Source of the DNA: Alistipes sp.
GTDB lineage: Bacteria; Bacteroidota; Bacteroidia; Bacteroidales; Rikenellaceae
Length of the DNA: 50,395 bases
Assembly (NCBI GenBank): GCA_017546725.1
Contig: JAFYRX010000062.1
Location: 1 to 50,395, forward strand
Direction of reading: 5' to 3'
A program made the position numbers and the translations under genes. The notes beneath the pieces were generated by a model. The model saw nothing but the letters and a program-made list of their open reading frames with translations, searched no databases and was not told where the DNA came from. The stretch's first letter is position 1; the number at the start of each line of letters is the position of its first letter. Below, piece by piece: positions 1 through 50,395 of this stretch.

Positions 1-27
1 AAATTCAAAATTCAAAATTCAAAATTG
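1..27. repeat. AT-rich heptamer tandem repeat (window edge)
   Basis: The window opens with about four copies of a heptamer of the form AAAATTC, the last ending in G. The array is cut by the window edge, so its full length is unknown. It lies downstream of the esterase gene and codes for nothing visible. It may be simple slippage DNA. Confidence 0.6.
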
Positions 28-35
28 ATTTCTTA

Positions 36-73
36 TTTATTGAAAAACAAACTCCCTCTTTTGGGGAGGGAGT
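36..73 (-). terminator. Rho-independent terminator of the esterase gene
   Basis: An 8-bp perfect stem (ACTCCCTC at 51-58 pairing with GAGGGAGT at 66-73) encloses a 7-nt loop. Read on the minus strand it is followed by a T-rich run (TTTGTTTTTC). It begins about 25 bases after the esterase stop codon, so it probably ends that transcript. Confidence 0.7.
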
Positions 74-98
74 CGGTTACATCTTTTTATTGTTGGTA

Positions 99-1187
99 TT
101 ACTTAAAAAGTCTTGGTGCAAGGTTATGCAGGTCGTGGCGCCAAACGTGCCAACTATGACCGCCAGGCATCTCGCTAAACTCATATTTGATGCCGCACTT
201 GTCAAAGACCTTCAACATCTCTTTGCCGTTGTTGTAGGCGATGTCTTCGGGGCCGCCCTGCGTGAAGAGCAATAATTTGGCTGTTTTGTTGAGTGTTGCG
301 GCAATCTCGTTCAAACGCTTCTCGCCATTGGCATACATCTCGCGGTTGTTAGTAAACCATCCCGAACTCATTACGTTAATGTAACCAAACATAGAGGGGT
401 AGGCCATAAATGACTCCATAGTCTCCAACCCGCCCATTGAGAGGCCCGCCAAAGCACGATTGGCGGCATCGGTCTTGGTGCGGTAGTTCTTTTGAATATA
501 AGGTATAATATCCTCTACCAACTCGTCGGCAAACTTATCGGTGGGCATACTGCCGTCGGGCATAACGACAATCATTCGTACCATCTTCCCCTCGGCCAAC
601 AGATTGTCGAGGATGTTACCAGCGCGACCTACGCCAGGCCACGATGCGTCGTTGTCACCACCACCGTGAATAAGGTATAATACGGGGAGTTTCTCTTTCG
701 AGGCGTTGTAACCTTCGGGTGTCCAGATGTGCATACGGCGTGTGGTGTTCATCGTTGAGGATTTATAGTAAACCTGCGCTACAGCACCGTGAGGAACATC
801 TTTCTGTGCCCAGAAGGGTTGCTCGCTGCCCTTGACAATCTCGACTACGGGGCGAATCTCGCTAAGACGTGGATACTTCGGGTCGAAAACCTGAACGCCA
901 TCAACCGTAAATGCGTAGCGGAAAGCGCCTTCACCGACCTGCTCCTTCGGAAGAGTTGCGCTCCAAACGCCCTTATCGTCTTTCGCGAATTTTGCGCCAA
1001 AGGCCATAATATCGCCCGTCAGGCCTACACGTTGTGCTGTGGGTGCGAAGATGCGGAATGTGACACTGCCGTCGGCATTGACCTCGACAGATTTAAGGTT
1101 TGCATTGGGGGATTGTGGCCAGCGCTGTTGTGCGCATAGTGCGATGCACGAGAATAGCAAGAGTGCAACAAGGGTAATCTTTTTCAT
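99..1187 (-). CDS. Secreted CE1-like esterase (Fes/feruloyl-esterase type)
   Basis: A probable periplasmic or secreted serine esterase of the alpha/beta-hydrolase fold, about 362 residues. The start chosen is the ATG at 1187, which gives a clean signal peptide (MKKITLVALLLFSCIALCAQ); a longer frame to 1250 only adds an unlikely N-terminus. Residues about 25-130 resemble the early-set, CBM48-like domain often placed before such esterases. The catalytic domain follows, with LYLIHGGGDND near the oxyanion hole, the nucleophile elbow GLSMGG (Ser250) and a late His in GGHSWH (His344). The family removes acyl or feruloyl groups from polysaccharides or hydrolyses siderophore-type esters, and the substrate cannot be read from sequence. 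It appears monocistronic, with its own terminator. Confidence 0.85.
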   Translation of the reverse strand: MKKITLVALLLFSCIALCAQQRWPQSPNANLKSVEVNADGSVTFRIFAPTAQRVGLTGDIMAFGAKFAKDDKGVWSATLPKEQVGEGAFRYAFTVDGVQVFDPKYPRLSEIRPVVEIVKGSEQPFWAQKDVPHGAVAQVYYKSSTMNTTRRMHIWTPEGYNASKEKLPVLYLIHGGGDNDASWPGVGRAGNILDNLLAEGKMVRMIVVMPDGSMPTDKFADELVEDIIPYIQKNYRTKTDAANRALAGLSMGGLETMESFMAYPSMFGYINVMSSGWFTNNREMYANGEKRLNEIAATLNKTAKLLLFTQGGPEDIAYNNGKEMLKVFDKCGIKYEFSEMPGGHSWHVWRHDLHNLAPRLFK

Positions 1188-1265
1188 AATATTGTAATTT
1201 TGGTTAGTTTCTGTCTTTGGCGGCGTAATGTGCGGCCGAGCCGAGAACAAATATAAGCAAAATAA

Positions 1266-1296
1266 TTTGCAAATTCACTTTTTTACACTATATTTG
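1266..1296 (+). promoter_or_regulatory. Promoter of tRNA-Val, Bacteroidetes consensus
   Basis: TTTG at 1266-1269, a 19-base spacer and TATATTTG at 1289-1296 match the Bacteroidetes primary-sigma consensus (TTTG-N19/21-TAnnTTTG). Transcription would start near 1303, about 14 bases before the tRNA. Confidence 0.75.
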
Positions 1297-1316
1297 CACC
1301 CGCAAACACGCAATTA

Positions 1317-1391
1317 GGGAGTTTAGCTCAGCTGGTTCAGAGCATCTGCCTTACAAGCAGAGGGTCGGCGGTTCGAATCCGTCAACTCCCA
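1317..1391 (+). tRNA. tRNA-Val (anticodon TAC)
   Basis: A complete cloverleaf can be drawn. The acceptor stem is GGGAGTT (1317-1323) with AACTCCC (1384-1390), and A1391 is the discriminator. The D-arm contains AGCTCAGCTGGTTCAGAGC, the anticodon loop CTTACAA lies at 1350-1356 with anticodon TAC at 1352-1354, and the T-loop is GTTCGAATC. The bases after the discriminator are CAC rather than an encoded CCA, so the CCA tail must be added or completed after transcription. It has its own promoter and lies between the esterase and the GH20 gene, both on the other strand. Confidence 0.97.
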
Positions 1392-1437
1392 CACGGAAAA
1401 AGGGTTCCAATTTTGGAGCCCTTTTTTCGTGTGGGAG
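1386..1437 (+). terminator. Terminator of tRNA-Val, overlapping the tRNA 3' end
   Basis: The inner stem GGGTTCC (1402-1408) with GGAGCCC (1415-1421) is followed at once by six T residues (1422-1427), a normal intrinsic terminator. Pairing continues outward through the A/T tracts to CTCCCACACG (1386-1395) with CGTGTGGGAG (1428-1437). The outer stem therefore uses the 3' acceptor strand of the tRNA itself. Confidence 0.85.
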
Positions 1438-1517
1438 TATTCTCCCAACTATATTTACATTCCCTCCCCCAGTCCCTCCCTTTGAGAAAGGGATGCCAGG
1501 GAAAGAAAATATTATCG

Positions 1518-2927
1518 CTATCTTTTGGGTTCGGGATGGCGTTCGGGGTTGCGGAAGTCGTAGTAGTGGACGTCCATTGTATCCAAATATTTATACTCCT
1601 TCTCTACACGCTTTAGGAACGCCGAGTAATCGATATTAGAGTCCAAAGACCAAGCCTTCTCGGCCAAAGCGAGGATTCGCGGATAAATCATATACTCGCG
1701 ACGGGGGTGTGTAATTACTCGCTCCGACCAGAGGTTTGACTGAACGCCTATAACTTTGGGGTTGTCCTCAATCTTGTACTCATAGATTTCCTTCATATAG
1801 TTTACGGCCTTAATCCATACCAAGTGTCCCTCTTTGTCGTCGGGGTCCTGAACAAAGTCGAGGTAGAAGGGACGGTCGGGGCATACAACCATATCGAAGC
1901 CCTTGTCGGCGCCCTGTCCCAGGAACTCGGGGTGTTCTGTGTGCCACCACAGCATAACCTTGCCTTCGGGTGATGTACCGCTGTCAATCAAGTCGTCCCA
2001 CGCTACAACGTTCTTGCCCGTAGAGGTGATGATGTCGGCCAAACGGCGGCAGAAATACTCCTCCACCTCGTTGAGCGACTTCAAACCCTCCTTTTCCATC
2101 AAAGCCTTAACCTCGGGAAGATTATCCCAACCATTCTTGTTCACCTCGTCACCTCCGATGTGGATATAACGGCCAGGGAATAGTTCGGCAAGTTCCGAAT
2201 AGATGGTCTTAAGTGTAGCGTAAGTCTCTTCCTTACCAGGGTTTACGGTGCGGTCGTTACCCTTGAGCGATGGCATAACTCGGTTGAAAGCCGATGCGTG
2301 GCCAGGCATATCAATCTCGGGGATAACCTCGATGTGACGCTCTGCTGCATAGGCCACAATCTCGCGAATCTCATCCTGTGTATAGAACTTTGCAGGGGCC
2401 TTTGAATCAGAGTAGCAACCTATGCCGCCCACCTTGGTGAGTTCGGGGAATGCCTTAATCTCTACACGCCAGCCCTGGTCGTCAGAGAGATGCCAGTGGA
2501 AGCGGTTTAACTTGTAGCGGGCCATCATATCAAGCACCTGCTTTACTTCGTCCTTGCCGAAGAAGTGACGAGCCTCGTCGAGCATAAATCCACGCCACGA
2601 GAAGCGCGGGGCATCCTTTATCACGCCACAATACATTGTCTCCTCTTCAGCGAGTTGATTCAACGACTGGAGTGCATAGAAGCGTCCTGCATCGGACGAT
2701 GCCTTGATGACGATACCGCTCTTTTTGATGTGGAGTTCGTATGCCTCGGCAGGCATATCCTTGGCCTTTACATACTTAATCATGTTAATCTTTGCCTTGT
2801 TGAATACCACATCGGTCATCTCGGCAGATTGGGGGTAGGGGATAATGTTTACAGCCTTGCAAGGCGTAATGCCAACAAAGGTAAGCAAAAGCCACGCTGT
2901 CAGCAGGGAAATGAATTTTAATTGCAT
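1518..2927 (-). CDS. Beta-N-acetylhexosaminidase, GH20
   Basis: An exo-acting beta-N-acetylhexosaminidase that would remove terminal GlcNAc or GalNAc from glycans. The 469-residue product has an N-terminal signal peptide ending near PCKA. It then shows the small GH20b alpha/beta domain (about residues 25-100) and the TIM-barrel catalytic domain. Diagnostic motifs are FMLDEARHFF, RFHWHLSDDQGWR, IPEIDMPGHASA and HIGGDEV; in the last, Asp260 and Glu261 are the pair that, in this family, orients the substrate acetamido group and acts as general acid. The gene starts 34 bases after the GH36 stop and is the last of three minus-strand genes. I found no strong terminator directly after it. Confidence 0.93.
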   Translation of the reverse strand: MQLKFISLLTAWLLLTFVGITPCKAVNIIPYPQSAEMTDVVFNKAKINMIKYVKAKDMPAEAYELHIKKSGIVIKASSDAGRFYALQSLNQLAEEETMYCGVIKDAPRFSWRGFMLDEARHFFGKDEVKQVLDMMARYKLNRFHWHLSDDQGWRVEIKAFPELTKVGGIGCYSDSKAPAKFYTQDEIREIVAYAAERHIEVIPEIDMPGHASAFNRVMPSLKGNDRTVNPGKEETYATLKTIYSELAELFPGRYIHIGGDEVNKNGWDNLPEVKALMEKEGLKSLNEVEEYFCRRLADIITSTGKNVVAWDDLIDSGTSPEGKVMLWWHTEHPEFLGQGADKGFDMVVCPDRPFYLDFVQDPDDKEGHLVWIKAVNYMKEIYEYKIEDNPKVIGVQSNLWSERVITHPRREYMIYPRILALAEKAWSLDSNIDYSAFLKRVEKEYKYLDTMDVHYYDFRNPERHPEPKR

Positions 2928-2961
2928 AATGTTTTATTTAATTGTTATTTATTAGTAATAA

Positions 2962-5025
2962 TTATTTCTTGGGTGCGTACTGCAACATCAAAGAGCCTCT
3001 GGGATTGTCAATTTTCAACGCTAAGCCCTCTGCAAGTTGTTTGCCTGTAGCCTCGCTGACCGAGCCGTCGTTGTCGTTACGCACCGTATATGTAAGGTCG
3101 GGATTGAGGCCTTTGAGGCGTACGGTAATCGTGCTATGTTGATTTTGGCTACGACGGAATGCCATAACAATACCCGTATTGTCTGACGGGCGGTTGAGTT
3201 GGTAGGCCAACCATACATTCTCGGCAGTGAGGTCGTTGATGCCCGTTAGCGGATAGTAATCCTCCATATAGTATGGGCGTAACTCCTTGAACTGCTTGAT
3301 TGTGCGGTGCATATCGGCAAGCGAGCCGTTGCGTGATGCCACCTCCCAATTCGTTACCATTGCACTGCTCATACTTGAGCGGAAGTTATAGTGGTCGCCA
3401 CCATAAACGCCTGTTCCGTGCAATGGGAGGAAGAAATTTAGACCATATGTGTGGCATTGGTAGCCGTTAACCTCTCCGTAGTTGTAATCGGTGCGCCACA
3501 ACGGTAGGCTACGACTCATAGTCTCCAAATCGAGGCGACGACCGCCTGAAGCACAGTTGTCGATAATCATATTTGGGAAACGCTCCAAAAGATAATCCCA
3601 ATATGCGTAGAGTCCCTCGATATGGCGAATTTCGCTGATACCTATGCGGTCGGGGGCATCGTTTGCAGCCCAATATCCGTTGATAGCCATATTGAAATCC
3701 TGGCGATAGTAGTCGATGCCATTCTCCTCAATCAAATCGCCAATGTATTTACACAACCAATCGAGTGCTTGCTTGTTACCGAGGTTGAAGAGCATATTTT
3801 CGCCTCTGCTGGGTAATGATAGCAACCATTCGGGATGTTCTTTGGCGAATTGAGTACCTTTGTAAACGCGCTCTGGCTCAAACCAAACCATAAACTTTGC
3901 GCCAATCTTGTGGGCTGCGTCCGATACGGGCTTTAGTCCATTGGGGAAACGTTCCTTGTCGACAGTCCAGTTGCCAACTTGATTATACCAAGTGCGACCT
4001 TCGAAGTTGGGGCCTCCGCTACCTGTGTACCAACCAGCGTCTAACCAAAATACCTCGGGTACAATGCCAAACTGCTTGTGACGGTTGATGAGTGCTACAG
4101 CGTAGTCTTCGGTCAAACAGCCGTACTCGTTGCAAGGCGATGGGTCGCCCCAGTCAAATCCTCCGCACAGAGGTGCGTGAGCATAGGCGTTATCGACTTT
4201 GTGGGTATGGTGTGCAAGCATAAAGCGACGGAAGGCGTTGTTTCCTGTCATAAAGTCTTCGCCCTGCCAAAAGAGCATAGCAATGCGCGGTGTGCGGATA
4301 GTCTCGTTAGGTAGTAGGTGTAAATCCATCTTTGCCATACCCGAATTGAGTGTAAGGCTCTTTTCGTCGTTCGCCGTCAGTGATGCGAACCACTCACCTG
4401 TCCAACCGATGGCTACTACTGCGCCAGTATTGTCGGGCGAAATTATATTAAAGAAGGGGTATGCCGATGTGTCCGACGAACGTCCGTGCGCTGGTTGCAT
4501 AAGCAGACCGTTGCCAGCAGGAAGTTTGTCGAGTGTGGCCATAAAGTCTTGACGCACACCACAACTACCTTTGCAACTCAGGAGTTGGAATGGCTCTGCG
4601 TTTGCCGATTGCATAGTATAATCGGCGACCTTTACATCCTTAATCTGCGGTGTGTTGCTGTCGGATGTGTTGGTGAAGTATAATACCCACTCTACGGCAT
4701 TGAACTCCTTGAAGCCGCTAATCTCGCATTTTACCTCAAGGCCTGTGGCGGGGTCGGTGTAGGTTGCCAAATATTTTACAACATTATCCTCTTCACACGG
4801 TTGAGCCTTTATGGTGTGCTTCCACTTGCGGATAAAGCCCGCAGAGTTTTTGTCGTTATAATTGAACGAAAATGGGGGTAGTTTGCCTTTGCCGAAAGAT
4901 GTTGTAATCCACTTTTCGATATCCTGCGGAACTACGATTTTTTGCGAGGTTTGAGCCTCGGCTCGTTGCATCCACGTTCCTGTTATCGCTATCAGTACAA
5001 CGAGGATAGATAATAGTTTTCTCAT
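2962..5025 (-). CDS. Alpha-galactosidase, GH36/melibiase type
   Basis: A secreted alpha-galactosidase of clan GH-D. The ATG at 5025 is preferred because it yields a signal peptide (MRKLLSILVVLIAITGTW, then ending near AEA); ATGs further upstream overlap the preceding gene. The 687-residue chain has an N-terminal beta-sandwich and a central TIM barrel. Motifs include VFWLDAGWY, MVWFEPERV and KEHPEWLL. The nucleophile is probably Asp443 in YYRQDFN and the acid/base Asp513 in LWRTDYN, after the conserved IIDNCASGGRRLD segment. It lies 37 bases after the GxGYxYP gene and 34 before GH20, so the three are probably one operon. Alpha-galactose or alpha-GalNAc specificity cannot be separated here. Confidence 0.88.
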   Translation of the reverse strand: MRKLLSILVVLIAITGTWMQRAEAQTSQKIVVPQDIEKWITTSFGKGKLPPFSFNYNDKNSAGFIRKWKHTIKAQPCEEDNVVKYLATYTDPATGLEVKCEISGFKEFNAVEWVLYFTNTSDSNTPQIKDVKVADYTMQSANAEPFQLLSCKGSCGVRQDFMATLDKLPAGNGLLMQPAHGRSSDTSAYPFFNIISPDNTGAVVAIGWTGEWFASLTANDEKSLTLNSGMAKMDLHLLPNETIRTPRIAMLFWQGEDFMTGNNAFRRFMLAHHTHKVDNAYAHAPLCGGFDWGDPSPCNEYGCLTEDYAVALINRHKQFGIVPEVFWLDAGWYTGSGGPNFEGRTWYNQVGNWTVDKERFPNGLKPVSDAAHKIGAKFMVWFEPERVYKGTQFAKEHPEWLLSLPSRGENMLFNLGNKQALDWLCKYIGDLIEENGIDYYRQDFNMAINGYWAANDAPDRIGISEIRHIEGLYAYWDYLLERFPNMIIDNCASGGRRLDLETMSRSLPLWRTDYNYGEVNGYQCHTYGLNFFLPLHGTGVYGGDHYNFRSSMSSAMVTNWEVASRNGSLADMHRTIKQFKELRPYYMEDYYPLTGINDLTAENVWLAYQLNRPSDNTGIVMAFRRSQNQHSTITVRLKGLNPDLTYTVRNDNDGSVSEATGKQLAEGLALKIDNPRGSLMLQYAPKK

Positions 5026-5062
5026 CGGTATATTGTTTATGTTTTTAGTCATAATTGGGCGG

Positions 5063-6955
5063 TTATTCAATCTTACCGTTTGCGGCATCGGGATTCTCAT
5101 TGAGCCAACGGCGATATAGTTCGAAGAAAGTGGGGGCATCCAATAACTCTAATTGCGGAGCATCCTGTTTTATGTGTTCGATTATCTCCTTGTGCCAAGT
5201 GGGCGACTTTAGGATGTCGCGATACCAGCCGAATGGTGTGGGATTGCGGTAGAGCATATCCCAAACTATAAAGTCGGCATTCTCCTCGGGCGAACGCACC
5301 AAATCATCTCCCGAACGCAATATGGGCATATCGCCGAACAGACGTGTGCGAGGAGTCTTCTGCGGAACTATGCCGTTGGGACTGAACGAGGCGTAGCACT
5401 CTAAACCTTTGTCGTTGAGCGCAGGAGCGTGGCCGTCAATTACAAAACCTGTAATAGTGAGTCCCCACTTCTCGTAATAGGGGCGGCAATGGTTGGCCCA
5501 CGCATCAAGTCCGTCGGGTAGGCCCGACTCGCGTGGCTCTTGCAACATTCCTGGCATCAAATAACCTGCACCGTTATCGGCAGCGGCAAAGTAGTCGTTG
5601 GGCGAAGCGGTGCGACGTACATAATCCATTACCATAGGCGCACGGCGTGCCAATACGGGGCTTATACACCACATTAATGGATACTCTCCACGTGCAGAGT
5701 CGCTCCATAAATATGGAAGTACGCTTGTAATCCACGACGAGGCGTCGTAGTCGCCAACGTAGAAGATGTAGAATTTGCGGCCGTCGATTTTAACCTTGCC
5801 TTGCTCATCGAGATATCCGCGACGGCGGAGGTCATCTTCGGTTACCCACTTCTGTGGATAAGACTCTTCTGTCGGGAAGTGTTGCCAAAATGATGCGTTG
5901 GCCATTGCTCCAAAACCTATGGCGTCGGCATCCTTAAAGGCGTTGTAACCGCTAATGATGCGGCTGAATTCCCACTCTGTCGCTACATCTTCGTGTTGGC
6001 CGTTAGCGTGCTTTGTGTATTTATAAGCCCACGCGGGGAAACCGCCTATGTGGCACATCTTTTCGCCTTTGTTGATTCGGTATGCCTCGCGCAACATCTC
6101 TATCAGTGTGTTGTAGTCGCAACCTATGCTCTGCTCTCGGTCATCCGTTGCGGATTCATCGGCCCAAGGCGAGAGGTCAAAGAAAAAGGCTCGTTTGCTG
6201 ACAAAGAAGTCGTGATTCGTCAAGCAGTGGGCATTCATAGGGGCGGCCTGAGGCTTTTCTCTCCAATATTGGTCGAGATAGTATGCTCCGTACTCGCCAC
6301 TGCAGCGGTTTGACTTCATATAGTTGTGGATAAACCAGATGTAGGGGTCATTCTTGAGTGAGCCCGTCGATTGGCGGTCTGTCTGCGGAATGATGCCTTT
6401 GCCTGTAAAGAGTGGGGTGCCGTCGGGATTGACGAGCCACACTTTGACATCTAATTTCGGGCCTTGATTAATTAGTCGGTCGTATAATGAGCCTTTGCGT
6501 TTGTCGTAACGTACGGCAACAAGATTTTCGATGCCCGCAACAGCCGATGCTACACACGAGGTGGAGGCAATGTTTGAATCATAAACAACGGCTCCGTCTA
6601 TATGCTTGGCATATTGGCTGACAAGGTCCACTACATCGTCATACACGACTGTATCTCGTCCCGCGAGCCAACGCCCTTCCTGGCGGTAGTAGTTCCACCA
6701 AAAGCGGTCGGCCTCCATCATATGATTTTTGACGTAGTTGATATAGATGAGCGGCTTTTCGCGATTGACTATACCTTGCAATGTAGCGGTAGTATGCAAT
6801 GCGTCCCACATATCGGTGACCTGCTCTTTGTTGTCGGGGGAGTAATCCCACATCGATGAGAAATCAATGTATGCAATAGGTTTTCTGTTTTGGTTTCCGC
6901 ACGAAGAAAATGCGGATATAAAAAACAGAACTAAAATAAAAAGTCTGCGATTCAT
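5063..6955 (-). CDS. GxGYxYP-family putative glycoside hydrolase lipoprotein
   Basis: A 630-residue protein with a lipoprotein signal (cysteine at about residue 19 in SAFSSCG), so probably anchored in the outer membrane or periplasm. The body resembles the GxGYxYP putative glycoside hydrolase family of gut Bacteroidetes. Visible features are an N-terminal segment with ATLQGIVNREKPLIYI, a central YIFYVGDYDAS-type stretch (FYVGDYDASSW) and the C-terminal signature, here GAGYLMP instead of GxGYxYP, followed by FVIDGHAPAL. Activity of the family is poorly established. It is first in the run leading to GH36 and GH20, which suggests a role in the same glycan degradation. Confidence 0.75.
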   Translation of the reverse strand: MNRRLFILVLFFISAFSSCGNQNRKPIAYIDFSSMWDYSPDNKEQVTDMWDALHTTATLQGIVNREKPLIYINYVKNHMMEADRFWWNYYRQEGRWLAGRDTVVYDDVVDLVSQYAKHIDGAVVYDSNIASTSCVASAVAGIENLVAVRYDKRKGSLYDRLINQGPKLDVKVWLVNPDGTPLFTGKGIIPQTDRQSTGSLKNDPYIWFIHNYMKSNRCSGEYGAYYLDQYWREKPQAAPMNAHCLTNHDFFVSKRAFFFDLSPWADESATDDREQSIGCDYNTLIEMLREAYRINKGEKMCHIGGFPAWAYKYTKHANGQHEDVATEWEFSRIISGYNAFKDADAIGFGAMANASFWQHFPTEESYPQKWVTEDDLRRRGYLDEQGKVKIDGRKFYIFYVGDYDASSWITSVLPYLWSDSARGEYPLMWCISPVLARRAPMVMDYVRRTASPNDYFAAADNGAGYLMPGMLQEPRESGLPDGLDAWANHCRPYYEKWGLTITGFVIDGHAPALNDKGLECYASFSPNGIVPQKTPRTRLFGDMPILRSGDDLVRSPEENADFIVWDMLYRNPTPFGWYRDILKSPTWHKEIIEHIKQDAPQLELLDAPTFFELYRRWLNENPDAANGKIE

Positions 6956-6978
6956 AGTTTAGTCAAAAATGTTCTCCA

Positions 6979-7015
6979 CAAATATAGTTTTTTTATTGGA
7001 AAGTCGCTACCTTTG
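6979..7015. promoter_or_regulatory. Divergent -7 elements for the glycosidase run and rmuC
   Basis: TATATTTG on the minus strand (6986 to 6979) faces the GxGYxYP gene. TACCTTTG on the plus strand (7008-7015) faces rmuC. Both match the Bacteroidetes -7 consensus TAnnTTTG. No clear TTTG -33 box is seen at the usual distance for either. Confidence 0.55.
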
Positions 7016-7045
7016 TTCAAGGATAATACTAAAAAAGCACAAATT

Positions 7046-8407
7046 ATGGAGTTATTATATTTGGCGGTAATCGTAATATTGTTAATTGTTGGTGTCGTGT
7101 TGGCTCTATTATATGCCAAGCAGAAACAGCAAACTGTCATTACGCAGGAGCGTTTGTCGGTTGCTGAGCAGGCTTTGTTATCGGCAGATGTGGCAACTTC
7201 GGAGGCGCAGAAAGCCCAGGAAGCTTTGCGTGCGGAGTGCGAACGTGAGCGTATGGCTCGCGTGAAGGCCGAGACCGAACTCGAAGCCGAGCGTCGCACG
7301 TCAGCCGAGAAGGTGCGCCAGCAGGAGGAGTTCGAGAAGACGTTGCGAGAGCAGTTCAAGGCCCTCGCAGGTGATGTGTTAGGCGAGCAGAGCCGACGTT
7401 TCAAGGAGGAGAATCGTGAGTCGATGGATGTGATACTCAAGCCTTTCAAGGATAATATCAGCGAGTTTCGTCGTCGTGTAGAGGATATATATTCGCACCA
7501 GAATGAGCAGAATGGAGCCTTGAAGAATGAGTTGCATCGTTTGATGGATTTGAATGTGAAAATTACTACCGAAACGACTAATCTGACCAATGCCTTGAAG
7601 GGTAATTCCAAGGTGCAGGGAGATTGGGGTGAGATGATACTCGACACGATACTCGACAATTCGAAACTTATCAAAGGCGTACACTATTACACGCAACAGA
7701 ATCTGAAGGGCGAGGAGGGTAATAATCTTCGTCCCGATGTGATTTTAAATCTACCCAATAAACGTCAGATAGTTATCGATTCAAAAGTATCGGTCAAGGC
7801 ATATGTAAGGAGTGTTGAGGCAGAGACCGATGCGGAACGTAAAATGGCCATGGCGTCCCATATAGACTCTTTGCGTCAGCACGTTAAGGAGTTGAGTCGT
7901 AAGAAATATCAGGAATTGGTTGCATCACCCGATTTTGTGATTATGTTTGTGCCCAATGAGCCTGCTTTTTTGGATGCACTCAAGGAGGATAATGCGATTT
8001 GGAGTGATGCTTACAAGAGTAAGGTTATAATCTCGTCACCCACCAATCTGTTTGCTTTGTTGATGATTGTAAATGATTTGTGGCAACGTGATGACCAGAG
8101 TAAGAATCAAGCGGCCATTCTGGATAATGCTTTGAAATTGTATCGTCAGTTGGTTGATTTTACGACAGCATTGGAGGGCGTTGGTGTGGAACTCGACCAG
8201 GCGAAGGCAAAGTATGATGATGCCTATAAGCGTTTGCATACTGGTAATAACAATATTGTGCGATTGGGCGAGCGCCTGCGTAAGTTGAGTGCGACGACCG
8301 GGCCTAAACGTATGCCAAAGTCGTTGCTGGATAATTATGATGGTGCTTCGGAAGATGAAGCAATAGTTGAAGTGGAGAAACATAAAGAGCAGATAGACAA
8401 TGAGTAA
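7046..8407 (+). CDS. rmuC: DNA recombination protein RmuC
   Basis: RmuC-family protein, linked in E. coli to limiting recombination at inverted repeats and thought to be a nuclease-related factor. The ATG at 7046 gives 453 residues starting with one membrane segment (about residues 2-24, LYLAVIVILLIVGVVLALLY). A long, Glu/Arg-rich coiled coil follows to about residue 120. The RmuC domain then contains GDWGEMIL, RPDVILNLPN, VIDSKVSVKAY and FVIMFVPNEPAFLDAL. A TTG at 7013 would extend the frame but overlaps the -7 box, so it is not used. Its last 8 bases overlap the next gene, indicating translational coupling. Confidence 0.93.
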   Translation: MELLYLAVIVILLIVGVVLALLYAKQKQQTVITQERLSVAEQALLSADVATSEAQKAQEALRAECERERMARVKAETELEAERRTSAEKVRQQEEFEKTLREQFKALAGDVLGEQSRRFKEENRESMDVILKPFKDNISEFRRRVEDIYSHQNEQNGALKNELHRLMDLNVKITTETTNLTNALKGNSKVQGDWGEMILDTILDNSKLIKGVHYYTQQNLKGEEGNNLRPDVILNLPNKRQIVIDSKVSVKAYVRSVEAETDAERKMAMASHIDSLRQHVKELSRKKYQELVASPDFVIMFVPNEPAFLDALKEDNAIWSDAYKSKVIISSPTNLFALLMIVNDLWQRDDQSKNQAAILDNALKLYRQLVDFTTALEGVGVELDQAKAKYDDAYKRLHTGNNNIVRLGERLRKLSATTGPKRMPKSLLDNYDGASEDEAIVEVEKHKEQIDNE

Positions 8408-8753
8408 GACGGAAGTGTTTTGGCAGCGATTGGATGCTCTGCTGGAGCGTTCCGAGATAGTAATAGATAGACCTAAAGGGTCGCATCATCCACGCTTTCA
8501 CGAGATTGTATATGCGTTGGATTATGGCTATTTGGACGGCACTACATCGGCCGATGGCGAGGGTGTTGATGTATGGTTGGGAAGTGAGCCCGAGCGCGGA
8601 CTCAACGCTGTAATTTGTACGGTGGATTTAGATAAAGGTGATGCCGAGATGAAACTTATGGTAGGCTGCACCGAAGACGAGATGCGATATATAGAGGATT
8701 TTTATAACACTTGGCCCGATATGGGAGGATACATCATTAGGCGCGAGGAGTAA
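8400..8753 (+). CDS. Small inorganic-pyrophosphatase-like protein
   Basis: A 117-residue cytoplasmic protein resembling the core of family I inorganic pyrophosphatases: RPKGSHHPRF, YALDYGYLDGT, then DGEGVDVWLG where the classical active-site signature D-x-D-P-x-D would be. Here the middle Asp is Glu and the Pro is Gly, and the chain is well short of the usual 170-180 residues. It could be a divergent phosphohydrolase rather than a true PPi hydrolase. The start codon lies inside the end of rmuC (8-base overlap), so the two are co-translated. Confidence 0.7.
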   Translation: MSKTEVFWQRLDALLERSEIVIDRPKGSHHPRFHEIVYALDYGYLDGTTSADGEGVDVWLGSEPERGLNAVICTVDLDKGDAEMKLMVGCTEDEMRYIEDFYNTWPDMGGYIIRREE

Positions 8754-8803
8754 GATTTCTAAAAATATAACCTTATTTTCAACTATTAAGAACAAAAAAA
8801 ACT

Positions 8804-9790
8804 ATGAAAAAGATTTTATTCATTTCGCTTTTTTTGGCGTGCTGCGTGACAAGTAACGCATTTTCGCAAAATAGCAAAGGAGACTACACCCCTAAATCGC
8901 TGAAAGATTACATCGAAATGGGGTTTGTCAAAAAGAGCGACCTTAAAGATTCGCGCTACGCAGAGGAGTACAACTCCGACGCGGTGGTAATCTACGAGCA
9001 GCGATACATCTTTAACTATGCTCGCTACGGAACTAAATTCGATGTTTTGAAGGCTTTGAACACCAACGCCCGATATTTAGGCTCTCGCGTAAAGGTTATG
9101 CGCCAAATAAAGATTTTGGAGACCGACGGTTTGAAATATGGCAAAATCACGCTACAATATCCCAACGCCGTAAGCCCCACAACCGAGCAGGCAACCATAC
9201 ACTCCATTGCCGCCAACTCTTACACATTGGCGGGTAATAAGATGCAAAAACAGACACTCTCGGTTGACGATGTGACCCACAAACGCATCGACGACAAGAC
9301 TATGCAAACCGAGATAAATATCCCCAATGTCGAGGTTGGTAGCATCATCGAATACACCTATGAAATAGACTATATCACTACCGAAATGAAGTACGACCAC
9401 TCCTTTGCATTGGAGAGCGATTTGCCGATTATCGAGAGTGAATATATGGTACAATTCGACGAGCCGTGGTGGCAGATTGATTCTTACGGAGATTTTGGTT
9501 TTATTGCCGATGCACGCACAACCCGATTTATCGGTAGCATACCCAAAGACCCCGAAAATCTTTACACTCAACTCTCCGTCTCTGCGGCACGCCCATCGGG
9601 CAACAGAGCAAAGCGAGACTTTACACAGGTTGATGCCAAGCAGGTATTTTCTAACAAGCAGGATGGCTACATCACGATGGAGTCGGCACAGCCTTATGAC
9701 TCATTCGAATGTAGTATGGTTACTTTCCGAGCATTGAACGTGCCAGCCCAAGCACCCAAATCAGGCGTAAGAATTACATATAAGCAGTAA
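8804..9790 (+). CDS. Secreted DUF3857-type protein, short form
   Basis: A 328-residue exported protein with a signal peptide ending near NAFSQ. Residues about 60-260 resemble the N-terminal beta-rich domain of DUF3857 proteins (INIPNVEVGSIIEYTYEIDY is characteristic). The transglutaminase-like domain that usually follows is absent, because the frame stops after RITYKQ. Function is unknown. Its coding strand is A/C-rich with many codons ending in C, whereas neighbouring genes are G/T-rich in the coding strand, which hints at recent acquisition or inversion. It is convergent with uvrB. A small GNRA-loop hairpin (TTGCA-GAAA-TGCAA) lies 17 bases after its stop. Confidence 0.65.
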   Translation: MKKILFISLFLACCVTSNAFSQNSKGDYTPKSLKDYIEMGFVKKSDLKDSRYAEEYNSDAVVIYEQRYIFNYARYGTKFDVLKALNTNARYLGSRVKVMRQIKILETDGLKYGKITLQYPNAVSPTTEQATIHSIAANSYTLAGNKMQKQTLSVDDVTHKRIDDKTMQTEINIPNVEVGSIIEYTYEIDYITTEMKYDHSFALESDLPIIESEYMVQFDEPWWQIDSYGDFGFIADARTTRFIGSIPKDPENLYTQLSVSAARPSGNRAKRDFTQVDAKQVFSNKQDGYITMESAQPYDSFECSMVTFRALNVPAQAPKSGVRITYKQ

Positions 9791-9835
9791 AAATATAAAA
9801 TATTAGTTGCAGAAATGCAAATGTTTGAGGAGGTA

Positions 9836-11878
9836 CTACTTTGCTGCCTCCTCTTTGATTTTCTGGAGTTCGTACATACGGTCACGATAGCGTGCAGCGG
9901 CAAGGAAATCTAACGATTTGGCGGCTCGTTCCATATCCTTGCGGGCTTTGGCTATCAGCGCATCTACGTTCTGCGATTCGTATTGACGTTGAGCCTGATA
10001 CTCCTTCTCTACGTCGGCTGCCGTCATATAGTGGTTATCGACAATCGGATATACAGTCATATCTTCAGGCTTTGCCTTGCTTGCGAGCAGTAGGCTTTGT
10101 CCCGTGCCACTCTTTTGGGCTTGGCGGGGGAGCATCTGATGCTCAAGATTATAGCGCACCTGCTTTTCGCGGCGGCGGTTGCTCTGCTCAATGGCTACAC
10201 GCATCGAATCGGTGCATTGGTCGGCATAGAGAATCACTTGGCCGTTTGAATGGCGTGCTGCACGTCCTGCTATCTGCGTAATCGAACGCACGTTTCTCAA
10301 GAATCCCTCCTTGTCGGCATCCAATATAGCCACAAGTCCTACTTCGGGAAGGTCGAGACCTTCTCGCAAAAGGTTTACGCCAATTAGCACATCAAACATA
10401 CCTGCCCGCAAATCCTCCAAAATCTGTACACGCTCAAGTGTGTCGACATCCGAGTGGATGTAACGGTTGCGGATGCCTACGCGGTCAAAATATTTCGACA
10501 ACTCCTCGGCCATACGTTTGGTGATGGTAGTGACTAAAATCTTATCATCCACGCGCGCACGACGCTCAATCTCCTCAATCAGGTCGTCGATTTGATTCTC
10601 AGTAACGCGTACCTCCAATGGCGGGTCTACGAGCCCCGTAGGGCGTATAAGTTGCTCGGCGATAATGCCTTCGCTCTTGTCTAACTCAAAGTCGGTAGGG
10701 GTTGCACTGACGTAAATAGCCGTACCCATCAACGACTCAAACTCTTCGAAGCGCAACGGGCGGTTATCCTTTGCGGCGGGCAGACGGAAGCCGTATTCAA
10801 CAAGATTCTCTTTGCGGGCACGGTCGCCACCATACATAGCGTGTACCTGCGGCAGAGTAACGTGGCTCTCGTCAATGACCATCAGATAATCCTCGGGGAA
10901 GTAGTCGAGCAGGCAGAAGGGGCGTGTGCCCTCGGCGCGCCCGTCAAAGTAACGGGAGTAGTTCTCGATGCCCGAGCAGTAGCCAAGTTCCTTAATCATC
11001 TCCAAGTCGTACTCCACGCGTTGCTTTATGCGTTGTGCCTCCATCTCGCGCCCCTGCTTCTCGTAGAACGAGATGCGCTCGCCGAGGTCGAGATATATCT
11101 GCTGCACGGCGGTGTTGATGCGCTCTTTTGTTGTGACGAATAGGTTTGCTGGGAATATCGTAACCTTGTCCAACGATTCATATCGCTGACCACTAACGGG
11201 GTCAATGAGGTGTATGGTGTCAATCTCGTTGTCGAAGAATGTTATACGGTAGCAGTTGTCGCCAAAGGCGGTCATTATATCTATCGTGTCGCCCTTTACG
11301 CGGAATGTGGCGGGTGTGAGTTCTCGCTCTGTACGAGTGTAGAGTGCCTCGACCAAACGATAGAGGAAATGTTTGTAACTCGCTTGCTGACCGACCTTTA
11401 TTGTTATGGATGTGGCGTGGAAGTCGGCAGGGTTGCCAATACCATACAGACACGATACACTCGATACGACAATCACATCGCGACGGCCCGAAAGCAGAGC
11501 CGAAGTGGTGCTCAATCGCATCTTCTCAATCTCGTCGTTGATGGCGAGGTCTTTCTCGATGTAGGTGTCGGTCGTGGGCAGGTATGCCTCGGGCTGATAG
11601 TAGTCGTAGTACGAAACGAAATACTCTACGGCATTGTCGGGAAAGAAGTTCTTGAACTCGCCATAAAGTTGTGCCGCGAGGGTTTTGTTGTGGCTCAAAA
11701 CGAGTGTCGGACGTTGCAACTTGTTGATTACGTTGGCCACCGTAAAGGTCTTTCCCGATCCCGTTACGCCCAATAACGTAGTATGTCGTGCGCCACTCTC
11801 GATTGAATCTACGAGTTGCGCAATAGCCTCGGGCTGGTCACCCGTAGGCGCATAATCTGACACCAATTTGAAATCCAT
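9836..11878 (-). CDS. uvrB: Excinuclease ABC subunit B
   Basis: UvrB, the damage-verifying helicase-like subunit of nucleotide excision repair, which is loaded by UvrA and recruits UvrC. The 680-residue length is normal. Motifs in order are FKLVSDYAPTGDQPEAI, Walker A GVTGSGKT (about residues 37-44), the beta-hairpin region VSYYDYYQPEAYLPTTDTYIEKD, Walker B-type VIDESHVTLPQ, VSATPTDFE, GVNLLREGLDLPEV and QIAGRAARH. The C-terminus ends in a UVR motif (MERAAKSLDFLAAARYRDRM) that binds UvrC. It sits alone on the minus strand, tail to tail with the DUF3857 gene. Confidence 0.98.
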   Translation of the reverse strand: MDFKLVSDYAPTGDQPEAIAQLVDSIESGARHTTLLGVTGSGKTFTVANVINKLQRPTLVLSHNKTLAAQLYGEFKNFFPDNAVEYFVSYYDYYQPEAYLPTTDTYIEKDLAINDEIEKMRLSTTSALLSGRRDVIVVSSVSCLYGIGNPADFHATSITIKVGQQASYKHFLYRLVEALYTRTERELTPATFRVKGDTIDIMTAFGDNCYRITFFDNEIDTIHLIDPVSGQRYESLDKVTIFPANLFVTTKERINTAVQQIYLDLGERISFYEKQGREMEAQRIKQRVEYDLEMIKELGYCSGIENYSRYFDGRAEGTRPFCLLDYFPEDYLMVIDESHVTLPQVHAMYGGDRARKENLVEYGFRLPAAKDNRPLRFEEFESLMGTAIYVSATPTDFELDKSEGIIAEQLIRPTGLVDPPLEVRVTENQIDDLIEEIERRARVDDKILVTTITKRMAEELSKYFDRVGIRNRYIHSDVDTLERVQILEDLRAGMFDVLIGVNLLREGLDLPEVGLVAILDADKEGFLRNVRSITQIAGRAARHSNGQVILYADQCTDSMRVAIEQSNRRREKQVRYNLEHQMLPRQAQKSGTGQSLLLASKAKPEDMTVYPIVDNHYMTAADVEKEYQAQRQYESQNVDALIAKARKDMERAAKSLDFLAAARYRDRMYELQKIKEEAAK

Positions 11879-11911
11879 ACGACAAAGTTATCTATTTCTT
11901 CTCAATTCACG

Positions 11912-11939
11912 AAAAAAGCGGCAACAAATATGCTGCCGC
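11912..11939 (-). terminator. Terminator after the thioredoxin-like gene
   Basis: On the minus strand, GCGGCA pairs with TGCCGC (plus-strand positions 934-939 and 918-923 of the 11 kb block) and is followed by six T. It begins 28 bases after the stop of the thioredoxin-like lipoprotein gene and separates it from uvrB. Confidence 0.8.
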
Positions 11940-11966
11940 CTATGGGTTTTTGCTTGTGAATAGTGT

Positions 11967-13118
11967 TTATTTCAGAATGGTATCCAATTCCTTGTAGAAA
12001 TCTGGTTGCGCTCCGAGATATTCTTTATGGATTTTACCCTCTTTGTTGAGTATTATATATGTCGGGAACCCCTTGATGTCATACACATTTGTCAAATCCT
12101 TCTCTTCTGCGACACCTTTGGGATTTATTACATTAATCCACGGCAACTCCATATCCTTTACCATCTTTTCCCAAGCAGCCTCCTCCGAATCGTTAACGAC
12201 GCCGACTACCTCAAACTTGCCGGCGTATTTCTGGTAATATTCCTTCAAGTGTGGCATACTTGCTATGCAGGGACCGCACCAAGTTGCCCAAAAGTCTAAT
12301 ACAACCCATTTGCCTCGTAATGAGGAGAGAGAGAATGTATTGCCATTGGTGTCGAAAAGAGTGAAATCGGGAGTGGCAGCGTCAGTGCCGACTACACCCA
12401 TTCTATTGGTTGCCTCTTTCTGCTGCTTTTTAAGCCTTTTCTCTTTTTGAGTTTCGATGTTTTGAAATATTACGGAGAATGGAGAGTTGCGAACTTCATC
12501 GCTTATCAAATCTGCATACTCAATCATATCATCCAAAGAGCCTGTGCCCGAAAGTAGATATGCCGAGATAAGATGGTCGGGGTGCTGGCGTATATAATCT
12601 TGGCAGAGATGAGTCATATCTTCATCAATCTTTTGCTTTTGCTCGGTATATTGTTCGTATGGAATATCCTCGCTCTGTAATAGAGCCGATTGGATGAGTA
12701 ACGGGTTGTATGAAGAGTGAATATTGCCCCAATCTTTGTTAAGTTGTGAGCCGCGAGCCGTAAAACTTGTAACAAAAAGCGAATCCATACGGGCTTTGAA
12801 ACGTACGCGCTCATTGTCAAATCGAAATATGGTTATGTCGGAACATCCATAAAAACGACGTGTGCCACCCTCAATCTTTTGAACACCTTGAGCGGGATAG
12901 AATGTGTAAATAGCAGGCTCGTCGTAAGGTGTCGTGTATGTGATTTTGCCATTGTGCGCAACGAGTGTGTCGGTGTGCTGCTCGTTGTTATCAATAAGTG
13001 TTATGCGTAAGGCAATGGTGTTATTTGTAAGGCCTTCTATATGACCGCTAATAAGATTACGTGGGCCACAAGCCGAAAGCATAGACAAAATTGTAATAAT
13101 GAAGAGAGATTTTTTCAT
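11967..13118 (-). CDS. TlpA-like thioredoxin lipoprotein with DUF4369-type N-terminus
   Basis: A periplasmic thiol-disulfide oxidoreductase of the TlpA/ResA type. The 383-residue protein carries a lipoprotein signal (Cys about residue 17 in SMLSACG). An N-terminal beta-rich region resembles DUF4369 (ISGHIEGLTNNTIALRI), then a helical linker with a KEKRLKKQQKE patch, then a thioredoxin/AhpC-TSA domain from about residue 245. The active site is WATWCGPC, and a cis-Pro region follows near GFPTYIIL. This architecture is common in Bacteroidetes and may reduce exported proteins or assist cytochrome maturation. It has its own -7 box upstream and a terminator downstream. Confidence 0.88.
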   Translation of the reverse strand: MKKSLFIITILSMLSACGPRNLISGHIEGLTNNTIALRITLIDNNEQHTDTLVAHNGKITYTTPYDEPAIYTFYPAQGVQKIEGGTRRFYGCSDITIFRFDNERVRFKARMDSLFVTSFTARGSQLNKDWGNIHSSYNPLLIQSALLQSEDIPYEQYTEQKQKIDEDMTHLCQDYIRQHPDHLISAYLLSGTGSLDDMIEYADLISDEVRNSPFSVIFQNIETQKEKRLKKQQKEATNRMGVVGTDAATPDFTLFDTNGNTFSLSSLRGKWVVLDFWATWCGPCIASMPHLKEYYQKYAGKFEVVGVVNDSEEAAWEKMVKDMELPWINVINPKGVAEEKDLTNVYDIKGFPTYIILNKEGKIHKEYLGAQPDFYKELDTILK

Positions 13119-13148
13119 TGTTTTGTTAATTGTATATTAATAGTAATA

Positions 13149-13240
13149 CAAATATAGATATAAATTCTTAATGCCGAAAATTTTGGCAAGGTTTTATTCG
13201 AAATTATTTATTACTTATTAATATATTTTTGCTACCTTTG
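13149..13240. promoter_or_regulatory. Divergent -7 elements for the thioredoxin gene and dnaG
   Basis: TATATTTG on the minus strand (13156 to 13149) lies 31 bases before the thioredoxin-like gene. TACCTTTG on the plus strand (13233-13240) lies 26 bases before dnaG. Both fit TAnnTTTG. The -33 boxes are not clear. Confidence 0.55.
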
Positions 13241-13266
13241 TACGATTATAGCCTTGTAATGACTGT

Positions 13267-15258
13267 ATGATTGACCACGCTACTATAGATAGGATTTATG
13301 CTGCCGCCGATATTGTGGATATCGTTGGTGATTATGTTACGCTCAAACGTAAGGGCGCTAACTATCAGGCGTGTTGTCCGTTCCATAACGAGAAAACACC
13401 TTCGTTCGTGGTTTCACCTTCGAAGGGTATGTTTAAATGCTTTGGTTGTGGTAAGGGTGGTAATGCCGTTACATTCATTATGGAGCAGGAGAATGTAAAT
13501 TACCCCGAGGCTCTCAAGATGGTGGCTAAACGCTACGGTATCGAGGTTGAGGAGCGAGAGCAGACCGAAGAGGAGGTACGTCGCAATAACGACCGCGAGA
13601 GTATGTTCGCTCTGAATAGTTGGGCGGCGGAATATTTCTCAAAATATCTGTTGGGTAATCCCGAAGGTAAGAGTATCGGTTTATCATATTTTGCTCAAAA
13701 GCGAGGTTTTACGGATGCTACAATCCGTAAATTCGGTCTCGGATTCTGTTCTGCCGAGGGTGATGCAATGTCGCAGGCTGCCTTGGCTGCAGGCTATAAG
13801 GAGGAGTTCTTGCTATCGACAGGTCTTTCGCTCAAGAGTGAGCGTGATGGGCGTCTGCGTGACAGATTCCGTGATAGGGTGATGTTCCCTGTGCATAATA
13901 TCTCGGGCCGAGTAGTGGCCTTTGGTGGCCGTACGTTGCGTACAGATAAGTCTGTAGCAAAGTATCAAAACTCTCCCGAGAGTGAGATTTACAGCAAGAA
14001 ACGAGAACTCTACGGCCTCTATTTTGCAAAGAAGGCTATCCAGCAGATGGATTTTGCCATTATGGTGGAGGGTTATACCGATGTGATTTCGATGCATCAG
14101 GCTGGTGTGGAGAATGTTGTAGCATCGTCGGGAACGTCGCTGACGGTGGAACAGATTCAACTCTTGCACCGCTTTACTCGCAATATAACTGTAATCTACG
14201 ATGGCGATGCGGCAGGAATGAAGGCCTCGCTTCGTGGTATCGACCTTATCTTGAAGGAGGGTATGAATGTCCGTGTGGTGTTGTTGCCTACGGAAGATGA
14301 CCCCGATTCGTTTGCCCGTAGCCATAGCGCAGATGAGGTGCAGAACTATATCCGCGAGAACGAGGAGGACTTCTTGACCTTCAAGGCCAAGTTGTTGCTG
14401 CGTGATGCTGGGCGAGACCCCATCAAACGAGCCGAGGTGATTCGCGATATGGTCGAGTCGATAATCCTTGTGCCGGATGCTATTCAGCGCTCGGTCTTTA
14501 CAAAGGAGTGCGCCCGAATTATGGATGTCGATGAGAGTATGCTCATATCGGAGGTGGCTCGCAAACGTGCAGTACAGTCTGGCGATAGGGAGACTGAAGA
14601 GTTTATTCGCCGTGAGCAGGCCCGAATCCGTCACGAGCAGAAGGCAGCGGCTGGTAGTGCTGATGGCGCATCTATGATGCAGAAAAATATATCTGCGGGC
14701 AGTAGCGAGGAGGCATTGGAGCGAGAGATAATAAAGTATCTGCTTAAGTCGGGCCATAAGAATTTTGAGGTTAAGGAGCATTATGATATTATCTCGATAA
14801 ACATAGCAGATGAGATATTCCGCAATTTGGATAAGGATAATATTGAGTTCTCAAATCGCATATACAATCAGTTGCTTGCGACCTATCGTGAGCATTGGTG
14901 CGAATTGGGTATCGGTGTTGAAGTGGGTGCGCAATACTTTGTAAATCATCCCGACCCCGAGGTGTGTAATGCGGCGGTTGATATCTTGACTTCGGATGAT
15001 AATTACGTGCCGAGCAATATTTGGCAGCGTAAGGATGTGCACGTCGAGAGCGAGGAGGAGATACTGTCGACAGGTGTGCCGAAGGCTATTATGCTCTATC
15101 GCTCGAAGGTTGTTGAGCGAATGATTAAGGCGCAATTAGAGCGCTTGGCCGATACGTCACTCTCTGAGCAAGATGAGGCAGAGTGTATCAAGCAGTTGGA
15201 TTTGCTCAATAAAGTTAAGGCCCAATTAGCCAAAGAGAGTCAGCGCTTGATTTTGTAG
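13267..15258 (+). CDS. dnaG: DNA primase
   Basis: DnaG primase, which makes RNA primers for replication. The 663-residue chain starts with the CHC2 zinc-binding domain (CPFH with Cys37 and His40, then CFGC with Cys58 and Cys61). The catalytic core follows with FGGRTL and the TOPRIM motifs VEGYTDVI and IYDGDAAG. The C-terminal part (from about residue 480) would carry the helicase-interaction region. The first ATG after a good -7 box is used. It heads the plus-strand block and is followed by a 273-base non-coding stretch. Confidence 0.97.
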   Translation: MIDHATIDRIYAAADIVDIVGDYVTLKRKGANYQACCPFHNEKTPSFVVSPSKGMFKCFGCGKGGNAVTFIMEQENVNYPEALKMVAKRYGIEVEEREQTEEEVRRNNDRESMFALNSWAAEYFSKYLLGNPEGKSIGLSYFAQKRGFTDATIRKFGLGFCSAEGDAMSQAALAAGYKEEFLLSTGLSLKSERDGRLRDRFRDRVMFPVHNISGRVVAFGGRTLRTDKSVAKYQNSPESEIYSKKRELYGLYFAKKAIQQMDFAIMVEGYTDVISMHQAGVENVVASSGTSLTVEQIQLLHRFTRNITVIYDGDAAGMKASLRGIDLILKEGMNVRVVLLPTEDDPDSFARSHSADEVQNYIRENEEDFLTFKAKLLLRDAGRDPIKRAEVIRDMVESIILVPDAIQRSVFTKECARIMDVDESMLISEVARKRAVQSGDRETEEFIRREQARIRHEQKAAAGSADGASMMQKNISAGSSEEALEREIIKYLLKSGHKNFEVKEHYDIISINIADEIFRNLDKDNIEFSNRIYNQLLATYREHWCELGIGVEVGAQYFVNHPDPEVCNAAVDILTSDDNYVPSNIWQRKDVHVESEEEILSTGVPKAIMLYRSKVVERMIKAQLERLADTSLSEQDEAECIKQLDLLNKVKAQLAKESQRLIL

Positions 15259-15308
15259 GTATAATGCCTGAGGAAGTAATGCTAATGTAAGATTCTAAAA
15301 TAAAAAGA

Positions 15309-15427
15309 GATAGAGTCGGAGGCGTATATACATTGCTGCATATACCGTGTGCAAACAGAAAATAAACAGAAAGATGTGTAAAACATATTAAAGATAAAAG
15401 AATTAGTTACCTTTATCCGACTCTATC
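15309..15427 (+). other. Structured non-coding region between dnaG and smpB
   Basis: The 273-base gap 15259-15531 holds no convincing gene. A perfect 12-base inverted repeat, GATAGAGTCGGA at 15309-15320 and TCCGACTCTATC at 15416-15427, could close a structure of about 119 bases. Just inside the left arm is a second hairpin, GTATAT (15324-15329) with ATATAC (15340-15345). It does not resemble tmRNA, 6S RNA or a riboswitch I recognise. It could be a small RNA, a long 5' leader of smpB or a relic of an element. Confidence 0.4.
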
Positions 15428-15531
15428 CGTTGATGTAAATGGCAAAAATAGTGCCACAGAAGGGCTGAAATGTGACATATCAGGCAAAGGGCGTACAGGG
15501 GGACAATGTCGGAGTAAACTGAAAAAGATAT

Positions 15532-15993
15532 ATGGCTGATTATAAGAATATAAATATCCGAAATAAACGCGCTACGTTTGACTACGAGATACTGGAGGAG
15601 TATATCGCAGGTGTTGTGCTGGTCGGAACGGAGATAAAGTCTATTCGTTTGGGTAAGGCTTCGCTGACGGAGAGTTATTGCTATTTCGACAACGGTGAGT
15701 TGTGGATACGAGGAATGAATGTGGCGGAGTATGGTTGGGGAACTTGCAACAATCACGCTCCTAAACGAGACAGAAAACTGCTGCTCAATCGCAAGGAACT
15801 CAATAAGTTGCAGCGAGTGTTGCAGGATAGGGGTTTGACAGTCGTAGGTTTGCGCCTGTTCATCAGTGAGAGAGGTTTTGCAAAGGTAGTTATTGGTTTG
15901 GCACGAGGTCGTAAGGCCTACGATAAGCGTGAGTATCTGAAGGAGAATGATGCCAAGCGTGAGATGGATAAAGCAATGAAACGATATAAATAG
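15532..15993 (+). CDS. smpB: SsrA-binding protein SmpB
   Basis: SmpB binds tmRNA and brings it to stalled ribosomes for trans-translation. The 153-residue length is normal. The oligonucleotide-binding beta-barrel is recognisable from [32 protein letters not shown] and [15 protein letters not shown]. The basic C-terminal tail (GRKAYDKRE ... AMKRYK) is the part that enters the decoding site. No tmRNA gene is seen beside it. The MBL-fold gene follows after 22 bases. Confidence 0.97.
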
Positions 15994-16015
15994 CCAACCC
16001 TAAATAGTAGAATTT

Positions 16016-16882
16016 ATGAAGAGATTTTTCGTTGCTTTTATGGCGTTCTGGATGCTTGGATGTGCATCGCAAGAGACGTTTACGCTTTGGCAGTTGGAGT
16101 CACAGGTGGATACAATAGGCAACTCTTACGTTATTCGTACTGCTGGTGGAAAACTCATCGTTATGGATGGCGGTATGGCTGTCGAGAAGGATTATCTCCG
16201 CGGATTTATTGATGCTTTAGGTGGCGAGGTGTCGGCGTGGATTGTGTCGCATCCTCACGATGACCATATTAGTGCTTTGGTGGCTCTGCTGGAGAATCCG
16301 AATGGACTGAAAATAGGGAAAATATATCACTCGCGTTTTACAGAGGAGTTGATTGTTAGTGAATCCAATGAGGCCGCAGTGATAACGCGTAAATTTTACT
16401 CCTTGTTGGATAACGCAACGGATATAGAGGTTGTGGATTGTCATTGTGGCGATGAGTTCGAAATAGACGGTGTGAAATTCAAGGTGCTGTCGGAGAAAAA
16501 TCCAGAATTGGCAAATGTCAATCCTTATAACAACTCTTGTCTTGTGCTGAAAATGTGGGATAAGCAAAAAACGTTTATATTCCTCGGTGATGCAGGCGTT
16601 GAGCAAGGTAAGAAGATTCTCAACTCGGAGTATGTTGCTGATTTGGAGAGCGATTATATGCAGATGGCACATCACGGCCAAAATGGATGCGATAAAGAGT
16701 TTTATGATGTGGCAAAGTTCCGTGCTTGCTTGTGGCCTTCGCCCAAATGGGTGTTTGATAATAACACGGGCGGCGGATTTAATACAGGTCATCTTAAAAC
16801 CGTCGAAGTGCGCGGCTGGATGGACGAAAAGGGTATAATGGAGCACTATATCTCAAATGAGGGTTTAGTGCGTATTGATTAA
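16016..16882 (+). CDS. MBL-fold (ComEC-C-like) hydrolase lipoprotein
   Basis: A 288-residue metallo-beta-lactamase-fold protein with a lipoprotein signal (Cys16 in FWMLGCAS), so probably periplasmic. Metal-binding motifs are HPHDDH (residues 79-84), FLGDAG and AHHGQNG. This resembles the extracellular ComEC-type MBL domain, without the membrane channel. The substrate is unknown; phosphodiester or lactone hydrolysis are both possible. The gene lies 22 bases after smpB and 5 bases before the HAD gene, so it is probably co-transcribed with them. Confidence 0.8.
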   Translation: MKRFFVAFMAFWMLGCASQETFTLWQLESQVDTIGNSYVIRTAGGKLIVMDGGMAVEKDYLRGFIDALGGEVSAWIVSHPHDDHISALVALLENPNGLKIGKIYHSRFTEELIVSESNEAAVITRKFYSLLDNATDIEVVDCHCGDEFEIDGVKFKVLSEKNPELANVNPYNNSCLVLKMWDKQKTFIFLGDAGVEQGKKILNSEYVADLESDYMQMAHHGQNGCDKEFYDVAKFRACLWPSPKWVFDNNTGGGFNTGHLKTVEVRGWMDEKGIMEHYISNEGLVRID

Positions 16883-16887
16883 CTGCA

Positions 16888-17679
16888 ATGTCAAGTGTAA
16901 AGGATAAGATAAAGGCTGTATTTTTCGATATTGATGGAACGCTCGTGAGTTTTACAACCCACGCTGTTCCCGAGTCGGCACGTCGTGCTATCGAGAAGTT
17001 ACGCGAGCGAGGCATAAAAGTCTTTATTGCTACGGGCCGTCTGTTGCGCCATACCGAGGTGGTGAGCGATATCGAGGTGGATGGCTATATTACGGTGAAT
17101 GGCAGTTACTGCCTTACCTCATCGGGCGAAGTGATTTTTGAGCAGGCTTTTCCAAAGGATGTTGTAGAGCGTATTTTCGCATTGGAGAAGGAGTATGGAT
17201 TCCGAGCAGCGGTGATGACTCACGAAAATATATTTGTCGATTCGTTGTCAGGACGCCCCTCCGAGGTCGCTGATATGGTGCATATTACGCCCGTTGAGGC
17301 CGATTTGGATGAGATTGTGGCGACGCAGTCGGTGTTGCAGATGTGCCCATATATAAGCAAGGAGTTGGAGCAGAATATTATGCCTCTTTTGCCCGAATGT
17401 GTGTCGAGCCGATGGATTGATATGTTTATGGACTTAAATCTTAAAGGAATTGATAAATCGGTTGCAGCACGTCGCGTGATGGAGTATTATGGCTATACGC
17501 TTGATGAGGCTATGGCATTTGGTGATGGAGGTAATGATGTGACTATCGTGCGCGATGTGGGCGTTGGAGTTGCTATGGGTAATGCTTGCGAGGAGTTGAA
17601 GAGTGTAGCCGATTATATTACCGATTCGGTGGATGAGGATGGAATTGAGAATGCTTTGCTCCATTTTGGTTTGATTTGA
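16888..17679 (+). CDS. Cof-type HAD-IIB sugar-phosphate phosphatase
   Basis: A cytoplasmic HAD-superfamily phosphatase of subclass IIB, 263 residues. Motif I is VFFDIDGTL, where the first Asp is the nucleophile. Motif II is FIATGR and motifs III/IV are in AFGDGGNDVTI. The C-terminal GVGVAMGNACEELKSVADYIT segment is typical of the Cof family. Family members dephosphorylate sugar phosphates, PLP or FMN; specificity is not visible. It follows the MBL gene by 5 bases and precedes tsaB by 19. Confidence 0.9.
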   Translation: MSSVKDKIKAVFFDIDGTLVSFTTHAVPESARRAIEKLRERGIKVFIATGRLLRHTEVVSDIEVDGYITVNGSYCLTSSGEVIFEQAFPKDVVERIFALEKEYGFRAAVMTHENIFVDSLSGRPSEVADMVHITPVEADLDEIVATQSVLQMCPYISKELEQNIMPLLPECVSSRWIDMFMDLNLKGIDKSVAARRVMEYYGYTLDEAMAFGDGGNDVTIVRDVGVGVAMGNACEELKSVADYITDSVDEDGIENALLHFGLI

Positions 17680-17698
17680 TAATTTTACATTTTAAGAA

Positions 17699-18403
17699 AT
17701 GTCACTTATATTGTGTATTGAAACAGGAACAGATATCTGTTCCGTAGGCTTGGCTCGTGATGGAGAGTTGGTATCTCTGCGCGAGAGCGATGAGGGTCGC
17801 GACCACGCTAAAAATGTAGCAGTTTTTGTTGATGAATTACTACGCGAAAATGACGTGGCGGCTGAAGAGTTGTCGGCTGTTGCGGTAGGTATGGGCCCAG
17901 GCTCATATACGGGTTTGCGTATTGGTGTGTCGTTCGCCAAAGGTTTGTGCTATGGTTTGCAGATTCCACTTGTGGCAGTCGGCTCGTTGGATTCTTTGGT
18001 GCAGGTAGCACGTGAGGATTACGAGGCTGGTATCATAGATGTCGAACAATGGAATGATGCTGTACTTTGCCCTATGGTCGATGCTCGTCGTATGGAGGTC
18101 TATACGCAGATGTTCGATGCGAAGGGACAATCGCTGAATGAAGTTAAGGCAGAAATAATCGCAGAGGATAGTTTTGCAGAGTGGCGCAATGGGCGACCTT
18201 TCGTAATCTTTGGTAATGGAGCGGCGAAATGTCAAGAGGTGTTGACGGATGCAATATTGGTAAATGTAACACCTTCGGCCCGAGGTTTGGCGGCATTGGC
18301 GCATCAGCGTTTTGAGGCAGGTCAGACCGAAGATATTGCCTATTTCGAGCCTTTTTATTTGAAGGATTTTATAGTAATCCCGTCGAAGAAGAAACTTTTG
18401 TAA
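17699..18403 (+). CDS. tsaB: tRNA threonylcarbamoyladenosine biosynthesis protein TsaB
   Basis: TsaB is the dimerising partner of TsaD in making t6A37 on ANN-decoding tRNAs. The 234-residue protein shows the ASKHA N-terminal fold: ILCIETGTDICSVGLARDG, then the Gly-rich GMGPGSYTGLRIG and the following FAKGLCYGLQIPLVAVGSLDSL. The chain lacks TsaD metal ligands, as expected. It sits in the dnaG-smpB plus-strand block. Confidence 0.95.
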   Translation: MSLILCIETGTDICSVGLARDGELVSLRESDEGRDHAKNVAVFVDELLRENDVAAEELSAVAVGMGPGSYTGLRIGVSFAKGLCYGLQIPLVAVGSLDSLVQVAREDYEAGIIDVEQWNDAVLCPMVDARRMEVYTQMFDAKGQSLNEVKAEIIAEDSFAEWRNGRPFVIFGNGAAKCQEVLTDAILVNVTPSARGLAALAHQRFEAGQTEDIAYFEPFYLKDFIVIPSKKKLL

Positions 18404-18436
18404 AGTGTAGTTTTTTTGATAATTAATAAAACTCTT

Positions 18437-19477
18437 ATGCGTATTGTAAGTCTGTTGTTACTAGCGATGATGTCGTTGATGGCGGCCTGTTCATCGCCGT
18501 CGGAAGATGAGATGCCAAGATTGTCAATTTCGGCAGACGGTATTGATTTGTCGGGCTCGGCTCTAAACTTTCAGCAGAGTGCAGCATCTGTCAAGGTTGG
18601 TGTTAGCAGCAATTCGCAGTGGAGAGTCAGTTGTAGTGCGACGTGGGTTGAAGCCACACCTGCAGAGGGTAGTGGTAATGGCTCGTTTAGAGTGGCGGTG
18701 TCGAAAAGTTCGGTGTCACGTAGTGCAGTGGTGACGGTAAGTCTTGTTGGGAATGACAATATAAGACATTCGTTTGACGTTATTCAGCGAGTGTCGCAGA
18801 CTTTGCCCGATACGCCAAATACGGAGCCTAATCAACCTGCTGGAACTGAAGATAATCCCGATGATGGACAAGATTCACCTGATGATGGAGGAGATGATTT
18901 GGGAGACGATGATGACAGTAACACCGATGACGGAACAACTACTCCACCCGATGAGCCTAATACACCCGAAGATGACGATGATACTCCTTCAGCAGATGAG
19001 CAGGGTGATTATTCGCTGATTGATGAATTGGATGAGTTGGGAGAAGGTCGCTATTACATCGGTGGTTATCAAAAAGGTACGTTGCATCTTGCAACGGGCG
19101 GTTTGACATCGGTAAATCATTGTAAGACTGCAGTATTTGAGTTTGGCACTGATGGCTCGCTTACATCGGACGAAACTGCGGCGGAAGTAGTGTTAGAGGC
19201 TGCGGCGGTGGAGAATGGCTATTATATTCGATTCGCAGATGATGGTTATCTGACTGCGAAAGCGTCGGGTGCAGGTAAATTGCAATTCTCTGGCGAGAAG
19301 TCGGAATATTGGCTCTATTCGGCTCACGAGGAGGGTGGTTTTGTTTTGCGCCAGAGTGGAGATATTGACGTAAAACTTATTATATCGCAAAATGCGCCGA
19401 GTGATGTCTTGCGTTCAATAGCAGGCGATGAGGATGCAAATGCGGTAATTTTCCTGAAGATTAATAATCCCCAATAA
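18437..19477 (+). CDS. BACON-domain lipoprotein with acidic linker
   Basis: A surface or periplasmic lipoprotein of 346 residues. The ATG at 18437 is chosen because it gives a proper lipoprotein signal (MRIVSLLLLAMMSLMAAC); a TTG 21 bases upstream is unlikely. Residues about 30-115 form a BACON-like beta-sandwich (SNSQWRVSCSATWVEATPAEG). A long Asp/Pro/Thr-rich linker (about 125-195, runs such as GGDDLGDDDDSNTDDG) leads to a C-terminal domain of unknown type starting near DYSLIDELDELGEGRYYIGGY. BACON domains are linked to carbohydrate or mucin binding. It ends 6 bases before the EEP gene. Confidence 0.78.
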   Translation: MRIVSLLLLAMMSLMAACSSPSEDEMPRLSISADGIDLSGSALNFQQSAASVKVGVSSNSQWRVSCSATWVEATPAEGSGNGSFRVAVSKSSVSRSAVVTVSLVGNDNIRHSFDVIQRVSQTLPDTPNTEPNQPAGTEDNPDDGQDSPDDGGDDLGDDDDSNTDDGTTTPPDEPNTPEDDDDTPSADEQGDYSLIDELDELGEGRYYIGGYQKGTLHLATGGLTSVNHCKTAVFEFGTDGSLTSDETAAEVVLEAAAVENGYYIRFADDGYLTAKASGAGKLQFSGEKSEYWLYSAHEEGGFVLRQSGDIDVKLIISQNAPSDVLRSIAGDEDANAVIFLKINNPQ

Positions 19478-19483
19478 TCAAAG

Positions 19484-20521
19484 TTGACAAGTCGAGGCAA
19501 TAAGTTTGTTTGTGCATTGATGGTGGCTGTTCTGACTACTATCGTGTTGCCTTGTTTCGCCCAGCAACATTACGGGGTAATGTTCTATAATGTTGAAAAT
19601 CTATTCGATACGATTAACGATACGGCTGTAGCCGATGAAGATATGCTGCCAAAAGCCGACAGAGCGTGGACTGTGGAGCGTTTTCATCAGAAGTTGAGCA
19701 ATGTAGCACGTGTTATTGCTGAGTTGTCGGACGAGGACGTATTTCCCGCTGTTGTTGCGTTGGCCGAGGTGGAGAATCGTAAGGTGCTGGAGGATTTGGT
19801 CGCACAACCCCAGATATCGTCGGCCAATTATTCTATTTGTCACTTTGACTCCCCCGATGAGCGCGGAATAGATGTGGCAATGTTGTATCGTGCCGATATG
19901 TTCTCTGTCGAGGGGTGTCGTGCCATTAGGGCAAATGTGGAATCTGCTCCGAATTTGCAGACGCGAGATTTTCTGCTTGTGTGGGGCGTTATGGGTGGTG
20001 AAAAGATATTGTTTTGCGTGGTGCATCTCCCCTCGCGCATAGGTGGCGTAAGGCAGACGGAGCATCTGCGTATAGGCTGTGCCGAGCAGATTCGCGAAAT
20101 TGTAGATTCTATTGCAATGGCTGATGCGGATAGGCGGATTGTGATTATGGGTGATATGAACGATAATCCCAGCGATAAAAGCATTCGTAAGGTGTTGGGC
20201 GCAAAGCCCGTCAGTCAGTTGGAGCAAGTCGCAGCGAGTGGGGCATTGTATAATTTAACATCGTTGAGTAGAGGTGGTTCGTCTGTATATGATGGTCGCT
20301 GGAACAGATTTGACAACATAATAGTCTCTGCCTATCTTCTTTCGTCGAGTGATGGATTGCGTGTCGTGATGCCAAAGCGTGGTACGAAAGGGTATTATGT
20401 GCAGCGGTTAAATTATCTGCTTGATGATAATGGCCAACCCAAGCCAACCTATCGTGGAAGTGACTATATAGGTGGCGTGAGCGACCATCTGCCGATAAAA
20501 TTTCTATTGGAGAGGCAGTAA
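19484..20521 (+). CDS. Secreted endonuclease/exonuclease/phosphatase family protein
   Basis: An exported member of the EEP (DNase I-like) fold, 345 residues. The TTG at 19484 is preferred over the ATG at 19520 because it keeps a basic n-region before the hydrophobic signal (FVCALMVAVLTTIVLPCFAQ). Motifs are MFYNVENLFD near the N-terminus, LAEVENRKVL (metal-binding Glu), RGIDVAMLY, CVVHLPSR, MGDMNDNPSD and a final SDHLPIKF. Substrates in this fold range from DNA to phospholipids and phosphoinositides; none can be chosen here. The 6-base gap from the BACON gene suggests co-transcription. Confidence 0.85.
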   Translation: MTSRGNKFVCALMVAVLTTIVLPCFAQQHYGVMFYNVENLFDTINDTAVADEDMLPKADRAWTVERFHQKLSNVARVIAELSDEDVFPAVVALAEVENRKVLEDLVAQPQISSANYSICHFDSPDERGIDVAMLYRADMFSVEGCRAIRANVESAPNLQTRDFLLVWGVMGGEKILFCVVHLPSRIGGVRQTEHLRIGCAEQIREIVDSIAMADADRRIVIMGDMNDNPSDKSIRKVLGAKPVSQLEQVAASGALYNLTSLSRGGSSVYDGRWNRFDNIIVSAYLLSSSDGLRVVMPKRGTKGYYVQRLNYLLDDNGQPKPTYRGSDYIGGVSDHLPIKFLLERQ

Positions 20522-20605
20522 AAGTGCTTTCAGGTACGAGAAGTTGTCTCAACCAGACTTGTTCCTCCCTTTTTAACTTGATTATTAATAAAATGGCAGG
20601 TATAA

Positions 20606-20637
20606 TTTGGAATAGAGTAAAATAATGACTATTTTTG
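20606..20637 (+). promoter_or_regulatory. Promoter of the GH109 pair
   Basis: TTTG (20606-20609), a 20-base spacer and TATTTTTG (20630-20637) match the Bacteroidetes promoter consensus. Transcription would start near 20644, leaving a 25-base leader before the first GH109 gene. Confidence 0.7.
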
Positions 20638-20668
20638 ACTGAATTTTAACTACTAATTCCAAACTGAT

Positions 20669-22090
20669 ATGAAATATAGTCGCTTATTTGTTTTCTGCGC
20701 CGCTTTGCTTGTTGGTATCGCTATGCAGAGTTGCTGTTGCAATGATGGTTGTGGTATCGAAGGTGAGGGTTACAAGTGGCAGAACGGAATGATTGTCTTC
20801 GACGAGCCTGCGCGTGTGGCTGGTCAGGAGTCTATGTTGGGTTTTGCTGCCGAACCTATCCCCGTAGTGCGTGTGGGATTTGTCGGTATAGGTATGCGCG
20901 GAAGTGCTGCCGTTCAGCGCTTTACACATTTGCAGGGTGTTGAGGTGAAGGGCTTGTGTGACCTCGTGCAGGAGAATATCGATAAGTGCCAAAAAATGCT
21001 GACCGATGCAGGTATGGCTGCGGCTGATGGTTATACCGGTGAGGAGGATTATAAGAAACTTTGTGAGCGAGATGATATTGACCTTATCTACGTTGCAACC
21101 GATTGTACAAATCACGTGAAGGTGGCCTTGTATGCTATGGAGCACGGTAAGCACGTTGCAGTTGAGGTGCCGGGTGCAATCACTCTCGACGAGTGTTGGG
21201 CTTTGGTCGATACTTCGGAGCGTACACGTCGCCACTGTATGATGTTGGAGAATTGTGTTTATGACTTCTTTGAATTGACAACAATGAATATGGCGCATCA
21301 AGGTGTATTTGGCGAAATCGTCCACGCCGAGGGCGCTTATATCCACAATTTGGAGCCTTATTGGGAGGGTAGTTACAAGAATTGGCGTATAAAGTTCAAT
21401 CAGTCACATCGTGGTGATTTGTATCCGACACACGGTTTTGGCCCTATCTGTATGGCTTTGAATATGCACCGAGGTAATAAGATGACCTATCTTGTGTCGA
21501 TTGATACAAAGTCGGTGAATGGTTTGGAAGTTGGTAAAAAACTTTTGGACGTAGATGAGTTCCTCAATGGCGACCATACTACGACTTTTATCAAGACCGA
21601 GTTGGGCCAGACAATCGATTTGCAATATGATGTATATAGCCCACGTCCTTATGACCGTCGTTATCAGTTGACAGGTACAAAGGGCTTTGCAAGTAAGTAT
21701 CCTATCTCGGGTTATACATTTACCGAAGGTATGTTGAAGGAGGGTGTAGTACCCGAAGGCGCAACAGTCAATCCTCACGGCTTTGCATCTCAAGAGATTA
21801 TGGCGGCCGCTATGGATGCCTATAAACATACTATTCATCAAGAGATTGAGGAGGTTGCCAAGAAGGTTGGCGGTCACGGTGGTATGGACTTCGTTATGGA
21901 TTACCGTTTGATTTACTGTTTGCAGAATGGTCTTCCTTTGGACCAGGATGTATATGATGCTGCCGAGTGGTCTTGTATTACACACCTGTCAAGCGTTTCG
22001 CTCAAGCATAATAGTGTTCCTGTTGCAATACCCGACTTTACACGCGGTGATTGGAACAAGTTGGACGGTGTGACGTTCCATATGAAATAG
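20669..22090 (+). CDS. GH109-type Gfo/Idh/MocA lipoprotein (first copy)
   Basis: A 473-residue NAD-dependent Gfo/Idh/MocA-fold protein of the GH109 type, whose characterised members act as alpha-N-acetylgalactosaminidases through a redox mechanism. It has a lipoprotein signal (Cys in MQSCCC). A Rossmann motif lies in VRVGFVGIGMRGSAA, then HGKHVAVEVPGAITLDECW, the conserved CMMLENCVYDFFEL and GGHGGMDFVMDYRLIYCL. It has its own consensus promoter. The next gene is a close paralogue in the same order and orientation. Confidence 0.88.
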   Translation: MKYSRLFVFCAALLVGIAMQSCCCNDGCGIEGEGYKWQNGMIVFDEPARVAGQESMLGFAAEPIPVVRVGFVGIGMRGSAAVQRFTHLQGVEVKGLCDLVQENIDKCQKMLTDAGMAAADGYTGEEDYKKLCERDDIDLIYVATDCTNHVKVALYAMEHGKHVAVEVPGAITLDECWALVDTSERTRRHCMMLENCVYDFFELTTMNMAHQGVFGEIVHAEGAYIHNLEPYWEGSYKNWRIKFNQSHRGDLYPTHGFGPICMALNMHRGNKMTYLVSIDTKSVNGLEVGKKLLDVDEFLNGDHTTTFIKTELGQTIDLQYDVYSPRPYDRRYQLTGTKGFASKYPISGYTFTEGMLKEGVVPEGATVNPHGFASQEIMAAAMDAYKHTIHQEIEEVAKKVGGHGGMDFVMDYRLIYCLQNGLPLDQDVYDAAEWSCITHLSSVSLKHNSVPVAIPDFTRGDWNKLDGVTFHMK

Positions 22091-22161
22091 ATAATTGTCG
22101 CCACATAAGAAGAGTCGAATCGAGAAATATTTAATGAAATCTATAAATTAATAAAAACGTT

Positions 22162-23577
22162 ATGAAATTAAATCGCTTATTTGTTTTGTGCGCCGCTATG
22201 CTTGTGGGCGTTTTGGCGCAGAGCTGCTGCTGCGATAGCGGTATCTCGGGTGAGAACTACAAGTTCGAGAATGGTATGATTGTCTTCGACGAGCCTGCGC
22301 GTGTGGCTGGTCAGGAGTCTATGTTGGGTTTTGCTGCTGACCCTATTCCCGTTGTACGAGTAGGTTTTGTTGGCTTGGGTCAGCGTGGACCGGGTGCAGT
22401 AAACCGTTTTACTCATATCGAGGGTGTTGAGATTAAGGGTTTGTGCGACATCGAGCAGAGCAATGTTGACAAGTGCCAGAAGATGCTTGCAAATGCTAAT
22501 AAGCCTGAGGCTGGTAGTTATGTAGGCCCCGAAGCTTATAAGGAGTTGTGTGAGCGTGATGATGTAGACCTTATCTATATTGCAACAGACTGGATTCACC
22601 ACGTGCCCATCGCATTGTATGCTATGGAGCACGGCAAGCACGTTGCTATCGAGGTTCCTGCTGCTATATCAGTAGAGGAGTGCTGGCAGTTGGTTGATAC
22701 ATCGGAGCGTACACGTCGCCACTGTATGATGTTGGAGAACTGCGTTTACGATTTCTTTGAGTTGACTTGTATGAATATGGCACATCAGGGCGTATTTGGC
22801 GAGATTCTGCACGCCGAGGGTGCTTATATCCACAACTTGTCAGATTATTGGGATAGTTATCACAGCAACTGGCGTTTAGATTTCAACCAGAAGCATCGTG
22901 GTGATGTATATGCTACTCACGGCTTTGGTCCCGTATGTATGGCATTGAACATCCACCGTGGTAACAAGTTGGAGTACTTGGTATGTATGGATACAAAGTC
23001 TGTAAACGGTTTGGAGAAGGCTGCTGCCAAGATGGGTTCTACAGAGTTCGCTAATGGTGACCACACATCTACACTTCTTAAGACTATCAAGGGCCAGACT
23101 ATCGAGATTCAGCACAACGTATATACTCCGCGTCCCTACAACCGTTTGTATCAGTTGACAGGTTCAAAGGGCTTTGCTAACAAGTATCCTGTAACAGGCT
23201 TCACATTCACAGAGGGTATGTTGAAGGATGGTGTTATTCCCGAGGGTGCAACTCTCAATCCTCACGGCTTCGCTTCAAAGGAGATTGAGGATGCTGCGAT
23301 GGCTGCTTACAAGCACCCCATCCACCAGGAGATTGAGGAGAAGGCTAAGACTGTAGGTGGTCACGGCGGTATGGACTTCGTTATGGACTACCGTTTGATT
23401 TACTGCTTGCAGAATGGTCTTCCTTTGGATCAGGATGTATATGATGCAGCAGAGTGGTCTTGCATCGGCGAGTTGTCAGCAGTTTCTGCAAAGCATAACA
23501 GTATGCCCGTTGCAGTGCCTGACTTTACTCGTGGTGATTGGAATAAGTTGGATGGCGTTAAGTTCCATACAAAATAA
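22162..23577 (+). CDS. GH109-type Gfo/Idh/MocA lipoprotein (second copy)
   Basis: A 471-residue paralogue of the preceding gene, alike along nearly its whole length, including the lipoprotein signal (LAQSCCC), the Rossmann motif (VRVGFVGLGQRGPGA), CMMLENCVYDFFEL, the FTEGMLKDGVIPEGA segment and the C-terminus. Differences cluster in the Rossmann edge and in substrate-facing loops (for example WIHHVP here against CTNHVK in copy one). The 71-base gap has no clear promoter, and a strong terminator follows, so both copies probably lie on one transcript. Confidence 0.88.
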   Translation: MKLNRLFVLCAAMLVGVLAQSCCCDSGISGENYKFENGMIVFDEPARVAGQESMLGFAADPIPVVRVGFVGLGQRGPGAVNRFTHIEGVEIKGLCDIEQSNVDKCQKMLANANKPEAGSYVGPEAYKELCERDDVDLIYIATDWIHHVPIALYAMEHGKHVAIEVPAAISVEECWQLVDTSERTRRHCMMLENCVYDFFELTCMNMAHQGVFGEILHAEGAYIHNLSDYWDSYHSNWRLDFNQKHRGDVYATHGFGPVCMALNIHRGNKLEYLVCMDTKSVNGLEKAAAKMGSTEFANGDHTSTLLKTIKGQTIEIQHNVYTPRPYNRLYQLTGSKGFANKYPVTGFTFTEGMLKDGVIPEGATLNPHGFASKEIEDAAMAAYKHPIHQEIEEKAKTVGGHGGMDFVMDYRLIYCLQNGLPLDQDVYDAAEWSCIGELSAVSAKHNSMPVAVPDFTRGDWNKLDGVKFHTK

Positions 23578-23597
23578 TCCTTTTGGAGTAGATTTAC

Positions 23598-23634
23598 GAT
23601 GCGAGGTGGAGAGTTCCGCCTCGCATCTTTTTTT
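23598..23634 (+). terminator. Terminator after the GH109 pair
   Basis: GATGCGAGGTGG (23598-23609) pairs with CCGCCTCGCATC (23616-23627), with one G-T wobble and a 6-base loop. Seven T follow. This isolates the GH109 genes from the trpB leader. Confidence 0.92.
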
Positions 23635-23688
23635 GAATGTTAATGCAAAATAATGCCGTTTTGCGATACAATATTAAATATTTATTCT

Positions 23689-23696
23689 TATATTTG
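23689..23696 (+). promoter_or_regulatory. -7 element of the trpB leader transcript
   Basis: TATATTTG matches TAnnTTTG and would place the start of transcription near 23703, about 13 bases before the leader ATG. A TTTG lies at 23660-23663, but the 25-base spacing is longer than usual. Confidence 0.6.
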
Positions 23697-23715
23697 CATT
23701 ACAAACGAATTTGAT

Positions 23716-23775
23716 ATGATGCAGAATATACATAATTTGTGGTGGTGGCGCTCATTGACTATAATCGGACAATGA
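23716..23775 (+). CDS. Trp leader peptide with three consecutive Trp codons
   Basis: A 19-codon frame begins ATG ATG and ends TGA. Codons 9-11 are TGG TGG TGG (23740-23748), giving NLWWWRS in the middle of the peptide. It sits just after a -7 box and before competing RNA hairpins and a U-tract, upstream of trpB. Trp is rare and three in a row directly before a trp gene is very unlikely by chance. The peptide itself would have no function; ribosome pausing at the Trp codons would be the sensor of charged tRNA-Trp. Confidence 0.85.
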   Translation: MMQNIHNLWWWRSLTIIGQ

Positions 23776-23860
23776 CGTTTACCATATTATGTATTAATGC
23801 ATTATATATTTTTAGATAAAAGCCATTGTTCACAGCAGAGAACGATGGTTTGTTTTTTTT
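23749..23860 (+). promoter_or_regulatory. Transcription attenuator of trpB (1:2, 2:3, 3:4 pairings)
   Basis: Segment 1, TCATTG (23752-23757, plus CG at 749-750 across a bulged C), pairs with segment 2, CAATGA (23770-23775, plus CG). Segment 2 can instead pair over 8 bp as GGACAATG (23767-23774) with CATTGTTC (23824-23831). Segment 3, CCATTGTTC (23823-23831), pairs with segment 4, GAACGATGG (23840-23848), followed by TTTGTTTTTTTT. The leader stop codon overlaps segment 2 and the Trp codons lie just before segment 1. Stalling at Trp would free 2 for 3 (antitermination); reaching the stop would cover 2 and let the terminator form. The 45 bases between 2 and 3 are A/T-rich. Confidence 0.82.
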
Positions 23861-23904
23861 GTTTGTGACAACGGAAGATAATATAGGAAATAAATATTTA
23901 GGTT

Positions 23905-25269
23905 ATGAAAACGAAGAAGTTTGTTTTATCGGAGAGCCAAATGCCTACGGCGTGGTATAATATTGTGGCCGATATGCCCAATAAGCCGATGCCTGCGTTG
24001 GACCCTCAAACGAAGCAACCAGTGACAGAGGAGTCGCTATGTCGTATCTTTGGTGAGGAGTTGGTACGTCAGGAATTATCTACAGAGCGTTTTATCGAAA
24101 TTCCAGAACAGGTGCAGGAACTCTATAAAATATGGCGTCCTACACCCGTTGTGAGAGCATATAACCTGGAGCGAATGTTGGATACGCCCGCCAAGATATA
24201 TTTCAAGAACGAGGGTACTTCGCCCGCAGGCTCGCATAAGCCCAATACGGCTATTCCGCAGGCATATTACAATGCCAAGCAGGGTATAAAGTATTTGGCT
24301 ACGGAGACAGGTGGCGGCCAATGGGGTAGTGCTATGTCGTTGGCGTGCCAATATTTCAATATTGACTTGCGTGTCTATATGGTACGCGTAAGTTGTGAGC
24401 AGAAACCCTATCGTCGTTTGTTGATGAATGCGTGGGGCGCAAATGTAATTCCTTCGCCAAGTATGACCACAGACTTTGGCCGTAAAGTGTTGGCCAAGGA
24501 CCCCGATTGTTCGGGTAATTTGGGTATTGCTATCTCGGAGGCCGTGGAGAGTGCATTGCAGCACGGAGATACTACCCGTTACTGCTTGGGTAGTGTGATG
24601 AATCACGTCTTGTTGCATCAGACCATCATTGGCGAGGAGGCTATCCGTCAGATGGAGATGGCGGGTGATGAGCCCGACGTAGTTATCGGATGTTTTGGCG
24701 GTGGCTCAAACTTCGCGGGTATAGGTTTCCCGTTTATTCGTCGTAATTTGTGCGAAGGAAAAAAGACTCGCGTTGTGGCTGTTGAGCCTGCATCGTGTCC
24801 TAAACTTACGCGCGGAGAGTTCCAATATGATTATGGCGATACTGCAGGTATGACTCCGATGATGCCTATGTTTACACTCGGTCATACGTTCCAGCCTTCG
24901 GATATTCACGCAGGTGGTTTGCGCTATCACGGCGCTGGTCCTATTGTGAGCCAATTGTATAAGGATGGCTTGATGGAGGCGCAGTCGGTGCAGCAGTTGG
25001 AGACCTTCTCGGCGGGTATGTTGTTTGCCAATAGCGAGGGTATTATCCCAGCACCCGAATCGTGCCACGCTATTGCCGCTGCTATACGTGAGGCCAAGCA
25101 GGCTAAGGAGGAGGGCCGCGAGAAGACAATCTTGTTTAACCTCTCGGGAAATGGTATGATTGACCTGTATGCCTACGAGCAGTATTTCAATAACAACCTC
25201 GTTGACCACGAAGTGCCTCAGGAAGAGATTCGTCGTGCCGTAGATGAGTTGGAAAAGATTATAAAGTAG
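23905..25269 (+). CDS. trpB: Tryptophan synthase beta chain, TrpB2 type
   Basis: A PLP enzyme that joins indole and serine to make tryptophan. The 454-residue chain has the N-terminal extension and motifs of the TrpB2 (stand-alone) subgroup: IWRPTPVVRAYNLE, then SPAGSHKPNTA with the PLP lysine at residue 112, TETGGGQWGSA, and the phosphate loop CFGGGSNFAG. No trpA or other trp gene lies next to it, so it may salvage indole or support the main trp operon elsewhere. It is preceded by its own Trp attenuator and followed by a terminator. Confidence 0.93.
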   Translation: MKTKKFVLSESQMPTAWYNIVADMPNKPMPALDPQTKQPVTEESLCRIFGEELVRQELSTERFIEIPEQVQELYKIWRPTPVVRAYNLERMLDTPAKIYFKNEGTSPAGSHKPNTAIPQAYYNAKQGIKYLATETGGGQWGSAMSLACQYFNIDLRVYMVRVSCEQKPYRRLLMNAWGANVIPSPSMTTDFGRKVLAKDPDCSGNLGIAISEAVESALQHGDTTRYCLGSVMNHVLLHQTIIGEEAIRQMEMAGDEPDVVIGCFGGGSNFAGIGFPFIRRNLCEGKKTRVVAVEPASCPKLTRGEFQYDYGDTAGMTPMMPMFTLGHTFQPSDIHAGGLRYHGAGPIVSQLYKDGLMEAQSVQQLETFSAGMLFANSEGIIPAPESCHAIAAAIREAKQAKEEGREKTILFNLSGNGMIDLYAYEQYFNNNLVDHEVPQEEIRRAVDELEKIIK

Positions 25270-25291
25270 GACGGAGATTTCCCCAAAGGCA

Positions 25292-25335
25292 AATGAGGCT
25301 GTCGCAACTATGTTGGACAGCCTCATTGATTTTTA
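25292..25335 (+). terminator. Terminator between trpB and rpiB (bidirectional)
   Basis: AATGAGGCTGTC (25292-25303) pairs perfectly with GACAGCCTCATT (25316-25327), followed by GATTTTTATT. It lies between convergent genes; on the minus strand the run after the stem is less T-rich, so it works best for trpB. Confidence 0.88.
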
Positions 25336-25347
25336 TTCTAAAGATTC

Positions 25348-25782
25348 CTACTTACAGGCAATCTTCTCTACACGGCGGATGTGGCGACCACCCTCGAACT
25401 CGGTGTTGAGGAACTTCTCAACGATAGCCATAGCCTCGTCGTTTGAGATAAAACGTGCGGGCAAAACCACTACGTTGGCATCGTTGTGCTGACGAATTAA
25501 CTCTGCTACAGTGTCGTTCCAGCACAAACCTGCGCGTACAGCCTGATGCTTGTTGAGTGTCATAGCCATACCCTCGCCAGAACCGCAAAGACCAATACCG
25601 CGCTTCAACTCACCATTCTCGATAGCCTCTGCCAAAGCGTGGCCAAAGTCGGGGTAGTCGATGCTCTCTTCAGAGTGAGTACCGAAATCGATTACTTCGT
25701 AACCCTTTGTAGAGAGATAACCTACCAAAAACTCCTTCATTTCATAACCTGCGTGGTCGCAGGCAATACCCAATTTTTTCAT
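25348..25782 (-). CDS. rpiB: Ribose-5-phosphate isomerase B
   Basis: RpiB interconverts ribose-5-phosphate and ribulose-5-phosphate in the pentose phosphate pathway. The 144-residue length is typical of the RpiB/LacAB family. Motifs are IACDHAGYEMKEFL at the N-terminus, VIDFGTHSEESIDYPDFG, GLCGSGEGMA, and AGLCWNDTVAELIRQHNDANV. It stands alone on the minus strand; a possible -7 box (TACTTTTG) lies at 25820 to 25813. Confidence 0.95.
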   Translation of the reverse strand: MKKLGIACDHAGYEMKEFLVGYLSTKGYEVIDFGTHSEESIDYPDFGHALAEAIENGELKRGIGLCGSGEGMAMTLNKHQAVRAGLCWNDTVAELIRQHNDANVVVLPARFISNDEAMAIVEKFLNTEFEGGRHIRRVEKIACK

Positions 25783-25886
25783 ATAGTTGTTGTTTAATAT
25801 TTTATTCTGCTACAAAAGTAGTAAATTTTCATAGTTTTTGCCTAATAATCGGGGCTATTTGTTTGCGAATAATTATTTTTGCAGCC

Positions 25887-26252
25887 GTGAAAACACTATT
25901 TATCATAATCGGGTTTCTCGCTTTGGGTTTAGGTATTGCAGGCATATTTTTACCTTTGCTACCTACCACGCCGTTGTTGTTACTTGCGGCGTGGTGTTTC
26001 GTGCGTAGTTCTCCGCGCCTTTATGAGTGGTTGTTGAATCATCCTCGCCTGGGAGAGTATATCCGTAATTTCAGAGAATACCGTGCCATACCTATGCGAG
26101 TAAAAGTAGTATCAGTCTCGATGGTGTGGCTTACAATCGGATTCTGCATAATTAAGGTTGTCGATGAGTGGTGGTGGGCACAAATCGCATTGTTCGTTCT
26201 TGCCATTGCCGTCACTTGGCATATACTCTCGTATGCTACGCTGAAGCGTTAG
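25887..26252 (+). CDS. DUF454 (YbaN-like) inner-membrane protein
   Basis: A small membrane protein of about 121 residues. The GTG at 25887 is chosen because it matches the usual family N-terminus (KTLFIIIGFLALGLGIAGIFLPLLPTTPLLLLA); a TTG at 25863 would add residues not seen in the family and lies within the promoter region. Three to four hydrophobic segments are visible, with the conserved FLPLLPTTP and CFVRSSPRLYEWLLNHPRLG. Function is unknown. A TATTTTTG box at 25874-25881 lies so close that the transcript may be leaderless or nearly so. Its stop codon directly abuts that of pnuT. Confidence 0.85.
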   Translation: MKTLFIIIGFLALGLGIAGIFLPLLPTTPLLLLAAWCFVRSSPRLYEWLLNHPRLGEYIRNFREYRAIPMRVKVVSVSMVWLTIGFCIIKVVDEWWWAQIALFVLAIAVTWHILSYATLKR

Positions 26253-26843
26253 TTACGCTTGTTGAGTGCGCATCATCTTAAGCCATCGTTTGTAGCCCAC
26301 TATGGCCAAAACGCAATACAGGGCATAAAGTCCTGCCGTCAGCGGAATGTCTTTATATACATATAATCCCACAGTAATCACATCCACCGCAAGCCATACG
26401 AGCCATTGCTCTACAAACTTACGCGAAAGCATCCAATAAGCCACGATACATAGAGCAGTAGTCATAGCATCCCAAAATGGTACGTTGCTGTCTGTAAAGG
26501 TGATTAATATGTAATATATTGCAGTGTGGAGTATAACGTATAACATCAGGATGTAGCCCCACATCCTCGCAGGAGTTGAACTGATGCCGGTGGTGGATTT
26601 GTCCTTGGATTTTTGGAGGAAATTACCTCGTGCCCAGACTGCTAATCCATATAAGCCAGCAAGAATATAATATACCTGCATAGCACAATCGGCATAAAGG
26701 CCCGACTTGAAATAGAGTGCGCCGTGTACTATGGGCATAATTATGCCGACCACCCATAGCCAGATATTAGCCTTGTATTCTAAATACAAGTACAAAAGTC
26801 CAAGCGCAACGCCTACCACTTGCAGAATCAGTTTCCACTCCAT
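26253..26843 (-). CDS. pnuT: Thiamine transporter PnuT (PnuC family)
   Basis: A 196-residue inner-membrane protein of the PnuC/Slc-type vitamin transporters, with about seven hydrophobic segments. It shows the family pattern of LYLYLEYKANIWLWVVGI near the N-terminus and SGLYADCAMQVYYILAGLYG. Members carry nicotinamide riboside, riboflavin or thiamine. Here the gene lies 18 bases after a TonB receptor in a transcript led by a TPP riboswitch, so thiamine is the likely substrate (the PnuT subgroup). The operon known from Bacteroides also has a thiamine pyrophosphokinase-like gene; none follows here. Confidence 0.88.
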   Translation of the reverse strand: MEWKLILQVVGVALGLLYLYLEYKANIWLWVVGIIMPIVHGALYFKSGLYADCAMQVYYILAGLYGLAVWARGNFLQKSKDKSTTGISSTPARMWGYILMLYVILHTAIYYILITFTDSNVPFWDAMTTALCIVAYWMLSRKFVEQWLVWLAVDVITVGLYVYKDIPLTAGLYALYCVLAIVGYKRWLKMMRTQQA

Positions 26844-26861
26844 AATTATATGTTTTTACGA

Positions 26862-29108
26862 CTAAAATCTCACGCTAACATTTGCCAAAACGTGCAACAT
26901 CGCTTGCGGGAAGTAATATGCCTCATCATAGCGTACCCCGTCCCACATATACGAATAACCATATCCGTTACTGCAATACTCCTGATTAAAGAGATTGTAA
27001 ATGTTTAAGCCGAAAAGTACCTTCTTCTCCGAATGAGAGGGTAAGGTATAACCCAATTCAAGGTTTGTCACCGTATATGCATCGAGCGTCAATGCCTCAA
27101 TCTCGTTGTTTGTGAAGTATTGTTTGCCGATGTGTTGAGTACGTAAAGTAGCCTCAAAACCTCGATGATGTACATCCAAGTAAGCCGAAGCGATAATGTT
27201 GGGTGAGTAGGCAATGGTCATATCGCCAAGATTCTCGCCGTAAGTGGGACTGTCGGCCAATAAATCGATATAGTTACGAATTTTGTTTTGGCTCCACGTT
27301 GCATTTCCACCCGCTGTGAGCCATTTGGTAATATTCCAAGCGGCAGCGACCTCTACGCCATAACGATAACTGTCGGGTACGTTTACGTTCAAGGCATCAG
27401 AACTGTCATTGACCATACCTGTCGGGATGAGTTGGTCCTTGTATTGCATATAATACAGGTTTAGGCCCAAACTAAATCTGTTGGATGAGTAGTTATAACC
27501 TGCCTCATAATCGATAAGCATCTCTGGCGATGGTTGCGTGTCATCATCCGCAAACATATAACGGTCTGTAAAGTCCGAACGAGTAGGCTCTTTTTGTGCT
27601 ATTGCGGCTGAGATAAATATCGAGTTGCGAGAATCAAATTCGTAACTCAAACCGATGTGCGGATTCAAGAAATGATACTGTTTGTCAACGTCGATAGGCT
27701 GCATCTGCATTGTCTCCCAATCGAAGTTGTCGTTTACGCCCCACGCCTTGTAGTCAACGATGCGATACTGCAAGTCGGCATATAGGTTCAATCCCTTTGC
27801 TGGTTGCCACGCCATCTTTGCGAATACGTTAGCGTCGTGCTTTTTGACATCGTTATTGTACCAACGGCCTCCGATTTGATTGTTTTGCATACCATCTACC
27901 CAATCCAATTCACCCCAATGCGGGCAGGTGTAATAACTCCACGCTCCACCGAATAACAACGAGATGTTCTCGGCCTTGTAACTTGTCGTTAAGTTTACTC
28001 CTGCTGTGTGGTTGCGCATAATCTTATTGCGTATAATGTCGGCCTCGATGCTTGAGTCTGTGATTCCCAAATTACCATATTCCAACAATGTGCGGGCATC
28101 CTTGTATTGCTTGTAGTATCCGTAGCCGTAGGTATAGAAACCTGTTGTGTTGATGGCCCACAGGTCATTAAAACGGTGCGATATAATGAGTTGATTGTTG
28201 ATTTGCAGATAGTTGTCCGTCTGGTCATCGTAATAATCAACGTGTGTGCCATCGGCCAAAACGTATGGGCCGTGTGACGTTTCATATTGTCCTTCGGTGT
28301 GGTAGCGACGTCCGTAGAGCGCCATCTCCTCTTTCGTAACACCCGTATATGTGAGGTTGGTTTTTGCTTTGCCGCCAAACGATATGAGTTTTATGGTTGT
28401 CTTGTCACCATAATGTGCACCTTGCAACATATAAGATTTGAGGTCTGTTGCACCGCGCTCAATATATCCGTCTGAGCCGATGTGCGACAAGCGTCCGTCT
28501 ATCATCCATCCGCTTCCCATCAATCCTGAACTGATGCGTACTGCCTGCTTGTTAGTGTTGTAAGAGCCGTAAGAGAGCGAGGCTTCACCTTCGAAATCAG
28601 TCGTTGGGGCAGCCGTTGTCATACTTATTGCTCCACCAAAAGCGCCAGTTCCATTGGTCGATGTTCCTGCTCCACGCTGCACCTGCACATCGCCTATGGC
28701 TGATATCAGGTCTGGGGTGTCGTACCAATATGTGGAGTGAGAGTCGGGGTTGTTCAGCGACATACCGTTGAGCGTAACGTTCAATCGTGTGGCATCTGTA
28801 CCTCGCAAGCGAATAGATGTGCCACCAATGCCTATTCCAGTTTCGTTTGTCGCGACTAACGAAGGCGTAAGAGCCAACATCGAAGGAATATCCAAGGCAT
28901 AGTTGCTTTTCTGGATTTGTTCCTTCGAGATGTTGGAGTGTGCAATGGGTGTGGACTTTTGTGCGCGTGTGGCTACAACCTCGATGAGTTCTACATCATA
29001 GTGTCGTACAGAATCCTGTTCGTTGATTGTTTTTGCTTGATTTGACGATTGTGCTTGTGCGCCCACAAAAGTGACAGCGGCGGCGAGTGTCAAAAAAAAC
29101 CTTTTCAT
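26862..29108 (-). CDS. TonB-dependent outer-membrane receptor, probably for thiamine
   Basis: A 748-residue outer-membrane receptor. It has a signal peptide (ending near GAQAQ), a possible TonB-box region (DVELIEVVATRAQ), a plug domain with SMLALTPSLVATNETGIGIGG-type sequence and RGTDATRLNVTLNGM, and a beta-barrel rich in aromatic residues that ends in ANVSVRF (C-terminal Phe). A TPP riboswitch precedes it and pnuT follows by 18 bases, which points to uptake of thiamine or its precursors. The barrel alone would not give the substrate. Confidence 0.9.
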   Translation of the reverse strand: MKRFFLTLAAAVTFVGAQAQSSNQAKTINEQDSVRHYDVELIEVVATRAQKSTPIAHSNISKEQIQKSNYALDIPSMLALTPSLVATNETGIGIGGTSIRLRGTDATRLNVTLNGMSLNNPDSHSTYWYDTPDLISAIGDVQVQRGAGTSTNGTGAFGGAISMTTAAPTTDFEGEASLSYGSYNTNKQAVRISSGLMGSGWMIDGRLSHIGSDGYIERGATDLKSYMLQGAHYGDKTTIKLISFGGKAKTNLTYTGVTKEEMALYGRRYHTEGQYETSHGPYVLADGTHVDYYDDQTDNYLQINNQLIISHRFNDLWAINTTGFYTYGYGYYKQYKDARTLLEYGNLGITDSSIEADIIRNKIMRNHTAGVNLTTSYKAENISLLFGGAWSYYTCPHWGELDWVDGMQNNQIGGRWYNNDVKKHDANVFAKMAWQPAKGLNLYADLQYRIVDYKAWGVNDNFDWETMQMQPIDVDKQYHFLNPHIGLSYEFDSRNSIFISAAIAQKEPTRSDFTDRYMFADDDTQPSPEMLIDYEAGYNYSSNRFSLGLNLYYMQYKDQLIPTGMVNDSSDALNVNVPDSYRYGVEVAAAWNITKWLTAGGNATWSQNKIRNYIDLLADSPTYGENLGDMTIAYSPNIIASAYLDVHHRGFEATLRTQHIGKQYFTNNEIEALTLDAYTVTNLELGYTLPSHSEKKVLFGLNIYNLFNQEYCSNGYGYSYMWDGVRYDEAYYFPQAMLHVLANVSVRF

Positions 29109-29141
29109 AACTTTTAATTAATTTTTAATTAGTTAAAAACA

Positions 29142-29176
29142 CGAAAAGGGGTATATGTGTCGATTACGCATATCCC
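29142..29176 (-). terminator. Candidate expression platform of the TPP riboswitch
   Basis: On the minus strand GGGATATG pairs with CATATACCC (one bulged A) and is followed by CTTTTCGTGTTTTT. The same 3' part, ACCCCTT (29152 to 29146), is exactly complementary to AAGGGGT at the 5' edge of the aptamer (29241 to 29235). These exclusive pairings could form the switch, but which state is ON is not clear from inspection. Confidence 0.45.
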
Positions 29177-29245
29177 GGTCTCGGCATTACCCGTATCCGG
29201 TACAATGGGTATAATCTCAGCCTGATAGTAAGGCACCCCTTATGA
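29166..29245 (-). promoter_or_regulatory. TPP riboswitch (THI element)
   Basis: Read on the minus strand, the conserved blocks occur in order: GGGGTGCC, then GGCTGAGATTATACCC, then GGGTAATGCCG, closing near CCGGGATATG. The base CATA before the first block can pair with TATG at the end as part of P1. This is the aptamer that binds thiamine pyrophosphate. It lies 58 bases before the TonB receptor start and presumably represses it when TPP is plentiful. Confidence 0.93.
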
Positions 29246-29255
29246 ATATCGTGGG

Positions 29256-29263
29256 CAAAGATA
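29256..29263 (-). promoter_or_regulatory. -7 element of the thiamine uptake operon
   Basis: TATCTTTG on the minus strand (29263 to 29256) fits TAnnTTTG and would start transcription near 29249, just before the TPP aptamer. This agrees well with the aptamer being at the very 5' end of the mRNA. Confidence 0.65.
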
Positions 29264-29331
29264 TGAAAATAATCCCATAATTGTACTCGTTGTAGCCTAA
29301 ATATTTTGTGAGGATATCGCCGTGTGTAAAA

Positions 29332-29378
29332 ATAACTACAAATAATTTTGTAGTTATAAAAATTAGTGCGTAATTTTA
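29332..29378 (+). promoter_or_regulatory. Palindrome overlapping the promoter of the alpha/beta hydrolase
   Basis: ATAACTACAA (29332-29341) and TTGTAGTTAT (29348-29357) form a perfect 10-bp inverted repeat with a 6-base spacer. The TTTG at 29347-29350, inside the right arm, is 20 bases before TAATTTTA (29371-29378), close to the promoter consensus. A dimeric regulator bound to the palindrome would cover the -33 box. It could also simply be a hairpin. Confidence 0.45.
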
Positions 29379-29411
29379 CGAAAACTAACTCAATAAAACC
29401 TTTTCAATCTT

Positions 29412-30614
29412 ATGAAACTAATTAAAACTCTATCTTTAATGGCCGCCTTGTGCGTAGGCTCTAACGCTATGGCTCAGGAGGCATTTAATGTCAGACTTGC
29501 ACCTTCGCCCAATGGTAAGGTAACTGTCATTCCCGCTATTCCTGCAGATGGTATGGTTAAGGCTGGAACAGTTTTGAAGGTTATTGCAACTCCCAATGCA
29601 GGTTGGGTATTCGATAGCGGATTTCATCAGTCAGGATGGAGTCCCTATGTAGAATCGATGCTTCCTATCTTCGATGTTAAGGTTGATAAAAATATGACTA
29701 TAGGTGCATCGTTTATGGAGGCGCATCGTGCCGATGGTTATCGTACGATTCAAGATGTTGTTTATGCAAAACCTGGCGTTAAACCTCTCAAATATGACGT
29801 GTTTATCCCTAACGGAGCGAAGAATCTCCCTGGTGTGATTATTATTCACGGAGGAGGTTGGTCTTCTAATACTGAGGATATTATGCGAGGTCTGGCTCGT
29901 GAACTAATCAACGATGGCAAATATGTCGTTTGCAGTATCGACTACCGCTGGATTAACAAGGGCGATGGCGATGAGACTCCTGTGACGATGGCTAATCTTA
30001 TAGAGGATTGTTATGGCGCTATTCTGCATATTCAGGAGCACGCTGCTGATTATGGTATGGACGGCAGTCGTTTGGCTGTAACGGGCGATAGTGCAGGTGG
30101 TCACCTCTCGGCTGCGATGGCGACACTTGTTGAGCGCATCGGTGATGGCGGTTTCGGTGTGAAGGACGGTGTTTATGAGTTTAAACCAACTTATATGCCC
30201 GAAGGTATGACAACGGCACAGGCCCGCGAGAGCCTAAAGGCTATCAAGGCTGCAGCGCCGAGTTATGGCGTGTTTGATGTCGCTACATTGGGTAACTTTG
30301 TTCGTGACCTTTCGGATGAAGCAAAGAAGGCTGTTGCTCCCATTAATAATGTTCAGGATGCAAAGTCTCGCCCTGTGGCACAGTTCCAGGTTTTGGGTAC
30401 ACGCGACAATCTAATCAAGCCCGAGCCTTGTCAGGCTTATGTTAAGGCTTTGCAGGATAAGGGCCATAAGGCTGTATTGGTAATGGTTCAGGATGCAGGT
30501 CACGCATTCTTTGACTGGAAGCCCGACCAGCGCACAAAGGATACTTTTGCCAAATATGGTGTTCCTTATGCTAAACAGATGAAGGAGTTCTTCAACGAAG
30601 TATTCTATAAGTAA
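29412..30614 (+). CDS. Secreted alpha/beta-hydrolase (BD-FAE/esterase type)
   Basis: A 400-residue exported serine hydrolase. The signal peptide ends near NAMAQ. Residues about 22-110 form a beta-rich region with a repeat-like pattern (GKVTVIPAIPADGMVKAGTV) of a kind also seen in surface proteins. The catalytic domain has the oxyanion motif HGGGW, the nucleophile elbow GDSAGG (Ser227) and the late His in DAGHAFF. This subgroup includes acetyl-xylan and feruloyl esterases and lipases; the substrate is unknown. It is divergent from the thiamine operon and closed by a shared terminator. Confidence 0.82.
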   Translation: MKLIKTLSLMAALCVGSNAMAQEAFNVRLAPSPNGKVTVIPAIPADGMVKAGTVLKVIATPNAGWVFDSGFHQSGWSPYVESMLPIFDVKVDKNMTIGASFMEAHRADGYRTIQDVVYAKPGVKPLKYDVFIPNGAKNLPGVIIIHGGGWSSNTEDIMRGLARELINDGKYVVCSIDYRWINKGDGDETPVTMANLIEDCYGAILHIQEHAADYGMDGSRLAVTGDSAGGHLSAAMATLVERIGDGGFGVKDGVYEFKPTYMPEGMTTAQARESLKAIKAAAPSYGVFDVATLGNFVRDLSDEAKKAVAPINNVQDAKSRPVAQFQVLGTRDNLIKPEPCQAYVKALQDKGHKAVLVMVQDAGHAFFDWKPDQRTKDTFAKYGVPYAKQMKEFFNEVFYK

Positions 30615-30633
30615 TCAATAAATTACTTAAAAT

Positions 30634-30671
30634 AAATAGGCTGCCGAACTTGCGAGTTGGCAGCCTATTTC
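30634..30671. terminator. Bidirectional terminator between hydrolase and anmK
   Basis: AATAGGCTGCC (30635-30645) pairs perfectly with GGCAGCCTATT (30659-30669), with a further AAC/GTT inside. It lies in the 62-base gap between convergent genes, with T-rich or A-rich flanks on each side, so it can serve both. Confidence 0.8.
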
Positions 30672-30676
30672 TATAA

Positions 30677-31828
30677 CTAATACTCCTTGTTTGGAGCAGG
30701 GGTGATATTGCCCAGTATGACGTGTCGCGAAGCACCCGTAGCCGAACAGATGTTTGAGGGGTAGCCGTGAAGTGTCTCGTTGCCCATAATGGCAAAAGCA
30801 ATTGCCTCTTTTGCATCTGAAGAGAGTCCTATCTGCTCCTGCGTTGTGACCTCGACGCCAGGTAACTCATCTGCAAGCATACGTCGCAACGTAGCATTGT
30901 GGGCTCCACCGCCTCCCAAGACGGTACGTTTGATGGGCCATTTGGGGATTATGAAGCGACGATAGGCCTCTGCGATGGTACGTGCCGTGAATGCAGTGGC
31001 CGTAGCCACAAGGTCGGCAGGGGCGAGCGTACTCCAACGCTCAATAAGTGCTATGGTGTATTGCTCACCAAACATCTCACGGCCTGTACTTTTGGGTAGA
31101 GGCATCGAGATGTAGGGATGCGTCATAAGTTCTTGCAACATCTGCTCATTTACCGTTCCACTTGCTGCTACCAAACCACCCTCGTCGTATGGGCGAGAGT
31201 ATAGTCGTTGCATAAGTTCGTCGATAATCATATTGCCAGGGCCCGTGTCAAAGGCGTATATGTCGGCCATATTTCCTGTCTCGGGCAGTACCGTTACGTT
31301 GCCTATGCCACCTATGTTTTGTAATGCCACATTCTCGTTGGGCGACGAGTAGAGTACAAACTCGCTATACGGCACCAGCGGAGCACCCTCGCCACCCGCA
31401 GCTATATCCATAGTGCGGAAGTTTGACACCACCTTTACCCCCGTCTCATAGGCAATGACCGCAGGCTCGCCAATCTGCAACGTCGAACGTGCAAAGTCGC
31501 CGTCGGGCTTTGGGATGTGCCATACGGTTTGGCCGTGAGAGGCGATGAAATCTACCTTCTCAATCGGGAAGTTGGCCTCGCGGCATACGCTCTTGGCAGC
31601 CTCTGCAAAGAGGTAGCCAAGTTTGAAATTCAGCGAACATAGCAAATCTACCGAGCCAGTTGATGGCTTTACTGCGCGTCTAATCTCCTGCTTTATCTGC
31701 TCGGGAATCTCGCACGTGGTAAATCCTATGAGCGTAACCTTTGTGGCTACGCCCCGGCCTTCGATATTAACCAATGCCGCATCAACTCCGTCGAGCGATG
31801 TGCCCGACATTATACCTATGGCATACAT
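30677..31828 (-). CDS. anmK: Anhydro-N-acetylmuramic acid kinase
   Basis: AnmK phosphorylates and opens 1,6-anhydro-MurNAc to MurNAc-6-phosphate in cell-wall recycling. The 383-residue length is normal. ASKHA-fold motifs include GIMSGTSLDGVDAALV at the N-terminus, FIASHGQTVWH, NIGGIGNVT, DTGPGNMIIDELM and VLGGGGAHNATL. It ends the minus-strand run, 35 bases after GH92. The M23 peptidase two genes upstream also acts on murein. Confidence 0.96.
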   Translation of the reverse strand: MYAIGIMSGTSLDGVDAALVNIEGRGVATKVTLIGFTTCEIPEQIKQEIRRAVKPSTGSVDLLCSLNFKLGYLFAEAAKSVCREANFPIEKVDFIASHGQTVWHIPKPDGDFARSTLQIGEPAVIAYETGVKVVSNFRTMDIAAGGEGAPLVPYSEFVLYSSPNENVALQNIGGIGNVTVLPETGNMADIYAFDTGPGNMIIDELMQRLYSRPYDEGGLVAASGTVNEQMLQELMTHPYISMPLPKSTGREMFGEQYTIALIERWSTLAPADLVATATAFTARTIAEAYRRFIIPKWPIKRTVLGGGGAHNATLRRMLADELPGVEVTTQEQIGLSSDAKEAIAFAIMGNETLHGYPSNICSATGASRHVILGNITPAPNKEY

Positions 31829-31863
31829 AACTTACCTAAGTTGGTTGTATAGTGTTTTACGCT

Positions 31864-34149
31864 CTACTTCAATTCGTTGGTGAACGAGTATGGACGGTCG
31901 GCTGTTGCTGTGCCTCGCTTCTGGTTGGGCTTTGCTGACATCGTTACATCCATCTTGCCACCACGCATAATCTCACTGTGAGTGATGTAGTTGCGTGTGT
32001 AATTCTTCTTGTTGAGTTTTAAATTGTCGATGTAGATATTCTCGTCACTGTTCTCGGGCGCATTAATCTCGAACGTCTTGCCGTTTTCGAGGTGGATTGT
32101 CGCCTTCTTGAACAACGGTGCACCCATCACATACTCATCCGATGCGGGGCATACGGGGTAGAATCCCAAAGCCGAGAATATGTACCAAGCCGAAGTCTGT
32201 CCATTATCCTCATCACCGCAGTAACCGTCGGGTGTGGGTGTGTAGAAACGGTTCATCACCTCGCGTACCCAATACTGTGCCTTCCAGGGTGCGCCAGCAT
32301 AGTTGTAGAGGTAAATCATATGCTGTACGGGCTGGTTACCGTGAGCATAGTTACCCATATTCATTACAGTCATCTCGCGAATCTCGTGGATGGGGAAGCC
32401 GTAGTAACTGTCATCAAAGTGGGGAGGTACGGTGAATACCGAGTCAAGCATCTCGACGAATACATCGTCGCCACCCATAAGGTCGATAAGGCCCTGCGGG
32501 TCGTGGAATACCGACCAGGTGTAGTGCCAACTGTTACCTTCTGTGAAGGCATCGCCCCACTTCAATGGTGAGAACGGAGCCATAAACTTACCATCCTTGT
32601 TACGGCCACGCATCAGGTTTGTCTCCTTGTCGAATACGTTGCGATAGTTCAAAGCACGCTTTGCAAAGAGGTCAATCTCCTCCTGCGGGCGCTTTAACTC
32701 CTTTGCCAGGCGGTAGATACACCAGTCATCGTAGGCGTACTCCAATGTGCGGGCTGTATTCTCTTTGATTTTAACGTCGTAGGGTACATAACCCAACGTG
32801 TTGTAGTATTCGTGACCCAAACGGCCCGATGATGATACTTTGGGGTGTACGTTCTTTGTGCCGTGCAGGATACCCTCAAACATAGTCTGTGCATCATCCA
32901 CCTTTACACCCTTGAGGTAGGCATCTGCCAATACCGAAGCCGAGTTGTTACCAATCATACATCCTCTATGACCTGGGCTTGACCACTCGGGGTAGAATCC
33001 GCTCTCGCGATATACATTTACAAAGCCCTCCTGCATCTTCTTGTTCTCCGAGGGATACAACATATTGAGCAATGGGAACAGACTGCGGAATGTATCCCAG
33101 AAACCTGTGCCAGTATAGAAGTAACCCTTCTCTACCTTGCCGTTGTGGGGGCTGTAGTGTACAACCTCGCCGTCGGCGTTGATTTCATGGTGCATTTGCG
33201 GGAAGAGAGTTGCACGATAGAGGCAAGAGTAGAATGTGCGGTATTGGTCAAGATTACCGCCCTCTACCTTGATGCGGCTCAACACATCGTTCCACGCTTT
33301 GCGGCCCTTCTCCTTAATCTCCTCCAATGAGTCGTTACCCAACTCCTTGAGGTTAAGGGCTGCCTGCTCGTGGCTGATGAACGATGATGCTACGCGGGCA
33401 TTAACCTTCTCGCCCTTCTTTGTAGCAAAACCGATGACTGCACCCACGTGGTTCTCCTTCTGCTCGGTTGCACCCTTCTCGAGTTTGCCATTCACGAATG
33501 TGCCTACATACTCAAAAGGCTTGTCAAACTCCAATACAAAGTAATTCTTGAAATTGTTGGGAACGCCACCCGAGTTGCGTGTGGTGTAACCAATGATGCG
33601 GTTGTTGGCAGCATCTACCTTAATGTATGAGCCTTTGTCAAAAGCATCCACCACTACATAAGAGTCCTTCGACTCGGGGAATGTAAAGCGGAACATTGCA
33701 GCACGCTCAGTAGGCGAGAATTCCGTTACAACATCATACTCGGCAAGGTAAACCTTGTAGTAGTATGCCTTTACCTCCTCGCCCTTGTGGCCAAACCAAC
33801 TTGCACGTTTTTCAGCGTCGAACTCTGGTGCACCCACAACGGGCATAATCGAGAACTGACCGTAGTCGTTAATCCACGGACTCGGCTGGTGAGTCTGCTT
33901 GAAACCGCAAATCTTCTGCTCGGTATAGACGTATGCCCAGCCGTTACCCATCTTGCCTGTCTGGGGAGTCCAGAAATTCATACCCCACGGACGGGCGATA
34001 GCAGGGTAGGTGTTACCTGTCGAGAAGGCGTGTACCGATTGTGTGCCTATCAACGGATTTACATAATCAACCGGCGAGAAGTCGCTCTCTTGAGCAATTG
34101 CCATAGCCGAAGCAACGAGTGCAAACAGCGAGAAAAGTAGTTTTTTCAT
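31864..34149 (-). CDS. Alpha-mannosidase family protein, GH92
   Basis: A secreted, Ca2+-dependent exo-alpha-mannosidase family member of 761 residues, with signal peptide MKKLLFSLFALVASAMAIAQ. Family motifs are IGTQSVHAFSTGNTYPA and RPWGMNFWTPQ at the N-terminal beta-sandwich, then GFWDTFRSLFPLL and GDEDNGQTSAWYIFSALG of the (alpha/alpha)6 domain; Asp646 and Asp648 match the catalytic base region. At the usual general-acid position (GNEP in classical alpha-1,2-mannosidases) this protein reads HGNQP, Gln606. A Glu-to-Gln change there is known in GH92 enzymes with other linkage preferences, including mannosyl-phosphate cleavage. It lies between the M23 gene and anmK. Confidence 0.92.
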   Translation of the reverse strand: MKKLLFSLFALVASAMAIAQESDFSPVDYVNPLIGTQSVHAFSTGNTYPAIARPWGMNFWTPQTGKMGNGWAYVYTEQKICGFKQTHQPSPWINDYGQFSIMPVVGAPEFDAEKRASWFGHKGEEVKAYYYKVYLAEYDVVTEFSPTERAAMFRFTFPESKDSYVVVDAFDKGSYIKVDAANNRIIGYTTRNSGGVPNNFKNYFVLEFDKPFEYVGTFVNGKLEKGATEQKENHVGAVIGFATKKGEKVNARVASSFISHEQAALNLKELGNDSLEEIKEKGRKAWNDVLSRIKVEGGNLDQYRTFYSCLYRATLFPQMHHEINADGEVVHYSPHNGKVEKGYFYTGTGFWDTFRSLFPLLNMLYPSENKKMQEGFVNVYRESGFYPEWSSPGHRGCMIGNNSASVLADAYLKGVKVDDAQTMFEGILHGTKNVHPKVSSSGRLGHEYYNTLGYVPYDVKIKENTARTLEYAYDDWCIYRLAKELKRPQEEIDLFAKRALNYRNVFDKETNLMRGRNKDGKFMAPFSPLKWGDAFTEGNSWHYTWSVFHDPQGLIDLMGGDDVFVEMLDSVFTVPPHFDDSYYGFPIHEIREMTVMNMGNYAHGNQPVQHMIYLYNYAGAPWKAQYWVREVMNRFYTPTPDGYCGDEDNGQTSAWYIFSALGFYPVCPASDEYVMGAPLFKKATIHLENGKTFEINAPENSDENIYIDNLKLNKKNYTRNYITHSEIMRGGKMDVTMSAKPNQKRGTATADRPYSFTNELK

Positions 34150-34174
34150 TATAGGTTAGTTTTTTGTTATTTGA

Positions 34175-35923
34175 TTATCGAATGAATGTTCCCTCCCATT
34201 GGGCGCGGTTGCCGCACGAGTCCTTCAGTGTCACCTTAACCTTGTGGCTCTTGCCGCCTTTGATGCCCTCCTCGTTGAGATTTATCGATATGCGTCCACT
34301 TGAATAATCTACGGGTACCCACTCTCCGTCGATTGTGACTGCGTAGGATGATATGCCAGAGAAGTTATCCGACAGGCGGAACGCTATTCTGTCACGACCT
34401 CGGCAGTCGGCTCCATCCTCAAACTGCGGACGTATGGTCGGCGGTGTGGTATCAGCCGCGAGGCAGTAGGTGCCAAATGTCGTAGTGCGCGACGTGAGTC
34501 GGTTGTGACGATACGAGCCACCCTGACTATATATGCGTCCGTCCTTACCCACCGATGCCATCACCACATAGGGCTGCAAAGCCTTCTCTACGGGCGTAGT
34601 AAATACCATCCCGATGCCCTTCTGTATCGGAGTAGAGTTCTCGTGTACGGTATATGCCGCCGAGAGTATGCGAACTGTAGAGTCGGGGTGGAATGGCTTT
34701 ACGTCTGAGCGATGCATATCCAGTGCGATAGATTCGTATAACGAACCTTTGGGGATAACAACGCTGAACGTATCATCAACCTTTGCTGCAAAGTCGCGGT
34801 CGTGATATACGATGTGCGTGCCCTCCGTGAGCGAGCCCTTGAAACACTCGGCGTCGCTCTTACCGACAATCTCAAACGATAAGGTCGATGTGTTGTCACA
34901 ATCATCCGTTGCGATGAATGTTATCTCGCGCTTCTGGTCGGCCTTGCAGGTCACTACGCCACGATTTCGCAATGTGGGGTAGAAGTAGTCCGTTCCGCCC
35001 TGCTTCGATGCTATGAGCATAACCTCGTTGCGTGAGTTGCGCTGCAGAGGGTAGTACGACACAGCGTTGCAGTAACGTGACAGCGAGAATGGGAAGCCGT
35101 CGTTGCGGTACTCAAAATAGGTCTCACCATCCACCTGTGCCTTGATGTTATACACTCCGTATGTGTTGGCGCAATCGTTCTTGCGGTCCGAAGTCTCCAA
35201 AATGAAATAACCCTTGCGACCCACCTTTATGGGGCTCTTCTGCGCTGTACGATATGTGTTGTTGTCAGCCTTGTTGACCGTATATGTTGCGAGTTTGCTA
35301 TGGCAGGGTACTCCGCTCACGGTATCCACCTCCACATAATGCACCTTCATAATGTAGGGCGAGATATCATCTTTGGGCTTGACGATACCCGACGCTATGA
35401 TGTTGAGTGTCTTCTGCGATGCAGTCTCACGCAGCTCATAATGCAGGTGCGGGCCGAGTGATGAGCCAGTGTTTCCCGACTTCGCAATCTCCTCGCCACG
35501 TCGTACGGGGAACTGGTCCTTGGCGCACTCCACATCTATGCGGCTGCTCTTGCGACGGTGTCGCTCGGCAAATACAAAATCCTCGATATCCTTGCGGAAA
35601 CGAGACAGGTGACCATAAACCGAAGTCGTTCCGTTGGGGTGATTTACATAGAGAGCCCATCCATAACCCGAAGGCGAACGCATTACTCGACTCACATATC
35701 CGTCAGCCACCGCCACGACTGGTTTGCCCGTTACACCGTCGGTCTTGAAGTCAATGCCCGAGTGGAAGTGGTTTGAACGCATCTCGGCGAAGTTGGCAGA
35801 GTAGTAACCTACCACGTCTCGCAAAGGGTATGTGTAGTAATCTGCCGATAACTTTTGAGCAGAACTTTCGCTCGAGGTCAATATTGCAAAAACTGCTGTT
35901 AATATGAGTATTAATCGTCGCAT
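34175..35923 (-). CDS. M23 family metallopeptidase
   Basis: A periplasmic zinc peptidase of the LytM/M23 type, probably a murein endopeptidase. The 582-residue protein has a signal peptide (to about SSAQK). The peptidase domain lies near the N-terminus: HFHSGIDF gives the HxxxD ligands, followed by VVAVADGYVSRV, NHPNGTTSVYGHL and the HLHYE motif. The long C-terminal part (about residues 200-580) is beta-rich and without clear homology. It overlaps recX by 13 bases, so it is translationally coupled. Confidence 0.9.
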   Translation of the reverse strand: MRRLILILTAVFAILTSSESSAQKLSADYYTYPLRDVVGYYSANFAEMRSNHFHSGIDFKTDGVTGKPVVAVADGYVSRVMRSPSGYGWALYVNHPNGTTSVYGHLSRFRKDIEDFVFAERHRRKSSRIDVECAKDQFPVRRGEEIAKSGNTGSSLGPHLHYELRETASQKTLNIIASGIVKPKDDISPYIMKVHYVEVDTVSGVPCHSKLATYTVNKADNNTYRTAQKSPIKVGRKGYFILETSDRKNDCANTYGVYNIKAQVDGETYFEYRNDGFPFSLSRYCNAVSYYPLQRNSRNEVMLIASKQGGTDYFYPTLRNRGVVTCKADQKREITFIATDDCDNTSTLSFEIVGKSDAECFKGSLTEGTHIVYHDRDFAAKVDDTFSVVIPKGSLYESIALDMHRSDVKPFHPDSTVRILSAAYTVHENSTPIQKGIGMVFTTPVEKALQPYVVMASVGKDGRIYSQGGSYRHNRLTSRTTTFGTYCLAADTTPPTIRPQFEDGADCRGRDRIAFRLSDNFSGISSYAVTIDGEWVPVDYSSGRISINLNEEGIKGGKSHKVKVTLKDSCGNRAQWEGTFIR

Positions 35924-36426
35924 TCTTTTATGTTGTTATTTCTCATTACTTCGTTTACGCTATCCATCACTTCATCCATCTCAAAACCGAGCGAAAGGGC
36001 GTAACGTATTAGTTTTGTTTTAAGTTGATACTCTGTATCGTATTTTATATGTTTAATTTTGGCTTGCAGTCTATCTTGCAGACGTTTTTTGTTGTCCGAA
36101 GGGGTTAGTTCTGCCAGAATTTCTGTTATAATATCATCGGCAATGCTTTTACGCTTCAGTGCGGTGGTGATTTTGTACTTTCCCCACGCACTTAATCGTA
36201 TCTTTTCTCTGACAAAAGCCTCTGCATAACGTCTGTCATCAATAAATCGCTCGTTTATAAGTCTCTGCAATACTTCTTGTTGCTCGGTTTTACTGACTCC
36301 CCAATTTTGCATCAGTCGCAAAGCATCGCCCGACGAGCGTTCTGCTCGTGCACACAATCGCATAAGCGAAGCAAGGGCCTCATCGGCGGTCTTTTCTCGT
36401 TTTATTTTGGGGGTCTTTGGCAACAT
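35911..36426 (-). CDS. recX: Regulatory protein RecX
   Basis: RecX binds RecA filaments and modulates recombination. The 171-residue, mostly helical and basic protein shows the three-helix repeats of the family, with FIDDRRYAEAFVREKIRLSAWGKYKI being the most characteristic region (kept here in part: FIDDRRYAEAFVREK). It overlaps prmC at its start (25 bases) and the M23 gene at its end (13 bases). recA is not in the window. Confidence 0.9.
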   Translation of the reverse strand: MLPKTPKIKREKTADEALASLMRLCARAERSSGDALRLMQNWGVSKTEQQEVLQRLINERFIDDRRYAEAFVREKIRLSAWGKYKITTALKRKSIADDIITEILAELTPSDNKKRLQDRLQAKIKHIKYDTEYQLKTKLIRYALSLGFEMDEVMDSVNEVMRNNNIKECDD

Positions 36427-37259
36427 ATCATTCTATCTCTACCAAATAAATCTTTGCGTACTTCTATGTGTGTGTATCCTTCCTCTTTTAACATATCGGT
36501 GCACTCTTTCGATAGTGGAGAGTGTATCTCAAACATCAAACATCCCTGCTCGCTCAATAATTCTTGTGCGGCCCTCGCTATAGCGCGATAAAACAACAAT
36601 GGGTTATTGTCTTCGACAAAAAGTGCTATATGCGGCTCGTGGTGCGTGACGTTGATGTGCATCGCTTCACGCTCCGATAGAGGAATGTATGGCGGATTCG
36701 ATACAATTATATCATATTTTTTACCTTGCAGGCCCTGCAAACCACCGAGTGCATCATCTTTTATAATCTCTACCCCGACGCCTATTGTCGCTGCATTTTC
36801 TTTTGCTAACGAAATAGCCTCATCGGATATGTCGGTAGCCGTAATAGTTGCGTTAGGTAAAAGTTTTGCGAGAGAAATGGCTATGCATCCACTTCCTGTG
36901 CAGATGTCGGCTATACGTGGCGATGTCATCGCTTTTGCTCTCTCTACGGCCCACATCACTAATTCTTCAGTCTCGGGGCGAGGAATCAATGCCCCCTCGC
37001 GAATTGCGAATTTAATACCGCAAAATTCACACTCTCCCGTAATGTATTGCGCAGGACGACCTGCCGCTAACTCTTTGGCCGTATGCTCTATATCGACTAT
37101 CTCTATAGTTTCGTTTGGCTCAATGAGGAATTTTATCTCATCCACTCCGCTTTTATGTGCTGCAACGATACGTGCTATGCGTCGAGACTCCTCTGTGGAA
37201 TATAAATCCCCCATCTGGGCGCATAGATAATTGATTATGTCAGCACGTGAGCCTCGCAT
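36402..37259 (-). CDS. prmC: Peptide chain release factor N5-glutamine methyltransferase PrmC
   Basis: PrmC methylates the Gln of the GGQ motif in release factors RF1 and RF2. The 285-residue chain has the helical N-terminal domain, PRPETEELV, the SAM-binding motif IADICTGSGCIAISLA and the catalytic NPPY (IIVSNPPYIPLSE). It starts 2 bases before the aroC stop (very close packing) and overlaps recX, indicating one transcript. Confidence 0.96.
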   Translation of the reverse strand: MRGSRADIINYLCAQMGDLYSTEESRRIARIVAAHKSGVDEIKFLIEPNETIEIVDIEHTAKELAAGRPAQYITGECEFCGIKFAIREGALIPRPETEELVMWAVERAKAMTSPRIADICTGSGCIAISLAKLLPNATITATDISDEAISLAKENAATIGVGVEIIKDDALGGLQGLQGKKYDIIVSNPPYIPLSEREAMHINVTHHEPHIALFVEDNNPLLFYRAIARAAQELLSEQGCLMFEIHSPLSKECTDMLKEEGYTHIEVRKDLFGRDRMICCQRPPK

Positions 37260-37261
37260 TG

Positions 37262-38242
37262 CTATGCTCTCAATTTAAGGTCGGCCAAAGCAATCGCTAC
37301 GGCTGATTCTACAACAACGGCTGCACGCAGAGTGATACATACATCGTGGCGGCCTTTGATTACCAATGGCTCAACTTTGTTACTCTCAAAATTGAAGGTT
37401 GCTTGCTCTTGTGCTATAGATGCTGTAGGCTTAATGGCGGCACGTACTACAATCTCATTACCGTTTGTAATGCCTCCGACGATACCTCCAGCATTGTTTG
37501 TAGCAGTCGTTCCACACTTGTCGATGATTGCATCGTTATGCTCCGAGCCATTCATTCTGGCGGCTTCGAATCCCTTGCCGAACTCCACACCCTTAACGGC
37601 TGGTACAGAGAATAATAAGTGAGCGATAAGACTCTCGGCAGAATCAAAGAAAGGCTCTCCTAATCCTGCCGTAATTCCTTTTGCACGACACTCTATAACT
37701 CCACCAACAGAATCTTGTGCTGTGCGGGCAGACTCTAATATCTCTGCAAATTTTGCTTTGTCTTGTGTGCCACCTATCTCTGTTATCTCGGTCGAGAACT
37801 CTGCCGCATTGCCCAAAATCTTCTTTGCAACAACACCCGCAGCAACCAATCCCAAAGTTATACGTCCCGAGAAGTGGCCTCCACCACGAGGGTCATTGTA
37901 ACCATCCCACTTCTGCTGTGCTACAAGGTCAGCGTGAGAGGGACGTGGATGCTTTACCAAATTACGATAATCGCCCGATTGAGTATTCTCGTTTACGAAC
38001 TCAATAGTCAAAGGTGAACCGGTCGTAAAACCATTATATACACCCGAAACGATATGCGGCAAATCGCTCTCCTTGCGGGGTGTTGTACCTGCGGCACCTG
38101 CTCGGCGACGGTCAAGGTCTGCACTGAAATCCGCTTCGCATAGGGCAATACCTGCTGGTACTCCGTCGATGCTTACACCGACCTGCTGGCCGTGCGATTC
38201 ACCCCAGATGCTTACTCTGAATATTTGTCCCCAAGAGTTCAT
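37262..38242 (-). CDS. aroC: Chorismate synthase
   Basis: AroC converts EPSP to chorismate with reduced FMN, the last shikimate-pathway step. The 326-residue chain is a little shorter than the 350-360 usual in the phylum. Motifs are GQIFRVSIWGESHGQQVG at the N-terminus, RPSHAD, DPRGGGHFSGRITLGLVAAG and KGRHDVC near the end. The HFSGR form differs from the RSSARET form that I recall for Bacteroides enzymes and looks like the Firmicute type. It follows aroA directly with a 1-base gap. Confidence 0.96.
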   Translation of the reverse strand: MNSWGQIFRVSIWGESHGQQVGVSIDGVPAGIALCEADFSADLDRRRAGAAGTTPRKESDLPHIVSGVYNGFTTGSPLTIEFVNENTQSGDYRNLVKHPRPSHADLVAQQKWDGYNDPRGGGHFSGRITLGLVAAGVVAKKILGNAAEFSTEITEIGGTQDKAKFAEILESARTAQDSVGGVIECRAKGITAGLGEPFFDSAESLIAHLLFSVPAVKGVEFGKGFEAARMNGSEHNDAIIDKCGTTATNNAGGIVGGITNGNEIVVRAAIKPTASIAQEQATFNFESNKVEPLVIKGRHDVCITLRAAVVVESAVAIALADLKLRA

Positions 38243-38243
38243 A

Positions 38244-39497
38244 TTATCGTATTGTTATAGATTCCAAATCATCGAAAAATTCGGGATAACTCTTCTCTAC
38301 ACACTCTGCTGCCGTAATCTTTACGTCCCCCTTGCAACGCAGGGCAGATGCAGCCAACGACATTGCTATACGGTGGTCGTTATGGCTGAATACTTCGGCT
38401 GGCTGAATCTCGCCACCGCGAATCTTCATTACGTTATCCTCCGAGATATCTATTTCGATGCCCAATTTCTCATACTCCTGACGCAAAGTCTCGGCGCGGT
38501 CACTCTCCTTATGACGCAGGCGTGATGTGCCAATAATTCTACTCTCGCCCTCTGCTGCAGCGGCCAATGCAGCCAATGCAGGGAAAAGGTCGGGGGAATT
38601 TGTGGCGTCAAATTCAAACGCACGCAACTCGCGTTTCGAAATGGTTATTGCGTCGTGCTCTATGATGATGCCAGCGCCTGCTCGCTCCAATGCGTGACAT
38701 ATTGCAGTATCGGCCTGACGCGAAAGGGTAGATATGTTTTTAACGGTTACCTCTCCTGCAATGGCGCCTGCTACAAGCATCGTAGATGCTCCGCTCCAAT
38801 CGCCCTCGATAGCAATGTCGGTAGCTATATATTTCTGTCGGCCCTCGATAAAGAACTCCGAGTAGTCGCCCTTGTTGTGCATAATCTCTACACCGAAACG
38901 CTGTGCTGTGTCTATTGTCATATCGATGTAAGGTGTTGATACGGCATCTTCGACATATAGCGTAGTGTCCTCCTCGGCCATAGGCAGAGCCAAAAGCAAT
39001 CCTGTGATGAACTGTGAAGAGATGCTACCATCGACCTTCACCTCGCCACCGTGAATAGGTCCTTGAACCTCGATAGGCAAGAATCCTCCTCCGTCGCGCA
39101 CCGTAACGCCCAATGTGCGTAATGGCTCAATCATCATCTCCATAGGACGGTAGAGCAATGTGCCTTCGCCTTGGATGTTGATAGGTGTTTTGCAGAGTGA
39201 TGCGATTGGCGTGAATAGGCGTGTGGCCAATCCCGATTCGCCAACATAAAGCGTATTAGATGTGGGATTTAATCCTCCGTCGATAGCGATAGTACGCTCA
39301 TCGATAAATGTTACTTTTGCGCCCAACGCCTCGATGCATTTCAAGGCCGAGCGTGTGTCTTTGCAAAATTCGATGTTACGCAATACGGTGCGTCCCTCGG
39401 CTAAAAGGGATAGGGCTATGGCACGTTGCGCATAACTTTTTGAACTCGGTGGAGTTATTGTGCCTTTGACACTCCCCAAGGAGACGGTTTTATCCAT
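38244..39497 (-). CDS. aroA: 3-phosphoshikimate 1-carboxyvinyltransferase (EPSP synthase)
   Basis: AroA joins shikimate-3-phosphate and PEP to form EPSP, the substrate of AroC next door. The 417-residue chain shows PPSSKSYAQRAIALSLLAEG at the N-terminus, YVGESGLATRLFTPIA (here with the Gly-rich active-site segment), DGSISSQFITGLLLALP, GDWSGASTMLVAGAI and HNDHRIAMSLA. It sits 6 bases after lptB and 1 base before aroC. Neither aroA nor aroC has its own obvious promoter. Confidence 0.96.
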   Translation of the reverse strand: MDKTVSLGSVKGTITPPSSKSYAQRAIALSLLAEGRTVLRNIEFCKDTRSALKCIEALGAKVTFIDERTIAIDGGLNPTSNTLYVGESGLATRLFTPIASLCKTPINIQGEGTLLYRPMEMMIEPLRTLGVTVRDGGGFLPIEVQGPIHGGEVKVDGSISSQFITGLLLALPMAEEDTTLYVEDAVSTPYIDMTIDTAQRFGVEIMHNKGDYSEFFIEGRQKYIATDIAIEGDWSGASTMLVAGAIAGEVTVKNISTLSRQADTAICHALERAGAGIIIEHDAITISKRELRAFEFDATNSPDLFPALAALAAAAEGESRIIGTSRLRHKESDRAETLRQEYEKLGIEIDISEDNVMKIRGGEIQPAEVFSHNDHRIAMSLAASALRCKGDVKITAAECVEKSYPEFFDDLESITIR

Positions 39498-39503
39498 ATA
39501 TTA

Positions 39504-40331
39504 TTATAATGTGGTTTCATTTTCTGCGACATCGTTTGTATGCGTTGTCGTTGGTTGCTCATCCTGCTCATTAATGGGCGTAAATGATTGCGGGCGGCGC
39601 AGAACGAAGTTCTTTCCGAGGTATACCTTACGCACCATCTCGTCATTGGCCAAATCTTCGGCGCTACCTGTCTTGAGAATCTTACCTTCATAGAGCAAAT
39701 ATGTACGGTCAGTAATGGCTAAAGTCTCATCAACATTGTGGTCGGTGATGATTACTCCGATATTTTTGTTCTTGAGCGTTGCGACGATGCTCTGGATATC
39801 CTCTACTGCGATAGGGTCTACACCTGCAAATGGCTCATCAAGCAGGATAAATGCAGGGTTGATGGCTACGGCGCGAGCAATCTCTGTACGACGACGCTCA
39901 CCACCCGAAAGTTGAATACCCAAACTCTTGCGTACCTTTTGCAGACGGAACTCCTCAATGAGGGCCTCCACGCGCTCTCGCTGGTACTCCTTGCTGTAAT
40001 CAGTCATCTCCAGCACAGCCTTGATATTATCCTCAACGCTCAAACGGCGGAATACCGATGCCTCCTGTGCCAAGTAACCGACACCCATCTGTGCTCGTCT
40101 ATAAACGGGTTCTTTTGTCAATTCTGTAACCACGCCCTCGTCATTCTCAAGAAAGATTTGTCCCTCGTTGGGCTTGATAAGACCTACAATCATATAAAAG
40201 GTAGTAGTCTTGCCGGCTCCGTTGGGTCCTAACAAACCGACAATCTCTCCCTGCTTAACGTCGATGGTTACGTGGTTTACCACCGTACGAGATTTATATT
40301 TCTTTACAAGTTCGCTCGTATATAGACGCAT
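39504..40331 (-). CDS. lptB: LPS export ABC transporter ATP-binding protein LptB
   Basis: LptB powers extraction of lipopolysaccharide from the inner membrane with LptFG. The 275-residue protein has Walker A GPNGAGKTT, the Q-loop near YLAQEASVFRRL, the signature LSGGERRR, Walker B FILLDEPFAGVDP and the switch His in ITDHNVDETL. The C-terminal tail (after KNFVLRRP) is longer than in E. coli and is polar and acidic. It heads the minus-strand run. Confidence 0.94.
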   Translation of the reverse strand: MRLYTSELVKKYKSRTVVNHVTIDVKQGEIVGLLGPNGAGKTTTFYMIVGLIKPNEGQIFLENDEGVVTELTKEPVYRRAQMGVGYLAQEASVFRRLSVEDNIKAVLEMTDYSKEYQRERVEALIEEFRLQKVRKSLGIQLSGGERRRTEIARAVAINPAFILLDEPFAGVDPIAVEDIQSIVATLKNKNIGVIITDHNVDETLAITDRTYLLYEGKILKTGSAEDLANDEMVRKVYLGKNFVLRRPQSFTPINEQDEQPTTTHTNDVAENETTL

Positions 40332-40349
40332 AATCGATGAAATTTTTTA

Positions 40350-40387
40350 CAAAGTTATTATTTTTTCCAAAAAAAGTTTTATCTTTG
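40350..40387. promoter_or_regulatory. Divergent -7 elements for the lptB run and recQ
   Basis: TAACTTTG on the minus strand (40357 to 40350) lies 19 bases before lptB. TATCTTTG on the plus strand (40380-40387) lies 61 bases before recQ. Both fit TAnnTTTG, and no clear -33 box is seen. The rest of the 117-base gap holds nothing recognisable. Confidence 0.55.
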
Positions 40388-40448
40388 AATGAAAATTCAC
40401 TCTTTAATGATGTTTGCGACTCGAGTAGCGCAGTTATTTAGTTGAACG

Positions 40449-42638
40449 ATGGAGCAGGAACAGACGATTTTACACGAAAAATTAAAGGAGTACTTTGGTT
40501 TTACCTCGTTTAAAGGTAACCAGGAGGCCGTTATATGTAATCTACTTGCAGGCCGCGATACTTTTGTGTTGATGCCTACGGGTGGTGGTAAATCTCTTTG
40601 TTATCAGTTGCCTGCGATGTTGATGGATGGCGTTGCTATCATCATCTCTCCGCTTATTGCCTTGATGAAAAATCAGGTCGATGCTATGCGTACGTTCTCT
40701 ACAGAGTCGGGTATTGCCCATTTCTTGAACTCATCACTCAATAAGGCTGCCATCAATCAGGTGCGCCAAGATGTATTGGATGGCAAAACCAAGTTGCTCT
40801 ATTTTGCTCCTGAGTCACTGACAAAAGAGGATAATGTTGCTTTCCTGCGCAAGATTAAGATTTCGTTCTATGCCATTGACGAGGCGCACTGTATCTCGGA
40901 GTGGGGACACGACTTCCGTCCTGAGTATCGCCGTATCCGTCCTATCATTAACGATATTGGCCAGGCTCCGTTGATTGCTCTTACGGCTACCGCTACACCT
41001 AAGGTGCAGATGGATATTCAGAAAAATCTGGGTATGAGCGATGCAGTGGTGTTTAAGTCTTCGTTTAACCGTTCGAATCTTTTCTATGAGATTCGACCTA
41101 AACATAATGCAGAACACGATATTATTCGTTTTATCAAGCAACGTGCAGGCAAGAGTGGAATCATCTACTGTCTGAGCCGCAAGAAGGTTGAGGAGTTGGC
41201 CGAGTTGTTGGTGGCTAACGGCATCAAGGCGTTGGCTTATCACGCTGGTATGGATGCGCAGACCAGAGCCAATAATCAGGATGATTTCTTGATGGAGCGA
41301 GTGGATGTGATTGTTGCGACCATTGCTTTTGGTATGGGTATCGATAAGCCAGATGTGCGTTATGTTATCCATTACGATATTCCCAAGTCTTTGGAGGGTT
41401 ATTATCAGGAGACAGGCCGTGCGGGCCGTGATGGTGGCGAAGGCCATTGCCTTACCTTTTATAGTTATAAGGATATCCAGAAGTTGGAGAAATTTATGCA
41501 GGGTAAGCCTCTTGCCGAGCAGGAAATTGGTAAGTTGCTCTTGCTGGAGACAGTCTCTTATGCCGAGAGTTCTATGTGTCGTCGCAAGACATTATTGCAC
41601 TACTTTGGCGAAGAGTATGGCGATGGTAATTGTGGTTGCTGCGACAACTGTGTAAATCCCAAACCAAAGATTGATGCTCGCAAGGAGATGCAACTCGCTT
41701 TGCGTACTTTGCAGGCTATTGGCGATAAGTTTAAGACTGACCATCTGGCCGCTGTGCTTACGGGTAAGACTACGGCACAGGTCAAGAGTTACGGACATAA
41801 TAAACTCCCGTTGTTTGGAGAGGGTGATGAGCACGATGCCAAGTTCTGGGGCGCAGTGATTCGTCACGGATTGATTATGGGCTTGATAGATAAGAGCATC
41901 GAGAACTATGGTCTTATCTCGGTCAATGACAAGGGCCTTGCATTCATTGAGAATCCTCAGCCCGTAACCATTACAGGTGACCATAACTACGACGAGGAGG
42001 AGCGTGATGAAGAGGCTGTAGCACAAATCGGTAAGGGTGGTGCTGCCGACGAGGAGTTGTTCGCTATGTTGAAGGATTTGCGCAAGAAAGTTGCGAAGAA
42101 ACACGACCTGCCTCCGTTTGTTATTTTCCAAGACCCATCGCTGGAGGATATGTCTGTGCATTATCCCATCACGATTGAGGAGATGCAGAACATATCGGGT
42201 GTCGGTGCCGGTAAGGCCAAGAAGTTTGGCGAGGAGTTCGTGAAACTTATCAAGGCATACGTCGAGGAGAAGGATATCGTACGTCCGCAGGATATGGTCG
42301 TGAAGTCGGTAGCCAACAAGGCTGGTAATAAAATATTTATTATCCAATCTATCGACCGCAAGATGGATTTCGAGGATATTGCACGAGCCAAGAATCTCGA
42401 CTTTGACGAGTTGCTTACCGAGATTGAGGGTATTGTAAATTCTGGAACGAAACTCGATATATCGTATTTCCTGAATAGTTATATGGACGATGATAAGGTC
42501 GAGGATATATACCTCTATTTCAAGGAGGATGCCGAGAGCGATTCGTTGGATGAGGCTATCGAGGAGTTGGGCTCTGATTATAGCGAGGAGGAGATTCGCC
42601 TTGTTCGTATCAAGTTCCTGTGTGAGGTTGGTAACTAA
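40449..42638 (+). CDS. recQ: ATP-dependent DNA helicase RecQ
   Basis: A 3'-5' DNA helicase of the RecQ family, 729 residues. Motifs in order: FKGNQEAVI (motif 0), MPTGGGKSLCYQ (Walker A), DEAHCISEWGHDFRPEYR, ALTATATPKV, IIYCLSRKKVEEL, YHAGM, ATIAFGMGIDKPDVRYVIHYD and ETGRAGRDG. The zinc-binding RQC region has the pattern SMCRRKTLLHYFGE then CGCCDNC. The HRDC domain and an extra acidic C-terminal tail follow. It begins a plus-strand run with GH20 (12 bases later) and rsmA. Confidence 0.97.
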   Translation: MEQEQTILHEKLKEYFGFTSFKGNQEAVICNLLAGRDTFVLMPTGGGKSLCYQLPAMLMDGVAIIISPLIALMKNQVDAMRTFSTESGIAHFLNSSLNKAAINQVRQDVLDGKTKLLYFAPESLTKEDNVAFLRKIKISFYAIDEAHCISEWGHDFRPEYRRIRPIINDIGQAPLIALTATATPKVQMDIQKNLGMSDAVVFKSSFNRSNLFYEIRPKHNAEHDIIRFIKQRAGKSGIIYCLSRKKVEELAELLVANGIKALAYHAGMDAQTRANNQDDFLMERVDVIVATIAFGMGIDKPDVRYVIHYDIPKSLEGYYQETGRAGRDGGEGHCLTFYSYKDIQKLEKFMQGKPLAEQEIGKLLLLETVSYAESSMCRRKTLLHYFGEEYGDGNCGCCDNCVNPKPKIDARKEMQLALRTLQAIGDKFKTDHLAAVLTGKTTAQVKSYGHNKLPLFGEGDEHDAKFWGAVIRHGLIMGLIDKSIENYGLISVNDKGLAFIENPQPVTITGDHNYDEEERDEEAVAQIGKGGAADEELFAMLKDLRKKVAKKHDLPPFVIFQDPSLEDMSVHYPITIEEMQNISGVGAGKAKKFGEEFVKLIKAYVEEKDIVRPQDMVVKSVANKAGNKIFIIQSIDRKMDFEDIARAKNLDFDELLTEIEGIVNSGTKLDISYFLNSYMDDDKVEDIYLYFKEDAESDSLDEAIEELGSDYSEEEIRLVRIKFLCEVGN

Positions 42639-42650
42639 TCAAGACTAAAT

Positions 42651-44159
42651 ATGCAGTATATCAAGTATGCGTTTTTGTGCCTGCTTTTAACGTTTGTTTG
42701 TAGCGTAGAGGGCCGTGCTACAAGTGGCGCTGTTCCGCTTGCTATATATCCGCAGCCATTATCGTGTGAGTTGTCTTTGACTGAATATACCCCCTTCGAT
42801 AGGATTGTTGTGTGTGCCGAGGGTCACTCTTGGGTTGCGAAGCATCTCAAGTCGTGGTATGGCAAGTGTGCCCCGCAGGTGGTTGTTGATGATAATATTG
42901 CTAATGAGAGTGCCTTTGGCGACGAGGAGTACGAAATCATTATCGACAGTGAGGGCATCAAGGTCAGGGCCAGAAGCCTTCAGGCTGTACGTTATGCACT
43001 CTACACGTTGAGGCAGATTGCTATCCCGAGCCGAGGTACGGAGCAGGTCGAAGGGTGGATTGTGCCGCAGGGCCGAATCAAGGACAAGCCACAGATAGAG
43101 TTTCGTGGAGTACACATCTGCTGGTTTCGTGAGACAGAGCCGTGGGAGGTGGAGCGACAGATTCGTCTGGCTGCCTACTATAAGATGAACTATGCTGTCA
43201 TAGAGTCTTGGGGCACATTCAAGAGCGATGTTGCACCGTGGTTTGGTTGGCCCGATGCCACTATGACCAAGCGCGAGATTAAGCGCCTGAAGGCCATTGC
43301 CGATGATTTGGGCATTACCCTCATACCGCAGATTAATGTATTTGGTCACGCCTCGCAGGCACGAGGCTATGCGGGCAAGCACGCGGCGTTGGATATTAAT
43401 CCCAGGTATCAGCCTCTGTTTGAGCCGTTGGCGGGCTGGAATTGGTGTCTGTCAAATCCCGAGACACGAAAACTCCTGCAAGCACTAATCAAGGAGCGTT
43501 ATGAAGCATTCGGATGCCCTCCTTATTTCCACATAGGTGGCGATGAGGCCCATCAGCCGAGTTGTCCCGATTGTGCGTCAAAACCCTATTCGCAACTCTT
43601 TTTGGAACATATCGAGGCTATAAATGAGACCATATCATCACTCGGCGCACGGACTATGATGTGGCACGATATGCTTATTGAGAGGGGTGATTCGCGCTGG
43701 CAGGGCTTTGTTGTCAATGGTAGTAAGGAGACTGCTGCTGGATTTTTGAAATTTCCCCGCGATATTATCATCTGCGACTGGTATTATGATGGAGCACAGT
43801 CGGCCTATCCGACTATAGATTATTTCAAGGAGCAGGGTTTCTCGGTGCTCTCTTGTCCGTGGAACAACACAGGTGGCATCATTGCGCAGAGCCGATATGC
43901 TCACAAATCGGGCATAATGGGAGTTTTGGGTACAACGTGGCACCACTATTTCGGAGGCTCACTCCCCAATATCTATTATACATTGGCAAATGCGATGTGG
44001 AATCCCGAGGCACATATCTCCACTTCGGTTAATGACTATATTCGCCAAATGGTGCATACCCACATCCGTCAAATAGGTTGGGATATGAAACTTAAAAATC
44101 CGCGTCACGCGGGAACTTATTACGAGGAGATTCCTCCTGAACCGTTTTTGAATAATTAG
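42651..44159 (+). CDS. GH20-family hexosaminidase, second
   Basis: A 502-residue exported GH20-family enzyme with a signal peptide ending near EGRA. The GH20b domain (about residues 30-130) precedes the catalytic barrel. Motifs are EFRGVHICWFRE, LIPQINVFGHASQARGY and HIGGDEAHQPSCPDC, where Asp298 and Glu299 form the catalytic pair. It differs from the 1.5 kb copy: FVRGFMLDE/HWHLSDDQGW are not conserved here, so the substrate is probably different. It lies between recQ and rsmA. Confidence 0.85.
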   Translation: MQYIKYAFLCLLLTFVCSVEGRATSGAVPLAIYPQPLSCELSLTEYTPFDRIVVCAEGHSWVAKHLKSWYGKCAPQVVVDDNIANESAFGDEEYEIIIDSEGIKVRARSLQAVRYALYTLRQIAIPSRGTEQVEGWIVPQGRIKDKPQIEFRGVHICWFRETEPWEVERQIRLAAYYKMNYAVIESWGTFKSDVAPWFGWPDATMTKREIKRLKAIADDLGITLIPQINVFGHASQARGYAGKHAALDINPRYQPLFEPLAGWNWCLSNPETRKLLQALIKERYEAFGCPPYFHIGGDEAHQPSCPDCASKPYSQLFLEHIEAINETISSLGARTMMWHDMLIERGDSRWQGFVVNGSKETAAGFLKFPRDIIICDWYYDGAQSAYPTIDYFKEQGFSVLSCPWNNTGGIIAQSRYAHKSGIMGVLGTTWHHYFGGSLPNIYYTLANAMWNPEAHISTSVNDYIRQMVHTHIRQIGWDMKLKNPRHAGTYYEEIPPEPFLNN

Positions 44160-44166
44160 AATAGTT

Positions 44167-44952
44167 ATGAATCAAGTTAGGGCAAAAAAGGCATTGGGCC
44201 AACACTTTTTGACAGACCTAAATATTGCCCGCAAGATATGTTTTTCGTTGTCAGGTGGTACAGCCGACTCACCTTCAAAGGTCTTGGAGGTTGGTTGTGG
44301 TATGGGTGTGCTCACGCAATTCTTGTTGCAGCGCGACGACGTGGTGACTTATGGTGCCGAGATTGATGGCGAGAGCGTGGAGTATCTTCACGAGCATTAT
44401 CCCGACTTTGCTCCGCGATTGATTGAGGGCGACTTCCTGAAGATGGATTTGCGAGAGAGGTTTGGCGAAGAGGTGAAGGTGATTGGTAATTTCCCCTATA
44501 ATATCTCGTCACAAATATTCTTTAAGATAATCGAAAATCGTGATATCGTTCCCGAGTGTGTCGGTATGATTCAGCGTGAGGTTGCTGTACGTATTGCCGA
44601 GCCGCCGGGCTCACGCGAGTACGGTATTTTGAGTGTTCTGTTGCAGGCGTGGTACGACATCGACTATCTCTTTACCGTTGGCGAGAAGGTCTTTAATCCG
44701 CCTCCAAAGGTAAAATCGGCAGTTATTCGCCTCAAGCGTAATGCTACAAAGACTTTGGGTTGCGACGAGGTTTTGTTCGTTAAGGTGGTTAAGGCTTCGT
44801 TTGGTCAGCGCCGTAAGATGTTGCGCAACTCGTTGCGTTCGGTGTTTGGTGATTTTGGTGGTGCGGAGCATCGTTTCTTTACCGAGCGTGCCGAAAAATT
44901 GTCGGTTGCCGATTTTGTCGAACTTACAAATTGGGTTGCTGAGAACCTGTAA
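44167..44952 (+). CDS. rsmA: 16S rRNA (adenine1518/1519-N6)-dimethyltransferase
   Basis: RsmA (KsgA) dimethylates two adjacent adenines in helix 45 of 16S rRNA, a late step in 30S assembly. The 261-residue protein shows AKKALGQHFLTDLNIARKI, the SAM motif LEVGCGMGVLTQFLL and the catalytic NFPYNISSQIFFKI. The C-terminal part has VFNPPPKVKSAVIRL. Start at ATG 44167, 7 bases after GH20. Confidence 0.97.
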   Translation: MNQVRAKKALGQHFLTDLNIARKICFSLSGGTADSPSKVLEVGCGMGVLTQFLLQRDDVVTYGAEIDGESVEYLHEHYPDFAPRLIEGDFLKMDLRERFGEEVKVIGNFPYNISSQIFFKIIENRDIVPECVGMIQREVAVRIAEPPGSREYGILSVLLQAWYDIDYLFTVGEKVFNPPPKVKSAVIRLKRNATKTLGCDEVLFVKVVKASFGQRRKMLRNSLRSVFGDFGGAEHRFFTERAEKLSVADFVELTNWVAENL

Positions 44953-44973
44953 ATATCAACTTGGTAGAGTGCA

Positions 44974-45880
44974 ATGAAACGGATATTTGTTTTGCTGCTT
45001 ATTGGCTTGTTGGCGTTCGGGGTGGATGTCGAGGCTTCATCTCGCAAGGAGCGTGCACCCAAGAGCGGTGATGCTGGTTGGACCATAACTCAACTCGATG
45101 GCGATAAATTGGTGTGGTATAGTTTTCGTGGCGAGGAATTTGGTGCACAGCAGTTTGTTAATATTATTTCATTAGACCTTAATTGCAAGGATTATGAACT
45201 CGAATTTGTGGCGATAGATAGGTTAGATTCTCTGTCTAGTGTTGCAATGAGGCACGATGCCGTAGTGGCTATTAATGGAACATACGAGTGGGATGCTTCG
45301 TTTGTGAAAGTGGACGGTAAGGTCTTTTCTGAAATAACGTTGCCTGCGGACCATCTGCGATATTGGAAACACGAGGGCGCAGTTGCACGATGGTAAAAAG
45401 ATAGAGATTGGATATGGTGATAAATCGTCGTATGCCAAAAGCAAGATGCCAAATATGCTCTCTTCGTCGCCTATGCTGATTGATAACTATAAACAGGTGG
45501 GTGCTACATTCGTGGGAGATATATCAAAACTTAACATTAGTAAATTGCCATCGGAGGATTATCGTCGTCACCAGAGTGTTCGTCACCCACGTACGGCGGT
45601 GGCGCTAACTCGCTCCAATCGACTGTTGCTAATTACCGTTGATGGTCGTTCGGTGAATAGTGCTGGTATGAGCGCCAAAGAACTGACTGAGTTTTTGGTA
45701 ACGAGGTTTAATCCTCGCTACGCACTTAATATGGATGGAGGAGGCTCTACTACAATGTATATCAAGGGTAGTGGCGAATCACTCACCGATGTGATAAATT
45801 ATCCCACTGATAACAGGCGTTATGACCACTATGGTCAGCGAAGGGTATCATCTCATATCCTTGTAAAACGCAAAGAATAA
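44974..45880 (+). pseudogene. Phosphodiester glycosidase (NAGPA family), frameshifted
   Basis: Two frames together make one secreted NAGPA-family protein of about 300 residues. Frame one (44974-45396) has a signal peptide and VVAINGTYEWD; it stops after GAVARW. Frame two (45383-45880), shifted by +1, continues with LHDGKKIEIGYGD and holds the conserved NMDGGGSTTMY. One extra base near 45382 explains the break. No homopolymer is present there. NAGPA enzymes cleave GlcNAc-1-phosphodiester linkages. It could be a real mutation or an assembly error. Confidence 0.75.
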
Positions 45881-45930
45881 AATTACCAAATGTGGCTTTT
45901 ATGAGGCTGCTTTGCGGATAAATGAAAATA

Positions 45931-45965
45931 ATTACGGGGTGGTAGATTTTCTGCCACCCCGTAAT
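45931..45965. terminator. Bidirectional terminator before the M16 genes
   Basis: ATTACGGGGTGGTAG (45931-45945) pairs with CTGCCACCCCGTAAT (45951-45965), 15 bp with one G-T wobble and a 5-base loop. It separates the plus-strand glycosidase from the minus-strand M16 genes. T-rich tracts flank on both sides. Confidence 0.88.
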
Positions 45966-45982
45966 TTAGTAATAGAGTTAAT

Positions 45983-47245
45983 TTAATTAAAATCCCCTAC
46001 TACAACAGTAACTAAATCATCTGTTGAGAGATAGCGTTGGGCCAAATTGCGCAACTCCTCGGGCGTAGTGGCACGTATTCGTTGCAGATGCTCCTGAATG
46101 TGCGAATTGTCGAATCCGCAGAGTATGTTCTCTGTTGTGACATCGGCAATGCCGAACGGTCCATCCAAAATGCGCATCAATTCGCCCGCCATAATATTCT
46201 TTACCAACGCCAACTCTTGCTCTGATATCTTGTCGTTTTGCAGACATTCTATCTCGAATGCAATCTGTCGCAGGGCATCTTCCGTAACCTCCTTGCCTGT
46301 TTGTGTGGCAAGTGCAAGATAACCAGTGTGCTGGAAATTGACCATTGCGCAAAATGCACCGTAAGTGTAGCCGTGTTGTTCGCGTAGGTTTTGCATAAGT
46401 CGAGAGCCGAAATAGCCTCCCAAAACGGTTGAGAGTACCTGCATCGGGATAAAATCCTCGTGGGTGCGAGGGAATAGTAGTCGGCCCATACGAATAGAGG
46501 ACTGGACGGCTCCATCGTGCTGATGACGAATGTTGTGGCAAGTGTCAAACGGCGGTATGGCAATCTTCTGTGTAAGGATGCTTGAGTGTAATTGCACCGC
46601 TATTGATTCAATGCGAGCCAAAACCTCTGGGCTGATGTTGCCGCTGCACACTACAATGCACTCCTCGGCAGTGTAGCATCTGCGGTAATGTTCCTCGATA
46701 TGCTCACGAGAGAGCGAATCGTATGCATCTTCGCTATATGATATTCCGTAGGGGTGACTCTTTCCGAATATGGCGTTTGCAAACTTTTCGCGGGCGATGG
46801 TCTCTACCTTACGACGCTCAATGGCGAGTTGCTGCTTGCGCTTGGCGGCGTATGTAGCAACTTCCTCTGCGGGGAATGTGGGGTGGAGTATCACCTGCTC
46901 AATCACTTCGGCTGTCTGCATAAAGAATTTTGAGAGCGAACAGAAAGTGATGTACGAGTAATCTCGGTCGATGTTTATGTCGAAATAAGAGCCGAAATAG
47001 TCTAATCGTTCGGCTATCTGCTGTGACGAGAGGTTGGCTGTACCTTCGGCCAGCATATTTGCTGTAGCCGAAGCCGTAAAAGGATGGCGCTGGGTTATGG
47101 TGCCTGCGTGAAATACAAATGACAGGCGCACAACCTCATACTCGGGGCAGTTTATGGCATATATCTTAGTGCCGTTGGCTACGTGGTGGCATACGGCTGC
47201 TGGAACATCTATTGTAGATGGTGTTGTCAGGGGTGGCTGCTTCAT
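45983..47245 (-). CDS. M16 family peptidase, inactive-type partner
   Basis: A 420-residue M16-fold protein without the HxxEH zinc site: the aligned region reads FVFHAGTITQRHPFTASATANML. The later signature of the non-catalytic half is kept (GGYFGSRLMQNLREQHGYTYG), including the Arg/Tyr pair that contacts substrate in related dimers. It overlaps the catalytic M16 gene by 4 bases (ATGA), so equal co-translation is likely. It has no signal peptide. Confidence 0.9.
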   Translation of the reverse strand: MKQPPLTTPSTIDVPAAVCHHVANGTKIYAINCPEYEVVRLSFVFHAGTITQRHPFTASATANMLAEGTANLSSQQIAERLDYFGSYFDINIDRDYSYITFCSLSKFFMQTAEVIEQVILHPTFPAEEVATYAAKRKQQLAIERRKVETIAREKFANAIFGKSHPYGISYSEDAYDSLSREHIEEHYRRCYTAEECIVVCSGNISPEVLARIESIAVQLHSSILTQKIAIPPFDTCHNIRHQHDGAVQSSIRMGRLLFPRTHEDFIPMQVLSTVLGGYFGSRLMQNLREQHGYTYGAFCAMVNFQHTGYLALATQTGKEVTEDALRQIAFEIECLQNDKISEQELALVKNIMAGELMRILDGPFGIADVTTENILCGFDNSHIQEHLQRIRATTPEELRNLAQRYLSTDDLVTVVVGDFN

Positions 47246-48480
47246 CTCTTTGCGCGATAGATTAATGTTGATGAATTCTCCTTGCGGAATGTTCGGTTAG
47301 CAAAGTTGGCAATGTCGTCAGCAGAGAGCGAACGATATATCTCGACCTCACGGTTGATTAGGGGGAGGTCGCCAATCATCTCGTAATAGCCCAAATTCAT
47401 AGCCTTGTTCATTACGTTCAATTCGCCGAAAAGCGTATTGGCCTCAAACTTGTTTTTTACCTTTTCCAACTCATAAGAAGATATGTTGCCCTGTGTCAGG
47501 TTGTCCATCTCCTCCCAGAACGCCTGCTCGGCCTCCTCTTCGGTGGTAGATGGTAGCAGTTGTCCTGTAAAGACAAACAAACCGCAGTCTACGTCGCCCG
47601 TAATGTAGGCGTTGACCGATGCAAACTGACGCTTTACCTTGATGAGATGTTCATACAAGCGTGCTGAATCACCACCAGCCAAAATATCCGACGTGATATC
47701 TCCTAAGAAGAAGTCGCGCGATAGGCGGTTGCCCATCTTGAAGGCTATGGTTATGGTTGTGGCGGGTACGTCTCGTTCCACGATTTGTCGGCGAGCCTCA
47801 TTTTGCGTAGGCTCGGCTGGTATTGCTGCTATGGGGCGTTGGTGGTCCTCAATGCCACCAAACCACTTCTCTGCCAATGCGAAGAACTCCTCCTCAGCCA
47901 TATCGCCCGAGAATGAGAGTATGGCATTTGATGGCTGGTAGAATGTGTTATAGAAGTCGTGTATCTCCTCCAGCGAGGCCTGCTCGATATGTTCGGGCGT
48001 AAGACCGATGGTTGCCCAACGGTAGGGGTGTTGCTTGTAGGCTAACGCACGAAGCAACATATTTGCGTCGCCATAGGGTTGGTTTAGGTAACGCTGACGA
48101 AACTCCTCTATTACAACTTTTTTCTCGATTCGGCACGCCTCGTCGCTCAGGTTGAGTCCTGTCATACGGTCGCTCTCCAGCCACAAGGCGGTCTCGACGT
48201 TGGCTATAGGTAAGGTGATGTAAAAATCGGTATAATCGTTGTTGGTGAAAGCGTTGTTTTCGCCACAAGCCATCTGTATGGGGGTGTCGAAGTCGGGGAC
48301 TTGATGCGTGCCACGAAACATCAGGTGCTCAAACAGATGGGCAAGTCCTGTGCGGTTGGGGTTTTCGTTGCGAGCCCCGACCTTGTAGAGTATGTTGACG
48401 GCTGCCATACGCGACGTTCGGTCACGGTTGGCTATTACCGATAAGCCGTTTGATAGAGTAGTTTTTTTGTATGTAATCAT
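47242..48480 (-). CDS. M16 family zinc peptidase, catalytic partner
   Basis: A zinc metallopeptidase of the M16 (pitrilysin/MPP-like) family, 412 residues from the ATG at 48480; a longer frame to 48600 adds an unlikely N-terminus. The zinc site is HLFEH (His48, Glu51, His52), and the third ligand is probably in EKKVVIEEFRQR. No signal peptide is seen, so it may be cytoplasmic or exported by another route. It overlaps the following gene, which lacks the zinc motif, and the two probably form a heterodimer. Confidence 0.92.
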   Translation of the reverse strand: MITYKKTTLSNGLSVIANRDRTSRMAAVNILYKVGARNENPNRTGLAHLFEHLMFRGTHQVPDFDTPIQMACGENNAFTNNDYTDFYITLPIANVETALWLESDRMTGLNLSDEACRIEKKVVIEEFRQRYLNQPYGDANMLLRALAYKQHPYRWATIGLTPEHIEQASLEEIHDFYNTFYQPSNAILSFSGDMAEEEFFALAEKWFGGIEDHQRPIAAIPAEPTQNEARRQIVERDVPATTITIAFKMGNRLSRDFFLGDITSDILAGGDSARLYEHLIKVKRQFASVNAYITGDVDCGLFVFTGQLLPSTTEEEAEQAFWEEMDNLTQGNISSYELEKVKNKFEANTLFGELNVMNKAMNLGYYEMIGDLPLINREVEIYRSLSADDIANFANRTFRKENSSTLIYRAKR

Positions 48481-48657
48481 AACAAAGTAGTGGCCGATTA
48501 AATTCGTAGCCGATGCAAAATTATCGATTTTTTGTAAAAGTGATATTTTTTTATGGCAAATAAATGCTCTATGCGTAAAGAAAGCGGGTGCTGAAAGCAA
48601 CTGTTATATGTTAAATTATTAACACTAAAAAAACTATGAATTTTTGTGAAAAAGTTA

Positions 48658-48665
48658 TAACTTTG
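48658..48665 (+). promoter_or_regulatory. -7 element of the PFOR gene
   Basis: TAACTTTG fits TAnnTTTG and lies 81 bases before the PFOR start, so the leader would be about 75 bases. A short repeat ACATAAAAC/ATAAAACTAA is visible in that leader. No clear -33 box. Confidence 0.5.
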
Positions 48666-48728
48666 TCAAAATTTGGTTGGCAGATATCGTTGCCAACCGC
48701 ATAAAACTAACATAAAACATAAAACTAA

Positions 48729-50395
<1,667 letters not shown>

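Follow-up and report, generated by a model that had tools for sequence, protein, structure and literature searches.

A predicted ribosome-mediated tryptophan attenuator precedes a stand-alone trpB2 gene in a genus of Bacteroidales

Introduction

What controls a tryptophan synthase beta gene that stands alone? The question is raised by a 50,395-nucleotide stretch of DNA from an Alistipes sp. genome (here called the window), in which a short frame with Trp codons and a hairpin with a U-tract precede trpB2. In Escherichia coli, the trp leader trpL has consecutive Trp codons, a stop codon in segment 2, the pairings 1:2, 2:3, and 3:4, and a U-tract. A sequence-only reading of the window had proposed the same layout in front of trpB2 and had remarked on its occurrence in a Bacteroidales-like genome. 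The mechanism itself is no surprise there, since Trp attenuators are known in Bacteroidota: RF01692 (Bacteroid-trp), a Bacteroidota Trp peptide leader, is named in a table of PMC2864571 (Weinberg 2010), and a passage of PMC6414381 mentions Trp attenuation of the Flavobacterium psychrophilum trp operon.

Results

The leader peptide ORF (MMQNIHNLWWWRSLTIIGQ*, plus strand, 23716 to 23775, 19 codons plus stop) was read directly from the sequence. It begins with ATG at 23716, has TGG TGG TGG at 23740 to 23748, and ends with TGA at 23773 to 23775, in agreement with the 19-codon frame and three Trp codons described before. The ORF is predicted to be translatable, and its Trp codons are clustered, as in an attenuator leader. 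The RNA elements lie on the same strand. Segment 1 (UCAUUG, 23752 to 23757) pairs with 23770 to 23775 by sequence reading and fold, and helix 1:2 is present in the window's fold. The segment 2 core (GGACAATG / GGACAAUG, 23767 to 23774) is the 5' strand of the antiterminator and is overlapped by the leader stop codon, which was thus rightly placed inside segment 2. Segment 3 (23820 to 23831) is the 5' arm of the terminator, and its core (CATTGTTC / CAUUGUUC, 23824 to 23831) doubles as the 3' strand of the antiterminator. With segment 4 (23840 to 23851) and the U-tract (23853 to 23860), it makes up an intrinsic terminator at 23820 to 23860, between the leader ORF and trpB2. The proposed fold of the RNA from 23700 to 23870 gave a minimum free energy of -56.9 kcal/mol, compared with -31.4 (SD 3.4) in 200 shuffles (z, -7.4). 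Its terminator stem has 12 pairs and is longer than the 9 bp claimed from the sequence.

The gene behind the terminator, trpB2 (23905 to 25269, plus strand), encodes a tryptophan synthase beta-like PLP enzyme of 454 amino acids. The protein scores over the curated cut-offs of two profiles, NF009057 (718 bits; cut-off, 366) and TIGR01415 (622 bits; cut-off, 518.85). Its closest solved relatives by sequence, 6hul, 4qys, and 6hte, are named as tryptophan synthase beta chains, and the best match, 6hul_B at 441 bits, is a likeness at the family level only. The nearest upstream gene, of the Gfo/Idh family, ends at 23577, 139 nt ahead of the leader, and rpiB (25348 to 25782) is convergent downstream. 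With a Gfo/Idh gene pair on one side and convergent rpiB on the other, trpB2 is therefore a single-gene unit. A lone TrpB2 behind the attenuator, with neighbors that are not co-operonic trp genes, is what had been described.

The two Gfo/Idh-family paralogues lie side by side at 20669 to 22090 and 22162 to 23577, and the second also matches a GH109 C-terminal domain. By sequence reading, a hairpin and T-run near 23597 to 23636 belong to this second gene. Elsewhere in the window, a TPP riboswitch (29156 to 29250, minus strand; 57.4 bits against a gathering score of 54.3) precedes genes for a TonB-dependent receptor (26862 to 29108) and a PnuC-type transporter (26253 to 26843). The three likely form a thiamin uptake operon.

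The -7 consensus of Bacteroidota promoters is TAnnTTTG. A motif match to it, TATATTTG, lies at 23689 to 23696 on the plus strand. Within 80 nt ahead of the Trp codons, TAnnTTTG occurs in 51 of 54 genus leaders, against a shuffle expectation of 9%, and it mostly stands 50 to 58 nt before the first Trp codon. Between the terminator and trpB2 we found none at any of the 54 genus loci. The box at 23689 to 23696 is likely the sole promoter of the trpB2 unit, as judged by motif.

We found TrpB2 in 58 of 151 genomes of the window's genus. A 59th match, in a genus member without TrpB2 (L159, G008:C2), is a distant beta chain-like gene with 30% identity, and no trpA or IGPS was found in that genome. 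The 58 loci represent 57 distinct genes, since L065 and L130 are the same place, and 55 of these have at least 200 nt of upstream DNA. In 54 of the 55, trpB2 lies behind a terminator and a leader in which two or more Trp codons are clustered. The single exception, L134 of genome G128, lies about 110 nt behind another gene. Conservation in relatives had been named beforehand as a point on which the proposal should fail or stand, and it stood. The Trp cluster has 2 to 4 codons, and outside it the leader peptides differ widely. Arg or His is frequent directly after the Trp run. A covariance model of these leaders, R1, gave 55 strong matches. Of these, 54 are the sequences used to build it and match by construction; the one new locus, in G153 (L236), was also read by eye. 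Three weak R1 matches were rejected: G124:C219 and G018:C50 are hairpins after genes and have no Trp leaders, and G000:C66 is an ilvD leader, not a trpB2 attenuator.

The compensatory changes that were to be sought in relatives are present in helices 2:3 and 3:4. The 8-bp core of helix 2:3 is paired in all 54 genus sequences (432/432 cells). Two of its pairs have both-sided changes, in 14 cells, and 0 of 500 shuffles reached either figure; for further pair types, 69 of 500 shuffles reached the observed number. Over 11 bp, 542 of 594 cells are paired, compared with 503 (maximum, 519) after exchange of arms between species, and 39 both-sided cells fall in 5 pairs, a number reached in 0 of 500 arm permutations. 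In the terminator helix 3:4, 98.1% of 593 cells are paired and 93 both-sided cells fall in 6 of 11 pairs (0/500 shuffles as high). From this comparison, antiterminator 2:3 is conserved and is mutually exclusive with the terminator, as an attenuator needs. Helix 1:2 showed no covariation in the genus: 82.0% of its cells are paired, compared with 82.3% in column shuffles, and sliding the proposed register by +3 raises the covariation score. On this ground, helix 1:2 was not counted as a conserved element. Thus, of the three alternative pairings proposed earlier, 2:3 and 3:4 are borne out by covariation and 1:2 is not.

The position of the ribosome relative to these helices was modelled as a 30-nt footprint mask in folding. 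In all 54 genus sequences, the segment 2 core starts 15 to 20 nt past the last Trp codon. For the window, the probability of helix 2:3 was 0.996 with the ribosome at the last Trp codon and 2e-6 without a ribosome; with the ribosome at the stop codon it was 0, as segment 2 is then masked by construction. Over the 54 genus sequences, the mean was 0.91 at the last Trp codon, 0.15 at the stop codon, and 0.15 without a ribosome. It reached 0.5 or more with the ribosome on the last Trp codon in 50 of 54, below 0.5 at the stop in 46 of 54, and below 0.5 in the unoccupied leader in 47 of 54. The stop codon is placed so that a terminating ribosome would hide segment 2 in 32 of the 54, the window included. 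In the other 22 it lies downstream of segment 2; there masking is weaker, and the mean at the stop is 0.36. A coarser measure, which counts every pairing of segment 3 with upstream sequence under the footprint mask, gave 0.79 (Trp codon), 0.67 (stop), and 0.31 (no ribosome) in the window. A paired-to-unpaired switch was found in 50 of 54 genus sequences, and in 41 of 54 at most 1 of 20 shuffles was as high. When the complete leader was folded at equilibrium, the terminator was favored at every ribosome position (mean, 0.94 to 0.95). Because the terminator wins in every state, antitermination must be kinetic. The switch of the E. coli trp attenuator is likewise kinetic.

Beyond the genus, a locus passed if it had a terminator together with a leader that starts with ATG and has two or more Trp codons in a stretch of 6. 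Among 102 trpB2 loci with 320 nt upstream, 31 passed, 16 of 16 in the window's genus and 15 of 86 outside it. In 40 rounds of dinucleotide shuffling of the 102 loci, a mean of 0.3 and a maximum of 1 passed. When all sense codons were compared under the same test, TGG came first (31) and TTG second (9). Among 73 further Bacteroidales trpB2 genes drawn evenly from the order, 27 passed (shuffles: mean, 0.3; maximum, 2), including the doubtful L211, whose leader is 226 nt away. These 73 are a subset of 86 order matches, most of the others having been covered before, and G238 and G267 were left out; the 102-locus and 73-gene sets may share genomes. L012 and L151 sit at the ends of contigs, G174 is truncated, and L045 was dropped for its TTG start. 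None of 24 loci passed whose record titles, as deposited, name other phyla; one of them, L096, has only 126 nt upstream. With 15 of 86 and 27 of 73 outside the genus and 0 of 24 in other phyla, we rejected the attenuator as a trait of all TrpB2. In the 31-locus set, with the last Trp codon of the cluster as anchor, the switch was found in 26 of 31, and in 18 of 31 at most 2 of 50 shuffles were as high. This anchor superseded an antiterminator test anchored on the final Trp codon anywhere in the ORF, in which 15 of 31 stood at no more than 10 of 200 shuffles.

On a tree of 106 TrpB2 proteins, the attenuator trait required 11 changes, at least 7 of them on well-supported branches, compared with 29 when labels were shuffled. 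In this scoring, L020, L025, L041, and L099, which have no accepted terminator, were counted as attenuators, and four rows were unscored. By this comparison of proteins and leaders, the attenuator before trpB2 is clustered on the tree, yet repeatedly gained or lost.

The closest known kind of leader is RF01692. The window's leader matched it at 23.4 bits (E, 2.7 in 401 bases), where the gathering score is 49, and we rejected membership; the subthreshold alignment spans 23693 to 23830 with the Trp codons in register. No match to RF01692 was found in the source genome at E 0.001 or in 17 related loci at the gathering score. At E 0.001, it matched 3 of 61 relatives, none of the window's genus. 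The RF01692-matching relatives from the order (L001 to L003; 48.5 to 50.2 bits) carry it before trpB1-like genes.

In 37 genomes of the genus, we found no trpA over the cut-off (two matches were partial and subthreshold) and no IGPS; the two models were each positive in 14 of 14 control genomes. The window's source genome is 85% complete. As neither trpA nor IGPS turned up in the 37 genomes, TrpB2 likely serves in indole salvage, and the earlier salvage reading fits these absences. TrpB2 itself is present in 16 of the 37 and missing from 21, so salvage is dispensable. A trpE-like gene was found in 1 of 61 genomes, the genus member G078 (3.5 Mb), below the curated cut-off. As read by eye, G078 has an apparently complete trp operon (L116, 7588 to 14053), preceded by a leader, MNPIMKSFSINNAWWWRLQFSVVSDLPRVVVER*, and a terminator (L116 region 7436 to 14053), and it also has an attenuated trpB2 elsewhere (L145).

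Genes of the tryptophanase family were matched in 46 of 61 genus genomes, and no match exceeded the equivalog cut-off. The one in the window's genome (G000:C46:3518-4858, L114) scores 591 against 285 bits with the broad tryptophanase subfamily model and falls under the cut-offs of both the Trp and Tyr lyase equivalogs. Several other genus members, without the L114 form, have a Porphyromonas gingivalis-type TnaA-like score pattern. TrpB2 could be fed by indole from neighbors or from the cell's own lyase.

Upstream of ilvD in the source genome (L234, 1340 to 1512; G000:C66), we observed an Ile/Leu/Val-rich leader, MSSSLYIIISLILVVLRR*, and a hairpin. Of 16 ilvD regions fetched from the genus (L238 to L253), 15 were anchored; all 15 have the leader and 14 an accepted terminator.

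Discussion

We conclude, with a probability of roughly 0.87, that a ribosome-mediated transcription attenuator controls trpB2. Sequence comparison supports the leader, its Trp codons, helices 2:3 and 3:4, a single upstream promoter motif, and the absence of trpA and IGPS from the genus genomes scanned. We infer that the leader responds to charged tRNA-Trp through kinetic coupling and that its target would serve in indole salvage. According to this model, RNA polymerase would start about 10 nt past the -7 box at 23689 to 23696 and make a leader RNA of roughly 160 nt. When charged tRNA-Trp is ample, the ribosome would pass UGG UGG UGG to the stop codon in segment 2 and cover that segment, and the 3:4 terminator would end transcription. 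When charged tRNA-Trp is scarce, the ribosome would stall on the Trp codons and cover segment 1. Segment 2 would then pair with segment 3 ahead of the synthesis of segment 4, and the polymerase would read on into trpB2. The enzyme would convert indole, external or from Trp breakdown, and serine or O-phosphoserine to Trp.

As the sequence features suggest, the mechanism is very probably that of classical ribosome-mediated Trp attenuators, which are already known from trp operons of Bacteroidota. Like E. coli trpL, the window's leader has consecutive Trp codons, a stop codon in segment 2, alternative pairings, and a U-tract. In contrast, trpL controls trpEDCBA, and the window's leader would control one trpB2 gene, with three Trp codons (2 to 4 in the genus) and in a genus where a trp pathway was not found in most genomes scanned; we claim no sequence relation between the two. 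RF01692 is alike in being a Bacteroidota Trp peptide leader and differs in that the window's leader falls below its gathering score. Passages of PMC1262725 describe candidate attenuators of trpB1EDGC and trpB2A in Corynebacterium diphtheriae; there, too, an attenuator lies ahead of an operon starting with a gene named trpB2, but trpA follows and the actinobacterium has a biosynthetic operon, whereas the window's trpB2 is alone. Passages of PMC9723704 report leader-peptide attenuation of F. psychrophilum amino acid operons. This is the same phylum and presumably the same mechanism, although the Trp target in F. psychrophilum is a trp operon, not a stand-alone trpB2, and the class is another. 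In the main texts of the literature searched, we found no attenuator before a stand-alone trpB2. As far as those texts go, this target is new, and so is the retention of the attenuator by nearly all trpB2 genes of a genus in which no Trp pathway was detected.

Could the leader peptide instead arrest the ribosome on free Trp or indole, so that a small molecule rather than charged tRNA-Trp is sensed? TnaC of the tna operons is a precedent for peptide arrest, the tryptophanase-family genes that 46 of 61 genus genomes carry (all below the equivalog cut-off) link indole and Trp levels, and Arg or His often follows the Trp run. The peptides nevertheless diverge outside a cluster of 2 to 4 Trp codons, as codon sensing predicts, and segment 2 lies 15 to 20 nt from the last Trp codon, the spacing needed for stalling there. 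We consider peptide arrest improbable. Slightly less probable still is that the mechanism is right and its purpose another, with TrpB2 making a different amino acid or product and Trp sensing retained for some other reason. The solved relatives are called tryptophan synthase beta chains at the family level only, but two profiles are over their cut-offs, regulation through Trp codons points to Trp as the product, and passages of PMC11085991 cite a report that a Thermococcus kodakarensis TrpB2 acts in indole salvage. It is very improbable that the hairpin is just the terminator of the upstream gene, that the Trp-rich ORF arose by chance, and that trpB2 has its own constitutive promoter: the Gfo/Idh gene does end 139 nt ahead of the leader, but it has its own hairpin and T-run, no -7 box lies between terminator and trpB2 at any of 54 genus loci, the pattern arises in at most 1 of 102 shuffled loci, and helix 2:3 has compensatory changes.

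We tentatively suggest, at somewhat less than an even chance, that gaining and losing trpB2 attenuators is a Bacteroidales-wide habit (at least 7 to 11 changes on the tree). In a genus that had shed its Trp pathway, the attenuator may be the surviving sensor of Trp starvation, which would turn salvage on only at low tRNA-Trp charging and avoid a futile cycle with tryptophanase.

The ilvD leader is likely, as judged from its conserved layout, a second ribosome-mediated attenuator of the same genome. If so, the Trp and Ile/Leu/Val leaders together would imply tight coupling of transcription to translation in these bacteria, a subject on which our literature search found no paper for Bacteroidota. 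Attenuation works only with the ribosome close behind RNA polymerase; therefore, the conserved leaders offer a direct assay of coupling. The Trp leaders of this genus are a set that the current Rfam family misses. They would tie a charged-tRNA sensor to the use of indole in a gut-type genus of Bacteroidota whose 37 scanned genomes yielded neither trpA nor trpC. They may also provide a switch, open to experiment, between Trp import and Trp synthesis from the indole of neighbors.
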